A stretch of DNA of 64,000 nt, from NCBI GenBank assembly GCA_031761405.1, contig JASEVX010000001.1, positions 202,076,390 to 202,140,389 on the forward strand, given 5' to 3'. This document shows, in pieces, positions 1 to 64,000 of this stretch. Numbering within the stretch: the first letter of the stretch is position 1; each line of letters opens with the position of its first letter. Both the position numbers and the translations under genes were made by a program. A model generated the notes under the pieces. That model was not told the DNA's origin. It made no database searches and was given only the letters and a program-made list of their open reading frames with translations. Source of the DNA: Serripes groenlandicus (Eukaryota > Mollusca > Bivalvia > Cardiida > Cardiidae).

Positions 1-582
1 TCACGTTTGATTGTATCTCAACCAAACTTATACAGTAGTTGGATATCCATGAGAGCTCGGTTCCTTTCGAAAACCAGCCAGATCCGCCCATGCATGACTG
101 GATTATGGCCCTTGAAATGGTCAAAATTGCTATAAAAGAGCTTGTTAACACGATACAGTCTTCACTTTTAATTGTATCTCAACCAAACTTATACAGTAGT
201 TAGATATTCATGAGAGCTCGGTTCCTTTCGAAAACCAGCTAGATCCACCCATGCAAGACTGGATTATGGCCCTTGAAATTGTCCAAATTGCTATAATTGA
301 GCATGTGAACACAATAGAGGCTCCATTTACTATCTGATCTTCACCAAACTTAGATAGTAGTTAAATATTGATGAGAGCTTGGTTCCTTTTGAAAACCAGC
401 TAGATCCGCCCATGCAAGACTGGATTATGGCCCATGAAATTGTAAAAATTGCTATAATACAGCTTGTGAACACAAAAGAGCCTCCATTTACTATCCGATC
501 TTCACCATACATACATGCTCTGGATTGAAAATGACCAAAGAACCATACCAGTAGAGCATAGGCCCTCATGGGCCTCTTGTTT
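1..582 (+). mobile_element. HINE/pearl-like element family S, 3' part (cut by window edge)
   Basis: About 3.5 tandem units of roughly 155 bp (landmarks ACCAAACTTATACAGTAG and CCAGCCAGATCCGCCCATGC), followed by a unique tail with CCAGTAGAGC, a GGCCC/GGGCC hairpin and the terminus CTCTTGTT. A complete copy at 62399-63076 supplies the missing 5' end. No protein is supported; open frames here are repeat artefacts. Confidence 0.75.
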
Positions 583-590
583 CTTATTAT

Positions 591-641
591 TACGATTCCC
601 CAACAGAGTTGGGAATCGTATTGTTTTTCTATTGTTTTTTT
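591..641 (+). mobile_element. Element family F, 5' end, separated by insertion of A
   Basis: ACGATTCCC and GGGAATCGT form a 9-bp hairpin (592-619), followed by T-rich sequence. The inverted partner GGGAATCG lies just before each family F 3' tail (near 2640 and 3710). I therefore read this as the 5' terminus of F, cut from its body by the family A element that follows. Confidence 0.55.
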
Positions 642-1593
642 AGCTCACCTGAGCTCTGCTCAAGGTGAGTTATTGTGATCGCCTTTTGTCCGGCGTCCGT
701 CGTCCGCGTCCGTCGTCCGTCGTGCGTCGTCCGTCGTGCGTCAACTTCTTCTCCTCAGTAACCAGTGGGTCAATTGGGATGAAACTTCACAGAAAGCATC
801 CTCTTAATGACCTCACCAGAATTCCTTCAAATTTTAGGGATCCATGCAGAATTCTGGCTTCCATGGCAACGAAACCGAAAAAACTTCAAAATTCTTCTTC
901 TCCCAAACTGGTTGGCAGATTTTCAAATAATTTTGTAGAAATGTTCCTTGGATGACCCTCTACCAGATTCCTTCAAGCCATGTTGATTGGTCAAAAAACA
1001 CGGCCGCCAGGGGGGCGGGGCTATTTTGCCTTATATGGCTATAGTGAAAACTTAAAAAATCTTCTCCTCCGAAAGTGTCAGGCTGATTTTCAAATGATAT
1101 TGTAGAAATGTTCCTTGGGTGACCCTCTATCAGATTCCTTCAAGCCATGTTGATTGGTCGAAAAACATGGCCGCCAGGGGGGGGGGGGCGGGGCTATTTT
1201 GCATTATATGGCTATAGTGCAAACTTAAAAAATCTTCTTCTCCAAAAGTGTCGGCCCGATTTTCAAATAATTTTGTAGAAATGTTCCTTGGATGACCCAC
1301 TTTCAGATTCCTTCAAGCCATGTTGATTTGTCAAAAAACATGGCCGCCAGTAGGCAGGGCTATTTTGCATTATATGGATATAGTGAAAACTTAAAAAATC
1401 TTCTCCTCCAAAAGTATCTGGCCGATTTTCAAATAATTTTGTAGAAATGTTCCTAGGGTGACCCTCTATCAGATTCCTTCAAGCCAAGTTGATTGGTCGG
1501 AAAATGGCTGCCAGGGGGCATGGCTTATATAGCTAAAGTGAAAAAAAAATAAAAATCAGGTGAGCGATTCAAGGGCCATCATGGCCCTCTTGT
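642..1593 (+). mobile_element. HINE/pearl-like element family A, copy 1
   Basis: Starts with the hairpin AGCTCACCT...AAGGTGAG, then a GTCCGTCGTCC-type simple repeat. Tandem units of about 180 bp follow (landmarks GTAGAAATGTTCCTTGG, GCCATGTTGATTGGTC, ATGGCCGCCAGGGGG). It ends with the inverted 5' motif TCAGGTGAGC, the hairpin GGGCCATCATGGCCC and CTCTTGT. It has no coding capacity and is presumably mobilised in trans. Confidence 0.8.
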
Positions 1594-2677
1594 CTTCTTA
1601 TTATTATTATTCTCTTTCAGCTATCCAAATTTTTGTCCAGAGCCATACTCATAAACTACTTGATGGAATTGATTGAAACTTCCAACATAGATAGATGGCA
1701 ATGTGAACTTGTGTAGTTTTCAAGAATGATAACTCTGAGCCACTGTTTTGCAAAGTTATCTCCCCTTTTTCAATATTTTAATCAATTTTTGTCAGAGCGA
1801 TATCTTGTGAACGAATGGTCAGATATTATTGAAACTTGGAACATAGATAGATGGCACTGTGCAGTTGTACAACATGCAAGAATTATAACTCTGGGCCACT
1901 TTTTTGCAAAGTTATCTTCCCTTTTTCATTTTTTTTAATAATTGGGTGATTTGAACCTGTATAACTCGATAACGAAAAGAGATAGAGACTTGAAACTTAG
2001 TACAAATGTTCCCAATCAAGTGACCTACTTTCTCATGTGTATTTGAGCTTGACCGAATACTCGTTTCTGATTGGTCGATTTTTCGGACTTGTATAACTCG
2101 AAAATGACTAGTGATAGAGACTTGAAACTTAGTACATGTGATTCTAATCAAGTAGTACTACTTTCTCAAGTGTATTAGCGCATGACCGAATACTCGTTTC
2201 TGATTGGTCGATTTTTCTGACTTGTATAACTCAAAAACGACAAGTGATAGAGACTTGAAACTTAGTACATGTGTTTCTTATCAAGTAGTTCTACTTTTGC
2301 ATGTGTATTAGCGCATGACCGAATACTCGTTTCTGATTGGTCGATTTTTCGGACTTGTATAACTCAAAAACGACAAGTGATAGAGACTTGAAACTTAGTA
2401 CATGTGTTTCTTATCAAGTAGTACTACTTTTGCATGTGTATTAGCACATGACCGAATACTCGTTTCTGATTGGTCGATTTTTCGGACTTGTATAACTCAA
2501 AAACGACAAGTGATAGAGACTTGAAACTTAGTACATGTGTCCCTAATCAAGTAGTAGTACTTTCGCAAGTGTATTAGCGCATTACCGAATACTCTGGGCC
2601 ATTGTGTTATCTGCCCTTGTTCAATAAAATGGCAAGGGAATCGTTCGTAACTGTTGCTACAGTTACAATCTCTAGTT
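1594..2677 (+). mobile_element. Element family F, body copy 1
   Basis: Units with ACATAGATAGATGGCA are followed by about five units of roughly 130 bp (TGATTGGTCGATTTTTC, GATAGAGACTTGAAACTTAG). It ends with GGGAATCG, the hairpin GTAACTGTtgctACAGTTAC and TCTCTAGTT. Confidence 0.7.
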
Positions 2678-3750
2678 ATTATTGTTTATTCTCTTTCTTC
2701 TATCCAAATTTTTGTCCGAGCGATATCTCATGAACTAATGGTCAGATATTATTGAAACTTGGAACATAGATAGATGGCAATGTGAAGTTGTGCAAGAGGC
2801 AAAAATGATAACTCTGAGCCCCTTTTTTGCAAAGTTATCTCCCCTTTTTCAATATTTAAATCAAGTTTTGTCCGAGCGATATCTTGTGAACGAATGGTCA
2901 GATAATATTTAAACTTGGAACATAGATAGATGGCATTGGTAAGGTGTGCAAGATTGAAGAATGATAACTCTGAGCCACTTTTTTGCAAAGTTATCTCCCC
3001 TTTTTCATTATTTTAATAATTTGGTGATTAAAGCTTGTATAACTCGATAACGAAAAGTGATAGAGACTTGAAACTTAGTACAAGTGTTCCCAATTAAGTG
3101 ACCTACTTTCTCATGTGTATTTGAGCATGACCGAATACTCGCTTCTGATTGGTCGATTTTTCGGACTTGTATAACTCAAAAACGACAAGTGATAGAGACT
3201 TGAAACTAAGTATATGTCTTTCTAATGAAATAGTACTACTTTCTCATGTGTATTAGCGCATGACCGAATACTCGTTTCTGATTGGTCGATTTTTCTGACT
3301 TGTATAACTAAAGAATGACTAGTGATAGAGACTTGAAACTTAGTACATGTGATTCTAATCAAGTAGTACTACTTTCTCAAGTGTATTAGCGCATGACCGA
3401 ATGCTTGTTTCTGATTGGTCGATTTTTCTGACTTGTATAACTCAAAAACGAAAAGTGATAGAGACTTGAAACTTAGTACATGTATTTCTAATCAAGTGGT
3501 ATTACTTTTTCAAGTGTATTAGCGCATGACCGAATACTCATTTCTGATTGGTCGATTTTTCGGAATTGTATAACTAAAAAACGACAAGTGATAGAGACTT
3601 GAAACTTAGTACATGTGTTCCTAATCAAGTGGTACTACTTTCGCAAGTGTATTTGCGCATGACCGAATACTCGTTTCTGTTATCTCCCATTGTTAAATAA
3701 AATGGCAAGGGAATCGTTCGTAACTGTTGCTACAGTTACAATCTCTAGTT
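2678..3750 (+). mobile_element. Element family F, body copy 2 (head to tail)
   Basis: Same order of sub-repeats and same 3' hairpin as the preceding copy. It begins directly at the CTCTAGTT terminus of that copy and lacks the 5' ACGATTCCC hairpin. This tail-to-head junction looks like a concatemer rather than an independent insertion. Confidence 0.65.
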
Positions 3751-4655
3751 CTTATTATTATTCTTCTTCTTCTTCTTCTTAACTTTTGTTTGTCCAGAGC
3801 AGAACTCGGAAACTACTTGAAGTAATTGATTGAAACTTGGAACATAGATAGATGGCAATGTGAAGTTGTGCACCTTGCAAGAATTATAACTCTGGGCCAC
3901 TTTGTTGCAAAGTTATCTGCCCTTGTTCAATATTTTAATAGTGTAAACTTTGTCCAGAGCAGAACTCAGAAACTACTTGAAGGAATTTATTGAAACTTGG
4001 AACATAGATAGATGGCAATGTGAAGTTGTGCACCTTGCAATAATTATGAGTTATCTCCCCCTTGTTCAATATTTTAATTGTGAAAACTTTGTCCAGAGCA
4101 GAACTCAGAAACTACTTGAAGGAATTTATTGAAACTTGGAATATAGATAGATGGCAATGTGAAGTTGTGCACCTTGCAATAATTATGAGTTATCTCCCCC
4201 TTGTTCAATATTTTAATAGTGTAAACTTTGTCCAGAGCAGAACTCAGAAACTACTTGAAGGAATTTATTGAAACTTGAAACATAGATAGATGGCAATGTG
4301 AAGTTGTGCACCTTGCAATAATTATGAGTTATCTCCCCCTTGTTCAATATTTTAATAGTGTAAACTTTGTCCAGAGCAGAACTCAGAAACTACTTGAAGG
4401 AATTTATTGAAACTTGGAATTTAGATAGATGGCAATGTGAAGTTGTGCACCTTGCAATAATTATGATTTATCTCCCCTTGTTCAATATTTTAATAGTGTA
4501 AACTTTCTCCAGAGCAGAACTAAGAAAGTACTTAAAGGAATTTATTGAAACTTGGAATATAGATAGATGGCAATGTGAAGTTGTGCACCTTGCAAGAATT
4601 ATAACTCTGGGCTACTTCGTTGCAAAGTTATCTCCCCTTGTTCAATATTTTAATA
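3751..4655 (+). mobile_element. Element family F, truncated third copy, about 139-bp units
   Basis: Starts with TTATTATTATTC(TTC)n, then about five units of roughly 139 bp (GTCCAGAGCAGAACTCAG ... GTGCACCTTGCAA). It breaks off without the F 3' tail exactly where the transposase fossil begins. Confidence 0.65.
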
Positions 4656-5446
4656 GTCATTGACAAACTGCAATGGGGAGACATATGTTTTTTCATAAAA
4701 ACAACCTTTCTAGTTCCAGTTGGACTAATGCCTAATAGTGCTTTATAAGTCATATAGGATTTGTAGCTGGAAAACATCAGCGACTTATTTGACAAAGATT
4801 CAGGTGTCTCTGAAAAAAATTCTGTACAGTCCATTATGACACAACAGTTAGGATGTTTCCTACTGAACTTGATTTGCATAAATTTGTTGACTAGTTCTCT
4901 GCTTGGCCAATCGGTCAAGAACGAGAGTTTTAAATGTAAATATTTAATCCATTTCTCACATATGACTCCACATGTAGTTTTAATATGAAAAATCTGTCTG
5001 CTAAATCTCCTAATAAAAGCCCTAGTCTTAACCTCATTAACACCATAAAAGATTCATCAATTAGATGAAGAATTCTTGGACGCCCTGTTCCTGAATTTGA
5101 ATTAGATGCATTTCTTTTAGTTTTTTCAGACTAATCACTCATTTCATCAAACAACGTATAAAATACTTGCTTATTTGGCAGTCCCGTGTAAAACCTACAC
5201 TTTTCATCAGAGTTAATGTCTTCGATTGTCATTGTTGGTTTGTTACACTGTGTGCCTGAATTTGCAAATGGTTTGATTGGCACTGGCTGGGATTTTTGTA
5301 AACAGTCACAAAGTTTCGTGGCATAATAAGTTTCATTTTCGTCAAAGATCATTTCGGTTTGTGTGGAGGCGTCAGATTTATCTGTATTTGGCGTTTGTGT
5401 GCATACTGAGGTACTTATAATCCCAATGTTTGTTTGGCAATCCTTA

Positions 5447-5907
5447 TTATACCCTCAGATACGTAGTATATGGGGGCTATCTAGGAGTCACGCTTGTTGG
5501 TCGGTCGGTCGGTCCGTTGGTCTGGACATTTCTTGTGAACACTATTTCTCAGCAACCCTTATTTAGAATTCAATATAACTTCACAAGAATGATTGATACC
5601 AAGCCTGGTTGTGCATATTGTCGGCGTGTTGCACAGGAATTATTTTTAAATGAGTTATGGCCCCTTGAATTTCTCATACATAGTTGGTCTGTAGACATTT
5701 CTTGTGAACACTATTTCTCAGCAACCCTTTGTCAGAATTCAATATAACTTCACAAGAATGATTGATACCAAGCCTAGTTGTGCATATTGTCGGCGTGTTG
5801 CACTGGAATTATTTTTAATTGAGTTATGGCCCCTTGAATTTCTCATACATATGTATATTGTCAGGCACCAGCTGGGCGTATTCATCACCTTCAGTGATAT
5901 TTCTAGT
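5447..5907 (+). mobile_element. Element family G, copy 1, inside the transposase fossil
   Basis: TATACCCTCAGATACG is followed by GGTCGGTCGGTCGG and two units of about 170 bp (CACTATTTCTCAGCAACCC, CACAAGAATGATTGATACC). The 3' end has CAGCTGGGCGTAT, the hairpin ATCACcttcaGTGAT and TTTCTAGTT. Transposase reading frame lies on both sides. Confidence 0.8.
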
Positions 5908-6486
5908 TAAAGTGTTATTCATGTCATCAACTTCAACTATACCCACATAATCATGAAATAGTAAAGATGTTTGCTCCGATGTATGGCCACTTTTGAGGTT
6001 GACTGTTTGCCTACGGGGCTCTGGTTTCTCCAATGGTTGTACGTTGTCATCAATGACCATTGGAGTGATGTTTTCCAACTAAAATTAAAATAAAATATAA
6101 ATATAAGTCCATATCTACAAAAGTTCAATACATATTGAATACAAATTCAACAGAAGAAAATAAACAATAAGAAAATTTACCCCACCCATCGGTTTTCTAA
6201 TAAATTTTACAATTTTATTGTGGGAAGAAAATAAATAATTAGAAAATTACCCCATCATTCTGTTTTCTAATAAATTTTACAATTCTAATTTATGAGAGTC
6301 ACTTTTCATTATTTTTTATTATTTTTAAAATTGTTTAAACATACAAATGTATGAACAAAATGCTTGCAGTAGTTGTGTTGAAACGTCTTTCACCAAACAT
6401 CGATGGAACCATATTCTTCTCAAATTTGCCCCCGACGAAGTGCTCAAAACAAAGACGTTGAGAGTCGTTGTGTTTGAAGCCCTTTT

Positions 6487-7670
6487 TAGCTCACAAAGTG
6501 CAAGGTGAGCTTTTGTGATCGCTCATTGTCCGTCATCGTCGTCGTCCGTCTGTTCACATTTTCCTGCAAACGACTTCTCCTACACCAATTAACCAAATTC
6601 AAAATAACTTTACAGGAATGTTCCTTGGGTGGATCTCTTTCAAACTTGTTCAAAGAATTCTATTCTATGCAGAACTTTGGCTGCCACGGCAACAAAAAAG
6701 GGAAAATTATCCAAAACTTAAAAAATCTTCTTGTCTGAAAGTAGAAGGCCCATGCCTTTGAAATTTGCTATGTAGCATCATCTAGTGAACCTCTACCAAG
6801 ATTGTTCAAATTATAGCCCTGTGGTCAAAATGACTCCTCCCCTGGGGTCTATTGTTTTACATAGACTCATATAGAGAAACGACTTAAAAAATATAATTGT
6901 CTAAAAGTAGAGGCCCCATGCTTTTGACATTTGATATGTAGCATAATCTAGTAGACCTCTACCAAGATTGTTCAAATTATAGCCTGGGGTAAAAAATAAC
7001 CCCTCCCTGGGGGGTCACTTGTTTGACATAGACTCATATACGGAAAAAACTTTAAAAATCTTCTTGTCTAAAAGTAGAAGGCCAAGGCCTTTGATATTTG
7101 GTATGTAGCATCATTGTAGACCTCATCCAAGATTGTTCAAATTATAGCCCTGAGGTAAAAAATTACCCCTCCCTGGGAGTCACTTGTTCTCCATAGACTC
7201 ATAGAGAATTTCTTTTAAAAATCTTCTTGTCTAAAAGAAGAGGGCTCAACCTTTGATATTTGGTATGTAGTATCATCCAGTGGACCTCTACCAAGATTGT
7301 TCAAATTATAGCCATGGGGTCAAAAATGACCCCATCCTGGGGGTCCCTTGTTTTCCATAGACTCATTTAGGGGAAAACTTTAAAAATCTTCTAGTCTAAA
7401 AGTAGACTATTACCCCTCCCCGGGGGTCACTTGTTTTAAATAGATAGGGAAAAAACTTTAAAAATCTTCTTGTCTAAAAGATATTTGGTATGTAGCATCA
7501 TCTAGTTGACCTCTACCAAGATTGTTCAAATTATAGCTCTGGGGTCAAAAATGACCCCTCCCCCCGGGGGTCACTTGTTTTTCATAGTCGCATATAGGGG
7601 AAAGAACACTGAAAACATTTTAAGTTTGATTAAATCAGGTGAGCGATATAGGTCCATCATGGTCCTCTTA
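6487..7670 (+). mobile_element. Element family H, copy 1, inside the THAP-coding part
   Basis: 5' hairpin AGCTCAC..GTGAGCT, then GTCCGTCATCGTCGTCG. Several units of about 170 bp follow (AAAATCTTCTTGTCTAAAAG, CCTCTACCAAGATTGTTCAA). The end has TCAGGTGAGCG, a degraded GGTCCATCATGGTCC hairpin and CTCTTAT. It separates the two halves of a THAP zinc finger. Confidence 0.75.
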
Positions 7671-7822
7671 TTCAATAGTTTGATTCGTCTTATCCATGCA
7701 TGCTTAACTCTGTCATTCATAGGAAACCTATGCAACGAAACAATACGTCCATTTACGTTTTTCCCTCGATAATGTGAGCATACGATACAATAATGTCGCT
7801 TTGTTGGTGTTGATTCGTCCAT

Positions 7823-8124
7823 TTTGAGAAAACTCTCCGGAAGTGACTGAAAACGGTGCGATGGTCTTTATTGATTTCTATTTGTAAAGAGTAGCGCAAA
7901 GGGAAGTAAAAAATCCAAGAACGGTAACACCTTTCCGGACAGGGCAATACATCTGGATTAATCATTAACATTTTTATTTTACATATTATGCTTTAAGGGA
8001 AACTCATTTGAACATTTTGTTCATTCTGACATTGTATATTTCAATAAATAAATACATAAATAAATAAAAGTGAAAATAGAATCTATATAAATATGTATGT
8101 ATTTTCACATTAGATACGTTTTAT
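7823..8124. other. Sequence upstream of the transposase fossil, nothing recognised
   Basis: AT-rich DNA 5' of the fossil start codon on the minus strand. I looked for a terminal inverted repeat of the transposon and saw none. Confidence 0.4.
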
Positions 8125-8500
8125 TATGCTCCCCAAACTAGTTTGGGAGAGCATATAGTTGTCGCTTTGTCCGTCCGTCCGTCCGTGTCCGTCACACTTT
8201 GTCACACTTTATTTGCATTGAGCATAAATCTAAAAGTACTGAATATATTTCAATGAAACTTGAAATATACATACATATCAATAAGAGAGAGTGCATAATA
8301 CAAGAGCCATAACTTTATAGTGAATACTTTTCAAATTATCTCCCTTGTTAGACTTTATATTTCGATGTCGGGACCATAACTTGGAAAAATACTCAAGATA
8401 TTTCGATGAAACTTGAAATGTATAGAGATATTTAAGAGAGGAAGTGCATTGCACAAGAACCATAACTTATAATAAATAATAAAAATTTACTCCCTTGTTT
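8125..8500 (+). mobile_element. Element family I, 5' part
   Basis: 5' hairpin GCTCCCCAAAC/GTTTGGGAGAGC, then GTCCGTCCGTCCGTCC and two units of about 150 bp (CAATGAAACTTGAAATATAC; AAGTGCATAATACAAGAGCC). No 3' hairpin or inverted GAGCAT partner is present, so the 3' end is missing. Confidence 0.65.
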
Positions 8501-8625
8501 TTATTATTTTCTTTTAATGAAGTCTGTATTATGTAAATATAATGACACTAATGAAGTCTGTTTTATGTATTATATAAATATAATGGACAACTATTTTGCA
8601 TATGTGTTAAGAAATTGAAAGGTTC

Positions 8626-8740
8626 TTTACACGACAATGAAATATGGCAATGGATCAGCGGATGTTTTCCTTTACACGACAATGAAATATGGCAATGGAT
8701 CAGCGGAAGTTTTCCTTTACACGACAATGAAATAACAAAT
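8626..8740. repeat. About 45-bp tandem repeat, 2.4 copies
   Basis: TTTACACGACAATGAAAT..GGCAATGGATCAGCGGA is repeated at 8626, 8672 and 8717 (last copy partial). The near identity suggests a recent tandem duplication. Confidence 0.8.
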
Positions 8741-9576
8741 AAAAGAAATTATATATCTGTACAAATTTATGCTACTAATTTGCAGGTATGATCACTAGTT
8801 AGAGGTAGTTCTATCAGACAATGCCTATTATCACTTGACAAAGCCCTTATGGGGAACATCATTTCCTTCCACCGATTCCTTGTTTTGAATGTTACATTAC
8901 AAAATGGTAAGTCTTACAATGGGAACAATGTTGATCGTCCAATTAATGTGATTTCGTGGTTGTTTACATGGTCCTGTCTAATTACACTGTTGCCAAATCG
9001 GTATAGCTAGATAGCGAAAACAACTTGGATGTCACGAAAACAACTTTACATATGACTAATATGAGTATAGGTGCTACCTATTTCGGGTAAACATTTATTA
9101 ATTTTTGTGATTGGTAAATCATTCCCCGGAATTGCAGCACGAGTCCTACCGTCCTTAGCAAAGAAAATAAAAATCATCATCCGGTTAGGCATAATATTTA
9201 ACAATAAAATATGGCCAAGATTTTAAATCCATGAAATTATGATGACAGGTACAAAAAATAATCAACTTGGCCTTCATTAAGAACCTCCAATGAAGTGATT
9301 CCATAATTTACGAAACTACATTTGTGACGAGTCAAACAATCCTTTCTGTCGTTTTTACTTTTGGTTATTTATTCATCATTTGCGTTACGCTAATAGAATG
9401 ACGTTGTATTATAGAAATTTGGATGTGTAACTTCCAGAAAGTCAAAAAACCATTATCAGTTTTTATTTGAACTCGTTTTAAAAAATAGACGGCGAGTGTT
9501 ATTAAATGCAAATTATCACACATAAAATTACTTGTGCTTGTTCCTATATCGAGTACGTATTATCATATTTAATTAT
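8741..9576. other. AT-rich intergenic DNA with a dispersed-repeat fragment
   Basis: No gene seen. A stretch near 9003-9060 (GATAGCGAAAACAACTTGGA...GTCACGAAAACAACTT) recurs near 11520 and, inverted, near 26880. Confidence 0.45.
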
Positions 9577-11162
9577 TATACCCCCAAAAAACAAAGTTTT
9601 GGGGGGGTATATAGGAGTCACTGTGTCGGTCGGTCGGTCGGTCGGTCGGTCGGAAGCCATATTTTGTCCGGCCCATATCTTAACCATGCATCATAGGATT
9701 TGAACGAAACTTCATAGGATGATACAACACAATGAGAGGAAGTGCGGTGTACAGAAGCCATAACTCTATTTTACCTAAATACAGAGTTATTGCCCTTTGT
9801 TACTTTTTCTTGTCCGGAGAATTACTTAATAACTAACAGATGGAATCTAATAAAACTGCATACAATGGTAGAGCATACTCAGAGGAAGTGCAGTGTACAA
9901 GAACCATAACTCTAATTTACATAATTACAGAGTTATTGCCCTTTGTTACTTTTTCTTGTTCGTAGAGTCTTGTCCAGAGCATAACTTTAAAACAAATTGT
10001 TGGAATTTAATAAAACATCATAGGATGATACAACACAATAAGAGGAAGTGCGGTGTACAGAAACCATAACTCTATTTTACCTAAATACAGAGTTATTGCC
10101 CTTTGTTACTTTTTCTTGTCCGTAGAATTACTTAATAACTAATAGATGGAATCTAATAAAACTACATTTAATGGTAGAGCATAATCAGAGGAAGTGCAGT
10201 GTACAAGAAACATAACTCTACTTTACATAATTACAGAGTTATTGCCCTTTGTTACTTTTTCTTATTTGTAGAGTCTTGTCCGGAGCATAACTTGAAAACA
10301 AATTGTTGGAATTTAATAAAACTTCATAGGATGATACAACACATTAAGAGGAAGTGCGGTGTACAGGAACCATAACTCTATTTTATCTAAACACAGAGTT
10401 ATTGCCCTTTGTTACTTTTTCTTGTCCGGAGAATTACTTAATAACTAACAGATGGAATCTAATAAAACTGCATACAATGGTAGAGCATAATCAGAGGAAG
10501 TTCAGTATACAAGAACTATAACTCTAATTTACATAATTACAGAGTTATTGCCCTTTGTTACTTTTTCTTATTCGTAGAGTCTTGTCCGGAGCATAACTTT
10601 AAAACTGATTTTTGGAATTTCATAAAACTTCATAGGATGATACAACACATTGAGAGGAAGTGTGGTGTACAGGAACCATAACTCTATTTTATCTAAATAC
10701 AGAGTTATTGCCCTTTGTTACTTTTTCTTGTTCGTAGAGTCTTGTCTGGAGCATAACTTTAAAACTAATTGTTGAAATTTAATAAAACATCATGGGATGA
10801 TACAACACATTGAGAGGAAGTGCGGTATACAGGAACCATAACTCTATTTTACCTAAATACAGAGTCATTGCCCTTTGTTACTTTTTCTTGTCCGGAGAAT
10901 TTACTTAATAACTAACAGATGGAATCTAATAAAACTACATACAACGGTAGAGCAAAATCAGAGGAAGTGCAGTGTACAAGAACCATAACTCTAATTTACA
11001 TAATCACAGAGTTATTGCCCTTTGTTATCCAAAAATGAACAAAACAAGAATAACCCGATCCATAACATTGTCCTTTTAAGGTGGGGTTTCTAAATATTTC
11101 ACAACCTTTCCTATCAGAGCGGCGTTTGGGGGTATTAATCACATTCAGTGATAGTTCTAGTT
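9577..11162 (+). mobile_element. HINE/pearl-like element family D, copy 1, with dimeric core array
   Basis: 5' hairpin ACCCCCAAAA..TTTTGGGGGGGT, then (CGGT)n. The core array alternates two related unit types: one with ACTTAATAACTAACAGATGG and one with GTCCAGAGCATAACTTTAAA. Spacing of the shared CAGAGTTATTGCCCTTTG alternates about 145 and 160 bp, giving a higher-order period of about 305 bp. The 3' end has TTTGGGGGTAT, a short ATCA..TGAT stem and GTTCTAGTT. Confidence 0.8.
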
Positions 11163-11369
11163 TCCTCTAGAAGTTTTTTGTTTCGATATTTTCTTTTCAT
11201 CCAATCAAAACGTAGCAGAATCGTGATTGAATCGAAAAATCTACTCTGGACACAATTTTTGGAAAGACGGTATAGCAAAGTTTTGCAAAGTTCATACATA
11301 TTACCTATTGACGGGAAACTTTGCCGTCGATTTCTTTACCCGTATAAAGTCCATATAACTATAGTTTTT

Positions 11370-11765
11370 CATATTTATTAACATAATAGCACATTCACGA
11401 ACATATTACAATACATTTTAACAGTTTTTAAAAGTGTTTTTGTACAAGTTTATTATCACGAAATAGAAAAATTACAGAGTGGCCTAGTAGGCTAAAACGC
11501 ATATAAATAAATAGAATCGGCTCACGAAAACAACTTGGCTGTCACGAAAACAACTTTATATATGACTATAACACCAATATAACCATATTTTTTCATAATT
11601 ATTAACCTAATAGCACTTTCACGAACATATTACAATACATTTTAACAATTTGTAAAAGTTTTTTGTACTTGTTATTTGGAAATAGAAAAATTACAGAGTG
11701 GCATAGGCTAAAGCGCATATAAATAAATAGAACCGGCTCACTAAAAACAACTTTGTATATGACTA
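11370..11765. repeat. About 225-bp direct duplication of a dispersed repeat
   Basis: ATTAACATAATAGCACATTC through GAAAACAACTTTATATATGAC is repeated about 225 bp downstream with moderate divergence. Related fragments lie near 9010, 13565, 26540 and 26880. Type of element unknown. Confidence 0.6.
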
Positions 11766-13198
11766 TAAAACCCATATTACCAGACATGTGATATTTTCCT
11801 GAAGCCAAATAGGGAGATTTGGTATTTTTGGTAGGGAGATTGGTGTCCCAAAGAGGGAGCTTTTTTCGCAGCAAGATTTTCTGCGACCGGTCACAATACT
11901 TTTCATTTGATGCTAAAATAAGTCAAATCAAGCAGGGTATAACTTGCATTATAGGAAGTAATAATTTGCTAATTGAAAAGAATATTTCATAATCATTTAT
12001 GACTTCAATTTTATTCATGAAAATATTTCAGTATAATATCACAAATATGTTAATATATGTAAAGCACTAGTCATAAAAAAAAAACCAGTACATGAAACTT
12101 GGTCAAATGCAATTATTAATTACATTTTTCAATACATGTTCAAAACAATTTGATACAGTACTTTCAATACTTTGATTCTTAGTATGCTGAACCTTCGTTC
12201 TGCACATTTTACCTGATTCAGAGACATATAAACATATTTCCTGTCTGATTCTATGACATTTGATAGATGTATTTGTATATTTCAATTTCGGAAATATGAC
12301 AGAAATATCGTAAAACAAGTGTTAACTTAAAACTTTTTTCTTTTTTACTTCTGGCTGAATTCATGTGAATTCACTGTATCCAGGGGCCTAAACTATGTTG
12401 GGACTCTTATGTAACCTTTCTCAGCTAAAATAATATATGACGCAATGATTCGACTTGACCTAATTATCCCGGGTAGAAAATCCACCTTAAAAATCAATGA
12501 AAGTCAAAATCATATTTCATGATATTCCTACTGTTAGTTTATGTAAAGTTATTGTTCTTTCCTTGTGGAGTCGAAGATGCTTGTGTGTGTCTTCTGTCGA
12601 TGGTGAACAGAATTACCTGATTAGATTGCAACGGCTTATATAAATTTTGGCTGGTTGTAAAACCCCCATCATCATTTTTGTATGACGTGATTTATTTCTT
12701 GGGGAAAATTTGACCCTTAACTATTTTCAGACGAATTTTGAAACATCTGCAGCAAACAGCTTTTGATAGCATTGTGACAAAACGAGAAATGGATGCAACT
12801 TCTCCTTTTACTATGATGTTATCAACGATATTAATTACACTTTTATTTGAAGAGGTTATCAACAGTTTGTCAGGATGAACTAATTCTGGATTTAATGGGA
12901 TTTTAAAAGGTAGGGTCGTATGTTTCTTTCAGAAGTTCTTCCACTGGAGGAATCTTCTTTACTGCAGCCTGGCACACTAAGTGTGATAATCCACTAATCG
13001 GTGGTTGATCAACACGCTCTTCAACTATAATTGACATTAGCCAATGGTCATAAATTAACACATTAATGTGTACAGGTAGTTTACACATGACATGACTTAA
13101 ACCTTTACCAAGAAAGTCGATATCGCTTTACACCACTAGATGATGTAAAACTTACGGAATTACGAGCATCTGTTGTAATTTAGGTAATTTTAGTTTTA
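11766..13198. other. Intergenic region, no supported gene
   Basis: AT-rich. Short minus-strand frames (e.g. 12903-13088, 61 codons) have no recognisable domain or splice context. A degraded copy of the TTAA-MITE family (ACATCTGCAGCAAACAGC) is near 12740-12870. Confidence 0.4.
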
Positions 13199-13446
13199 TT
13201 GGCCGGATTGCTCTATCAATTCTGGTCTATAGAATGTCCGTCTGTCCGTCAACATTTTGGTTAAAGTTTCAGGGTGAGGCAAAATCTCAGCACTGGAAAG
13301 GGTTACAAACTTGAAACTTTGCCTGAACGTAAGCAGTAACAAGTTCTATTGATTTCTATGGTTACTTTGACCTTGACCTTGGTTTGTCTATTTTCAAGGT
13401 CAAATTGCCAACAATCCGGCCTTACCGTCTTCAGCGGTTTCTTGTT
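13199..13446 (+). mobile_element. Short element family J with inverted GGCCGGATTG ends
   Basis: Begins with GGCCGGATTG, then GTCCGTCTGTCCGTC. A single core contains GACCTTGACCTTGG. Near the 3' end is the inverted partner CAATCCGGCC, then ACCGtcttcagCGGT and TTTCTTGTT. At about 250 bp it is the most compact example of the shared architecture. Confidence 0.75.
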
Positions 13447-14007
13447 ATTTTTTTTTTCCGGCGGTATATTTCGTTACCCGATCGGGAGCGCGTAAGATGA
13501 GGCTTCAAATTGGAAGCTTCCGCCGATATCGGGAGAGATCACATGTCTGTATTACCCTAATTTTTCATAATTATTAACTTAATAGTACAGTGTTCCCACT
13601 CACCTTTTTTTATGAGGGTAAACTTACCCCTTGGGTTGAAAATCTGGGGGTAAGATTTAATTTCAAGTATGAACATTTGAAGGCAATTTTTTATAATCAA
13701 ATAGGATAAACAAGAAGCACATGTTTGAGACTGTATTAACTTTGTTCAAATTCTCTAACACATTTCAATCATAACAGAAGTAACACTTATTCATAATTGT
13801 CTACATTTTAAAGTTATGTAATTATTTAGCCCTCTGTATGACATCATCTGTATCTATTCCTAGTGGTCTCATTATTGTTGTCTGTTTAAATAAGGATTAC
13901 ATACTAGCTAGATGGTTTTATCAAGTAAGTTTATTTCTAAACTTTTCAATCGACATCATCTACAGGGGTCGAATTTAGCCATATTTTCTACTTACATTTA
14001 TTGTTTT
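13447..14007. other. Intergenic region, no feature recognised
   Basis: AT-rich sequence without supported frames, hairpins or tandem repeats. Confidence 0.4.
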
Positions 14008-14842
14008 TAGCTCGCTTATTCGAAGAAATGGGGGAGCTTATGTTACTGTAATCATGTTGGCGTTGGCGTACGCGTACGCGCTGCCAGCTTGGTCAAACCT
14101 TTGCGTGCAAGATCTTTTCTTAGACACTGTGTATGCTGTTGCTTTGAAACTTCACACACTTATTCAGGGTCATTAGGTGACCTTGTATGTCAAGTCCCAT
14201 TACTCTGGAAAGGATTTTGACTGAATTGGGCCCCTTTTTGGACTTAGAATTTTGGTCAAACCTTTGCGTGCAAGGCCTTTTCTCAGACACTGTATAAGCT
14301 GTTGCTTTGAAACTTCACACACTTATTGAGGGTCATTATATGAGCCTGTATGTCAAGTCCCATAACTCTGGAATGGATTTTTACCGAATTGTGCCCCTTT
14401 TTGGACTTAGAATTTTGGTCAAACCTTCGCGTGCAAGGCCTTTTCTCAGACACTGTGTATGCTGTTGCTTTGAAACTTCGCACACTTATTCAGGGTCATT
14501 AGATGACCTTGTATGTCAAGTCCAATAACTCTGGAATGGATTTTGACTGAATTGTGCCCCTTTTTGCACTTAGAATTTTGGTCAAACCTTTGCGTGCAAG
14601 GCCTTTTCTCAGACACTGTGTATGCTGTTGCTTATCGTATAGAAATCAATTTACAGATTTAAAAGGCCCAAAAGGGCCTGTATGGACTTGGTTAACATTT
14701 GCATGCAAGTATTGAAAAGGTGTTTTATCTTGCAATAGGTGATACTGTGTGACTTTACCTAATGCTATAACTGTTCTGAAGTAGGCCCTTATAGACGATG
14801 GCCCTGATAGGCGAGCTATATTGTCCTCAGACAACTCTTGTT
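14008..14842 (+). mobile_element. HINE/pearl-like element family L
   Basis: 5' AGCTCGC...GGGAGCT, then GTTGGCGTTGGCGTACGCG. Units of about 163 bp begin at roughly 14090, 14252, 14416 and 14579 (GGTCAAACCTTTGCGTGCAA). A unique 3' region of about 200 bp ends in GGCGAGCT, the hairpin TTGTCctcaGACAA and CTCTTGTT. A second copy of that 3' region is at about 42343-42510. Confidence 0.75.
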
Positions 14843-16090
14843 TAATCATGTGAAGACAGGAATCTAGAGTATAATTCGCGATTCCTGCTTATGTAATCAT
14901 TTTAAATTATTTTCTGCTCGGATGTTTCGAAAATTAATATAAATATTGACATATATATCGTACACTGCCCTGTTTCAGTGACTATCCTAAATCGGTGACC
15001 TTGTATATGCTTTTCAATTTGAAGAGTTCTATGGTATCAAGTTTTGTCTTGTTCTAGTGTAAACATATAAACACAGAAATGATTTTTGGATAGGTCACAG
15101 CACTTTTTATCATGTAGAGGGTGTGCTTTATGTGCAAAAACTTATCCATTTCATCTATCTTCATAGTGAATACAACTTGGGGAAACCCAAAATATACACG
15201 TGACCATTCCAGCCAATCGTATTTGCGATATATGTAAATTTAGATTTCCGAATCCCCAAATGTATGCGGTGCCGTTGAATAGGCATGCGCATGAGACATG
15301 TATCCATTTTAAACTTCCGCTAATATTGCAAAACTGAAAGTATACTCCCAGTAAAAACCCTGTAAAAAATCGACGATTATAAATGCATACTATTCGGCCA
15401 AAAAAATTCACTCGCAAAAATAAGCTGCTGCCTGAAATCTTACCTCGCAATTCGCGAGTATGCAACTTAAATTTGAACCCTGTCATCTAGCGGACAGTTT
15501 TGTTTTCTTGAGTACGGTCTTCAATAAGTAATTTTCCTTTCATATATATCTGACCGGTTTGATCAACGTTATCATGATTTTCAAGTCATAGACAGCTATT
15601 GTAACGATTAAATAAATCATATTTATCATTGAATTGAGTCTCAAAAATATTCATTACATCAGCGAAATATTTCTCGCATACAGCCTAAAATACTTGCGTG
15701 AAATTGAATTTATTTACTTAACCCTTACCGTGCTGAGACCACCATTTGATGGTCTGACGTGACGTTAACCCGAGCCGTGCTGAAACCACCATTTGATGGT
15801 CTTGCTACTGAGAATCAGTGGGTGGAGTTCATTTGTGAAATAAAAGCATTTCATGCATAAATTTCACCGAAAAAAGGTAGATGAAGTATCTAATTTGATA
15901 AAAGACTAATTCATATATTATGTTTACAGAAGTGAATATGGTAAAATTATCACAAAAACAAGGTAAAACGGTGACCTCTAACAAAGAAAATGTCGGACAT
16001 CGTAATACGAGATTCTGGAAAATCCCGTAGCGAAATTTGAAACATGAATACATTGATATTCATGCTGCTGAATATGTATTTTGCTCTTTT
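14843..16090. other. Intergenic region with minor repeats
   Basis: No gene supported. CCTAAATCGGTGACC with flanks (14960-15110) has an inverted, diverged copy at 21360-21480. Two direct copies of CCATTTGATGGTCT lie near 15745 and 15790. A 111-codon minus frame (15151-15486) has no recognisable domain and was not called. Confidence 0.4.
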
Positions 16091-17491
16091 TAGCTCACCT
16101 GAGCTTTGCTCAAGGTGAGTTATTGTGATCGCCTTTTGTCCGGCGTCCGTCGTGCGTCGTGCGTCAATTTCTTCTCCTCAGTAACCAGTGGGTCAATTTG
16201 GATGAAACTTCACAGAAAGCATCCTCTCAATGACCTCACCAGAATTCCTTCAAATTTTTGGGATCCATGCAAAATTCTGGTTTCCATGGCAATGAAACCG
16301 AAAAAACTTCAAAATTCTTCTCCTCCCGAATTGGTAGATTTTCAAATAATTTTGTAGAAATGTTCCTTGGATGACCCTCTATCAGATTCCTTCAAGCCGT
16401 GTTGATTGGGCGAAAAACATGGCCGCCAGGGGGGGGTGGGGCTATTTTGCCTTATATGGCTATAGTGAAAACTTAAAAAATCTTCTCCTCCGAAAGTGTA
16501 AGGCCGATTTTCAAATAATTTTGTAGAAATGTTCCTTGGGTGACCCTCTATCAGATTCCTTCAAGCCATGTTGATTGGTCGAAAAACATGGCCGCCAGGG
16601 GGGGCGGGTCTATATTGCCTTATATGGCTATAGTGCAAACTTAAAAAATCTTCTCCCCTAAAAGTGTCAGGCCGATTTTCAAATAATTTTGTAGAAATGT
16701 TCCTTGGGTGATCCTCTATCAGATTCCTTCAAGCCATGTTGATTGGTCAAAAAACATGGCCGCCAGGGGGCGGGGCTATTTTGCCTTTTATGGCTATAAT
16801 GAAAATTTAAAAAATCTTCTCCTCCATAAGTGTCAGGCCGATTTTCAAATAATTTTGTAAAAATGTTCCTTGGGTGACCCTCTATCAGATTCCTTCAAGC
16901 AATGTTGATTGGTCGAAAAACATGGCCGCCAGGGGGCGGGGGCTATTTTGCCTTATATGGCCAAAGTATAAACTTAAAAAATCTTCAACATCTTCTCCTC
17001 AGTAACCAGTGGGTCAATTGGGATGAAACTTCACAGAAAGCATCCTCTTAATGACCTCACCAGAATTTCTTCAAATTTTTTGGGATCCATGCAGAATTCT
17101 TGTTTCCATGGCAACGAAACGAAAAAAAGTATAAAGTGTCGGCCCGATTTTCAAATAATTTTGTAGAAATGTTCCTTGGATGACCCACTTTCAGATTCCT
17201 TCAAGCCATGTTGATTGGTCAAAAAACATGGCCGCCAGTAGGCAGGGCTATTTTGCATTATATGGCTATAGTGAAAACTTAAAAAATCTTCTCCTCCAAA
17301 AGTATCTGGCCGATTTTCAAATAATTTTGTAGAAATGTTCCTAGGGTGACCCTCTATCAGATTCCTTCAAGCCAAGTTGATTGGTCGGAAACTATGGCTG
17401 CCAGGGGGCGAGGCTTCATATATATATAGCTAAAGTGAAAAAAAATAAAAAATCAGGTGAGCGATTCAAGGGCCATCATGGCCCTCTTGTT
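16091..17491 (+). mobile_element. HINE/pearl-like element family A, copy 2
   Basis: Same 5' hairpin, GTCCGTCGTGCGTCG tract, about seven tandem units, TCAGGTGAGC, GGGCCATCATGGCCC and CTCTTGTT as the other A copies. Around 16990 the leading unit (CAGTAACCAGTGGGTCAA) recurs inside the array, so the array was extended by duplicating its first unit. Confidence 0.8.
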
Positions 17492-17653
17492 TCATGTGGT
17501 GTTTTCTTAAAACTTTTTAATTTTGTGATTTGTATTGATATCTTGAACAAAATAAGCTTTTATGACCAAAACAAATAGTGAAAAAAAGATGTGTGCTATT
17601 TTTAGGACACATATCTTATTTACTGAACACAGTGGTTTGAAAAAGTGTTTTAT

Positions 17654-18279
17654 TAGTCCCCTACCGGCGTGCCGAAGGGGATTTTAGTCCCCTACCGGCG
17701 TGCCGAAGGGGACTATTAGGTTTGCACTCCGTCCGTCAGTCCATCTGTCAGTCAGTCAGTCAGTCAGTCCGGCAAATCAGTTTTCCGCACTTTTTTTCTA
17801 CATGCTTTGAGGTATTGAGCTGAAATTTTGTATATGCCTTTGTAATCATGTGTCACAGATCAAGTTCGCGTTTCCTGGGATTTCGTCAATTTTTTAATGA
17901 GTTATGCCCCTTTTTGGACTTAGAATATTCGTTTTCCGCACTTTTTTTCTACATGCTTTGAGGTATTGAGCTGAAATTTTGTATATGCCTTTGTAATCAT
18001 GTGTCACAGATCAAGTTCGCGTTTCCTGGGATTTCGTCAATTTTTTAATGAGTTATGCCCCTTTTTGGACTTAGAATATTCGTTTTCCGCATTTTTTTTC
18101 TACATGCTTTGAGGTATTGAGCTGAAATTTTGTATATGCCTCTGTAATCATGTGTCACATATCAAGTTCGCGTTTCATGGGATTTCGTCAATTTTTTTAT
18201 GAGTTATGCCCCTTTTTGGACTTAGAATATTAATCGGTAGGGGATTATGGTATTGCTTGCAATCCTACAGTTACTTGTT
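17654..18279 (+). mobile_element. HINE/pearl-like element family B, copy 1, with duplicated 5' end
   Basis: TAGTCCCCTACCGGCGTGCC with its AAGGGGA stem partner occurs twice in direct order (17654 and about 17685). Next come (GTCA)n and three units of exactly about 151 bp (GCACTTTTTTTCTACATGC). The 3' end has CGGTAGGGGA, the hairpin ATTGCttGCAAT and TTACTTGTT. Confidence 0.8.
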
Positions 18280-19730
18280 TAACAATATCATACAAATGTT
18301 TCATCCCAGTCTGACATTTATATTGTTTATTCTCTTAAATTTTTGAAAATATGACAACAACGAATGTTTCTGCTATTAAAATAAACTTATTGTTATGAAA
18401 AAACAGTTATGAAAAATGAGTGTCTATTTTTAGATCAGGCATTTGCCTGGCTTCCGGTATAATAAATTGACCTAGTTCAATGTTTTGAAATAATACCGAT
18501 TTGTTATATTTACAAAAACAATTGACAGTTGCAACATCCAGAATACAACATTGGATGAATCGTACTAGCTTATTTTAGGACTTCAAGTTTTAAAAGTTTA
18601 ATAAATATATATCAACAAGAGGTCGTATTTTACATTAACATTTTGGATTGAAAAGTTTGAGGGCGCCATATTATTCTCAACCAACATTCAACTTGCTGAA
18701 ATGTGATGCAGAGAGCTATTGTAATTTAATTCAAACTTTTCTTCTTCTTAACTAAATTAATGTTTAGTCTTATCAATATAAGAATTCAGCACTGGTGTGT
18801 TTTCTCATCATTTGATTTTGAATTTGACATTTTCATCTCAAGTTTATCTGTTCAATTTTTAGCTTACATAAACTGAGCCAATTAGGCTTAAGTCAACAAA
18901 CTGAAACTAGATAAAAAAATCTCTTTCTTTAATCAATTTACCTTTAATTAATCAATCCAAGTAAAAACAAGTGTCTGAGTCACTTTTTAAATGGTTAATC
19001 CCACTAGTGCATCCAATTTATTTTTGTTTATATTATGCAAACTCATAACTGGTGCATTCTTTAAATATAACTAGATCTAGTTTGAAGTAACTTTTTAAAA
19101 TTCCACAGCAATCCATATATTTCTTTAAAACACTCTTCAAGCCTGTGTAGTGTAAAGTGTCAAGGCCTTGGGATTTGACCTATAAATAGTCACATGTTGT
19201 GTCAATCGGAACACCTCGACTATTATCCTAATAGAGAAGTATGACGGAATTAGTCGAGGATGTCCGATTGATGTTGTGTAGGAGCTATGACATCATCAGT
19301 GAGTGGAGTGAGATTTTATACAGAAACTATTTAAAGTTAGCCAAGTAAAATTTTACTTCTAAACAAACACTAAACACTTACAGTGTTTATAATGAGTTTA
19401 AATATTTTTGTTCAGTGATTTTAAAATAAGGGGCATTGAAAGATTTGTTTTCAATATTTGTAATTGAAAATATTTTGTAAATAATTACTAATCTTATATT
19501 TTAATATTATATATCTGGTATTTCAATTTATTCTAATGGTATAATGATCTAACATGTATATGCAAAAAACAATTCAAATATTATATGTGCATTGTCTGAT
19601 CTTGATCTACACAACTAAATAGTAATGGTAAATACAAAATAGATATTACCAGAGATTATTTAACTTTAAAGATCTGTGATATAACAAAGAAGAGTACAGT
19701 TCTTTATGGATAATTGCATAGTTATATAAT
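18280..19730. other. AT-rich intergenic DNA
   Basis: No gene supported. Contains one imperfect hairpin at 19202-19271 with arms of about 21 bp (TCAATCGGA.CA.CTCGACTA). Confidence 0.45.
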
Positions 19731-20742
19731 TATGCCCCCTTCAAAGAAGAGGGGTATATTGCTTTACACATGTCGGTCCGTCGGTAGACCAAAGCTTGTC
19801 CAAGTGATAACTCAACAATGCCTGGACCTATGGTCCTCAAACTTAATTTGGAGGTTGGGGATGACCAGTAGACGAACTCTACATATTTTGAGGTCATCAG
19901 GTCAAGGTCACAGTGACCTTGAATGCGAAAAGCTTGTCCAAGTGATAACTCGACATTGCCTGCACCCATGGCCCTCAAACTTGACATCGAGGCTGGGCCT
20001 GACCAGTAAATGACCCCTATTGATTTTGAGGTCAGTGGATTAAAGGTCAAGGTCACAGTTACCTTGAACCTGACAAGCTTGTCTGAGTGATAAATCAACA
20101 TTGCCGCAACCCATGGCCCTCAAACTTGACACGGAGGCTGAGGTGACCAAAAGAAGCCCCTATTGATGTTGACGTCATTGTGTCAAAGGTCAAGGTCACA
20201 GTGAACGCAAAAAGCTTATCCTAGTGATAACTCGACATTGGCTGCACCCATGGCCCTCAAACTTGACATGGAGGCTGGGGGTGACCACTAGATGACCCCT
20301 ATTGATTGTGAAGACATCAGGTCAAACATAAAGGTCACCGACCTTGAATGCAAAATTTTGTCCGAGTGATAACTCAACATTGCGTGCACCCATGACCATA
20401 AAACTTAACATTGAGGCTAGGGGTGAACAGTAGATGACCCTTATTGTGAGATAACTAAACAATGCCTGGAGCTTTAGTCCTCAAACTTGACTTGTAGGTT
20501 TGGCCTGACCAGTAGATGGCCCCTTTTGATTTTGAGGTCATCAGGTCAAAGGTACAAAACCTTGTCAGAGTGATTACTCCACATTGCCTGCATCCATGGC
20601 CCTAAAGCTTGACATGGAGGCTGAAGGTGACCAGTAGATGACCTCTATTGATTTTGAGGTCATCAGGTGAAAAATTGTCCCAAATATTCCTGGGGGGGGG
20701 GGGGGGGGGAGGGGGCATAATGTTTGACAAACATCTCTTGTT
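19731..20742 (+). mobile_element. HINE/pearl-like element family K
   Basis: 5' hairpin CCCCCTTCaaaGAAGAGGGG, then GTCGGTCCGTCGG. About six diverged units of roughly 140 bp follow (CAAGTGATAACTCAACA, CATGGCCCTCAAACTTGACA, AGGTCAAGGTCACAGTGACC). After a 16-17 base G run the 3' end shows GAGGGGGCAT, the palindrome ATGTTTGACAAACAT and CTCTTGTT. Long minus frames here are repeat artefacts. Confidence 0.8.
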
Positions 20743-21033
20743 ATGGTCAAAGTTTGATAGACATATTTATGCAATAAGAATTAACTTTACACACAAAATG
20801 ATGATGACTATCTAGAGAGAGTTTCACAGTTGTCAAATCCTCCCTGCATGATGATTCCATACATATTAATTGGAGGGGATTAGAGCTATGGTCAGTCTGT
20901 CAGATATATTTATACTTGTTTGGTGTTTTATGCAACTTACAACATACATTAATTCCTACAGACATAATATGGCGTTGCCTTGGTTTATTACCAATAATGT
21001 GCCAAGGAGGGAAGACTACCATTTCATAGTCTT
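20743..21033. other. Spacer between element K and the TIR element
   Basis: AT-rich; nothing recognised. A plus frame starting at 20870 runs into the next element and is not supported as a gene. Confidence 0.4.
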
Positions 21034-21561
21034 CAGTGTCCGACAAATTTCAGAATTGTTTGGTAGCCCACTGGGCTACCAGATTTGGAAGCTGGTAGCC
21101 CGAAATATCGCGGATGCCAATGAGTGTTTTATGATTATTTTTGTTTTCTACTTCTGTACAAACATAATATTAAGAGCACACCATGTACATGATTTAAGGG
21201 TAGTGACCAATTCAATTTCAAATAACATGACTGTGTTGCAAAAGACCTGAAGTGCAGCATTCAGTTTAAAAAAAATGAAATTTGGAAAAGAAACGTTATT
21301 TGAAATATTCTGCATAAAATGTATGTATTTTATCCATATTTACAAAAGATTTAAAAGCTAGTGACAGAAATTTTTAAACTTGAGACCAAAAAATCAAATG
21401 ATGTAGTATAAACTCTTCAAATTGGAGGTCACCGATTTAGGTCCCTCACCGAAACAGGGCATACGATACGAGTGTCAGTTTTACAAAGAACGACATATTA
21501 AATAAGATTCAATTTTATTAACCAAGTCAAATTTATCAGGTTCAATGAAGACTTCAAGTTA

Positions 21562-21773
21562 TTAACCCTTTCCCTCATATAGACGCTCTCTGACGTCTCT
21601 GCAGCAGACAGCCTTTTGAAAACATAGTGACAACAGAAGAAATTGATCAAAACAAGCAATATCTCCTTTTACCACAATGTTTTCCACTATAGGTTATCCA
21701 TTAGATTTTTTTTATTGACAAAATATGTTCAAAGTCGTCTGCTGCAGAATTGTTGTATGAGGGAAAGGGTTAA
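21562..21773. mobile_element. TTAA-flanked palindromic MITE (family Q)
   Basis: TTAA-CCCTTTCCCTCATA ... TATGAGGGAAAGGG-TTAA, with further inner inverted blocks (GCAGCAGAC/GTCTGCTGC). TTAA target sites and CCCTTT ends are hallmarks of piggyBac-type elements; the assignment is inferred from those two traits. Confidence 0.75.
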
Positions 21774-21802
21774 ATCATAAAATATTGTCAAAAACAATGA
21801 CG

Positions 21803-21865
21803 TGAATAATATCGTAACACATGAAACACGTTAAATTTGTTTCATGTGTTACCGTATTATTCACA
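21803..21865. repeat. Hairpin with 26-bp arms (24 paired)
   Basis: Left arm 21803-21828 and right arm 21840-21865 are inverted copies (core GTAACACATGAAAC) with two mismatches and an 11-base loop. Probably the remains of a fold-back element inside the TIR element. Confidence 0.75.
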
Positions 21866-22989
21866 ACATAGCCGCCATTTTGATAATTGCGCAATGTTAA
21901 TCATGGTTCCCTACTGAGAATTTGAAATCGGTAAACAGCGTTGAATGTAAACATCGGGGTCCACTCTTGATCGGGGTCGTCGGGTTGTTAACGTCATTGA
22001 CCCAATTTCTCATTTCTTCCAATGAAATCGCAATTATTAAATCATATGATTTTTTTTCCCGCCGGTTATGCTAATTAATTTTGGTAAACAAAGCCGTGAT
22101 TGGGCATTTATTATTCATTATAGATTTCATCCCAAACATTTTCTTTGATATTACGAATACTATGTCGATTATGAAGGTGTTTCATATTTGATTAACGGCA
22201 AGATAAGATCTAGAAGTGGTCGTATTGTATTGTCTTTAATATTTGGATCGAATTTATTTTATTAACTTCTGCATGGCGACAATTTTCTTCTCCGCCTTTC
22301 TGAACCGGTCTGCACCAGTTTGCAAACATCGCATACCGAAAGTAGAAATATGGATCAAAATACATTTAAGGGAATATTTGAATTTCATTGGTTATTCGCA
22401 ATCATTCATGGATTAACACATAGCCCAAGGGAACAATGGTCACTAATTATTGGACCGCCGTAATGGGTATATATATCACGTTAATTGACTATTACTGACG
22501 CGATTCCGTTGGCTGAAACCACTCGATCTGGGTGGGTAACTCCGCCTACTTATATTGATTTGTTTATGGTCACAGCGAGTGGTTTTCACATGTAACATAC
22601 AGTCACTGTTTATACACGACATGTGTGTAAGTAATTAAGCCGGGCTACCAGACACGGGAATAAACAGTAGCCCGCCGGGCTTTCATTTGAAAATGACAGT
22701 AGCCCGAGCAATTATTTTGGTAGCCCGCGGGCTCCGGGCAATGGATTTGTCGGACACTGGTCTTTGATGTGACCATCCCAGTGATCTAATCACCCAGATA
22801 GGAAAAATAAATAAAAAAAATCATGATTTTTAACTCTTTTTTTAAAAAAAATAAGATTCAAGAAAATTGGTAGATAGATTTCTATATGCATAGACCTTTC
22901 TAGCAGAAACATGTGATGTGCATAACCTTCAGATTGCCCTACATGCACATTACTACAATAATATGACATAGCAAGTTTGTGCCCACCAC

Positions 22990-23182
22990 TTAACCCTGCA
23001 ACAAATCTGCAGCAGACAACTTTATAAATATCTAGACAAAAAAAGTGGAAAATCTCTGTGAATGCAATTATAATTTTTGAGGAATTTAAAACAAAAAAAT
23101 ATGTGATATTTCTATCATTGACAGAGGCAGAAAATAGAGTACAACTCATCGTGACAAAAAGAGATGTTTTGAAAGGGATTAA
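22990..23182. mobile_element. Degraded TTAA-flanked MITE (family Q)
   Basis: TTAACCCTGCAACAAATCTGCAGCAGAC-type left end and a GAAAGGGATTAA right end, with a CATCGTGAC..AAAGAG interior. Both ends carry TTAA but the TIRs are diverged. Confidence 0.5.
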
Positions 23183-24104
23183 TGAAATGGAGTTTTTGAT
23201 AATTCAAAGTATAAGAACTTGGTTTAAAAAAAAATGGGTTAACATTTTAGCATATGTTCCTTTAATCAAAGTTTATAATTGCATATGTCAAGTGATTTCA
23301 AAATGTATTCATGTCTGTTGACAACAGAACACAGTCTATTTCTTCTGATTATGATCTTGAAGTGTGACCTTGACCATAGAGCTACAGCATTGGTTTTGTA
23401 TGCAACAAAGTACTCATATTGTTAAAGTTAGCAACTATGCCAAGAACTATGTGGCATTAACCTGTGAGTTGCAACCCTTATTTGCATTAAAATGAACATT
23501 TATACAAAATTATTTGGAGGGAAAAAATGCTTATATTGGTACAAGTTAATGCCCTGACAAGCTTGTTTTAACCTGATTTGACATTTGACCTTGACCTGTG
23601 AGTTACAACTCTAAGTCTTGTATGTGAAACACTGTCTCATAAACATTAACATTAGTGCATAATTATCTGAAAATATGTAAGTTGAAGTTGAAAAAATTAT
23701 GAATAGTTATATTTTCGCTTGTTTTTGAACTTTGACCTTCAGCTGTCAGCCTAAGTGTTGCAAATAATAAACTGCCCCATTAAGATAAACAATTGTACCA
23801 AGTGATTTGAAAATACATAAATGTGTTAAGAAGTTAAAGAGATAATTGTTTTATATATCATTTTTTCAAAGTCATTCAAAACATTGTTTTTTTAAATCTG
23901 CAGGAAACAAATTTAGAAGCTTTTCATGAGCAATTAATTTCAACTCTTCTGGCCTAGGTTTCCATGCCAATATCTTGAAAACATATACACTTCATACATC
24001 ACTGATAAAAAACTGTGTCAATAACTCAACAGCTCCATGCCTATATGGATGAAATAGAAATCTTCTTTTTTACTCTTATTTGGGTTGCCATGGTAACTGT
24101 ATAG
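23183..24104. repeat. Diverged tandem-like repeat with GACCTTGACC motifs
   Basis: From about 23350 to 23850 three or four blocks recur with AGTGTGACCTTGACC and TGTGAGTTACAACTCTAAG at about 180-bp spacing, strongly diverged. It resembles the core of the GTCC-type elements, but no ends are found. Confidence 0.4.
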
Positions 24105-24935
24105 CAGATTAAACAAGAAATCAGTTGGTCAGCAGCTCTGCAGCCACTTTTGTGAGGCAGAACCTTCTATTAAGCATGTGTCTAGGTTGCCATGGAAACT
24201 GTATCTGACACCATAACGTTTTTATTGCAACAACAGTTCCAAAATTCAATTATGGCATCACTAGCCAAATATTTTTCATTTTAATAATTTCTATCAAAAT
24301 AATAGCCCCTTAATTAGAATAGAGCTTCACTTAAAAAGTATTCAAAATAACTGTTCTTTGAAGCCTCATTAGAACATATTTAGAATGTTAGTAGGTGCAC
24401 ATTGATCCTATTTTCTTTCGATGAGAATTCAACGCAGATACCTTGGCAACATGTTAAACAAAATACATAGCAGATTAAACAAGAAATCAGTTAGTCAGCA
24501 GCTCTGCAGCCACTTTTGTGAGTCAGAACCTTCTATTAAGCACGTGTCTAGGTTGCCATGGAAACTGTATCTGACTCTATAAAGTTTTCATTGCAACAAG
24601 AGTTCCAAAATTCAATTATGGCATCACTAGCTAAATAATTTTCATTTTAATAATTTCTATCAAAAGAATAGCCCTTTAATTAGAATAGAGCTTCACTTAA
24701 AAAGTATTCAAAATTATTGCTCTTTGAAGCCTCATTAGAACATATTTGGAATGTTAGCAGGTGCAAATTGTTCCTATTTTCTCTCGATGAGACTTCAACG
24801 CAGATACCTTGGCAACATGTTTAACAATATACATAGCAGATTAAACAAGAAATCAGTTATTCCGCAGCTCTGCAGCCACTTTTGTGAGGCAGAACCTTCT
24901 ATTAAGCATGTGTCTTGGTTGTCATGGTAATGGCT
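24105..24935. repeat. 366-bp tandem repeat, 2.3 copies
   Basis: CAGATTAAACAAGAAATCAG starts at 24105, 24471 and 24837, exactly 366 bp apart. Units share CTCTGCAGCCACTTTTGTGA and GGTTGCCATGGAAACTG. The third copy decays after about 100 bp. No coding capacity. Confidence 0.85.
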
Positions 24936-26151
24936 AGGATTTTATAAATGCCAACCTAAATGGATAAGATACAACATTCTATTTCTGCATCACATGCCAA
25001 ATTATTTTGAGTTCTGACATTTTTCAACAAAGTTACAGCTATTTTAAACATAGGATTGAAAAAAATGAGAAAAATTGAAAACAATTCAGCAGTGAGCTGA
25101 CATAGCCTTCAAAACAATTCAGCATGGTAAGGGTTAATATTTTATTTGGCGACAAAAAAATCAAAGTAGCAAAGGAAACAAAAAATTGCGAAAGAAAATC
25201 TCGGCAAATTGAGCCGCCATTTTGTTCATATAAATGCTCTAAGCGACGTATATTTTCAACAACACAAGCTAGCTTTCAATTTTATCACTGTGTATATATA
25301 GCTTATTGCTATAACTTAAACAGGTAACCAGTCTTGATATTTGACAATGTGAAGGTCAAGATGCAGTGTGATCGGAGGTTTTTCACACGTTTAATCTGAT
25401 TTATTGGATGAATTATTGTCATGACCGATTAACTGATGTTGTTATTGTCAATTATAGAGACACGCAGTTAACTGTTTGATCTTTGATTTTTTTTTTTTAA
25501 TTTAAACATGTTTTTGTCCATAATCAAGATTATGTTTGACCAAACACTTTCGGTGCGGACGATTAAAGAAGTTTATTTTAAGTGTGGACCCAAAAGTTGT
25601 ATGAAACTCTAGTGAAAAACAAAAGTAATTGTTTTAATGAACTATAGCATAATATAAATCCTGCACAGCGAGAGTAAACAAAATCAAATCATTCAATCAG
25701 TACCATTCCTAAAATGTCTTCGAAACATTAACTAGATTGTCTCTATTCTGAACCTCCTGCCAAAATACAAAAACAAACTCAAGCTAATGCTAGAAACTTT
25801 CATGGAAAGTTGGAAATGACTGGCTCGATCAGTTATGATTATATGCTATTAAAACACAATGTAGAGACATTTTCACCTCTGAATAGAAAGAAATTGACAA
25901 ATGTGTACTTTGCTGCAAAGCAGCTGTTCGGTTGTTATATGATAGTTTCTTTTATATCATAAATGACGTCGCCAGCATGAAATAACGTCATTATATATTT
26001 TTGATATATAATTATATACTAGTGTAATAACAATTAACGTGACGTCATAACGTAACGTTTAGCGTTGTAAATATGCGCGCTTTATAGCGACGTTTATATG
26101 GATATTAAGCGCTGTAAATTATGAAATAAGTATTTATGATATAAAAAGAAC
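24936..26151. other. AT-rich intergenic region
   Basis: No supported gene. TGACGTCA-type motifs occur near 25965 and 26040 but without a promoter context I can defend. Confidence 0.4.
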
Positions 26152-26287
26152 ATTACATTCGTGGTCATTCAATACGAAATTTATTAAACTCGTTTTCTAA
26201 AAGTGATAAAAACTCGCCAAGTCTCGTTCTTATCAATTTCAGAAATCTCGTTTAATAAATTCCGTATTGAATGACCACTCATGTAAT
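26152..26287. mobile_element. Fold-back MITE, about 65-bp inverted arms
   Basis: ATTACATTCGTGGTCATTCA on the left mirrors TGAATGACCACTCATGTAAT on the right, and pairing continues inwards through TTTATTAAAC..GTTTAATAAA. Almost no spacer remains, so the whole unit is one long hairpin. Confidence 0.75.
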
Positions 26288-27261
26288 ATCCTCTATTTAT
26301 GTACTACATAACAAATGAGCTATTGGTAAATGAAACAAAAGAAAAATTAATGTATTTGATTTTTCTGTTCCCTTTGTCCATTGAATTGTTTCCACGTAAA
26401 ATTAATTGGCAACAAAGTTGGTTCCAACTTTGGCTATTTTGGCTCCAACTTTTTTAATTTGGCTCCTTTTTTTTCAATTTGGCGAATGTGTTGGCGAGAG
26501 AAATGTTTTGTCCAGGGAAGGCCCTGGTAATAGTGTTTTTGTATTTATTATCATGAAATAAAAAAAATATAGAGTGGCATATTTAAGCTAAAATTTGTTC
26601 CTATTTTACCGTCAATTAATATTAAACTATTCGTTCTGTTTTTCACGTCAACAATGAGGCAACATATTTCTGTTCCACCAGCATAATCTACACATTTATA
26701 TGGGTTTTAGCCTATGTCGATCCTGAAATACATATTTTTCAATAATAAGTACAAAATAATGTTAAAAAATGGATTTAATTTGTTATAAATCCATTTAACA
26801 ACAGTTTTCTGTTGTTTCAGTAATATTTAATGAAAAAATATGGTAACATGGGTTTTAAAGTCATATTAAAAGTTGTTTTCGTAACAGACAAGTTGTTTTC
26901 GCTATCTTGCTATACCCTTGCCAAACAGATGAATCCTGTGCACGATTCTTTCATGCGGTAGATTACCAGTGGTCACCTCGTGGTCTAAAATTTGAGTATG
27001 CTGTCCTGTATGGAGCATTTATATCGGTTTTATGTTGTTTTTATGTGATTCACTCTTTAATCTGGATATTTCAAACTATTTGCACTTTTGTATTATATAT
27101 CCTTACCTTTTGACAAGGGTAGTTAATGTGTCATTGAAGGAGCATTTATATGTGTTTTATGTGTGTTGATTTTTTGGTGAAATATTTATATTCGTGGCAG
27201 TATTTGGATATTTCAAGTTGTTTTCAGCAATTCCGTTTTATTTAATTGTGAATTTGTCAAT
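26288..27261. other. Intergenic, with dispersed-repeat fragments
   Basis: The part near 26540-26590 resembles 11430-11480 in the same orientation. The part near 26860-26930 is an inverted relative of 9000-9060 and 11520. No gene supported. Confidence 0.4.
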
Positions 27262-27906
27262 ATGGCATTGAAAAGAACAGATAAAAGGAAACAAACAAGA
27301 GGGAAATTTGGACAGCCTACTGGACGTCAAAGTAGAAGATACAAAACAGCAGAAAAACAATATCTTGAAAAACAACTTAAGAAAGTAAAACTATACTCCT
27401 GATAACAAACATTAAAAACCCTACCAAATAATAAGAAAACAAGAAGAATTCCAATTGTTCATCATAAGAAAGGTAAACTTTTAAAACTTGGAACGTCCTT
27501 ATTGAAATTCAAGATGCATAGTTCAGAAGAAAATTTTTGGTTACAGAATCATTAACGTAGCAAATCTATCAAAGTATGTGAATGAAATAACATTGTTGCT
27601 TTCGCTCTGAAGCCCAGATAATTGCATCTAACGACGAAGATCCCATTGTGTTACGATCAGAAATGAAAAAACATGGGTTATTCAGTGTGTTTTTGGCAAT
27701 TTGTAAAGGTTGTGATCAAAAATTTAACTTGGAGACAAGCCCTGAACAACAAAATGAGCATCATGTGATATTAATGTGTTTGAAGTATGGGGAACTGTTG
27801 CTAGCAGGTGTGGCTGAGACATCGGACCTTAATGAAATACTAACTACAATGGACATTCCTCCAATGAATGAAAGGAAGTTTACTTGTTTAGAACAAGAAA
27901 TTAGTA
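27262..27906 (+). pseudogene. Fossil Mutator-like transposase, N-terminal part
   Basis: An ATG at 27262 opens a basic stretch (MALKRTDKRK) that stops after about 46 codons. Frames then shift through LSKYVNEI. From 27648 it reads ICKGCDQKF...YGELLLAG...LTTMDIPPMNE and EQEISTWW, the conserved N-terminal part of the 'Mutator-like transposase' domain protein common in molluscs (family recognition from memory, no search). Several stops and frameshifts make it a pseudogene. The remainder is at 32820-34440, beyond a stack of insertions. Confidence 0.7.
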
Positions 27907-28114
27907 CTTGGTGGCATATGTTCACTTTAAATCAGAGCACTGCAGTGATGACGGCCTGGGGGCTGCTGGAAGGTTGGAGAAGTAGAGGAAATGTGAAAGG
28001 AAATAACAATTGCAGCTTATATTTATGTATTTATTGTCAAGAAGTTGAAAGATCATGTCAAAAATAGTAAATTTTATTAAACTGCCAATTTAAAAACAGA
28101 AGGACCTTGTTGGC

Positions 28115-28555
28115 ACTATATCGCTCACCTGAGTGCAAGAGCTCACACGTATACACATTTAAGACATGAAGAATCAAAGGGAAATTTGACAGCAGGTTTA
28201 GGCAGAATATTTTGAAGTTTCTGCATTATTATATTGAGAAATATGTCAATGTTAAATCACATTCCATCAAGTTGAAATAGTTCTCTAAACCATGTACTAG
28301 ACTTGGAGAAAGTGTTTGAAATATGCAAAACTCATCAAGACAATTATTCTGACAAAGATTCAAAATGCAGCATCCAGTGTGTTATCAAGATTTTCCTTCA
28401 TTTGGCCTAGTGACCTATTTTGTTTACCCGATATGACCCTTATTCGAACATGACTAGATATCATTAAGATAAACATTCTGACCAAATTTTAAAAAACGTG
28501 GCCTCTACAGAGTTGACAAGATTTTCCTTCAATTTGGCCTAGTGAACTAGTTTTT
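28115..28555 (-). mobile_element. Element family M (reverse orientation), left part
   Basis: The left end ATCGCTCACCTGAGTGCAAG is the reverse complement of the usual 3' TCAGGTGAGCGAT, so M appears inverted relative to its neighbours. The body has diverged units of about 130 bp (TTTTCCTTCA.TTTGGCCTAGTG, ATCA.TAAGATAAACATTCTG). It is split by element A and resumes at 32400. Confidence 0.6.
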
Positions 28556-28587
28556 AGCTCACCTGAGCTTTGCTCAAGGTGAGTTAT
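28555..28587 (+). mobile_element. Element family A copy 3, 5' piece
   Basis: TAGCTCACCTGAGCTTTGCT...GGTGAGTTAT stops at the T where element B is inserted. It continues at 31682 with TGTGATCGCC, exactly as in uninterrupted A copies. Confidence 0.85.
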
Positions 28588-29168
28588 TAGTCCCCTACCG
28601 GCGTGCCGAAGGGGACTCTTAGGTTTGCACTCCGTCCGTCAGTCCGTCAGTCAGTCCATCTGTCAGTCAGTCAGTCAGTCCGGCAAATCAGTTTTCCGCA
28701 CTTTTTTTCTACATGCTTTGAGGTATTGAGCTGAAATTTTGTATATGCCTTTGTAATCATGTGTCACAGTTCAAGTTCGCGTTTCCTGGGATTTCGTCAA
28801 TTTTTTAATGAGTTATGCCCCTTTTTGGACTTAAAATATTCGTTTTCCGCATTTTTTTTCTACATGCTTTGAGGTATTGAGCTGAAATTTTGTATATGCC
28901 TCTGTAATCATGTGTCACAGATCAAGTTCGCGTTTCCTGGGATTTCTTTAATTTTTTAATGAGTTATGCCCCTTTTTGGACTTAGAATATTAATAAATCA
29001 GTTTTCCACACTTTTTTTCTACATGCATTGAGATATTGAGCTGAAATTTTGTATATGGCTTTGTAATCATGTGTCACAGATCAAGTTCGCGTTTCATGGG
29101 ATTTCGTCATTTTTTTATGAGTTAAAGCATGCTTTATTGTCTTGATAACCTCAGTTTTCCACACTTTT
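28588..29168 (+). mobile_element. Element family B copy 2, 5' part
   Basis: TAGTCCCCTACCGGCGTGCC, (GTCA)n and three 151-bp type units, interrupted in a T run (CACACTTTTT) by element C. Resumes at 31453. Confidence 0.85.
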
Positions 29169-31452
29169 TAGATCACCTAGAGCCGAAGGCTCAAGGTGAG
29201 CTATTCTGATCACTTTTTTGTCCGTCGTCCGTCGTCCGTCGTCCGTCCGTCCGGCGTTAACTTTTAGCTTTAAACATCATCTCCTCCCAAACTCCAAGGA
29301 CAATTTCCGTGAAACATCACAGGACTGTTCCTCTGGTTGGCCTCTTTCAAAGTTGTTCAAAGATTTAAATTCCATTGAGAACTTTGGTTGCTGCGGCATC
29401 AAAAAGGGGGCAAAATGTCCAAACTTTAAAAATCTTCTCCTCCGAATCTGCCTGTCAGATTCAAATATAATTTGGTAGAAATGTTCCTTGGGTGACCCTC
29501 TATAAAAATTGTTCAAGCCATACTGATTGGTCAAAAAACATGGCAGTCAGGCGGCATCAGAAAAGGGGCAAAATGACAAAATGACAAAATTCCATTCTTA
29601 TGAAAGTGCTTGTCTGATTTTAAGAAAATATAATACGAATCTTACTTAAATGATCCTCTATTTAATTTGTTTAAGCCGTTTTGATGGGTAACACAATCAT
29701 AGCAACCAGGCGTCATCACAAAAGGGGTAAATTGAACTTTTAGCTACAAATGACAACCAACTCCTACCATTCCAATAGACCAATTTCCACAAAACATCAC
29801 AGGAATGTTCCTTCGGTGGTCCTCTTTCAAATTTGTTCAAAGAATAAAATTCCATTGAGAACTTTGGTTGCTGCGGCATCAGAAAGGGGACAAAATGTCC
29901 AAACTTTAAAAATCTTCTCCTCCGAATCTGCCTGTCAGATTCAAATATAATTTGGTAGAAATGTTCCTTGGGTGACCCTCTATGAAAATTGTTCAAGCCA
30001 TACTGATTGGTCGAAAAACATGGCAGTCAGGCGGCATCAGAAAAGGGGCAAAATGACAAAATTTGAAAATTCCATTTTTATGAAAGTGTTTGTCTGATTT
30101 TAAGAAAATATAAAACGAATTTTACTTTAATGATCCTCTATTTAATTTGTTAAAGCCGTTTTGATTGGTTACACAATCATAGCAACCAGGCGTCATCACA
30201 AAAGGGGTAAATTGAACTTTTAGCTACAAATGACAACCAACACCTGCCATTCCAATAGACCAATTACTACAAAACATCACAGGAATGATCCTTTTGTGGT
30301 CCTCTTTCAAAATTGTTCAAAGATTAAAATTCAAATGAGAACTTTGGTTGCTGCGGCATCAGAAAGGTGACAAAATGTCCAAACTTTAAAAATCTTCTCC
30401 TCCGAATCTGCCTGTCAGATTCAAATATAATTTGGTAGAAATGTTCCTTGGGTGACCCTCTATAAAAATTGTTCAAGCCATACTGATTGGTCGAAAAACA
30501 TGGCAGTCAGGCGGCATCAGAAAAGGGGCAAAATGACAAAATTTGAAAATTCCATTTTTATGAAAGTGTTTGTCTTATTTTAAGAAAATATAATACGAAT
30601 CTTACTGTAATGATCCTCTATTTAATTTGTTTAAGCCGTTTTGATTGGTTACGCAATCATATCAACCAGGTGTCATCACAAAAAGGGTAAATTGAACTTT
30701 TAGCTACAAGTGACATCCAACTCCTACCATTCCAATAGACCAATTTCCACAAAACATCACAAGAATGTTCCTTTGGTGGTCCTCTTTCAAAATTGTTCAA
30801 AGATTTAAATTCCATTGAGAACTTTGGATGCTGCGGCATCAGAGAGTGAGAAAAAATACCCAAATTTTAAAATCCTTTTCCTCCATAATCTACTTGTGCG
30901 ATTGCAAGATAATTTGGTAGAAATGTTTCTTAAGTGACCCTCTAAATAAACTGTTGAAGCCATATTGATTTGGTTGAAAAACAGCGCAGCAAGGCGGCAT
31001 CAGGAAAGGTGCAAAATGACAAAAACTTTATAATTCCATTCTTATTAAAGTTCTTGTTAGATTTCAAGATATAAATGGCCTTTACTGATAAGCTGTTTCT
31101 TGAGAAGTGTCCACTCCTTTCAGTGGAAGACAGTGGTGCAGAGGTAGAGCGTCGGCCTCTCGTATCAAAGGTCCCTGGTTCGAGTCCCGTGATGAGCGTG
31201 TCCTGACTTTGGGATTTTTCCACACAAACGGCGCGAGTACTGGTGAAGTCTCCAGGAAGCAGACATCGAGCGTGATTAATCTAAGCCCAAGGCTTGTTTC
31301 ACAATCGATGTAAAATAAATAAGTTAAAACTAAACTCCTTTCAGTTTCATTTGCACTCCCTGATAAAATTTTCCAGATATTTGCAGTTAAATATTTGCTA
31401 CTAATTTACTATCAATTAGGTGATCGATTTAGGGCCATCTTGGCCCTCTTGT
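29169..31452 (+). mobile_element. Element family C, with about 480-bp units
   Basis: 5' AGATCACCTAGAGCC...GGTGAGCT, then GTCCGTCGTCCGTCG. Long tandem units of about 480 bp start near 29256, 29735, 30215 and 30695 (ACTTTTAGCTACAA, ATTCCAATAGACCAATT). The 3' end has TTAGGTGATCG, the hairpin GGGCCATCTTGGCCC and CTCTTGTT. Contains a SINE with target duplication at 31125. Confidence 0.8.
31113..31345 (+). mobile_element. tRNA-derived SINE with 12-bp target duplication
   Basis: ACTCCTTTCAGT occurs at 31113-31124 and 31334-31345 and brackets a 209-bp insert. The insert has an A-box-like GTGCAGAGGTAGAGCG and a perfect B box GGTTCGAGTCC (31177-31187), i.e. an internal RNA polymerase III promoter. It ends in an A-rich AAATAAATAAG tail. 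It is not a functional tRNA gene: no acceptor pairing is seen. Confidence 0.85.
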
Positions 31453-31681
31453 TTTCTACATGCATTGAGATATTGAGCTGAAATTTTGTATATGGCTTTG
31501 TAATCATGTGTCACAGATCAAGTTCGCGTTTCATGGGATTTCGTCATTTTTTTATGAGTTAAAGCATGCTTTATTGTCTTGATAACCTTAAATATTGAGT
31601 TGCTATGACAACAGAAACCAAGTCAAAACGTGCAAACCGGTAGGGGATTATGGTATTGCTTGCAATCCTACAGTTACTTGT
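31453..31681 (+). mobile_element. Element family B copy 2, 3' part
   Basis: Resumes with TTTCTACATGCATTGAGA and ends with ACCGGTAGGGGA, ATTGCttGCAAT and TTACTTGT. A unique stretch (GAGTTGCTATGACAACAG) precedes the end and is absent from copy 1. Confidence 0.85.
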
Positions 31682-32399
31682 TGTGATCGCCTTTTGTCCG
31701 GCGTCAGTCGTGCGTCAACTTCTTCTCCTCAGTAACCAGTGGGTCAATTTGGATGAAACTTTACAGAAAGCATCCTCTCAATGACCTCACCAGAATTCCT
31801 TCAAATTTTTGGGATCCATGCAAAATTCTGGTTTCCATGGCAACGAAACCGAAAAAACTTCAAAATTCTTCTTCTCCCAAATTGGTTGGCAGATTTTCAA
31901 ATAATTTTGTAGAAATGTTCCTTGGGTGACCCTCTATCAGATTCCTTCAAGCCATGTTGATTGGTCGAAAAACATGGCCGCCAGAGGGGGCGGGGCTATT
32001 TTGCTTTATATGGCTATAGTGCAAACTTAAAAAATCTTCTCCTCCAAAAGTGTCAGGCCGATTTTCAAATAATTTTGTAGAAATGTTCCTTGGATGACCC
32101 ACTTTCAGATTCCTTCAAGCCATGTTGATTGGTCAAAAAACATATCCGCCAGTAGGCAGGGCTATTTTGCATTATATGGCTATAGTGAAAACTTAAAAAA
32201 TCTTCTCCTCCAAAAGTATCTGGCCGATTTTCAAATAATTTTGTAGAAATGTTTCTAGGGTGACCCTCTATCAGATTCCTTCAAGCCAAGTTGATTGGTC
32301 GGAAACTATGGCTGCCAGGGGGCGAGGCTTATATAGCTAAAGTGAAAATAAAATAAAAAATCAGGTGAGCGATTCAAGGGCCATCATGGCCCTCTTGTT
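31682..32399 (+). mobile_element. Element family A copy 3, body and 3' end
   Basis: Starts TGTGATCGCCTTTTGTCCGG and carries about three core units, TCAGGTGAGCGATT, GGGCCATCATGGCCC and CTCTTGTT. Completes the 5' piece at 28555. Confidence 0.85.
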
Positions 32400-32520
32400 T
32401 AACAGACATGACCAATATTCAAACTTGGACTACATATCATCAAGACAAACATTCTGATACAGTTTAAACCTGCTCAAGTTAAAAATGCAGCCTCCATTAT
32501 GTTAACAAGATTTCCGTTCG
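32400..32520 (-). mobile_element. Element family M, right part
   Basis: AACAGACATGACCAATATTC and ATCATCAAGACAAACATTCT continue the M unit interrupted at 28555. Confidence 0.55.
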
Positions 32521-32819
32521 GGCACGGGCCATATGGGCCCCCACTAAATCCGCCACTACATTTACCACGCTTTTTCTTTGTTTACCATTAATTTTTGATG
32601 CACGGCCCCCCGGTTAATTCGCCACTGTATATTGCACGCAACTTATTTCTTTTTTTCCGTTCCTCTTCGCGAATGTTAATTATGTTAACAAGCGTCCATA
32701 TTTGACCTCTCGGCGCACTAATTTCTAAAGCATTTCTTAAACTTATATTGGAGTACTCACGCAGATCCTTACCTTTTAAATGCAGTTTTGTTGAATCCAT
32801 GATGAACTATTTTTCTCGT
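32521..32819. other. Spacer before the C-terminal Mutator-like block
   Basis: A minus frame of 70 codons (32588-32800) is clean but unrecognised. TTTTTCTCGTGCAG at the right edge could be a 3' splice site for the plus-strand transposase. Confidence 0.35.
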
Positions 32820-34440
32820 GCAGTTCTCAGTGCGTTGTATTGTGTTATCAGCAATTGGCAGGCTGCCAACTCCGAAAAAATGGTGTTACTACTATGACCA
32901 GGGGTTAAAGCCCCAGGCCAAAAATGAAATGGGAAAGGCTGCTGCAGAAGAAAAGTGTAAAGCTATACAAAAGGGACACTTTCATGAGGGTATTCCATCT
33001 ATTACTGTCATTTGTGATGGGGGTTGGTCAAAGAGAAGTCATAAACACTCATATAATGTAGCTGGGGGAGTAGCAGTGATATTTGGAGCGGGACAAACAA
33101 ACTTCTCTATATAGGTGTAAGAAACAAATTTTGTCTACTTTGCCGAAGAGCTGAAAATAAAGGAGAAAAACCTTCACAGCACACATGCTTCAAAAATTGG
33201 ACTGAAAGCTCTCAAGCGATGGAGGCTGATATAATCTTGAAGGGGTTTTTGCAAGCAGAATCTGACTGGATTAAGGTACACTAAAATAATTGCAGATGGT
33301 GATAGCTCTGTTTTTCCCACATTACAAGAGAATGTGCCCATCTGGGGAAAGGACATTAAGAAATTGGAGTGTGCAAACCACACTTGTAAATGTTTGAGGA
33401 TCAATTTAGAGAAACTGATATGTGAAAAGCCCCAATACAAAGGTAAAGGGAAATTAACAAAAATAAACAGAATTAGACTGACAACTGCCATAAGATGTGC
33501 AATAAAAATGCGTTCAGTGACAAATGATAGTAAGCAGCTCAACATCATAAATTCAATTTACCATATCTTGGGTTTTCATTCTAGATGCAGTGATTTCTGT
33601 AAAAAAAAATGAATAAAATACAAATGAAGAATCGTTTGACCAGATATTTTCAGACCAGAGCAACTTTTGGGAAATCCCCTTTGACACAGAATTGGAAATG
33701 GCTAAACAACCTTGTAAAAATCAAGTTCCCCTTAGTGAAATAAAAGACATAAATTATTCAAGATGTGCAAATCCTTTTGAATAGACTTGCTAATAAACGT
33801 TTAATTGGTAATTTTATCACAAAACTGGCCGATAGTTGGATGGCAATTATAGGAAAGTTTGATGGGGAAAAGTTGTGAATCGCTGTGGTTGTGGCTCCTG
33901 GGAAACAAGAAGTTTTGGAGGTGCGCTTCGTAAAAATTTGGGAAATACTTAATTGGTCCTTCATGACATTCCAAACAGTAACTTCTATGCAGGCAGGAAA
34001 GTATTTTCACCAAGGGGCCAAAAGTCAGTTTCATAAGTTAACAAGTTCCCGAAAATATAAGGAGAAACCCATCAGCAAAATGTTACGAAGAAAGCGTTAG
34101 GTCCAGGATGTTAGTGTCAGTTCCTCAAAAAAAGCCCAGAGAAGCTATGGATGGTCAACTTGATGACTGATGATGTAGATAGTGAACAGCTAAAAACATT
34201 ATGTGATACCTTCATAAATACTAACTTTTCAAAAAGTAATGAAGAAATAGAGAAAATACAAGAAACTACTAAAGATCAAAGTATGTCGGAAACATGGAAA
34301 ACGATTGACCAGTTTATCATTTGGAAAAATAATTAAAAGAAAGATCAATAATAAGTCAACAGCTATTGTTAAAGATATATCAAACTCAAATTTTAAAGGA
34401 AATATATATACCAACAAAGGGCTATATCAACTCAAATTTT
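32820..34440 (+). pseudogene. Fossil Mutator-like transposase C-terminal part with YqaJ-type domain
   Basis: Reads NEMGKAAAEEK and DGGWSKRSHKHSYN. It shifts frame near 33105 into YIGVRNKFCLLC and again near 33272 into IADGDSSV, then WGKDIKKLECANHTCKC, YKGKGKLTK and CSDFC. Further on come LIGNF..KLADSW and KFDGEK, a stop, and NRCGCGSW in another frame. From about 34151 MTDDVDSEQLKTLC leads to SETWKTIDQ and, shifted, SFGKIIKRK...NSNFKGN, the start of a YqaJ/lambda-exonuclease-like domain. The element class joins a transposase with a nuclease; this copy has at least four frameshifts and is dead. The domain pairing is family knowledge recalled, not searched. Confidence 0.72.
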
Positions 34441-34539
34441 AAAGGAAATATGTATACCATCAAAGGGCTATCATAAGGAAAAAACACAATTATTGAATAT
34501 AAAAATTTAAAAGGAAATGTGGAAGTGACAGGATTTAAA

Positions 34540-35480
34540 ATATGTGAAACCACCCAGTTTTTAGGTGTTTTGATCAGCGGAATTTTCCTCAATACTGAAT
34601 GATAATTGTGAAATGTGGGGTTTTAAGAAGGCTGAAAACCTTGAGCAAGTCCACAGAAAATTCTGCAAGTGGTTAATTAATGTAAAAAAGGTCAACAAAC
34701 TCACTAGCTTTATACTCAGAACTTAATAGATTCCCACTTTACATAAATAGGAAGATCCGTATAATTAAATATTGGTTAAAACTACGGGCTGAAAGCTTCT
34801 AACTGCATATTATCTACCATAGTTACTCGCCAACGTAGAGAAATAACGAAAAACAGTGATGTTAGTAACTGGTCAAGAAAGGTTAGACATCTGCTAGAGT
34901 CGTCAGGTTTTTCTGACATTTGGTTATATCCTGAATCCGTTTTAGTGAATAGGTTTATACCTATAATTTCCCAACGATTTAAAGATAACTATGTGAATCA
35001 ATGGTAAGCAAGCATCCAACTACCCCCTTCACTATATTTTTACAGATCATTTAAAACTGATTTCGCTTGAGCAGGGTATCTGGACATATTAGAAACCAAA
35101 TCATTTTGACAATCAATTGCCAAACTTAGACTTTCATCCCATAATCTAATGATAGAAAGTGGTAGACATAGACAAAATTAACAGAAACAACAGCCTGTCA
35201 GGAAATGTGAGCTTTGTCCTTTAAATGATTTAGAAGATGAATACCACTTTGTTATAATTTGTCCATTTTTTACCCAAATAAGGAACAAAATACATTGAAA
35301 AATACTACGTTAATCTACCAAATGTATTCAAATTTACAAGACTGATTGATTCTACAAATAAAAAAAAACCTAGCCAAACCTGCTCTTTATTGTATATATG
35401 CTTTTAAGCTGAGAAACCAATATATGTTGAATACCAATAACTGATGTACTAATATGATAAGATTTGTATCATATATATAT
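34540..35480 (+). pseudogene. LINE (non-LTR retrotransposon) ORF2 C-terminal fragment
   Basis: Across several frames: NCEMWGFKKAENLEQVHRKF, ELNRFPLYINRKIRIIKYW, then WSRKVRHLLESSGFSDIWL and a terminal zinc-knuckle-like CELCPLND..EDEYHFVIICP. This order is the region after the reverse transcriptase of animal LINEs. Reverse transcriptase and endonuclease are missing (5' truncation is typical of LINE insertion). Many stops. Clade not assigned. Confidence 0.65.
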
Positions 35481-35606
35481 TATTTTATTATATTTTTTGA
35501 ATTACACTCTCTCACCATCTAAAATAGTAATTTAAAAAAAAGGTTCTGTTATTTTTCAAAATGGTATTTATTACTGTCATTCATGTATGTTAATCATAAT
35601 AATTTT

Positions 35607-36019
35607 TATGCCCCCGGAATCACCGATTCGGTGGGCATCTAGTTTTTGGCCTGTCTGCACGTCTGTCTGTCTGTCTGTCTGCACGAAAAAAACTTTAACC
35701 TTGACCACTACTTTTGAACCATAACAGGTACGGCTACCATATTTCACATGTGTATTCCTTGTGACATGACCTTTCTGTCAGTATCAAAATGTTTGACCTT
35801 GCGACCTTGACCTTTGACCTAGATGTTGCCATTCTCGAAAAAAACTTTAACCTTGGCCATTACTTTTGAACCATAACAGGTACGGCTCCCATATTTCACA
35901 TGTGTATTCCTTGTGACATGACCTTTCTTTCAGTACCAAATTTTTTGACCTGGCGACCTTGACCTTTGACCTAGATGTTGCCATTCGGGGGCATCAGTGT
36001 TTCACAAACACATCTTGTT
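35607..36019 (+). mobile_element. HINE/pearl-like element family E, copy 1
   Basis: ATGCCCCCGGAATCACCGAT..GGTGGGCAT hairpin, then (GTCT)n. Two units of about 140 bp follow (ACCATAACAGGTACGGCT, GACCTTGACCTTTGACC). The 3' end has CGGGGGCATCAG, TGTTTcacAAACA and CATCTTGTT. It ends about 230 bp upstream of the Ig gene start codon. Confidence 0.8.
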
Positions 36020-36246
36020 TTGTCTAGTTTTCCCAACTTAGATACATATCAGTAACAAGAATCATTATTAAAGGAAAATCAACTAAATAACATAATCTTC
36101 AACTATTAAATGTATTTACTTTGTTTGAAATCTATAAATTGAATAATTACTGCTTGTGTTGTAAATAAACTTCTGTTCTGTTCTTCTGTATATTATCAGT
36201 TAGACGAAATCTCCAGAATTCTCCAGATTCAGAACATCGTTGAACC

Positions 36247-36289
36247 ATGAAGTACTCGTATATGTGGATCATATTGGCTGTATCTATCG
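36247..36289 (+). CDS. Ig-domain gene, exon 1: signal peptide
   Basis: The ATG opens MKYSYMWIILAVSI, a short positive N-terminus followed by a hydrophobic core, i.e. a signal peptide. It ends after one base of the next codon at a consensus 5' splice site (G|GTAAGT), phase 1. The only long frame it joins in the same phase is the Ig exon at 45779, so the product is predicted to be secreted or membrane-anchored. No TATA box or cap site could be assigned. Intron 1 would be about 9.5 kb and is filled with repeats. Confidence 0.7.
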
Positions 36290-36499
36290 GTAAGTAACAT
36301 TATAAATTATTGTTTTAAATTCTAGGTTTACAAAATAGATGTGGTATTTGATAACATGACTCACCAACTATCTAATATATATTTCGATCTATCTATCAGT
36401 CAAGGTTTTGGTTCTTGGATCCTATTTTATATTTGGCTGCATCCGTTATATGCAATTATGTAACGTCAAAATATTGGGGACTATCCTATGTACCATCAA

Positions 36500-36660
36500 A
36501 CTTGTTTAAGCGGTCACCTCTGCTAAGCAGCCACTTGAAGATTAAGCAATTTTTTTTCTTCTTTATTTTACTTGTATAAAGCAGCCACCTGTGTTCAGCA
36601 GCCAAATGTTTAGTCTTCCCTGGGAGACTGCATAAGATAAGTTATACTGTATTACTAAAG
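36500..36660. repeat. Fragment related to the pogo-like MITE at 51956
   Basis: ATCAAACTTGTTTAAGCGGTCACC is close to the left end of that MITE and is followed by repeated AAGCAGCCACCTGTG blocks. No right TIR is kept intact. Confidence 0.5.
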
Positions 36661-36806
36661 GAGGTATCATGTTGCTCAAATTCAAGGACATCTTTAGATT
36701 AAGACCTTTAATTGATGGCTTAGCGTTAAACGGTTGTAACTGTATGTAATTTAAGAAGCAGTTACAAGTGTTTCACGATGAGCCAACGATATTCACTGTC
36801 TGTCGT

Positions 36807-37108
36807 TTTGCATCTTCACTAGCCAAGGCTACTTTGTACATTAGCATTCCCATAAGTACCCTTGGCTGAAAGCCTCTTTAGAAATTGAAATCCCCACTCT
36901 GCAATTTGATTGGATGTGTACAAAGTTTGTCGCGTCCAATGAAATGCCATGGAACAAAACTGTGAAAAATGCCGTATTTGCGACGAAGTTCTAAATAAAA
37001 AGAGTAGAAGGATGATCTTTTCCGCCATATTTAATGTATCTTTACAATTAAGTAAGGTTTTAGGCAACCTGCCGAAGATTGGTGATCGTATGTTTGCAAT
37101 TTTTGCTT
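36807..37108 (+). pseudogene. Multicopy CxxC-domain gene: promoter block and first exon
   Basis: A block with CTAGCCAAGGCT and CCCTTGGCTGAAAGCC (36815-36948) also occurs at 49530-49680 and, inverted, at 58855-58995. Here it leads into an ATG at 36949: MEQNCEKCRICDEVLNKKS, then MIFSAIFN...LSKVLGNLPKIGDRM, ending at GCTTCA|GTAAGT (37108). The pattern CxxC...RR..FS..F...LG..P..GD is familiar to me from a multicopy family of bivalve proteins of unknown function. The frame is intact for 53 codons, but no second exon was found, so activity is doubtful. It lies in intron 1 of the Ig gene, same strand. Confidence 0.5.
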
Positions 37109-37378
37109 CAGTAAGTTAATTAAATTACAGAAGGTTGATTTAAGGAGCAAATACACATTAATGTGCTTCAAACTGTCAACTCCAGTGAAGCTACAAAAAA
37201 GAAAATAATTCATCAAAGTGATGTTGAAGTGAGTAGACTAATTTAATTAACCTCAAATGTTATCAATTTTAAAGATGTTTAATCATCACTATGAAAAAAG
37301 TTGAGTCGCAATTAGTAAGATGATATTAGTTGTTTCCCTTTTGGAAATCTCCGCCTTTTATCATGACTGTGATGTTTT
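37109..37378. other. Spacer, no feature recognised
   Basis: AT-rich sequence between the CxxC exon and element A. Confidence 0.4.
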
Positions 37379-38807
37379 TAGCTCACCTGTGCACGAAGTG
37401 CTCAAGGTGAGTTATGGGATCGCCCTATGTCCGTCGTCCGTCGTCCATCGTCCGTCGTCCGTCAACATTTTCTCCTCTGTAACCGGTGGGTCAACTAGGA
37501 TGAAACTTCACAGAAAGCATCCTCTCAATGTCCTCACCAGAATTCCTTAAAATTTTCGGGATCCATGCAGAATTCTGGTTTCCATGGCAACGAAATGAAA
37601 AAAACTTCAAAATTCTTAAAAAATCTTCTCCTCCGAAAGTGTCAGGCCGATTTTCAAATAATTTTGTAGAAATGTTCCTTGGGTGACCTTCTATCAGATT
37701 CCTTCAAACCATGTTGATTGGTCGAAAAACATGGCCGCCAGGGGGGGCGGGGCTATTTTTCCTTATATGGCTATAGTGCAAACTTAAAAAATCTTCTTCT
37801 CCAAAAGTGTCAGGCCGATTTTCAAATAAATTTGTAGAAATGTTCCTTGGGTGACCCTCTATCAGATTCCTTCAAGCCATGTTGATTGGTCAAAAACATG
37901 GCCGCCAGGGGGCGGGGCTATTTTGCCTTTTATGGTTATAGTGCAAACTTAAAAATCTTCAACATCTTCTTCTCAGTAACCGGTGGGTCAATTGGGATGA
38001 AACTTCACAGAAAGCATCCTCTCAATGACCTTACCAGAATTCCTTCAAATTTTTGGGATCCATGCAGAATTCTGGTTTCCATGGCAACGAAACGAAAAAA
38101 ACTTCAAAATTCTACTTCTCCCTAACTGGTTGGCAGATTTTTAACTTATTTTGTAAAAATGTTCCTTGGGTAACTCTCTATCAGATTCCTTGAAGCCATG
38201 TTGATTGGTCGAAAAACATGGCCGCCAGGGGGGGGCGGGGCTTTTTTGCCTTATATGGCTATAGTGAAAACTTAAAAAATCTTCTCCTCCAAAAGTGTCA
38301 GGCCGATTTTCAAATAATTTTGTAGAAATATTCCTTGGATGACCCTCTATCAGATTCCTTTAAGCCATGTTGATTGGTCGAAAATCATGGCCGCCAGGGG
38401 GGGGCGGGGCTATTTCGCCTTATATAGCTATAGTGCAAACTTAAAAAATCTTCTCCTCCAAAAGTGTCGGGCCGATTTTCAAATAATTTTGTAGAAATGT
38501 TCCTTGGATGACCCTCTATCAGATTCCTTCAAGCCATGTTGATTGGTCAAAAAACATGGCCGCCAGGGGGCGGCGCTATTTTGCCTTTTATTGCTATAGT
38601 GAAAACTTAAAAAATCTTCTCCTTCAAAAGTGTCAGGCCGATTTTCAAATAATTTTGTAGAAATGTTCCTAGGGTGACCCTCTATCAGATTCCTTAAAGC
38701 CAAGTTGATTGGTTGGAAACTATGCCCGCCAGATGGCGGGACTTATATAGCTATAGTGAAAAAAAAAATCAGGTGAGCGATTCCAGGGCCATCATGGCCC
38801 TCTTGTT
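37379..38807 (+). mobile_element. HINE/pearl-like element family A, copy 4
   Basis: 5' AGCTCACCTGTGCACGAAGT...GGTGAG, GTCCGTCGTCCATCGTCC, then about eight core units. The leading unit (AACCGGTGGGTCAA) recurs at about 37977. Ends TCAGGTGAGCGATT, GGGCCATCATGGCCC, CTCTTGTT. Confidence 0.8.
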
Positions 38808-38844
38808 TATTATAACTCAACTGATTGAATGTCATTAAAGGGTA

Positions 38845-38990
38845 AGTAAATAAAGAAGAAAAACACATTCTAAAGACATATTGTTGAACTGACTAGTTAT
38901 CTCTGAATATTAATACAGTAAATAAAGAAGAAAAACACATTCTAAAGACATATTGTTAAACTGACTAGTTATCTCTGAATATTTTAAATA
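38845..38990. repeat. 73-bp tandem duplication
   Basis: AGTAAATAAAGAAGAAAAAC starts at 38845 and 38918. The copies are nearly identical through CTAGTTATCTCTGAATATT. Confidence 0.85.
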
Positions 38991-39012
38991 CTTTGATACA
39001 TTGTTAGCTGGA

Positions 39013-39116
39013 ACAAAGGGCCTTGCTCCTGTACGATCTAAATAAATATATGAACCTATACATAAAGACCAATGTTGATATTTATGTATTTTTTTTTAGA
39101 TCATACAGGAGCAAGT
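39013..39116. repeat. Imperfect hairpin TTGCTCCTGTAcGATC
   Basis: TTGCTCCTGTACGATCTAAA on the left pairs with TTTAGATCATACAGGAGCAA on the right with one mismatch across about 55 bp of AT-rich loop. Possibly a small MITE. Confidence 0.65.
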
Positions 39117-39180
39117 CACTGTGGCTGGAAACAGAAGTAATCAATCAATTAATTTAATGATTAATGTTTTGCCCAATTTA

Positions 39181-39993
39181 TTAGCTCACCTAAGCACGAA
39201 GTGCAAGGTGAGCTTTTGTGATCACTCAACGTCCGGCGTCCGTCGTCGTTGTCGTCTGTCCGTCTGTTAACAATTTCCTACAAATGACTTCTCCTACTAA
39301 ACCAATGGACAGATTTCAAAATAACTTCACAGGAATGGTCCTTAGGTAGTCCTCTTTCAAAGTTGTTCAAAGAATTTAATTTCAAGTAGAACTTTGGTTG
39401 CTGCAGCATCAGAAAAGGGGAAAATTGCTAAATCTTAAAAAATCTTCTTGTCCAAAAGTACTGGCCCGATTTGAAAATTATTTTGCACAAATGTTCCTTG
39501 GGGCACCCTTTACCAAGATTGTTCAAATATTTCTGATCCGTTAAAAAACATGGCCGCCCGGGGGCGGAGCTTGTTTTCCTTATATCTGCATCATTTTGTT
39601 AAAACTTTAAAAATCTTCTTGTCCAAAAGTACTGGCCCGATTTGAAAAGTATTTTGCACAAATGTTCCTTGGGCCACCCTCTACCAAGATAGTTCAAGTA
39701 TTTCCGATCCGTTGAAAAAACATGGCCGCCGAGGGGCGAAGCTTGTTTTCCTTATGTGTGCATTGTTAAAACTTTAAAAATCTTCTTGTCCAAAAGTATT
39801 GGCCCGAAATAAATAGAAATTCAGCTGATAACAAAGTCTTCATTACTTAAAACTTTATAACACTTTTCCAAATTGATAGTAATGGAGCACTGCTGAGCCT
39901 CTATTTTTGTCTCAAATGTGTTATTGTGCTTGACATAACCAATCACAAAAAATAAATCAGGTGAGCGATCCAGGGCCATCATGGCCCTCTTGT
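39181..39993 (+). mobile_element. Element family H, copy 2
   Basis: AGCTCACCTAAGCACGAAGT..GGTGAGCT, GTCCGTCGTCG tract and units of about 170 bp (CTTGTCCAAAAGTACTGGCC). Ends TCAGGTGAGCGATC, GGGCCATCATGGCCC, CTCTTGT. Confidence 0.8.
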
Positions 39994-40754
39994 ATTGTTA
40001 TTAGTAATAATAATAATAATAATTTATATAGGGGCAACATTTTTGCCACATTGTTTACAACTCTATTCAATAAGTATACATCTACTTTCATACTAGCGTC
40101 TAATGATGTGGACTCTTATTAAGGCTATTGTACGTAATGGGAGTATAGAAATAAACATTGGAGTAAACCAAATGGGGCTACAGTTATAGGTTTTATCTCA
40201 AAAGATGCATATAGGACTAAATAACCTGTTGATGTACAGTGAAGGCTCTGTCTAGACTGTACCTTAGTTTTCGTAGTTCGCAGATGTATTACGACACGCT
40301 AAAACACCGCTCATTTAATGGAAATTTTTCCAAATTGTCTACTCAGGAACGTAGATAAGATCTTATCTACGTCCCTGGTCTGCTGGAGATGGGGTCTTAT
40401 TGACTCCCATAAACAGGATCATATACATTTACAATTGCAGAAAACTAATGGGGTTACAGTTATAGCCTTTTCTCAAAAGATGCATATGACTTAATAACCT
40501 GTATATGGACAATGAAGGTTATGCCAAGTGTTCACTGTGTACACGCAGATGTATTAAGTCATCAAATCGCTAGACACGGCTTTTCCTCGGACTGTTTCCA
40601 TAATCTAGCGTAGATGCTTTTTTAAAGTCGTCTGTTGCAGATACAACCTAGATAAACATGTAGGCAGACAAATTTCAATGTTAATAAGGTCAACTATAGA
40701 AGGGCGTGTTCAAGTGTAGACTGTTAGGTGAAGTGGTACTGAACTACATTTGAA
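39994..40754. repeat. About 285-bp spaced duplication with a perfect palindrome
   Basis: GGGGCTACAGTTATAGGTTT...CTCAAAAGATGCATAT near 40172 recurs near 40453 with similar downstream sequence (CGCAGATGTATTA). Between the copies 40349-40372 is a 24-bp perfect palindrome (ACGTAGATAAGA and its complement). Confidence 0.6.
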
Positions 40755-41420
40755 TATGTATACAGGAGAAGTTTGATGCAAGGCGTCAAAGTCGCCGAAA
40801 ATCAGACTGTAATAATGCATACAACGTAAATAATTGAAGTTGAAGAAACAGCAAAACAACTGCGATGCATATTAACACATTGGGTTTGGATCAAGTTAAA
40901 TGTTCTCTTAAATTATATTTCTTTTATCAATGAAGCGAACGTCCTTCATTGAAATAGAATTGAAGCATTTCACTGTTTATGACCAATCTCCAATCTAAGC
41001 TAGGTTGACGACACATAAAGCCAGCTGTTCATCAGATATTGATCATAAACAGTAGTGAAATTTAGTCATCTCGACATTCATTAGTCTAACAAAACAAAAA
41101 ATAGTGCTTTCATTAAGAACTAATTCAAGAATTTGTAATATTCCACATACAAATTTCATTTTTTTTTGGTCAAAATATTGGATCTTTTGTATATAATATT
41201 GTCAATAAAACCACAAAATAGACAATTGGGGATATACATGCAATGAAAAGACATTTAACCCCTTTCCCTGTTAATGGCAACATTGGACACCTTTGCAACA
41301 GTCTAGTCTTAAAACATTGAGACAAATGTTGCTGAAGACATGAGTTATCTCCTTTTCTCAAAAAGTTTTGATTAAAACTCTACATCATAAATATAATTTC
41401 AATTTCACAGATGTTAAAAT
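40755..41420 (+). repeat. Inverted-pair repeat R, left copy
   Basis: TTGATGCAAGGCGTCAAAGTCGCCGA, GTCCTTCATTGAAATA, TTTATGACCAATCTCC and ATTGGACACCTTTGCAACA occur in this order. All are found inverted in the opposite order at 48469-49055, with moderate divergence. No coding frame. (The first motif is given in parts: TTGATGCAAGG then GTCGCCGA.). Confidence 0.6.
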
Positions 41421-41477
41421 GTAATCTAAATATGTTTACAAATTGACTACCCTTGAAATACCATTTCAACAAAAGTT

Positions 41478-42510
41478 ATTATACCCTCAAAAAACAAAGT
41501 TTGGGGGGGTATAATAGGAGTCACTGTGTCGGGCTGTATGTCTGTCTGTCTGTCGGTCGGTCGGTAGCCATATTTTGTCCGGCCTATTTCTTACAAACGA
41601 TTTGGTGGAATTCAATAAACTTTTACATGAAGCTTCTATACCAAGAGGAGATGTGCATATCCTAAAGATCTTACAATTGCATGCTATTTTACAGAGTTAT
41701 GGCCATTTTACTTATTAAGTTGTTGGTCATATTTTGTCCGAAGCCATATTTTGTCCGGCCTATTTCTTACAAACCAGTGGGTGGAATTCAATAACATTTT
41801 ACATGAAGCTTCTATACTAAGAGGAGATGTGCATACCCTAAAGGTCTTACAATTGCATGTTATTTGACAGAGTTATGGCCCTTTTACTTATTAAGATGTT
41901 GATCATATTTTGTCCGGCCTATTTCTTACAAACCACTTGGTGGAATTCAATTACAATTGCATGTTATTTTACAGTGTTATGGCCCTTTTACTTATTAAGT
42001 TTTTGGTCATATTTTGTCCGGCCTATTTCTTTCAAATCAGTGGGTGGAATTCAACAACATTTTAGGGAATCCGCTGTGGTCGAGTGGTTAGCGTCGGGGA
42101 TTTCATAACCGGGTGTCTCGTGTTCGTTCCCTAGTCGTGGCACTACGGTCATGTTGGAGTGCCCTTGGGCAAGGCACATTTTCTAGCCTAGTACTGGTTT
42201 GTTTACACAGGGATCATGAATAAGTGAACTGTCGCCATGATATAACTGAAATAATGTTGAAAGTGGCGTAAAACCGCAATAAATAAATAAATGCAATAAC
42301 ATTTTACATGAAGCTTCTATACTAAGAGGAGATGTGCATACCTTATGCTGTTGCTATTAAACGGTTTTCTTTCCTTTGTAAATTCAATTTCAACTGAATT
42401 ATTCCACTTTTGGATTTTGGAGTTTTACCAATGCTCTAACTGTTCTGAAGTAGGCCCTGATAGACGATGGCCATGATAGGCGAGCTATATTGTCCTCCGA
42501 CAACTCTTGT
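41478..42510 (+). mobile_element. Chimeric element: family D 5' half, family L 3' end
   Basis: Starts with the D hairpin (ACCCTCAAAAAACAAAG..GGGGGGGT) and (GTCT/GTCG)n, with D-type units (CATGAAGCTTCTATAC.AAGAGG). After a SINE and one more unit it changes at about 42343 to the 3' region of family L (TGCTGTTGCT ... CTGTTCTGAAGTAGGCCC ... GGCGAGCTATATTGTCCTC), ending in CTCTTGT. Confidence 0.7.
42052..42306 (+). mobile_element. tRNA-derived SINE with 13-bp target duplication
   Basis: CAACAACATTTTA (42052-42064) and CAATAACATTTTA (42294-42306) flank 229 bp. The head resembles a tRNA with a long variable arm: GTGGTCGAGTGGTTAGCG (A box) and TGTTCGTTCCC (weak B box). A central CCCTTGGGCAAGGCAC is typical of conserved domains of molluscan SINEs. 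The tail is (AAAT)n. A 5'-truncated relative is at 46896. Confidence 0.85.
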
Positions 42511-43784
42511 TATACCCCCAAAAAACAAAGTTTTTTGGGGGTATATAGGAGTCACTGTGTCGGTCGGTCGGAAGCCATATTTTCGCCTATTTCTTACAAA
42601 CCACTGGTTAGAATTCAATAAAATTGAACATGAAGCTTCTATACCAAGAGGAGATGTTCATACCCTAAAGGTTTTACAATTGCATGTTATTTTACAGAGT
42701 TATAGCCTTTTTACGTCTGTCCGTCTGTCTGTCTGTCAGTCCCACCTAACCTTGTCCAGCCCGCATCTTAACCATGCATCATAGGAATTGAATGAAACTT
42801 TGCACAAACGTTCATCATGATGAGGTGGCGTGTCACGCACAATACCCAGGCCTGTACCTCAAATGTCAAGGTCACACTTAGAGGTCAAAGGTCAAAATGC
42901 GTACTATTTGATAGAACTGTACCTTGTCGGCCTGCATTTCAACCACGCATCGTAGGATTTCAAGGAAACTTGGCACAAACGTTCACCATGATGAGGCGGC
43001 GTGTCACGCACAAGACTCAGGCCTGTACCCCAAATGTCAAGGTCACACTTTCATGTCAAAGGTTGAAATGAGTACTATTTGAAAGGACTACCTTGTCCGG
43101 CTCACATTTCAACCATGCATTATAGGATTTCATAAAAAAATTGGCACAAACGTTCACCATGATGTGGCGGCGTGTCGCGCACGAGACCCAGGCCTGTACC
43201 TCAAAGGTCAATGTCACAATTAGAGGTCAAACGTCAAAATGAGTACCGTTTGTTAGGACTACCTTGTCCGGCCCGCATCTCAACCATGCATCTTAGGATT
43301 CTTAAGTTACTGGACACAAATGTTCACCATGATGAGGTGGCTTGTACCTCAAAGGTCAAGGTCACACTCAGAGGTCAAAGGTCAAAAGAGTACTGTTTGA
43401 TAGGACTTCCTTGTCCGGCCCGCATCTCAACCATGCATCTTAGGATTCTCAAGTTACTGGACACACATGGAAACCATCATGAGGTGGCTTGTTCCTCAAA
43501 GGTCAAGGTCATACTCAGAGGTCAAAGGTCAAAATGAGTACTGTTTGATAGGACTTCCTTGTTCAGTCCGCATCTCGACCATGCATCATAGGATTCACAA
43601 GTTACTGGGCACACATATGTTCACCATGGTGAGGTGGCTTGTATCTCAAAGGTCAAGGTTATGGTCAAAGGTCAAAATGAGTTCTGTTTGATAGGACTAC
43701 CTATCGGTCGGTCAGTCGGAAGCCATATTTTGAGTCATGGTGCTGTTTTGGGGGTATTTATCATCTTCAGTGATAGTTCTAGTT
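42511..43784 (+). mobile_element. Element family D, copy 3, composite core
   Basis: Abuts the previous element with no spacer. It has a D 5' hairpin and one D-type unit. A second internal GTCTGTCCGTCTGTCTG tract at about 42715 then introduces a different array of roughly 150-bp units (TTCACCATGATGAGG, CTCAAAGGTCAAGGTCACAC). GGTCGGTCAGTCGGAAGCC recurs just before the D 3' end (TTTTGGGGGTATTTATCATC, GTTCTAGTT). Confidence 0.7.
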
Positions 43785-43816
43785 ATGAATTGATTATATC
43801 GACTTCTTGATTTAAT

Positions 43817-44112
43817 TATACGCCCTTCGAAGAAGAGGGGGTATATAGGAGTCACTGTGTCGGGCTGTCTGTCTGTCTGTCTGTCATTCGGCCGGAAGCC
43901 ATATTTTGTCCGGCCTATTTCATACAAACCACTGGATGGAATTCAATAAAAATTTACATGAAGCTCCTATACCAAGAGGAGACGTGCATATCCTAAAGGT
44001 CTTACAATTGCATGTTATTTTACAGAGTTATGGTTCTTTTACTTATTAAGTTATGGTCTAGGTCAACATGCTGTTTTGGGGGTATTTATCATCTTCAGTG
44101 ATAGTTCTAGTT
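43817..44112 (+). mobile_element. Element family D, short copy 4
   Basis: 5' ACGCCCTTCGAAGAAGAGGGGGT, (GTCT)n, a single core unit and the D 3' end GCTGTTTTGGGGGTAT..GTTCTAGTT. The 5' stem is written in parts: CGCCCTTC then GAAGAAGAGGGGG. Confidence 0.75.
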
Positions 44113-44392
44113 ATTTTTGCACATGAAATTGTTTAATTTAATTATATTTGATATTTCTCTATTCAGCATATAGTACATTTGCATATCAAAATGGCTTCCA
44201 GGGGAGGTAAACATTGTAGTTGTAGTTGCATCAAGCAACTTATCTTTAAAAAGTCATTAATCTGTAGTCTAACTAGTAATTTTATACAATTGAACGTATG
44301 AAAAAGAAAAGTGTAAGGTGCATAACTTTTGACCAGGTTTATATTATTAATATTGATAAACAAGAGAAGAGAAATATTGTGCCCGTACCTTT

Positions 44393-45555
44393 TTATGCCC
44401 CCCCGGAATCTCCGATTCGGGGGGCATATAGTTTTTGGCCTGTCTGTCTGCACGTCTGCACGTCTGTCTGTCTGTCTGTCTGCACAAAAAAAACTTTAAC
44501 CTTGACCACTACTTTTGAACCATAACAGGTACGGCTACCATATTTCACATGTGTATTCCTTGTGACATGACCTTTCTGTCAGTACCAAAATTGTTGACCT
44601 TGCGACCTTGACCTTTGACCTAGATGTAGTTTTTGGCCTGTCTGCACAAAAAAAACTTTAACCTTGACCACTACTTTTGAACCATAACACGTACGGCTAC
44701 CATATTTCACATGTGTATTCCTTGTGACATTACCTTTCTGTCAGTACCAAAATGTTTGACCTTGCGACCTTGACCTTTGACATAGATGTTGCCATTCTCG
44801 AAAAAAACTTTAACCTTGGCCATTACTTTTGAACCCTAACAGGTACGGCTACCATATTTCACATGTGTATTCCTTGTGACATGACCTTTTTGTCAGTACC
44901 AACATTTTTGACCTTGCGACCTTGACCTTTGACCTAGATGTTGCCATTCTCGAAAAAAACTTTAACCTTGGCCATTACTTTTGAACCATAACAGATACGG
45001 CTACCATATTTCACATGTGTATTCCTTGTGACATGACCTTGACCTTTGACCTAGATGTTGCCATTCTCAATTTTTTTTTAAACCTTCCCCACTACTTTTG
45101 AACCATAACAGGTAAGGCTACCATATTTCACATGTGTATACCTTGTGACATGACCTTTCTGTCAGTACCAAACTTTTTCACCTTGCGACCTTGACCGTTG
45201 ACCTAGATGTTGCCATTCTCGATAAAAACTTTAACCTTGGCGACTTCTTTTGAACCATTACAGGTACGGCTACCATATTTCACATGTGTATACCTTGTGA
45301 CATGACCTTTCTGTCACTACCAAAATTTTCACCTTGCGACCTTGACCTTTGACCTAGATGTTGCCATTCTCGAAAAAAAACTTTAACCTTGACGACTACT
45401 TTTCAACCATAACAGGTACGGCTACCATATTTCACATGTGTATTCCTTGTGACATGACCTTTCTGTCAGTACCAACATTTTTGACCTGGCGACCTTGACC
45501 TTTGACCAAGATGTTGCCATTGGGGGGCATCAGTGTTTCACAAACACATCTTGTT
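44393..45555 (+). mobile_element. HINE/pearl-like element family E, copy 2
   Basis: GCCCCCCCGGAATC..GATTCGGGGGGCAT hairpin and (GTCT)n. About seven units of roughly 135-140 bp follow (ACCATATTTCACATGTGTA, CCTTGTGACATGACC). Ends GGGGGGCATCAG, TGTTTcacAAACA, CATCTTGTT. Confidence 0.8.
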
Positions 45556-45611
45556 TTTCCTGATATGAATACCGAGGCCTACAAAAGAGCCATTTTCCTT
45601 TTTTCACATTT

Positions 45612-45686
45612 AAACCTTATGTTGTTGGTACTCAAAAGAATCGTATTTATGAGACTATTCTTTTGAGTACCAACAACATAGGGTTT
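45612..45686. repeat. Hairpin with 30-bp arms, about 93 bp upstream of the Ig exon
   Basis: Arms 45612-45641 and 45657-45686 pair over 29 of 30 positions around a 15-base loop; core TTGGTACTCAAAAGAAT. Lies in intron 1 just before the branch-point region of the Ig exon. Probably a small MITE. Confidence 0.85.
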
Positions 45687-45778
45687 GGTTGAGCAATAAG
45701 AGAGATATTGTAGTGAAAAGACACAATTACTCCTTCTGTATAATGATCATTTAATCTTATAATTTTGTTTCTCTTTAG

Positions 45779-46090
45779 TACAAGAAGCTAGATCTGCAGT
45801 AGAGGATTTTATGATCTCCAAGGACGTAGTGTACAGGACGAATAAAACAGTAACATTGTCCTGCAGTTTCATCGATAACGAACCACCACCGGACATCAAC
45901 ATCATCTGGCACCATAACGAAAAACTGAAACCACTGTTCATTGGACCGCCCACTTTACTGGATGATTCCAACCAAAGGTTCTCCAACCAGTTGGTAATTG
46001 ATAAAGCCAGTAGGAATGATGCGGGCAGATACAGCTGTACGGTTGAAGGAGATCCGTCGATTGTCTCCACTACCCTGACGGAAGTATCAG
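45779..46090 (+). CDS. Ig-domain gene, exon 2: immunoglobulin domain
   Basis: A 312-bp exon between TTTCTCTTTAG and G|GTATGT, phase 1 at both ends, so it is a symmetric Ig-type exon. Its 104 codons read VQEARSAVEDF, then VTLSCSF (B-strand Cys), INIIWHH (core Trp), LVIDKASRND and DAGRYSCTV (the D.G.Y.C motif with the F-strand Cys), ending TTLTEVSG. All key residues of a single Ig fold are present, with no stop. It joins the signal peptide exon at 36247. Codon use is GC-richer than the surrounding DNA, as expected for a selected exon. Which Ig family it belongs to, and whether it acts in adhesion or immunity, cannot be told. Confidence 0.82.
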
Positions 46091-46370
46091 GTATGTCAAC
46101 ATATTCTTTATTAGTCGCCGGGCAGAAGCCCGTGACTTATGTTTTTAATAGCTTTTCGGAAATGGCATGGGAGGACGAGTTATTATTAGATTTTTTTTTT
46201 TTTAATGTCTTGAACATATTACAATTGTGTTTGTTTAAAAATACTGAGTTATGACACATCTTAAATGATATAAATAATCCGATATTTTAAGTATTTGCAG
46301 TTTCTTTATTTTGACTCACATTTATGTTTTTTGACTTATTTACTAAGACAAAAGAGTCCCTGTTAAGCCA
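46091..46370. other. Start of intron 2, no feature recognised
   Basis: Begins GTATGTCAAC at the Ig donor; AT-rich. Confidence 0.5.
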
Positions 46371-46682
46371 CCCTGACACTGGCACGACTTTTGTTCACGC
46401 AATGCCACGCAATGCGTCGTGGCAATGCGTGCCATTTTGGTGCTACGCAGCGGAGCTTGAAGCTATGTTTGCGGACTGTTAGCGCACTGTACACGTATAA
46501 TTTACGCACTGTCTACACAATGCGTGGCCAAAAATGGGCCGCATTGGCACACAATGACACTTCTTGTTTACGCATAGGCTAAGTATTGTTCGCGCATTGG
46601 TCACATCTACCGTACCGCATTATCCCGCAGTGTCACGCACTACACACATAGTTCCCGCTGTCTTTCGCATCGCAACGCATTA

Positions 46683-46718
46683 CCCCGACGATTTCGCGCA
46701 TGCGTGAAGTCGTCGGGG
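46683..46718. repeat. Hairpin CCCCGACGA/TCGTCGGGG
   Basis: Nine paired bases around TTTCGCGCATGCGTGAAG, inside the Harbinger leader. CGCG- and CGCATGCG-rich, in contrast with the surrounding AT-rich DNA. Confidence 0.6.
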
Positions 46719-46883
46719 CAAGTTTTAGTCACGCTTTGTCCCGCTCACCTTTAACTTCATTCCTCGACCTGCTGTGGACGATACATGATGCAGAATACCA
46801 GAGAACAGAAAAAGTGCCTATATCTGGCAGCTGCAGGACTGCTACTTCTTGGAGAGCTGGACAAAAGGAAGCAAGAGGAAGAG

Positions 46884-47033
46884 CATGAGAAAGAACCTTG
46901 GGCAAGGCACATTTTCTAGCCTAGTACTGGTTTGTTTACCCAGGGATCATGAATAATTAAATTTAATTGCGCGCTAAATGACCTTAGTTGTCGATGCGCC
47001 ATAAAACAATATACATTCATTCATGAGAAAGAA
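46884..47033 (+). mobile_element. 5'-truncated SINE with 12-bp target duplication
   Basis: CATGAGAAAGAA at 46884-46895 and 47022-47033 flanks 126 bp that starts CCTTGGGCAAGGCACATTTT and matches the 3' half of the SINE at 42065. The tRNA head is missing. Insertion is in the coding part of the Harbinger fossil. Confidence 0.85.
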
Positions 47034-47524
47034 GAAGAGACGAATTCAACTAGAACAAGGAAAGCAAGGGCAGTGTGGGTTGGTTGACTAGAATATATGA
47101 TTTCGGACATTATGATCAGCTATTGACAGAACTCCACAAGGAAAATCCTATAGGTTACAGGCATTACCTGAGAATTACACCTGACTTGTTCCAAGAGATG
47201 GTGGAGAAGTTAGCCCCTCACCTTCAGAAACAGACTACACCATTTAGACGACCGCTTGAAATTGGACTCAAGTTGGCTGCCACCCTCCGCTTCTTAGCCA
47301 CTGGAAATTCCTATGCAAATCTACAGTACAGCTTTAGAGTTGAAAAAAGTACAATCTGCAAGTTCTTACCAGAGGTGTGCGAAGCCATCATTGCGGTCTA
47401 CAAGGACGAAGTGCTCAGCTGCCCCAAAACTGAAGAAGAGTGGAAGGAGGTTGCTGAGAAGTTCAGCTCCAGATGGACTGCAGTCGACATTACGATAGAG
47501 CGCCATAGGCGACTGCAGTCGACA

Positions 47525-47549
47525 GTTCTACAACTACTACTACTACTAT

Positions 47550-47585
<36 letters not shown>

Positions 47586-47588
47586 CTT

Positions 47589-47619
<31 letters not shown>

Positions 47620-47660
47620 CTACTACTACTACTACTACTACTACTCCTACTACCTACTAG

Positions 47661-47704
<44 letters not shown>

Positions 47705-47705
47705 G
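47525..47705. repeat. (CTA)n trinucleotide microsatellite, about 180 bp
   Basis: ACTACTACT repeats with interruptions by CCT and CTAG. It is preceded by two copies of GACTGCAGTCGAC (about 47478 and 47509). Any protein read through it (poly-Leu, Thr or Tyr) is an artefact. Confidence 0.95.
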
Positions 47706-48468
47706 AGAAAGCGTGAAATAAACCTGGCGCTGGCTGGAATTTTCTGTGATAAACTTGGCGCCGAAAGGGTTAATAGTGTTTATCCATGTATATCTTAAAT
47801 ATGAACTGTTTCTAAGCTAAAACTGTTGATTATGTGACTAGCGAATACCGACTGCGTAGATCAATCTCCTTTGCAGAGAGCCGTTCTTTACACTCACTTA
47901 CAAATAGTCAGTTGTAGGTGATTTAAGATGTTTAATTGTTCGAAACAAATGAATAAAAGAACAAACTGAGATAAAACTGGTTTTCATAGAAATATGATTT
48001 TTAATGAACACTCTCTTCCTATAAAGAGAGTGTAAAGAACAACAACTTTGTGAAGAAGAATGGTTTACTAATTGGGTCTTTGTACACAATTATTTTGTCC
48101 TTGACACTTTTAAATGTGTCATTAGATTCCTAACTGGTATTTTGCTTGCATTCTGCATATTGTTATGCATCATTGACACAAGGGCGCTCAACATAATATA
48201 ATTTTAAAACATGAGTACTTTTTTTATTTTCATTATAAAAAAAGAAGGAAAGAATTACAATAAATTAACATGAAGTGTTCAGTTTATGTTCGAAATTAAG
48301 TTTGTAATTATACAAAAATTTCAATGAAATTTAACTGTTTAGCTGATATTATATTTCGAGGGTGGTCTAATTTATAAATATTGGACTACATTTTAACATT
48401 TGTCAAAGTATGATATATTTAGGATGCCAAGTTAATATCAATTTGAGAAAAAGAGAAACCTCTTGTCT
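47706..48468. other. Intronic AT-rich DNA
   Basis: No supported gene or element. GGCGCCGAAAGGGTTAA at about 47758 may be the edge of a degraded MITE. Confidence 0.4.
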
Positions 48469-49055
48469 TTAACCCTTTTCTCATTGTTTTAAAAGTAGAT
48501 TGCTGCAAAGGTGTCCAATGTTTACTTTAACAGGGGAAAGTTAAAATGAAGTGCTATTGCATGCAAATCCTAAATTGTCTGTTTTGTGGTTTTATTAACA
48601 AATAATAAAATTCAAATATTCTGACAAACTTCAAATATTCTGACAAACATTTTGAAAAGTTTATGTGGAATTCACAAATCTTATAATTATGCCTCAATGA
48701 AAGCACTGTATACATGTACATACTAAGACTAATGATTGGCAAGATTACTCATTTCCATAACTGTTTATGATCAATAATTAGTTGGCTGTGTTTATGGTCA
48801 ACCTACCTTAAAATGGAGATTGGTCATAAACAATGAAATGCTTCAATTATTTTTCAATGAAGGACATTCACTTCGTTGACAAAAAAATGCAAGTTATGAT
48901 ACATTTTCACTTGACCCCCACCCCTGATGTTCCAATATGCCCCGCAGTTGATAACTGTTTTTTCAACTACTATAATTAAAGTGTTATGCATAACTGCAGT
49001 ATGGATCGTCGGCGACATTGATGCTTTGCATCAACTTTCTCTTGTTAGTGTAACT
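48469..49055 (-). repeat. Inverted-pair repeat R, right copy
   Basis: Reverse-complement counterpart of 40755-41420: ATTGGTCATAAACA, CAATGAAGGAC, GTCGGCGACATTGATGC. Its left end 48469-48544 is flanked by TTAA and looks like a short family Q MITE. Confidence 0.6.
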
Positions 49056-49403
49056 TAGGTCCAGGGGATTTAAGAACGATACTCCTAGGTGGGTTGTATA
49101 ATTTTATTGTTGAGGTTATGTACAAATGGAGTCTGTAATGAAATATAGAATGAATAAAGTGATGGATATAACAAGTTGAATTCTAAATACAATTATCACT
49201 ATCAGAAAAGGAGCAAGCGAAAATAAACATATATAACAAAAGTAGAAGAAAAAGACAAGTACCAGGATAGTCAAGTTTGATAGAGTAATAATTGGAGAAA
49301 AGTAAAGCTCTCCACATATTATTTCTCTTCCTTTCGGAATTAACTGTCCAAGTGTATGAAAGAGAGCGGGAAAAGAGGGATTTTTAGAGTGCCTGCTAGA
49401 ATA

Positions 49404-49525
49404 TGTTAGGTGATATCTACTCACTAACATTCACTGATTCTCACTGTGATAACACAAGCCCAGCTTATTATGCATGAGCAGTGTACATGTAGGAAAAATA
49501 CTCCCTACATGTACCTTGGTTACAT
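49404..49525 (-). repeat. Partial LTR related to the LTR at 61884
   Basis: TGTTAGGTGATAT through TTGGTTACA is about 95 percent the same by eye as 61899-62023, including the stem TACATGTAGG/CCTACATGTA. The outer TGTAACCC end is missing. Confidence 0.65.
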
Positions 49526-49529
49526 ACAC

Positions 49530-50185
49530 CCCATCTTCGCAAGCCAAGGCTAATTTGTCCATTACATTACCATAATAACCCTTGGCTGACGGCTTCTTTA
49601 AATTTGAATTTCCCGCTCTGCCACCTAGCGGTTGCATAAATATACATCCCAATTCGGAAACGTTCATCGTCCAATAGAATGATCGGTAACAAACGTCGTC
49701 GGTTTTCTGTTAATATGGCGACTGCTTCGCTTCGCTTCGCTTCAGGCCTCGTCGCTTACAACCGCGAAATACGAAGGAGTAAACAGTTTATAATCCAGAA
49801 TCTTACAGACGAATATTATAGTGAGATCAATCTACGAAGGGACAGATGTGCTTGTGGCCAAGCGGACCAGTAAGGGAAAGTCACTGACTTATGAGTGTTT
49901 CCCTATCATGTTTCCTTGCACAATTGGCTAGTCATCATTATTGCTCCGCTGACTTCCATCATGGAGGAGCAGTGACGGAGACTTGTTAGCCTTGGATTTA
50001 TAGCAACATACCTGGGAATGGACTCCAGCCAGAACAAGGAGATCGAGAACGGGACGTTCGACTTCGTTTTTGGAAGCCCGGAAGCTTTTTAAGGGAGATG
50101 GCGAACTAGAATGTTGACTGAAAATTATCAGGAAAGACTGGGATTAATTGTTGTGGATGAAGTCCACACAGACAGTCATTCAATG
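49530..50185 (+). pseudogene. RecQ-like helicase fossil with shared promoter block
   Basis: The block CAAGCCAAGGCT ... CCCTTGGCTGACGGC (compare 36815 and 58990) leads to an ATG at 49679: FASGLVAYNREIRRSKQF. Frames then shift near 49843 into VLVAKRTSKGKSLTYECF (motif I, Walker A), near 49925 into VIIIAPLTSIMEEQ (motif Ia), a TGA, LGFIATYLG, FVFGSPEAF, a TAA, and LGLIVVDEVHTDSH (motif II, DEVH). It ends at a possible donor ATG|GTATGT. Only the first RecA lobe is present. RecQ-like helicases unwind DNA in ATP-dependent repair; this copy has at least two stops and two frameshifts. Confidence 0.65.
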
Positions 50186-51160
50186 GTATGTAATTATAGC
50201 TGACAAAATGATTATCTATATGTTCTTAGAGTAAATGTTGCGCCATAATGTTCAATGCAAACAGATCATAATTCTTGGCAAACTAGCACTGACATTGCAG
50301 GTTTATGTATTCCCCACCCATCTGTTGTTATATATTGTCTATGTTGGGTTAGAGTTACTAGTTAGGATCGTTGATATGGAGCCCTGTTGATATACAAGTT
50401 CCACCAATGACACCCACTGTTATTTCCAGTATTATTTCTTCTTTTCTTCTTTTTTTCAATTTAATGATTGACTGTGGAAAATATTTTACAATTATAACCA
50501 TTGTCAAACAGAAAATGGTACAGTATTTACATCAAGCTAGATATAAAACAGGAATAATGATTATTGATATCATAATATGACTCATCTTTAAAAGAAAATT
50601 TATTTGAAATGGTCTTATTACTTCTGCTATAATATTTCAATTCATAAGCTTTGAAAGAAAATTAATCATTGCAATTATCATGTAAATTCCTCAGCATATA
50701 TTATATGTTAAATTAGGGTTTTATCATTGAACTTGTGAATGTGTTATTCTGGCCTAAATACACTTTTAGCAGTCTACAATTCTTAAGTTGACAAAAGGTT
50801 TATAGAAAGATTATGTCTCCAATGTTGTTGTAGATCAATCCATTCCTACAGTCAAATAATTTTCACAATATAATGAAATCTCAACAAGTGATGTGGTTTG
50901 ATCCTTGGACTGACAAAAAACTACAAAGACTGTTCAAGCTTTCAAGACTGTTCAAGCTATATTACTTTGGAGCTCTAGTTTATTTTTTTGTATCTGATTG
51001 AAATAAGCATTTAATGATTATAAGTTGAAATAAATATAGATTAAATTCATATTTGCTTGCATGAAAATGAAAATAATAAATGGAGGTCAGTCAGGCTATG
51101 ATGTCAACATGTTTATACCAGTTCCAAACTAAACAATTGTTATAGTGTTGAAATTAACAT
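50186..51160. other. Intronic AT-rich DNA, nothing recognised
   Basis: No convincing continuation of the helicase. Short frames only. Confidence 0.4.
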
Positions 51161-51392
51161 TAAACATTTTCCAACATACAACAAATGTGCAGCAGATGAC
51201 TCTGAATTTAAAAAGGCAAATACAATGATTTTTACTAAAAAAGTAAGTTTTTAATCATTGAATTCAGTTGAAAACATTGTGGCAAAAGGAGAAATTATTT
51301 ATCTTGAGATTTTTTTCCTTTTGCCATAATGTTTGCACAAGATGATTGCTGTAGAGGTGTGAGAAAGCATCTTCATATGGAAAAGGGTTTCT
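51160..51392. mobile_element. TTAA-MITE family Q, diverged copy
   Basis: CCAACATACAACAAATGTGCAGCAGATGA at the left (in parts CAACATACAAC and GCAGCAGATGA) and CATAATGTTTGCACAAGATG...GGAAAAGGGTTT at the right follow the Q layout. The TTAA flanks are degraded. Confidence 0.5.
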
Positions 51393-51695
51393 ACATGTAT
51401 GTACAATATTACATGTAAATATTAGTTGATTGAAACAAATATAGTCTATAGATAAAATTCGCATTTGCTTATATTATCAAAACAAGAAAACGAAAAGATG
51501 ATGTTAATCAGGTTTGTTATGCCAACCTATTCATAATAAGACTTGAAGAGGACAATGAGACACTGAATTGCTCACCCGAATACAGTACTGCCTGAATATG
51601 ATGTTGCCTGTTAAAAAAATCTGGCATACAGCAAATAAGCATCTTTTTTTCAAAATGTCAAAGCAGAACTATAAAAAATCTATACAGCTGAAAGT

Positions 51696-51890
51696 TTAAC
51701 CCTTTCCCACATAAAAACAGTTTAAAACGCCTTTGCAGTAGTGAGCAGATGACTTCTGAAACATTGTGTCAAATTGCTCATAATGTCTCCTTAAAATTGC
51801 TAAATTCTTTTCTATTCTCTATTAAATAAATGTTCATAAGCTGTCTGCTTCAGATACATCAAAATGTGTCTGCAAGTGTAAAAGGTTTAA
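51696..51890. mobile_element. TTAA-MITE family Q
   Basis: TTAA-CCCTTTCCCACATA at the left and GTAAAAGG-TTTAA at the right, with GCAGATGACTTCTGAAACAT and the inner partner AGCTGTCTGCTTCAG. Confidence 0.65.
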
Positions 51891-51955
51891 GACAAAATTG
51901 ATATTGACAGGACATAAATTAAATGATTAAAAAACATATTGTAACATTGCAACTA

Positions 51956-52769
51956 CAGTCAAACTTGTGTAAGCGGTCACATGCGATCAGCGGTCACCGG
52001 CGTTAAACGGTCACTTTAAATCCCTTCCAACCAATTATACTCTTTAAATTGCCTTGATCAGCGGTCCCCTTTGAAACGCGGCCAGCGGCCACACTAATTG
52101 GTCTAGATTAACTGTAATCTTATTGTGTTCAACGGTCAACCAACCAACACACGACTTGGATTTGCAAGGTGTTAAATGATCGGTGTTTAATACATACAGG
52201 TAATAAAGCATACTGTGACAATCACATTATCGGGTTTTTTCATACGCGTAATCTGTTTACATGTTAGATCTAGGTTACCGAAAACAGCTGACGTGTGCCG
52301 AATGATAGTTGTATGATTCATCAACAAGAAGTTGCGATTTTGGTTTATTTTCTGTTTACGATGTCGGGCAAAATTGATAAATTGAAAAAGACATTTATGA
52401 GCGATTTAGACCGAAAAACAGTACATTTATATGTTAAAACGAAAGTTAATGTCCACTTGAAGCCCCAAGTCAATTTATATTGCCATTTCCATTTTAAATC
52501 TAAAGATTATCGAGTAAAACTGTCTGCAAGATATAGACGTAGATTCGGACGCTATTTTTTTCGGATATGTTATTCGGCGAATACAAGTTTATAAAGACAA
52601 TTTACTATTTGTAATGTAATGACTATTAATAACAGTTACATATGTAATATTATGTCAACTGACTTGAACAAATCCGACCAAGTCATGAAACTTGTGATAA
52701 GCAGCCACCTGTCTTAAGCAGCCAGTTTCATCATGTCCCTTGGGTGGCTGCTGATCGCAAGTTTGACTG
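51956..52769. mobile_element. pogo/Tigger-like MITE with TA target duplication
   Basis: TA-CAGTCAAACTTG ... CAAGTTTGACTG-TA: 12-bp perfect TIRs flanked by TA (51954-51955, 52770-52771), then AAGCGGTCAC-type sub-terminal repeats. CAGT.AA.C starts with TA flanks are typical of pogo/Tigger elements of the Tc1/mariner group. A 99-codon frame at 52295-52594 inside is open but unrecognised. Confidence 0.7.
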
Positions 52770-52841
52770 TATATCTTGTTAAATGGAGTAGTACATGTAA
52801 CAATCCGTTTAACATGGTTTATAAAATTACTGTTTTATTGG

Positions 52842-53325
52842 AGTTTACCCCTTTCCCACAAATTACCCTTGGCTTGGAAAGATGCTGCTGATGTTTACGA
52901 GAAAAAGGGGAAATTGATTCTTTAAAGTAATATCCCATTTTCACAAAGTTTTTTGTGTATAATAAGGCTGCTGCTGGGGCATCATAAAATGTCTTTCAGG
53001 TAAAAGTCTAATAGTTTAAAACTATACATATGACATAATTTGATTATTTACTTGTTTAATACGTTTGTGAGAAAAGGGGAAATTTGTTTCTGTTTAGGTA
53101 TATCTCCTTTTTTCACAATGTTTGATTATAATGACTAAAGCTTGTTATTAAAAAATTGTGAAGATTCTGATGAGATTAAGTAAATGAGGCATGGAGAGGA
53201 TGATCTGATCCAGCACTGTTCAGAAATGCCAATTTGAAATTTTTCCCATATAAACAAGCCAAAATAATCTTTGATAACATTGTAAATGCAGTTGCAGCTT
53301 AATTCTTAACATGTTTCTTTTTTAG
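52842..53325. other. Degraded family Q-type repeat and spacer
   Basis: TTTACCCCTTTCCCACA with GAGAAAAAGGGGAAATTG recalls the MITE family, but the ends cannot be set. No other feature. Confidence 0.35.
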
Positions 53326-53456
53326 AATTTCAATGATCTGACCAGTTCAACAGAGGGGAATCAAGATCCATTACCAGCAGCCATTTATATCCCAAAGCCT
53401 AAAATTTGTCGTCCGCCACCAGGAAAAAGAAGATGCCTGAAATTTGCCAGTCCTGA
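53326..53456 (+). CDS. Candidate internal exon, unrecognised protein
   Basis: Bounded by TTTCTTTTTTAG and GA|GTAAGTTT, with an open frame of 43 codons plus 2 bases: NFNDLTSSTEGN, then AAIYIPKPKICRPPPGKRRC and LKFASPE. Proline- and lysine-rich, no domain recognised. The phase (0 in, 2 out) does not fit the Ig exons: joining to exon 2 would create a stop. It does fit the open frame at 56209. It may belong to a gene or transposon nested in intron 2 of the Ig gene. Confidence 0.4.
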
Positions 53457-53861
53457 GTAAGTTTGTCATGTTGTACACATGTAATTTATACACATCCTTC
53501 TTTATGAAAGTGAACTGAGATAACATGCATAGTAATTTTGAGGGAATTGATTGATTGAGGTGTAGCAGAAAAATTCCAAATCATTTCAGCAAAAATATCT
53601 CCATAAAATCAAATCTAGGTATAATTATTGAATATATATTGGAGAAAATATTGAAACAAAATGGAGAAATAGTAATTATCACAATGATTTGAAGAGTCAT
53701 TTTCCGCAGATGCATCATATACAAGTTATGTCAGCAACTACTAAAACCCAAATTGGATTTTAACAGACAAAGGGCATACATTATTTACATACTTCAATTG
53801 CATGGACATATTTGTAGATAATTTGTGGAATGACTTCATCACACAGACTGTATTCATGTAT

Positions 53862-54018
53862 TTAACCTTTTCCATATACAACAAATATGCAGTAGATGAT
53901 ATTGAAACTGTGAACAAAGGAGGAAGTGTTCTTAAAAAGAAATTGTTTATTTTGCCAAATTGCCACAATGTTTTCAAATGTCATCTGCTGAATGAGCTTG
54001 CAAGTGGGAAAGCCTTAA
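53862..54018. mobile_element. TTAA-MITE family Q
   Basis: TTAA-CCTTTTCCATATACAAC at the left and GTGGGAAAGCC-TTAA at the right. GCAGTAGATGATATTGAAAC pairs with GTTTTCAAATGTCATCTGC. Confidence 0.65.
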
Positions 54019-54593
54019 ACTGGAATATATGACATTTTGAGGGTTTTTAACTTTGTTTCTTTAAACATGATTGTACAACAAAAAGGGCTATTTGTAGGTG
54101 ACACTCAACTTATAGTATGTACATTTAATCTAGGGGCATTATCACACTTCCATACATGCAACACAACATTGTGGAAAAAGAAGTTTCCTTTTAAGCACAT
54201 TTTCTAATCTCCTACAAAACATATATAATTTATGTTCGTTTATGTTATTGTAGATACTACCTTTTTACAAAGGTAGTTAAAATGCATCTAAGATGAAAAT
54301 GTATGCTATTGAAGAAAATGCTTAATTAATGAAATAAGTTACAACCTTAATAACAGAATCATTTAATTAAGGCATTTTGGATTGCTTTTATTAAATTTTA
54401 TATCACTTTTCTAAGATTATTCTAGATTACATGGGCCAAACATAATTAAGGCACCATTCCAGGTATTTTGTCAATAAATAATCTATATGGAAATATACTT
54501 AAAATAAATTATCATTTATTCTTCTCCAACATAAAGAGACTGAGTGTAATATTTGGAGTTGATATTTGAAAACACTTATCTGGTAAATTTTCT
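54019..54593. other. AT-rich spacer
   Basis: No feature recognised apart from short A/T tracts. Confidence 0.4.
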
Positions 54594-54795
54594 TTAACCC
54601 TTTCCCAAATACAACAAATCTGCAACAGAAGACTTCTGGTCAAAAATATGGATACTCTCCATAAAAGAAATGACAATATTTGAATAGAAAAACATAATGA
54701 AGAAAGGAGAAATTAATCATAATGAGCACTCCTTTTGCTTTATTGTATTCAAAAGTCATCTACTGTAAAGGGGTTTGTAAGTGGGAAAGGGTTAA
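54594..54795. mobile_element. TTAA-MITE family Q
   Basis: TTAA-CCCTTTCCCAAATACAAC ... GTAAGTGGGAAAGGG-TTAA, about 200 bp. CTGCAACAGAAGACTTCTGG is mirrored by AAAAGTCATCTACTGTA. Confidence 0.75.
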
Positions 54796-54955
54796 TGGAT
54801 GAATAACAGAATCTGATGATTTCTGTCTTGACAAATTGTTTGCAGCAGAAGGCACTTGAACATATTTCCATAAAGGAGACATTGCTTATGATGGTCAATT
54901 TTAATTCCAATATTGTTTTCTACTCTCTGATATATTATGAAATAATTCATTTCAT

Positions 54956-55110
54956 TTAACCCTTTCCCTCATAGGTCTGCAGCAGATGACTTTGAAAACG
55001 TCTAGGCAAAAGTACAGAAAATCCCTTTAAATGAAAGAACAATTATTGAATAGAGTTGAAAACATGGTGACAAAAGGAGGGTAAAGGGAAAAGAGGGTAA
55101 AGGAGATTTC
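54956..55110. mobile_element. TTAA-MITE family Q, 3' truncated
   Basis: TTAA-CCCTTTCCCTCATAGG with TCTGCAGCAGATGACTTTGA and GTGACAAAAGGAGGG; the right half is missing. Confidence 0.6.
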
Positions 55111-55514
55111 AGAGTTTTTCTAATGGGGTTTTTTCTCAATTTTGTATACTGCAAATTTGATTTATTTTGGAAAATCTTAAATTTATACAAATAAATGTAC
55201 TAAAATAATGTTATTCTCGCTACATCCAAATACAAAGAATTGCATAAGTAGTTACAACGGAACAACAGGAGAGGTTTAATTTCCTCTGTTGTTTCATTGT
55301 TTACTTCTTGCACTTATAGGGAAAATTACAGTTGTGTTCAATTCTGTGTCTGATATATAAATTATAAAAAGAACAACAGTTGTTGACAACAATTCTCATC
55401 AATGTACAGTCTTTGAATGAACAAATCTGTCTTTGTATACATAATACATTAACCAAACAACATTAATCATTAGCAACAGTTACTGCTGCTGTCCTTATAC
55501 AAGTTTTGCAATAT
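55111..55514. other. AT-rich spacer
   Basis: Nothing recognised. Confidence 0.4.
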
Positions 55515-55768
55515 TTATACCCCCAGATACGGTCACGCTTGTCGATCAGTCGGTCATTTTGTTGGTTTGTCGGTCCGTGGACATTTCTTGTTAACACTAT
55601 TTCTCAGCAATCCTTGGTCAGAATTCAATATAACTTCACAAGAATGATTGATACCAGTTGCACTGGATTTTTTTTAAAATGAGTTATGGTCCCTTGAATT
55701 TCTCATACATATGTATATTGTCAGGAACCAGCTGGGGGTATTCATCACCTTAAGTGATATTTCTAGTT
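55515..55768 (+). mobile_element. Element family G, short copy 2
   Basis: TATACCCCCAGATACGGTCA, a GGTC-type tract, one core unit (CACAAGAATGATTGATACC) and the end CAGCTGGGGGTAT, ATCACcttaaGTGAT, TTTCTAGTT. Confidence 0.8.
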
Positions 55769-56208
55769 CCTGGTAAAATCTCTTTTTTCTTTCCTGGAAC
55801 AAAACTGGACTTGATGACTGTTCACTAGTTTTCTCATCATTTGTTTGCATACAGACTTGCACATTTTTGGAAGAGAGCAAGTGCTTGCTGTTGGGATTTT
55901 GGCAGTCTCAGGTCTCACATATAGTGTCAACCTGCCTAAATAGTTTTTTGCCAGTAATACAATCAGTTTATACTGTAAATCAAACTTTATCAATGATAAT
56001 AATACAAGTTAATTTGATAATGTTTAAATCATTTTTGGTTAACCCATGACCTGACCTATATGTGTAATTTTTGAAGTTATCTGATGCAGATTTAGTCCAT
56101 GTTATTGTATATTGGAAAGGGTCATACAGGTTATGGGTTGGATCACTATAGTATATATAGTAAATATATCATAATTGCCCATACATAATAAATATTTATT
56201 TACTTCAG
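55769..56208. other. Spacer before the candidate exon
   Basis: AT-rich. Ends in TTTATTTACTTCAG, a good polypyrimidine tract and 3' splice site. Confidence 0.4.
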
Positions 56209-56479
56209 GACTGGTGTAATTCCAATGGATATGGTTGTTCTGAAGTCAGAAGACCACACTCTTCAGAATAAGCTTGACAGATGTGACCACTTACACAAGT
56301 TTAAACCCAGGAACTTAGCACAAAGCTTGTATTTTTCATTGCAAGTCAGAGGAATGAGGGATAATGAAAGAATCTCATTTGTCATTCTCCTTTTCTCACA
56401 ATGCTCTCAAAGAATGTACCAATGCTCATCCTTATTTGAAAACATCATCAGAAGAATAGGGGCACATGTTGATAGGTGA
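56209..56479 (+). CDS. Candidate terminal exon, unrecognised protein
   Basis: After TTTACTTCAG a frame of about 90 codons opens in the phase left by the exon at 53326 (GA|G): TGVIPMDMVVLKSEDHTLQN, then LDRCDHLHKFKPRNLAQSL, stop at 56477-56479. The exon may be shorter, because the later part (SFVILLFSQC) overlaps MITE-like sequence (TTCTCCTTTTCTCACAATG). No domain recognised; support is the phase match only. Confidence 0.35.
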
Positions 56480-56635
56480 TAGAATAAAACAATGGATAAG
56501 GATTAACCCTTAATCTGATGTCTTATCTTGACTTTTTCAAAATGAAAATAATAGTATGAAAAATGTTAACAAACTTGTATAAAATGTTTGCAATGAAGAA
56601 AACGTTTTGAGACATATTGAAATTATTAACTTTTT

Positions 56636-56848
56636 CCAACATACAACTAATTTGCACCAGACAAATGAAAACATATGAACAACAATATGTACAACCTTTG
56701 AACCAGGAAGTGTAAGTCCTGCAAAAAGAGTTCAAAACACTGTGGCAAAAGGAGAAGCAACTCATCATGAGCAATTTGTACTTTTGCCATAATGTTTTCA
56801 AAAGTTGTCTGCTGGAGAGGCTTCAGGAAGAGTGTTGGAGAGGTTTAA
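56636..56848. mobile_element. TTAA-MITE family Q, diverged
   Basis: TTAA-CTTTTTCCAACATACAAC ... GTTGGAGAGG-TTTAA. TGGCAAAAGGAGAAGCAACT is mirrored by ACTTTTGCCATAATG. Confidence 0.6.
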
Positions 56849-57480
56849 AACTTGTACATGTAATTCCGTACCACATTGAAATAATATGAGAAATAAAAAA
56901 TCATAAAGAAAAACATTTGTTTACTTGGATATATGATTGTGTTCAAAATATATTCTCAATATATTACCCCTAAGAAAGTGTAAAACCTGTGGCAAATGAC
57001 TTGCCTGTGCATCCACACTAAGGACTCAATTGGATACCGATTTACATTAAGTTGTACCTTCTATGACCAATTTCGAATAGTGCTGAGTGCGATCAGATGT
57101 AAACAAGTCATTTTACACTGGTCTGGGACCTAATGGTTGTTTTTTGGAGAGCCTTACTGAAATGTTCTGGGAAAAGGTGGAATTCATAAAATGAGCGGTT
57201 CAAGGCAAACCAACCTTGATCTAATTTTAACAAGTGTACATAAAGATCCATGTTAAAGGATCAAAATAGTTACCGGTACAGTTTCCTGTGACTTTTTATG
57301 ACTAAATGGTGAATGGCCAAGAATGGTTATGCACACGATAATCCAGATATTCATTGGCACACATGCCTTTAGCTTGGTTTCCAAAATTGATTGGTTGGGG
57401 TTAAACGCCTTTTTTCAACAATTTTTCAGTCATATCAACTCTACTCATATGTATTCTGGATTTCTCACACCAGTTCTCCA
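56849..57480. other. AT-rich intronic spacer
   Basis: No supported gene or repeat. Confidence 0.4.
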
Positions 57481-57640
57481 CACAACATACTTTCCAAGCA
57501 ACTGGCTGCTTTTCCACATAGACTATTAGCCCATTGGTGAATGACACTTGTCACAGTGACTTGTCAAACGTCGGAAAGAATGTCGCCCAATCTGGGGTTC
57601 GAACTCACAACCCCTGGACAATAAAATAATGATAAAGCAT
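57481..57640 (-). mobile_element. SINE or tRNA-derived fragment
   Basis: On the minus strand GGTTGTGAGTTCGAACCCC contains a perfect B box. No A box is found upstream and there is no clear target duplication, so this is a 5'-truncated or decayed SINE. Confidence 0.5.
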
Positions 57641-57774
57641 GAAAAACAGTCAAATTCTTGCTGGTTTATTTATTGCGTCTACCAGCGTAGCAATTGAATT
57701 TGAATATAGTACGCAAATTGAATAGAAGAAAAAGTACCATTCATTTTATTAAATTAAAATCTGAACTAAAAATC

Positions 57775-57884
57775 TTAACCTTTTCTCAGAGACAGACCTA
57801 AAATAATGATGTTATTTTAGGTCTTTGCCTTATCTACAGCTAGGATTTTTATTTTGGAAATGTTTTTATCAGGTAAAGGGTTAA
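57775..57884. mobile_element. Short TTAA-flanked MITE
   Basis: TTAA-CCTTTTCTCAGAGACAG ... TATCAGGTAAAGGG-TTAA around a small hairpin AGACCTAAAATAA/TTATTTTAGGTCT. Terminal bases match family Q, the interior does not. Confidence 0.6.
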
Positions 57885-58720
57885 ATAGAAGTTCTTTGTA
57901 AACAATCCTTGATTTCATTTTCAGATTGTTACAATTTTAAATCATCCATATAATAGTCTACAGGATTTTTAGTTTGGAAATGTCTTTACCTGATAAGTAA
58001 GTAAGTAAACAATCTCTGATTTCATTTTCAGATTGTTACAATTTTAAATCATCCTTGTAATAGTGCAAACTTGAAAACATTGTAGGGAAAGGAGAGATTG
58101 TAAGTTAGCTGTAATATTAAAAAAGGCATGTATAGAAAGAAAAAGGAAAAACAAGATATAAAGCAATACATCAATCTTCCTTGGTCTCATATTGTATGAC
58201 ATAATTTAAAAAAAGAAGAAGACATTTAAACCTTAGGCGTTGTGAAAACCTGTCTCTTTTATCATAATACTATAGATAAAGGCTATTTATAGTAACACGA
58301 TATTTTATCGTCGATATAGTGTGGTTTACTTTACTGTTTTACTCAATATTATTTTCTCTTAAATACACTGCTAGACAAGAACATAGCGCATAAAAACTCT
58401 GTCTGCGGAAATGTCAACACTGACAGTATGGGGTTTCTCCCGCTACGTCTGTTCCGTAACACTTCGCCGAGTCAACATTACAACATTGTAATACGATGCT
58501 GTCACCCATCCATTTTGACAGCATGAAAATACATTTCGCTAAGTTTACTTGTTGTTTTTATTTCAACGAAATAGTACTGTATTAATAGCGAAAAACCAGG
58601 TGGGACGTGTGTTAAGATACACCACTTTCGCTGACACTTTCTTGTTTGTCTAACGTAACGAGGGTTGTTATGGTGGGTGGTGCTCAACTCAAAAAGTCAT
58701 AGCGTCAATTGTAAAGAGAC
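57885..58720. other. AT-rich spacer with a partial local duplication
   Basis: CTGATTTCATTTTCAGATTG...AATTTTAAATCATCC occurs twice (about 57908 and 58016), roughly 108 bp apart. A minus frame at 58502-58687 is unrecognised. Confidence 0.45.
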
Positions 58721-58721
58721 A

Positions 58722-58995
58722 TTAAATGTGGCGAAAAGGATCTCTACTCTTTTTAATTAGATCTACGTCGCAAATGCGGCATTTTTCCACCAGCTCCAGG
58801 GTTACTACGGAAGCGGCGGCCATAATTGTTGTAACTAACACGGTTTTGTTACATGGCATTTCATTGGATGCGTAAAACTTTTTACGCATCCAATCAAATT
58901 GCAGAGCGGGGATTTCAATTCTAAAGAGGCCGTCCGCCAAGGGTACTTATGGGAATGGTAATGTACGAAGTAGCCTTGGCTAGCGAAGATGCATA
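58722..58995 (-). pseudogene. Third copy of the CxxC first exon and its promoter block
   Basis: On the minus strand CTAGCCAAGGCT...CCATAAGTACCCTTGG (58990-58935) and AATTTGATTGGATGCGT lead to MAAASVVTLELVEKCRICDV, then a frameshift into FATFNVSLQLTL and a stop. Compared with 36949 the CRIC motif and the following spacing are kept, but the frame is broken. Confidence 0.55.
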
Positions 58996-59310
58996 CACCC
59001 CTGCAAAGTAAAATGGCTCCTGACATTTCTACAAAGACATAATTATTATTAGTTAAAATTTTATACATGAATTACAAAGACTACTTTACATGAAATACAT
59101 GAATTACAAAAGCTACTTACTAAACATGAACTACTTGATTTACAAAACTACAACTTACAAAATGTAGTTAAAAACATTCTAAACAAAATAAACGTTTTGG
59201 GAACAAGCCCATTCTCCGTACCTGTCAGGGGGCTTACTAGATCTTGTGGATCTGTGGACCGGTTCGGCCACAGGTAAATAAAGTCTCTCAGGAATAGGGG
59301 TAAAATATGG
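58996..59310. other. Region downstream of the retroelement, no LTR found
   Basis: Expected position of a 3' LTR for the minus-strand retroelement, but no TGTAACC...GGTTACA block is present. Confidence 0.4.
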
Positions 59311-59314
59311 TCGA

Positions 59315-60688
59315 TCATTTTCTGTATGACAATGATTTACAGGGGGTCATATCACCCGCTGGAGAGTGATGCTCAGTCGTCGGGTTGCGAGCCCGAGTCT
59401 GTGCTACTGTACGTCTCTGTGGTATAATGTACTGATCACTGTTGTCAGAATGTGATGATGAGTTGGAATCCGAATCCGTATCAGATTGGGGCACCGGAAA
59501 AGATTTTCTTGCTGGTTCCTTTCGGCTCAGCTTCGCTTTTCCTGACGTCATCACAGCTTTATCAGTAGACATTGCAGTTGAATGGAAGAAGCATATTGCG
59601 ATGCAGAGTTCTGGTGGGTTCTTTGCTGTTAAGCAACCGTAAACAATACACCGGAACAGCAGCATCGGGTATGTCAGATATAACATACGGCTCTGCCTCC
59701 CAAACATCTGCCAACTTACATTTACCTGTGCGATGCGCTTTCCTGACAAGTACAGTGTCACCAACTTCGATCCTGTTTTCCTTTATTTTCCGGTTGTACC
59801 GCCTCTTGTTGTCTGTGGCATTTCTCTGTGCGGTCTCAGATGTGGTGCGGTAGGCTTGACTCATTCTTTGCTTGAGTCGACCAATGTAGTCTGTAGGGCT
59901 GCTGCTATTACTTTGGTCGGGGGTGATTCCTAAGAATGCGTCTACAAAAAGACGGGGATGCCATCCAAAAAGTAGATAATGTGGCGAATAGCCTGTAGCC
60001 TCGTTCTTAGTTGCATTATAGGCATGAGCAAGAGGACCTACATGGGACTTCCAGTCAGATTTCTGGGATTCCTCATCTTACCAAGCATTCTGAGAAGGGT
60101 TCTGTTAAACCTCTCCGCACTTCCATTTCCCATAGGGTGATATGGGGTTGTTCGAGTTTTACGAACATCGGCAATTTTGCATAGCTCCTTTATGACATTG
60201 CTTTCAAAGTTCCGGCCTTGGTCGCTGTGTAGCTGTTCCGGAAATGAGAAATTGATGATGAAGTGATCGTATAATGCTTTGGCTGTTGTTTGTGCTGTCT
60301 GGTTTTTAGTCCGAACTGCTTTTGCAAACCGCGTTAAGTGGTCTGTTATGACTAGGATGTTCTCATATTCTCATTTAGACCTCTCCAGTCCAAGAAAATC
60401 CATACACATGAGCTGCATTCGTCTTGAGGCGTTGATAGGCATAAGTTTAGCCATGTTCCTCACTGGTGCTTTCCGCCGTACACATCGGTTGCAAGTCTCG
60501 ACTCTGTGATTTAGTTCAATTTCCATACCCGACCAGTAAAATCTTTGATGAGTAAGCCATAATGTCTTTTCCTTGCCTGGATGACCAATGTCGTCGATAT
60601 GAACCACTATCGTACCTCTGTAGTAAATATAGTTACTCAACCGGAACCTTATCTTACAAAGTCTAACTAGTCTACATAGGGTACACAT
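59315..60688 (-). pseudogene. Ty3/Gypsy-type integrase fossil
   Basis: Reading leftwards: the N-terminal zinc-binding part HIDDIGHPGK...ETCNRCVRRK; the first catalytic Asp in CMDFLGLERS; a stop (TAA at about 60371); the second Asp in [11 protein letters not shown]; the Glu in [12 protein letters not shown]; a frameshift near 60050; HAYNATKNEATGYSPH; and the C-terminal part VGDTVLVRKAHRTGKC and LHRNMLLPF. A Ser/Asp-rich tail (SDTDSDSNSSSHSDN) follows in another frame. All three DDE residues are visible, but the stop and frameshift make it inactive. Gag, protease and reverse transcriptase are absent between here and the LTR at 61884, so a large deletion occurred. Confidence 0.85.
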
Positions 60689-61862
60689 CTACACTATAAA
60701 TCAATACCTCAATAAACTATAAACCATTACTACCGTATCTTCTAAGTTTAAACGAGAATTGCAGCTACTATTTCACTTCGATCATATTCCGTGCAAATAT
60801 AGTAACTAAAGTAACTAATTAAATATGTTATTAATCAATGTTTACAGTCTACCGTTGAAACATATGGGCTCATCCTGCAATAGAAAATTTGCGAAAAAAA
60901 ACTTTAATATTAGCTTACACTTATCGGTAACCGACAGGTTGATGTGGCAACGTCCTAACTGTAGCTACTTTAAAAGGCTAGACATTTGAGTCTGCTGAAA
61001 TACCTGTAAATGCCTGCAAATTTGTTTCACTCTCACAACATTTCACACATCATGTATTGCAGTGCAGGTGAGTGTAAAGTGAACAAAATATGTAAAATGT
61101 GCGAAGTGAGGGAAATTATTAAAGCACAGAGCAGGAAACATGCAGCTGAGAAAAGAAAAAAATAACGTATTAAATGTAAAAATTAAGACTTATATATCCT
61201 GCTAGATAGATTGTTGAACTATAATACAGCATTTATCTATAAGAAAAAACCAAACATGATCATGGCTTTATCGTTTAATATTGGTCAAGTTTGTTCAAAG
61301 TCGGGTACTAAACAAACATAGGAGACATATTGCTGTGTTTGCACGCATACCTGATATTGTACAATTTATCTAAGCGTCATTCGCATTCCAACCTTGATTT
61401 TGACGGGTTTTTCTTTTACTTCATAAGGTATATATACATATTAATACATACATTGTCACTATTATATTCCAATCCTTATTTACAAAACTAACATTGTTCA
61501 CAAAACATACAAATAAAACACTATGTACCAAAAAAAACTTTGTAGTTTGCACTCGGCACGTCTTCCCCCGTCTTTTACACTACGAATATTTCTCCGCACT
61601 GATCCTCTGTTGGGTTCAGTAGTCTGTGACAAGTGGGATGATCAGTGGACTATAAAACAACAGTGATGAGTCACATGAAAATTATTCATGCCACATTGAT
61701 GCGGCAGTAGTTCTAGGACATGTTGAAATGCGTTGAATCCGGCGCTGACATCTAGTAGAACGTGTTATCGCAATAATAATAATGCGCTACAAAAACACTG
61801 ATCAAAGTAGGTAAATTGCCATGGCTAGTGATGGATCCATATCCTAACTCCTATTGACACGA
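60689..61862. other. Internal, degraded part of the retroelement or unrelated DNA
   Basis: No gag, protease or reverse transcriptase motif on the minus strand. On the plus strand a 37-codon frame at 61052-61165 (MYCSAGECKVNKICKMC, basic tail) has four cysteines, but nothing else supports it. Confidence 0.4.
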
Positions 61863-61882
61863 CAGTCTCGTCGTGGTCGCCA
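61863..61882 (-). promoter_or_regulatory. Probable primer-binding site of the LTR retroelement
   Basis: On the minus strand, one base after the LTR end GGGTTACA, the sequence TGGCGACCACGACGAGAC begins. TGG is the complement of a tRNA CCA end and the position is right for reverse-transcription priming. Which tRNA is not known. Confidence 0.6.
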
Positions 61883-61883
61883 T

Positions 61884-62023
61884 TGTAACCCAGGGAAATG
61901 TTAGGTGATATATGCTCACTAACATTCACTGATTCTTACTGTGATAACACAAGCCCAGCTAATTATGCATGAGCATGCAGTGTACATGTAGGAAAAATAC
62001 TCCCTACATGTACCTTGGTTACA
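61884..62023 (-). mobile_element. Short LTR (5' LTR of the minus-strand retroelement)
   Basis: 140 bp with perfect terminal inverted repeats TGTAACC/GGTTACA, i.e. TG...CA ends, and an internal stem TACATGTAGG/CCTACATGTA. A partial second copy is at 49404. Position and orientation agree with the integrase at 59315-60688. Confidence 0.65.
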
Positions 62024-62152
62024 TTAGTTTGATTTAATTCACTTTCTAAGCGAGCCATGGTATGGTTTGATCTTTAAGGACAGTTACAATATGGGATTAT
62101 TCTTTCTATTGAAGACTTTATAAATAGCATACCAGATCAATTGCTCAAAGAA

Positions 62153-62361
62153 CTAACCCTTTTTCACATACAACACATCTGCAGCAGTCGACTTTGAAAA
62201 TAACCAGCCAATAATGTGATTTTTTTTCGTCATATATCCTTTTGCCACATTTTAAAATTTTATTCTTAAAGTAAGGTTTTACATGATGAGATGTTCCATA
62301 TTTTTCTCCAGATTATTTCAAAGTCGCCTGCTGCAGATTTTTTATATGTGGGAAAGGGTGG
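62153..62361. mobile_element. TTAA-MITE family Q (flanks eroded)
   Basis: AACCCTTTTTCACATACAAC and CTGCAGCAGTCGACTTTGAA at the left; TTTCAAAGTCGCCTGCTGCA and ATATGTGGGAAAGGGT at the right. The TIRs are strong but the left flank is CTAA. Confidence 0.7.
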
Positions 62362-62398
62362 GTTGTCATTTGTCTATGTTCCCATTCCCAAGCTTTGT

Positions 62399-63076
62399 TT
62401 TTAGCTCTACTAGCCAAAGGCCAGAAGAGCTTATGCCATGGCGTTGTGACCGCCGTGCGTGTGTGCGTAAACAATTGCTTGTGAACGCGATAAAGTCTTT
62501 AGTTTGGATTGTATCTCAATCAAACTTATACAGTAGTTATATATCCATAAGAGCTCAGTTCCTTTCACTAACCAGCCAGATCCGCCCATGCAAGACTGGA
62601 TTATGGCCCTTGAAATTGTCAAAATTGCTATAATACAGCTTATGAACACGATCAATTCTTCAGTTTTGATTGTATCTCCATCAAACTTATACAGAAGTTA
62701 GATACCCATGAGAGCTCGGTTCCTTTCGCAAACCAGCCTGTTCCGCCCATGCAAGATTGGATTATGGCCCATGAAATTGTCAAAATTGCTATAATAGAGC
62801 TTGTGAAAACAGTAGAGGCTCCACTTACCATCTGATCTTCACCAAACTTAGATAGTAGTTAAATATTGATGAGAGCTCGGTTCCTTTCCAAAACCAGCCA
62901 GATGTGCCCTTGCATGACTGGATTATGGCCCTTGAAATTGTCAAAATGGCTATAATACAGCTTGTGAACACAATAGAGCCTCCATTTTCTATCCGATCAT
63001 CACCATACATACATGCTCTGGATTTAAAATGACCAAAGAACCATCCCAGTAGAGCATAGGATGAGGGCCTCTTGTT
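62399..63076 (+). mobile_element. HINE/pearl-like element family S, complete copy
   Basis: 5' hairpin AGCTCTactaGCC...AGAGCTT, then CCGTGCGTGTGTGCG. Four units of about 155 bp, CCAGTAGAGCAT and GAGGGCCTCTTGTT follow. Lies directly before the Ig-like exon at 63150. Confidence 0.8.
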
Positions 63077-63149
63077 ATATCTTATATACATGAGGAGTTT
63101 CTTTTTCACAAGAAAAAAATTGATTTACAAAATATTTCTTTTTTTTTAG

Positions 63150-63293
63150 TTGACGACAATCCAGCTGTAGGAGAAATTAATTCGAACCTGGAATTAAGCC
63201 TTCTGAGTATTTCGAATCCGGATGTTCGATGTTTCACAGCACACAAACCACCCAAAGAGGCTTTAGGTTGTAAGATGAACATCAAAGTTACTG
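63150..63293 (+). CDS. Ig-domain gene, later exon (second half of an Ig-like fold)
   Basis: A 144-bp exon between TTTCTTTTTTTTAG and G|GTAAGT, phase 1 at both ends and thus compatible with exons 1 and 2. Its 48 codons read VDDNPAVGEINSNLELSLL, then SISNPDVRCFTAHKPPKEA and LGCKMNIKVTG. The L.L..IS..DVRC.TA.K pattern is the E-F strand region of an Ig domain with the F-strand Cys. A preceding half with the B-strand Cys and Trp was not found in 17 kb of intron, so an exon is missed, lost, or the domain is incomplete. No stop inside. Confidence 0.6.
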
Positions 63294-64000
63294 GTAAGTC
63301 TCCTGGTGTACATGTACATGTGGGTGACTGAAAGTTTGAAACAAAGGAGATATTTCTCCTTTTCACACAATGATTTGTATTCTGTCAATGTCTTTTTCAA
63401 GTTGTAAGTCTTGAAGCAGACAACTTTTGTTATCATTTAGAAAGGAAATGGTATTAACCCTTTCCCACATACATCGCTTTCTGATGACATTTCAAAACAT
63501 TTTGGCAAAAGGAGAAATTGCTCATCATTTGCCACAATGTTTTCAACTCTTATTCAATAATAATACTTTGCTGTATATATCATTTTAATATTTGTTATTA
63601 GATGTTATCAAAATCGTCTGCCGTAAATTTATTGTTTGTAGAGAAAAGTAATCCATGCGGGATTGAACTAAATGTTTTGTAATTTTACAGCATTTAATCC
63701 TTTCACCGTTACCAGATACGTAGATATACATATGTCCCTGCCACTACTGATGCAGCGATTTATCATTTTCCTACAATTTTATCAACTTTGTATCAAAAAT
63801 GTTTTAATTTCTAGACATAATTTTTCTAACATTCTTTCAAAAATAAACAGGAAAATCCCAAGTCTCTAGAAAGGAAACCTGATTTGGCTCACTGTACAAG
63901 CGGTTCCACGAGAAAACAATCATTATGGACTCGGAGTAAATGTATCGACCCAGATCAGTCTGCACAGTCCACGCATGCTTATCAGGACCGACACATTACG
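63294..64000. other. Intron after the Ig-like exon, with a TTAA-MITE
   Basis: Starts GTAAGTCTCC. TTAA-CCCTTTCCCACATACATC at 63454 with TTTTGGCAAAAGGAGAAATT and CCACAATGTTTTCAACTC is a family Q copy whose right end is eroded. No further exon seen before the window ends. Confidence 0.5.

Follow-up and report, generated by a model that had tools for sequence, protein, structure and literature searches.

Between the two halves of a broken transposase gene lie about five kilobases of interleaved repeats, and the question is whether they record mobile elements that inserted one into another, and if so, which elements and in which order. All positions refer to the window, the whole 64-kb stretch of DNA that was analysed. 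An earlier note had described a six-level stack here, and every level was found at its place. The nest has six levels, from the outermost inwards: Mutator-like transposase, M, A, B, C and SINE. Its parts are as follows.

27262-27914, plus strand: left part of the transposase, starting at an ATG, with frameshifts and stops; PF20700 profile positions 35-120, E 5.1e-08
27915-28097, no strand given: stretch between the transposase break and M, holding GGCCTGGGG at 27953, a possible left end
28098-28554, minus strand: left piece of M, HINE-like; decayed 3' end (subterminal inverted repeat, weak palindrome, TCTGT), then tandem units of about 130 bp
28555-32398, plus strand: A, HINE-like, 750 bp of own sequence, split by B
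28588-31681, plus strand: B, HINE-like, 810 bp of own sequence, split by C
28999-29151, plus strand: monomer 3 of B, identical at 153/153 positions to monomer 4, the one split by C
29169-31452, plus strand: C, HINE-like, 2063 bp of own sequence (one copy of the 12-bp duplication counted), carrying the SINE
31113-31124, plus strand: left copy of the SINE target duplication, 12 bp
31125-31333, plus strand: body of the candidate SINE, 209 bp, with tRNA-type A box at 31134, B box at 31177 and A-rich tail
31334-31345, plus strand: right copy of the SINE target duplication, 12 bp
32399-32520, minus strand: right piece of M, continuing the third tandem unit; the 5' end has been lost
32521-32919, no strand given: debris of 399 bp between M and the right transposase part, with CCCCAGGCC at 32911-32919, a possible right end
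32920-34599, plus strand: right part of the transposase, reaching into a YqaJ-like C-terminal region

The outermost split is seen when relatives of the transposase are placed on the window: homology breaks off near 27914 and is picked up again at 32920. Eight of the 11 placed relatives have a block on both sides, and the remaining three have right blocks only. In these eight, the left blocks end at 27914-27923 and the right blocks start at 32920 (seven relatives) or 32947 (one), with 1 to 13 residues between the blocks. The split is well supported, and the relatives are continuous across the break. On the left, tblastn places residues 2-97 of P0004 at 27268-27513 and residues 56-161 of P0003 at 27591-27914; on the right, residues 27-256 of P0002 match at 32920-33600 with 62% identity, and more blocks follow on to 34599. 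The Mutator homology thus extends to about 34599, beyond the right limit of 34440 given before. The PF20700 profile scores 32.7 bits on the left piece and 36.1, 53.6 and 61.2 bits on three right pieces (profile positions 119-350), against a cut-off of 26.5; a fifth, N-terminal piece gave no PF20700 match. P0002 also contains the YqaJ domain. The combination of PF20700 with YqaJ occurs in molluscs among others, and the domain match on both sides and the right block shared with P0002 are in agreement with it, whereas the transposase here is broken by stops, frameshifts and the insert.

Within this gap, M appears to be a HINE-like element on the minus strand, with a decayed 3' end near 28098 and its 5' end lost near 32520. 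Six HINE-like elements have 3' ends that resemble 28093-28132 (75.6-87.5% over 32-41 nt); E ranges from 1e-5 to 0.28, and most of these matches are weak when taken singly. The 3' hairpin of M is decayed, with 158 of 200 shuffles as good. The tandem units at 28332-28421 and 28461-28553 share 75% identity. In the right piece, 32395-32457 matches 28420-28481 (82.5%) and 32482-32519 matches 28362-28399 (84%). A enters M at a T run; the joined site reads AGTTTT/TTAAC, and the joined third monomer of M aligns to monomers 1 and 2, where the exact join scores 113 and the top join 121. The join is ambiguous by one base, inside the T run. M and the outer split had been graded as less sure, and profile, tblastn and monomer comparisons now give them better support. 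The strand and extent of M needed correction: it lies on the minus strand, its left end is at about 28098, and 32521-32919 falls outside it.

Uninterrupted copies of A and B occur in the window, so that each join is fixed to the base, within equivalent slides of one base. In gap-free aligned columns A is 97.7% identical to 16091-17490, 97.1% to 641-1593 and 93.1% to 37379-38806. B splits A at GAGTTAT/TGTGATCG, and the joined flanks match intact A (16091-17492) over 57 columns without mismatch or gap, 33 to the left and 24 to the right of the junction; next comes a 7-base gap in the microsatellite. Among 441 joins of the A flanks, none scores higher than the exact one, and only its equivalent slides by one base score as high. 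In a global alignment, 49/57 (A1), 48/84 (A2) and 41/57 (A3) junction columns are matched. Columns are lost to gaps in the adjoining microsatellite; in A3, the site itself and the bases preceding it also show differences and gaps. A control with random joins (A against A2; mean 0.40, maximum 0.84) is unusable because the true join scores just 0.57 on the same measure, under the control maximum. An exact scan for the A-type 3' end gave no match among viral contigs and none among genome contigs, two sets from which records of the window's own genome were perhaps omitted.

B is 96.8% identical to intact B (17653-18279) over 592 aligned bases. When B is joined across C and compared with the intact copy, only the exact join and its 1-base slides reach the top score, and without C the rejoined monomer is identical at 153 of 153 positions to the preceding one. 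A long target duplication made by C, to which the identical monomers might point, was rejected: the right copy runs on into the tail of B, and the two monomers are thus a tandem duplication with C inside one of them. In the global alignment, 7 of 50 columns at the B junction and 0 of 50 at the C junction were matched, both being placed in gaps, as units are fewer or different in the intact copies. The claim for the B junction therefore relates to local alignments, in which restored A and B align with their intact copies through both junctions, as the earlier note had expected; the claim for C in place is limited to the SINE duplication and includes no empty site. C itself has higher-order tandem units of about 480 bp and is 80.8% identical to 39182-39993 over 767 aligned bases.

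The innermost insertion lies in C between two copies of ACTCCTTTCAGT, at 31113-31124 and 31334-31345, which form the 12-bp duplication. We label it a candidate tRNA-type SINE from its promoter boxes, its A-rich tail and the target duplication, the boxes being assigned by the A-box and B-box consensus. The B box is exact and the sole one within the window, while the A box is loose, as a second match with one mismatch is also present. The sequence had no match in Rfam or ARAGORN, and no second copy was found within the 64-kb window at E 1e-5.

A, B, C and M are most likely one kind of element, HINE-like, an identification that goes beyond the earlier note. Judged by their sequence features, A, B and C look like HINEs, which are non-autonomous Helentrons. 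All three start with TAG and end with CTTGT, and their subterminal inverted repeats have best ungapped matches of 11/14, 13/14 and 10/14 (no shuffle comparison). The 3' palindromes of A and C reach -8 kcal/mol each, with 4 and 2 of 200 shuffles as good; B has a weak short inverted repeat as its 3' hairpin (95 of 200). The central arrays consist of 166-bp (A), 151-bp (B) and 158/480-bp (C) units. Microsatellites lie at 28634-28680 (GTCA, in B) and 29220-29257 (GTCCGTC, in C); that of the nested A was seen by eye only. The joined sites are TT or T-rich and lack a target duplication, namely TTAT/TGTG for B in A and CTTTT/TTTCT for C in B. In all seven elements with both ends set (A, B, C, A1, A2, A3 and D) the 5' flank ends in T, and in five of them the next 3' base is also T (A2 has C, D has A); these counts leave out intact B (B1) and the 3' ends at 559-580 and 7650-7671.

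This agrees with Cg_HINE of Crassostrea gigas as described in PMC7492417, which has a 5' subterminal inverted repeat with a complementary inverted repeat, a GTCC-type microsatellite, a central array of mostly 140-180-bp monomers, a 3' subterminal inverted repeat with palindrome, and a T-rich or TT insertion site without duplication. The comparison is by description, and C differs in its units of about 480 bp. The DINE-1/HINE Helentrons described in PMC4067079 likewise share subterminal inverted repeats, inverted repeat, 3' stem-loop, microsatellite, TT preference and border Ts; they are Drosophila, mosquito and mite families and are likened by description only.

Very probably, mobile elements inserted one after another at a single site in a bivalve-like genome and so produced the nest. 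An insertion of about 5 kb would have disrupted a Mutator-like (PF20700) transposase gene; today this insert consists of minus-strand M together with other debris, which may be the remains of a further element into which M had inserted. A would then have gone into the T run in M, and B into A, between the 5' inverted repeat and the microsatellite of A; C would have followed at a T run within a B monomer that had been duplicated recently. The tRNA-type SINE would have entered C presumably via target-primed reverse transcription, leaving the 12-bp duplication. Helentron rolling-circle transposition is the most likely mode of movement for A, B, C and M; the proteins for it would have come from elsewhere, and the elements would have joined between two Ts without target duplication. 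The sequence itself shows the nesting, the termini, T-rich sites and missing duplication of A, B and C, and the duplication around the SINE; from these we infer the rolling-circle movement and the arrival of every inner element in place, not within its carrier.

Rolling-circle elements can carry long inserts, and B with its insert has both ends; inner layers could thus have been present when their carrier jumped, e.g., B with C and the SINE. Nested maize Helitrons were hypothesised to have moved on together (PMC3288121). Such composite transposition is unlikely here, since the A copies at 641, 16091 and 37379 are without B at this site, the sole other B match (about 17653-18279) is without C, and no second composite occurs within the 64-kb window. 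It does bear on the age order that the earlier note read from the nest: the nesting stands, and the order can be read for in-place insertion only, because a composite of B with C and SINE retains both B ends and could jump as one unit, so that B may have brought C.

The gap of about 5 kb might also be an intron of the transposase gene into which the elements fell. In four of the eight relatives the blocks leave just four residues uncovered at the break, as expected for a neat intron, but several relatives, including P0003, P0004, P0007 and P0008, are each predicted as one protein running across it. The contig of P0004 (489 aa) has only 1663 bases and leaves little room for an intron, unless it derives from mRNA; P0008, as a named gene model, may cross one. 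We consider an intron quite improbable. Recombination or array shuffling between satellite-like arrays, instead of insertion, is barely credible as the source of the interleaving. B did gain a duplicated monomer, M is truncated, and PMC12628747 describes complex, 'shuffled' loci in oyster that contain truncated and tandemised parts. Yet both termini are present in A, in B and in C, and beyond B and beyond C the interrupted element continues at the exact base, an outcome hardly to be expected repeatedly from recombination; complete termini at three levels largely refute this reading. The satDNA/Helitron loci of C. gigas in that review show truncation and tandemisation, whereas three layers here keep both ends.

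Under successive insertion, the nest is an intermediate for how different satellite arrays may come to share one mobile element. All three arrays, those of A, B and C, now lie between the outer ends of A; if these ends still work, a single jump would distribute an element with three arrays. It is conceivable, if rather doubtful, that HINEs with two or more unrelated satellite arrays arise when HINEs of different families nest in one another at T-rich sites; this would explain the double-array Cg_HINEs, for whose origin the description in PMC7492417 offers alternative hypotheses only. Nested rolling-circle-type elements are already known from oyster (PMC12628747) and maize (PMC3288121), and the locus, though a tidy and well-preserved textbook case of mobile elements nested in one another, is an ordinary one that leaves the general picture unchanged. 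The maize case likewise has rolling-circle elements inside rolling-circle elements; it differs in that those are Helitrons with a CTAG-type end and the nested intermediate was inferred, while here the nest is visible. Three HINE-like layers have both ends, and for two of them, A and B, the window also contains an uninterrupted control.

The debris at 32521-32919 ill fits a simple six-layer story. It contains two (C/T)AGTGGCG starts in the same direction on the minus strand, at about 32560 and 32631, and a short minus-strand ORF from 32800, for which no homologue was found at E <= 0.1 among 18 candidates and Pfam gives one match, below its cut-off. The stretch 27915-28097 has at most 9 bases with transposase homology in any placed relative. 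A gapped inverted match between 27900-28100 and 32521-32930 was rejected as element ends, as 71% of 300 shuffles were as good. A 9-bp inverted pair lies at 27953 and 32911-32919, and the 9-mer occurs nowhere else within the window. Its right copy sits flush against the resumed transposase homology (32919/32920), while 38 bases separate the left transposase block from 27953. A longest exact inverted match of 9 bases is reached by 439 of 1000 resampled left stretches, and two other 9-base matches exist, so that the match as such carries no weight. Its flush position is the unusual feature: a flush match of this kind occurred in 13 of 20000 resamples, a post-hoc count for a pair first noticed by eye. 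No clear target duplication of a possible outer element was seen by eye. These are hints of a further element around M, with ends at 27953 and 32919. Because of this possible element and the other debris at 32521-32919, the six levels are probably a lower limit.

The six nested levels that an earlier note had read at 27262-34440, from a Mutator-like transposase through the elements M, A, B and C to a SINE, form a true and well resolved nest, and the transposase homology runs on to about 34599. The nest is of a known kind: nested Helitrons are reported in maize (PMC3288121), and for oyster it is reported that elements have inserted into other Helitron elements (PMC12628747). No description of a stack of HINEs (non-autonomous Helentrons) at least three deep with complete ends was found in a narrow literature search, which covered titles and abstract starts and few subscription papers. 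The inner levels, with A, B and C each delimited as TAG...CTTGT, are as follows.

28555-32398, plus strand: A, 750 bp of its own
28588-31681, plus strand: B, 810 bp of its own
29169-31452, plus strand: C, 2063 bp of its own
31125-31333: SINE body within C, 209 bp, flanked by two perfect 12-bp copies

It had been expected that the restored A and B would align across their junctions with intact copies, and both did. With B removed, A aligns with the copy at 16091 over 57 columns across the junction without mismatch or gap; beyond these lies a 7-base gap in the microsatellite. Among 441 joins tried for A, the top score goes to the exact join and to the 1-base slides equivalent to it. Counting aligned columns only and no gaps, restored A is 97.7%, 97.1% and 93.1% identical to the copies at 16091-17490, 641-1593 and 37379-38806, respectively. 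B, with C removed, also passed the join test against intact B, with the top score at the exact join and its 1-base slides. The B monomer split by C matches the unbroken monomer immediately preceding it at every one of 153 bases. Since the shared sequence takes in part of the B tail, we infer a tandem duplication of the last monomer, followed by the entry of C into one copy; given zero differences, both events would therefore be close in time, unless conversion intervened.

Nesting tells the recipient of each element, not that each arrival took place at this locus, because B carrying C keeps both B ends. No second composite (e.g., B holding C) was found within the window. The earlier claim that the relative age order can be read from the nest is likely right but unproven.

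A, B and C possess the parts of HINEs: subterminal inverted repeats, a complementary inverted repeat, a microsatellite, a central array and a TT site without duplication. The 3' palindrome is clear in A and C and weak in B. Both ends were defined for seven elements (A, B, C, the further copies of A named A1, A2 and A3, and element D); the preceding base is T in all seven and the following base in five, the exceptions being A2 and D; TT makes up 11.9% of the window's dinucleotides, and A+T 64% of its bases. The same architecture is given for eleven oyster elements, some inserted into other repeats, in PMC7492417. The SINE has an A box, an A-rich tail and the sole exact B box of the window, as judged by the box consensus sequences. 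Rfam yielded no family and a tRNA search no tRNA, and no second copy was found within the window at E 1e-5.

The two outer levels, of which the earlier note was less sure, gain from this analysis. Because the transposase profile PF20700 and protein relatives match both sides of the break, a split of the outer transposase by DNA at about 27915-32919 is well supported. The left piece matches profile positions 35-120, and the right pieces 119-180, 190-236 and 233-350. Nearly all named species among the 120 relatives listed are molluscan (Pecten, Ruditapes, Tegillarca, Pinctada, Mytilus, others), with one sponge, which makes a bivalve the probable host. Eleven of these 120 were placed on the window; eight have blocks on both sides and three right blocks only. 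In the eight, the left block ends at 27914-27923, the right block starts at 32920 (seven) or 32947 (one), and 4, 4, 4, 3, 2, 4, 1 and 13 residues lie between. The right part extends to about 34599, reaching a YqaJ-like region. Within this half, a 46-bp tandem duplication lies at 34376-34471. Directly after the homology, at 34600-35400, translated pieces look by eye like a LINE reverse transcriptase in its C-terminal part; three of them gave no Pfam match above cut-off.

M is most likely a HINE-like element in opposite orientation to A, B and C that lacks its 5' end and breaks off at about 32520, since a decayed 3' end of HINE type lies at 28093-28132 on the minus strand. This end corresponds to that of A and five other elements, C not among them (75.6-87.5% over 32-41 nt; best E 1e-5, others 0.007 to 0.28). 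The ~130-bp units of M at 28332-28553 are taken up again past A at 32399; the join scores 113 when exact and 121 at the best shift, its place within a T run being ambiguous by one base.

M accounts for only 28098-32520 of the interrupting DNA; the remainder, 183 bp to its left and 399 bp to its right, does not fit a plain six-level nest. The 399-bp right stretch holds two (C/T)AGTGGCG starts in the same direction, which we take to resemble terminal repeats of DNA transposons, and a minus-strand ORF beginning at 32800, for which a homologue search gave no relative. When the two flanks were aligned in inverted orientation with gaps allowed, the match was no better than in shuffles. The sequence GGCCTGGGG at 27953-27961 recurs inverted at 32911-32919 and nowhere else in the window, its right copy abutting the base where the transposase resumes. 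A 9-base inverted match is ordinary in length (reached by 439 of 1000 resamples); its flush position is unusual (13 of 20000 resamples), but this is a post-hoc figure, the pair having been noticed by eye before the test. The pair possibly marks the ends of a further element, for which inspection by eye showed no target duplication; if real, this element would host M and make seven levels.

Tandem arrays with a period of about 130-180 bp are numerous in the window. Several further satellite-like arrays (periods 133-169 bp) at 1958-11027 are possibly more HINE-like elements, and another HINE-like element with both ends lies at 39182-39993 (80.8% to C across 767 aligned bases). An immunoglobulin domain (PF13927, E 1.5e-10) is encoded by an ORF at 45811-46254, probably an exon of a host gene, and about 58 copies of the trinucleotide CTA form an array at 47528-47704 that overlaps an ORF.
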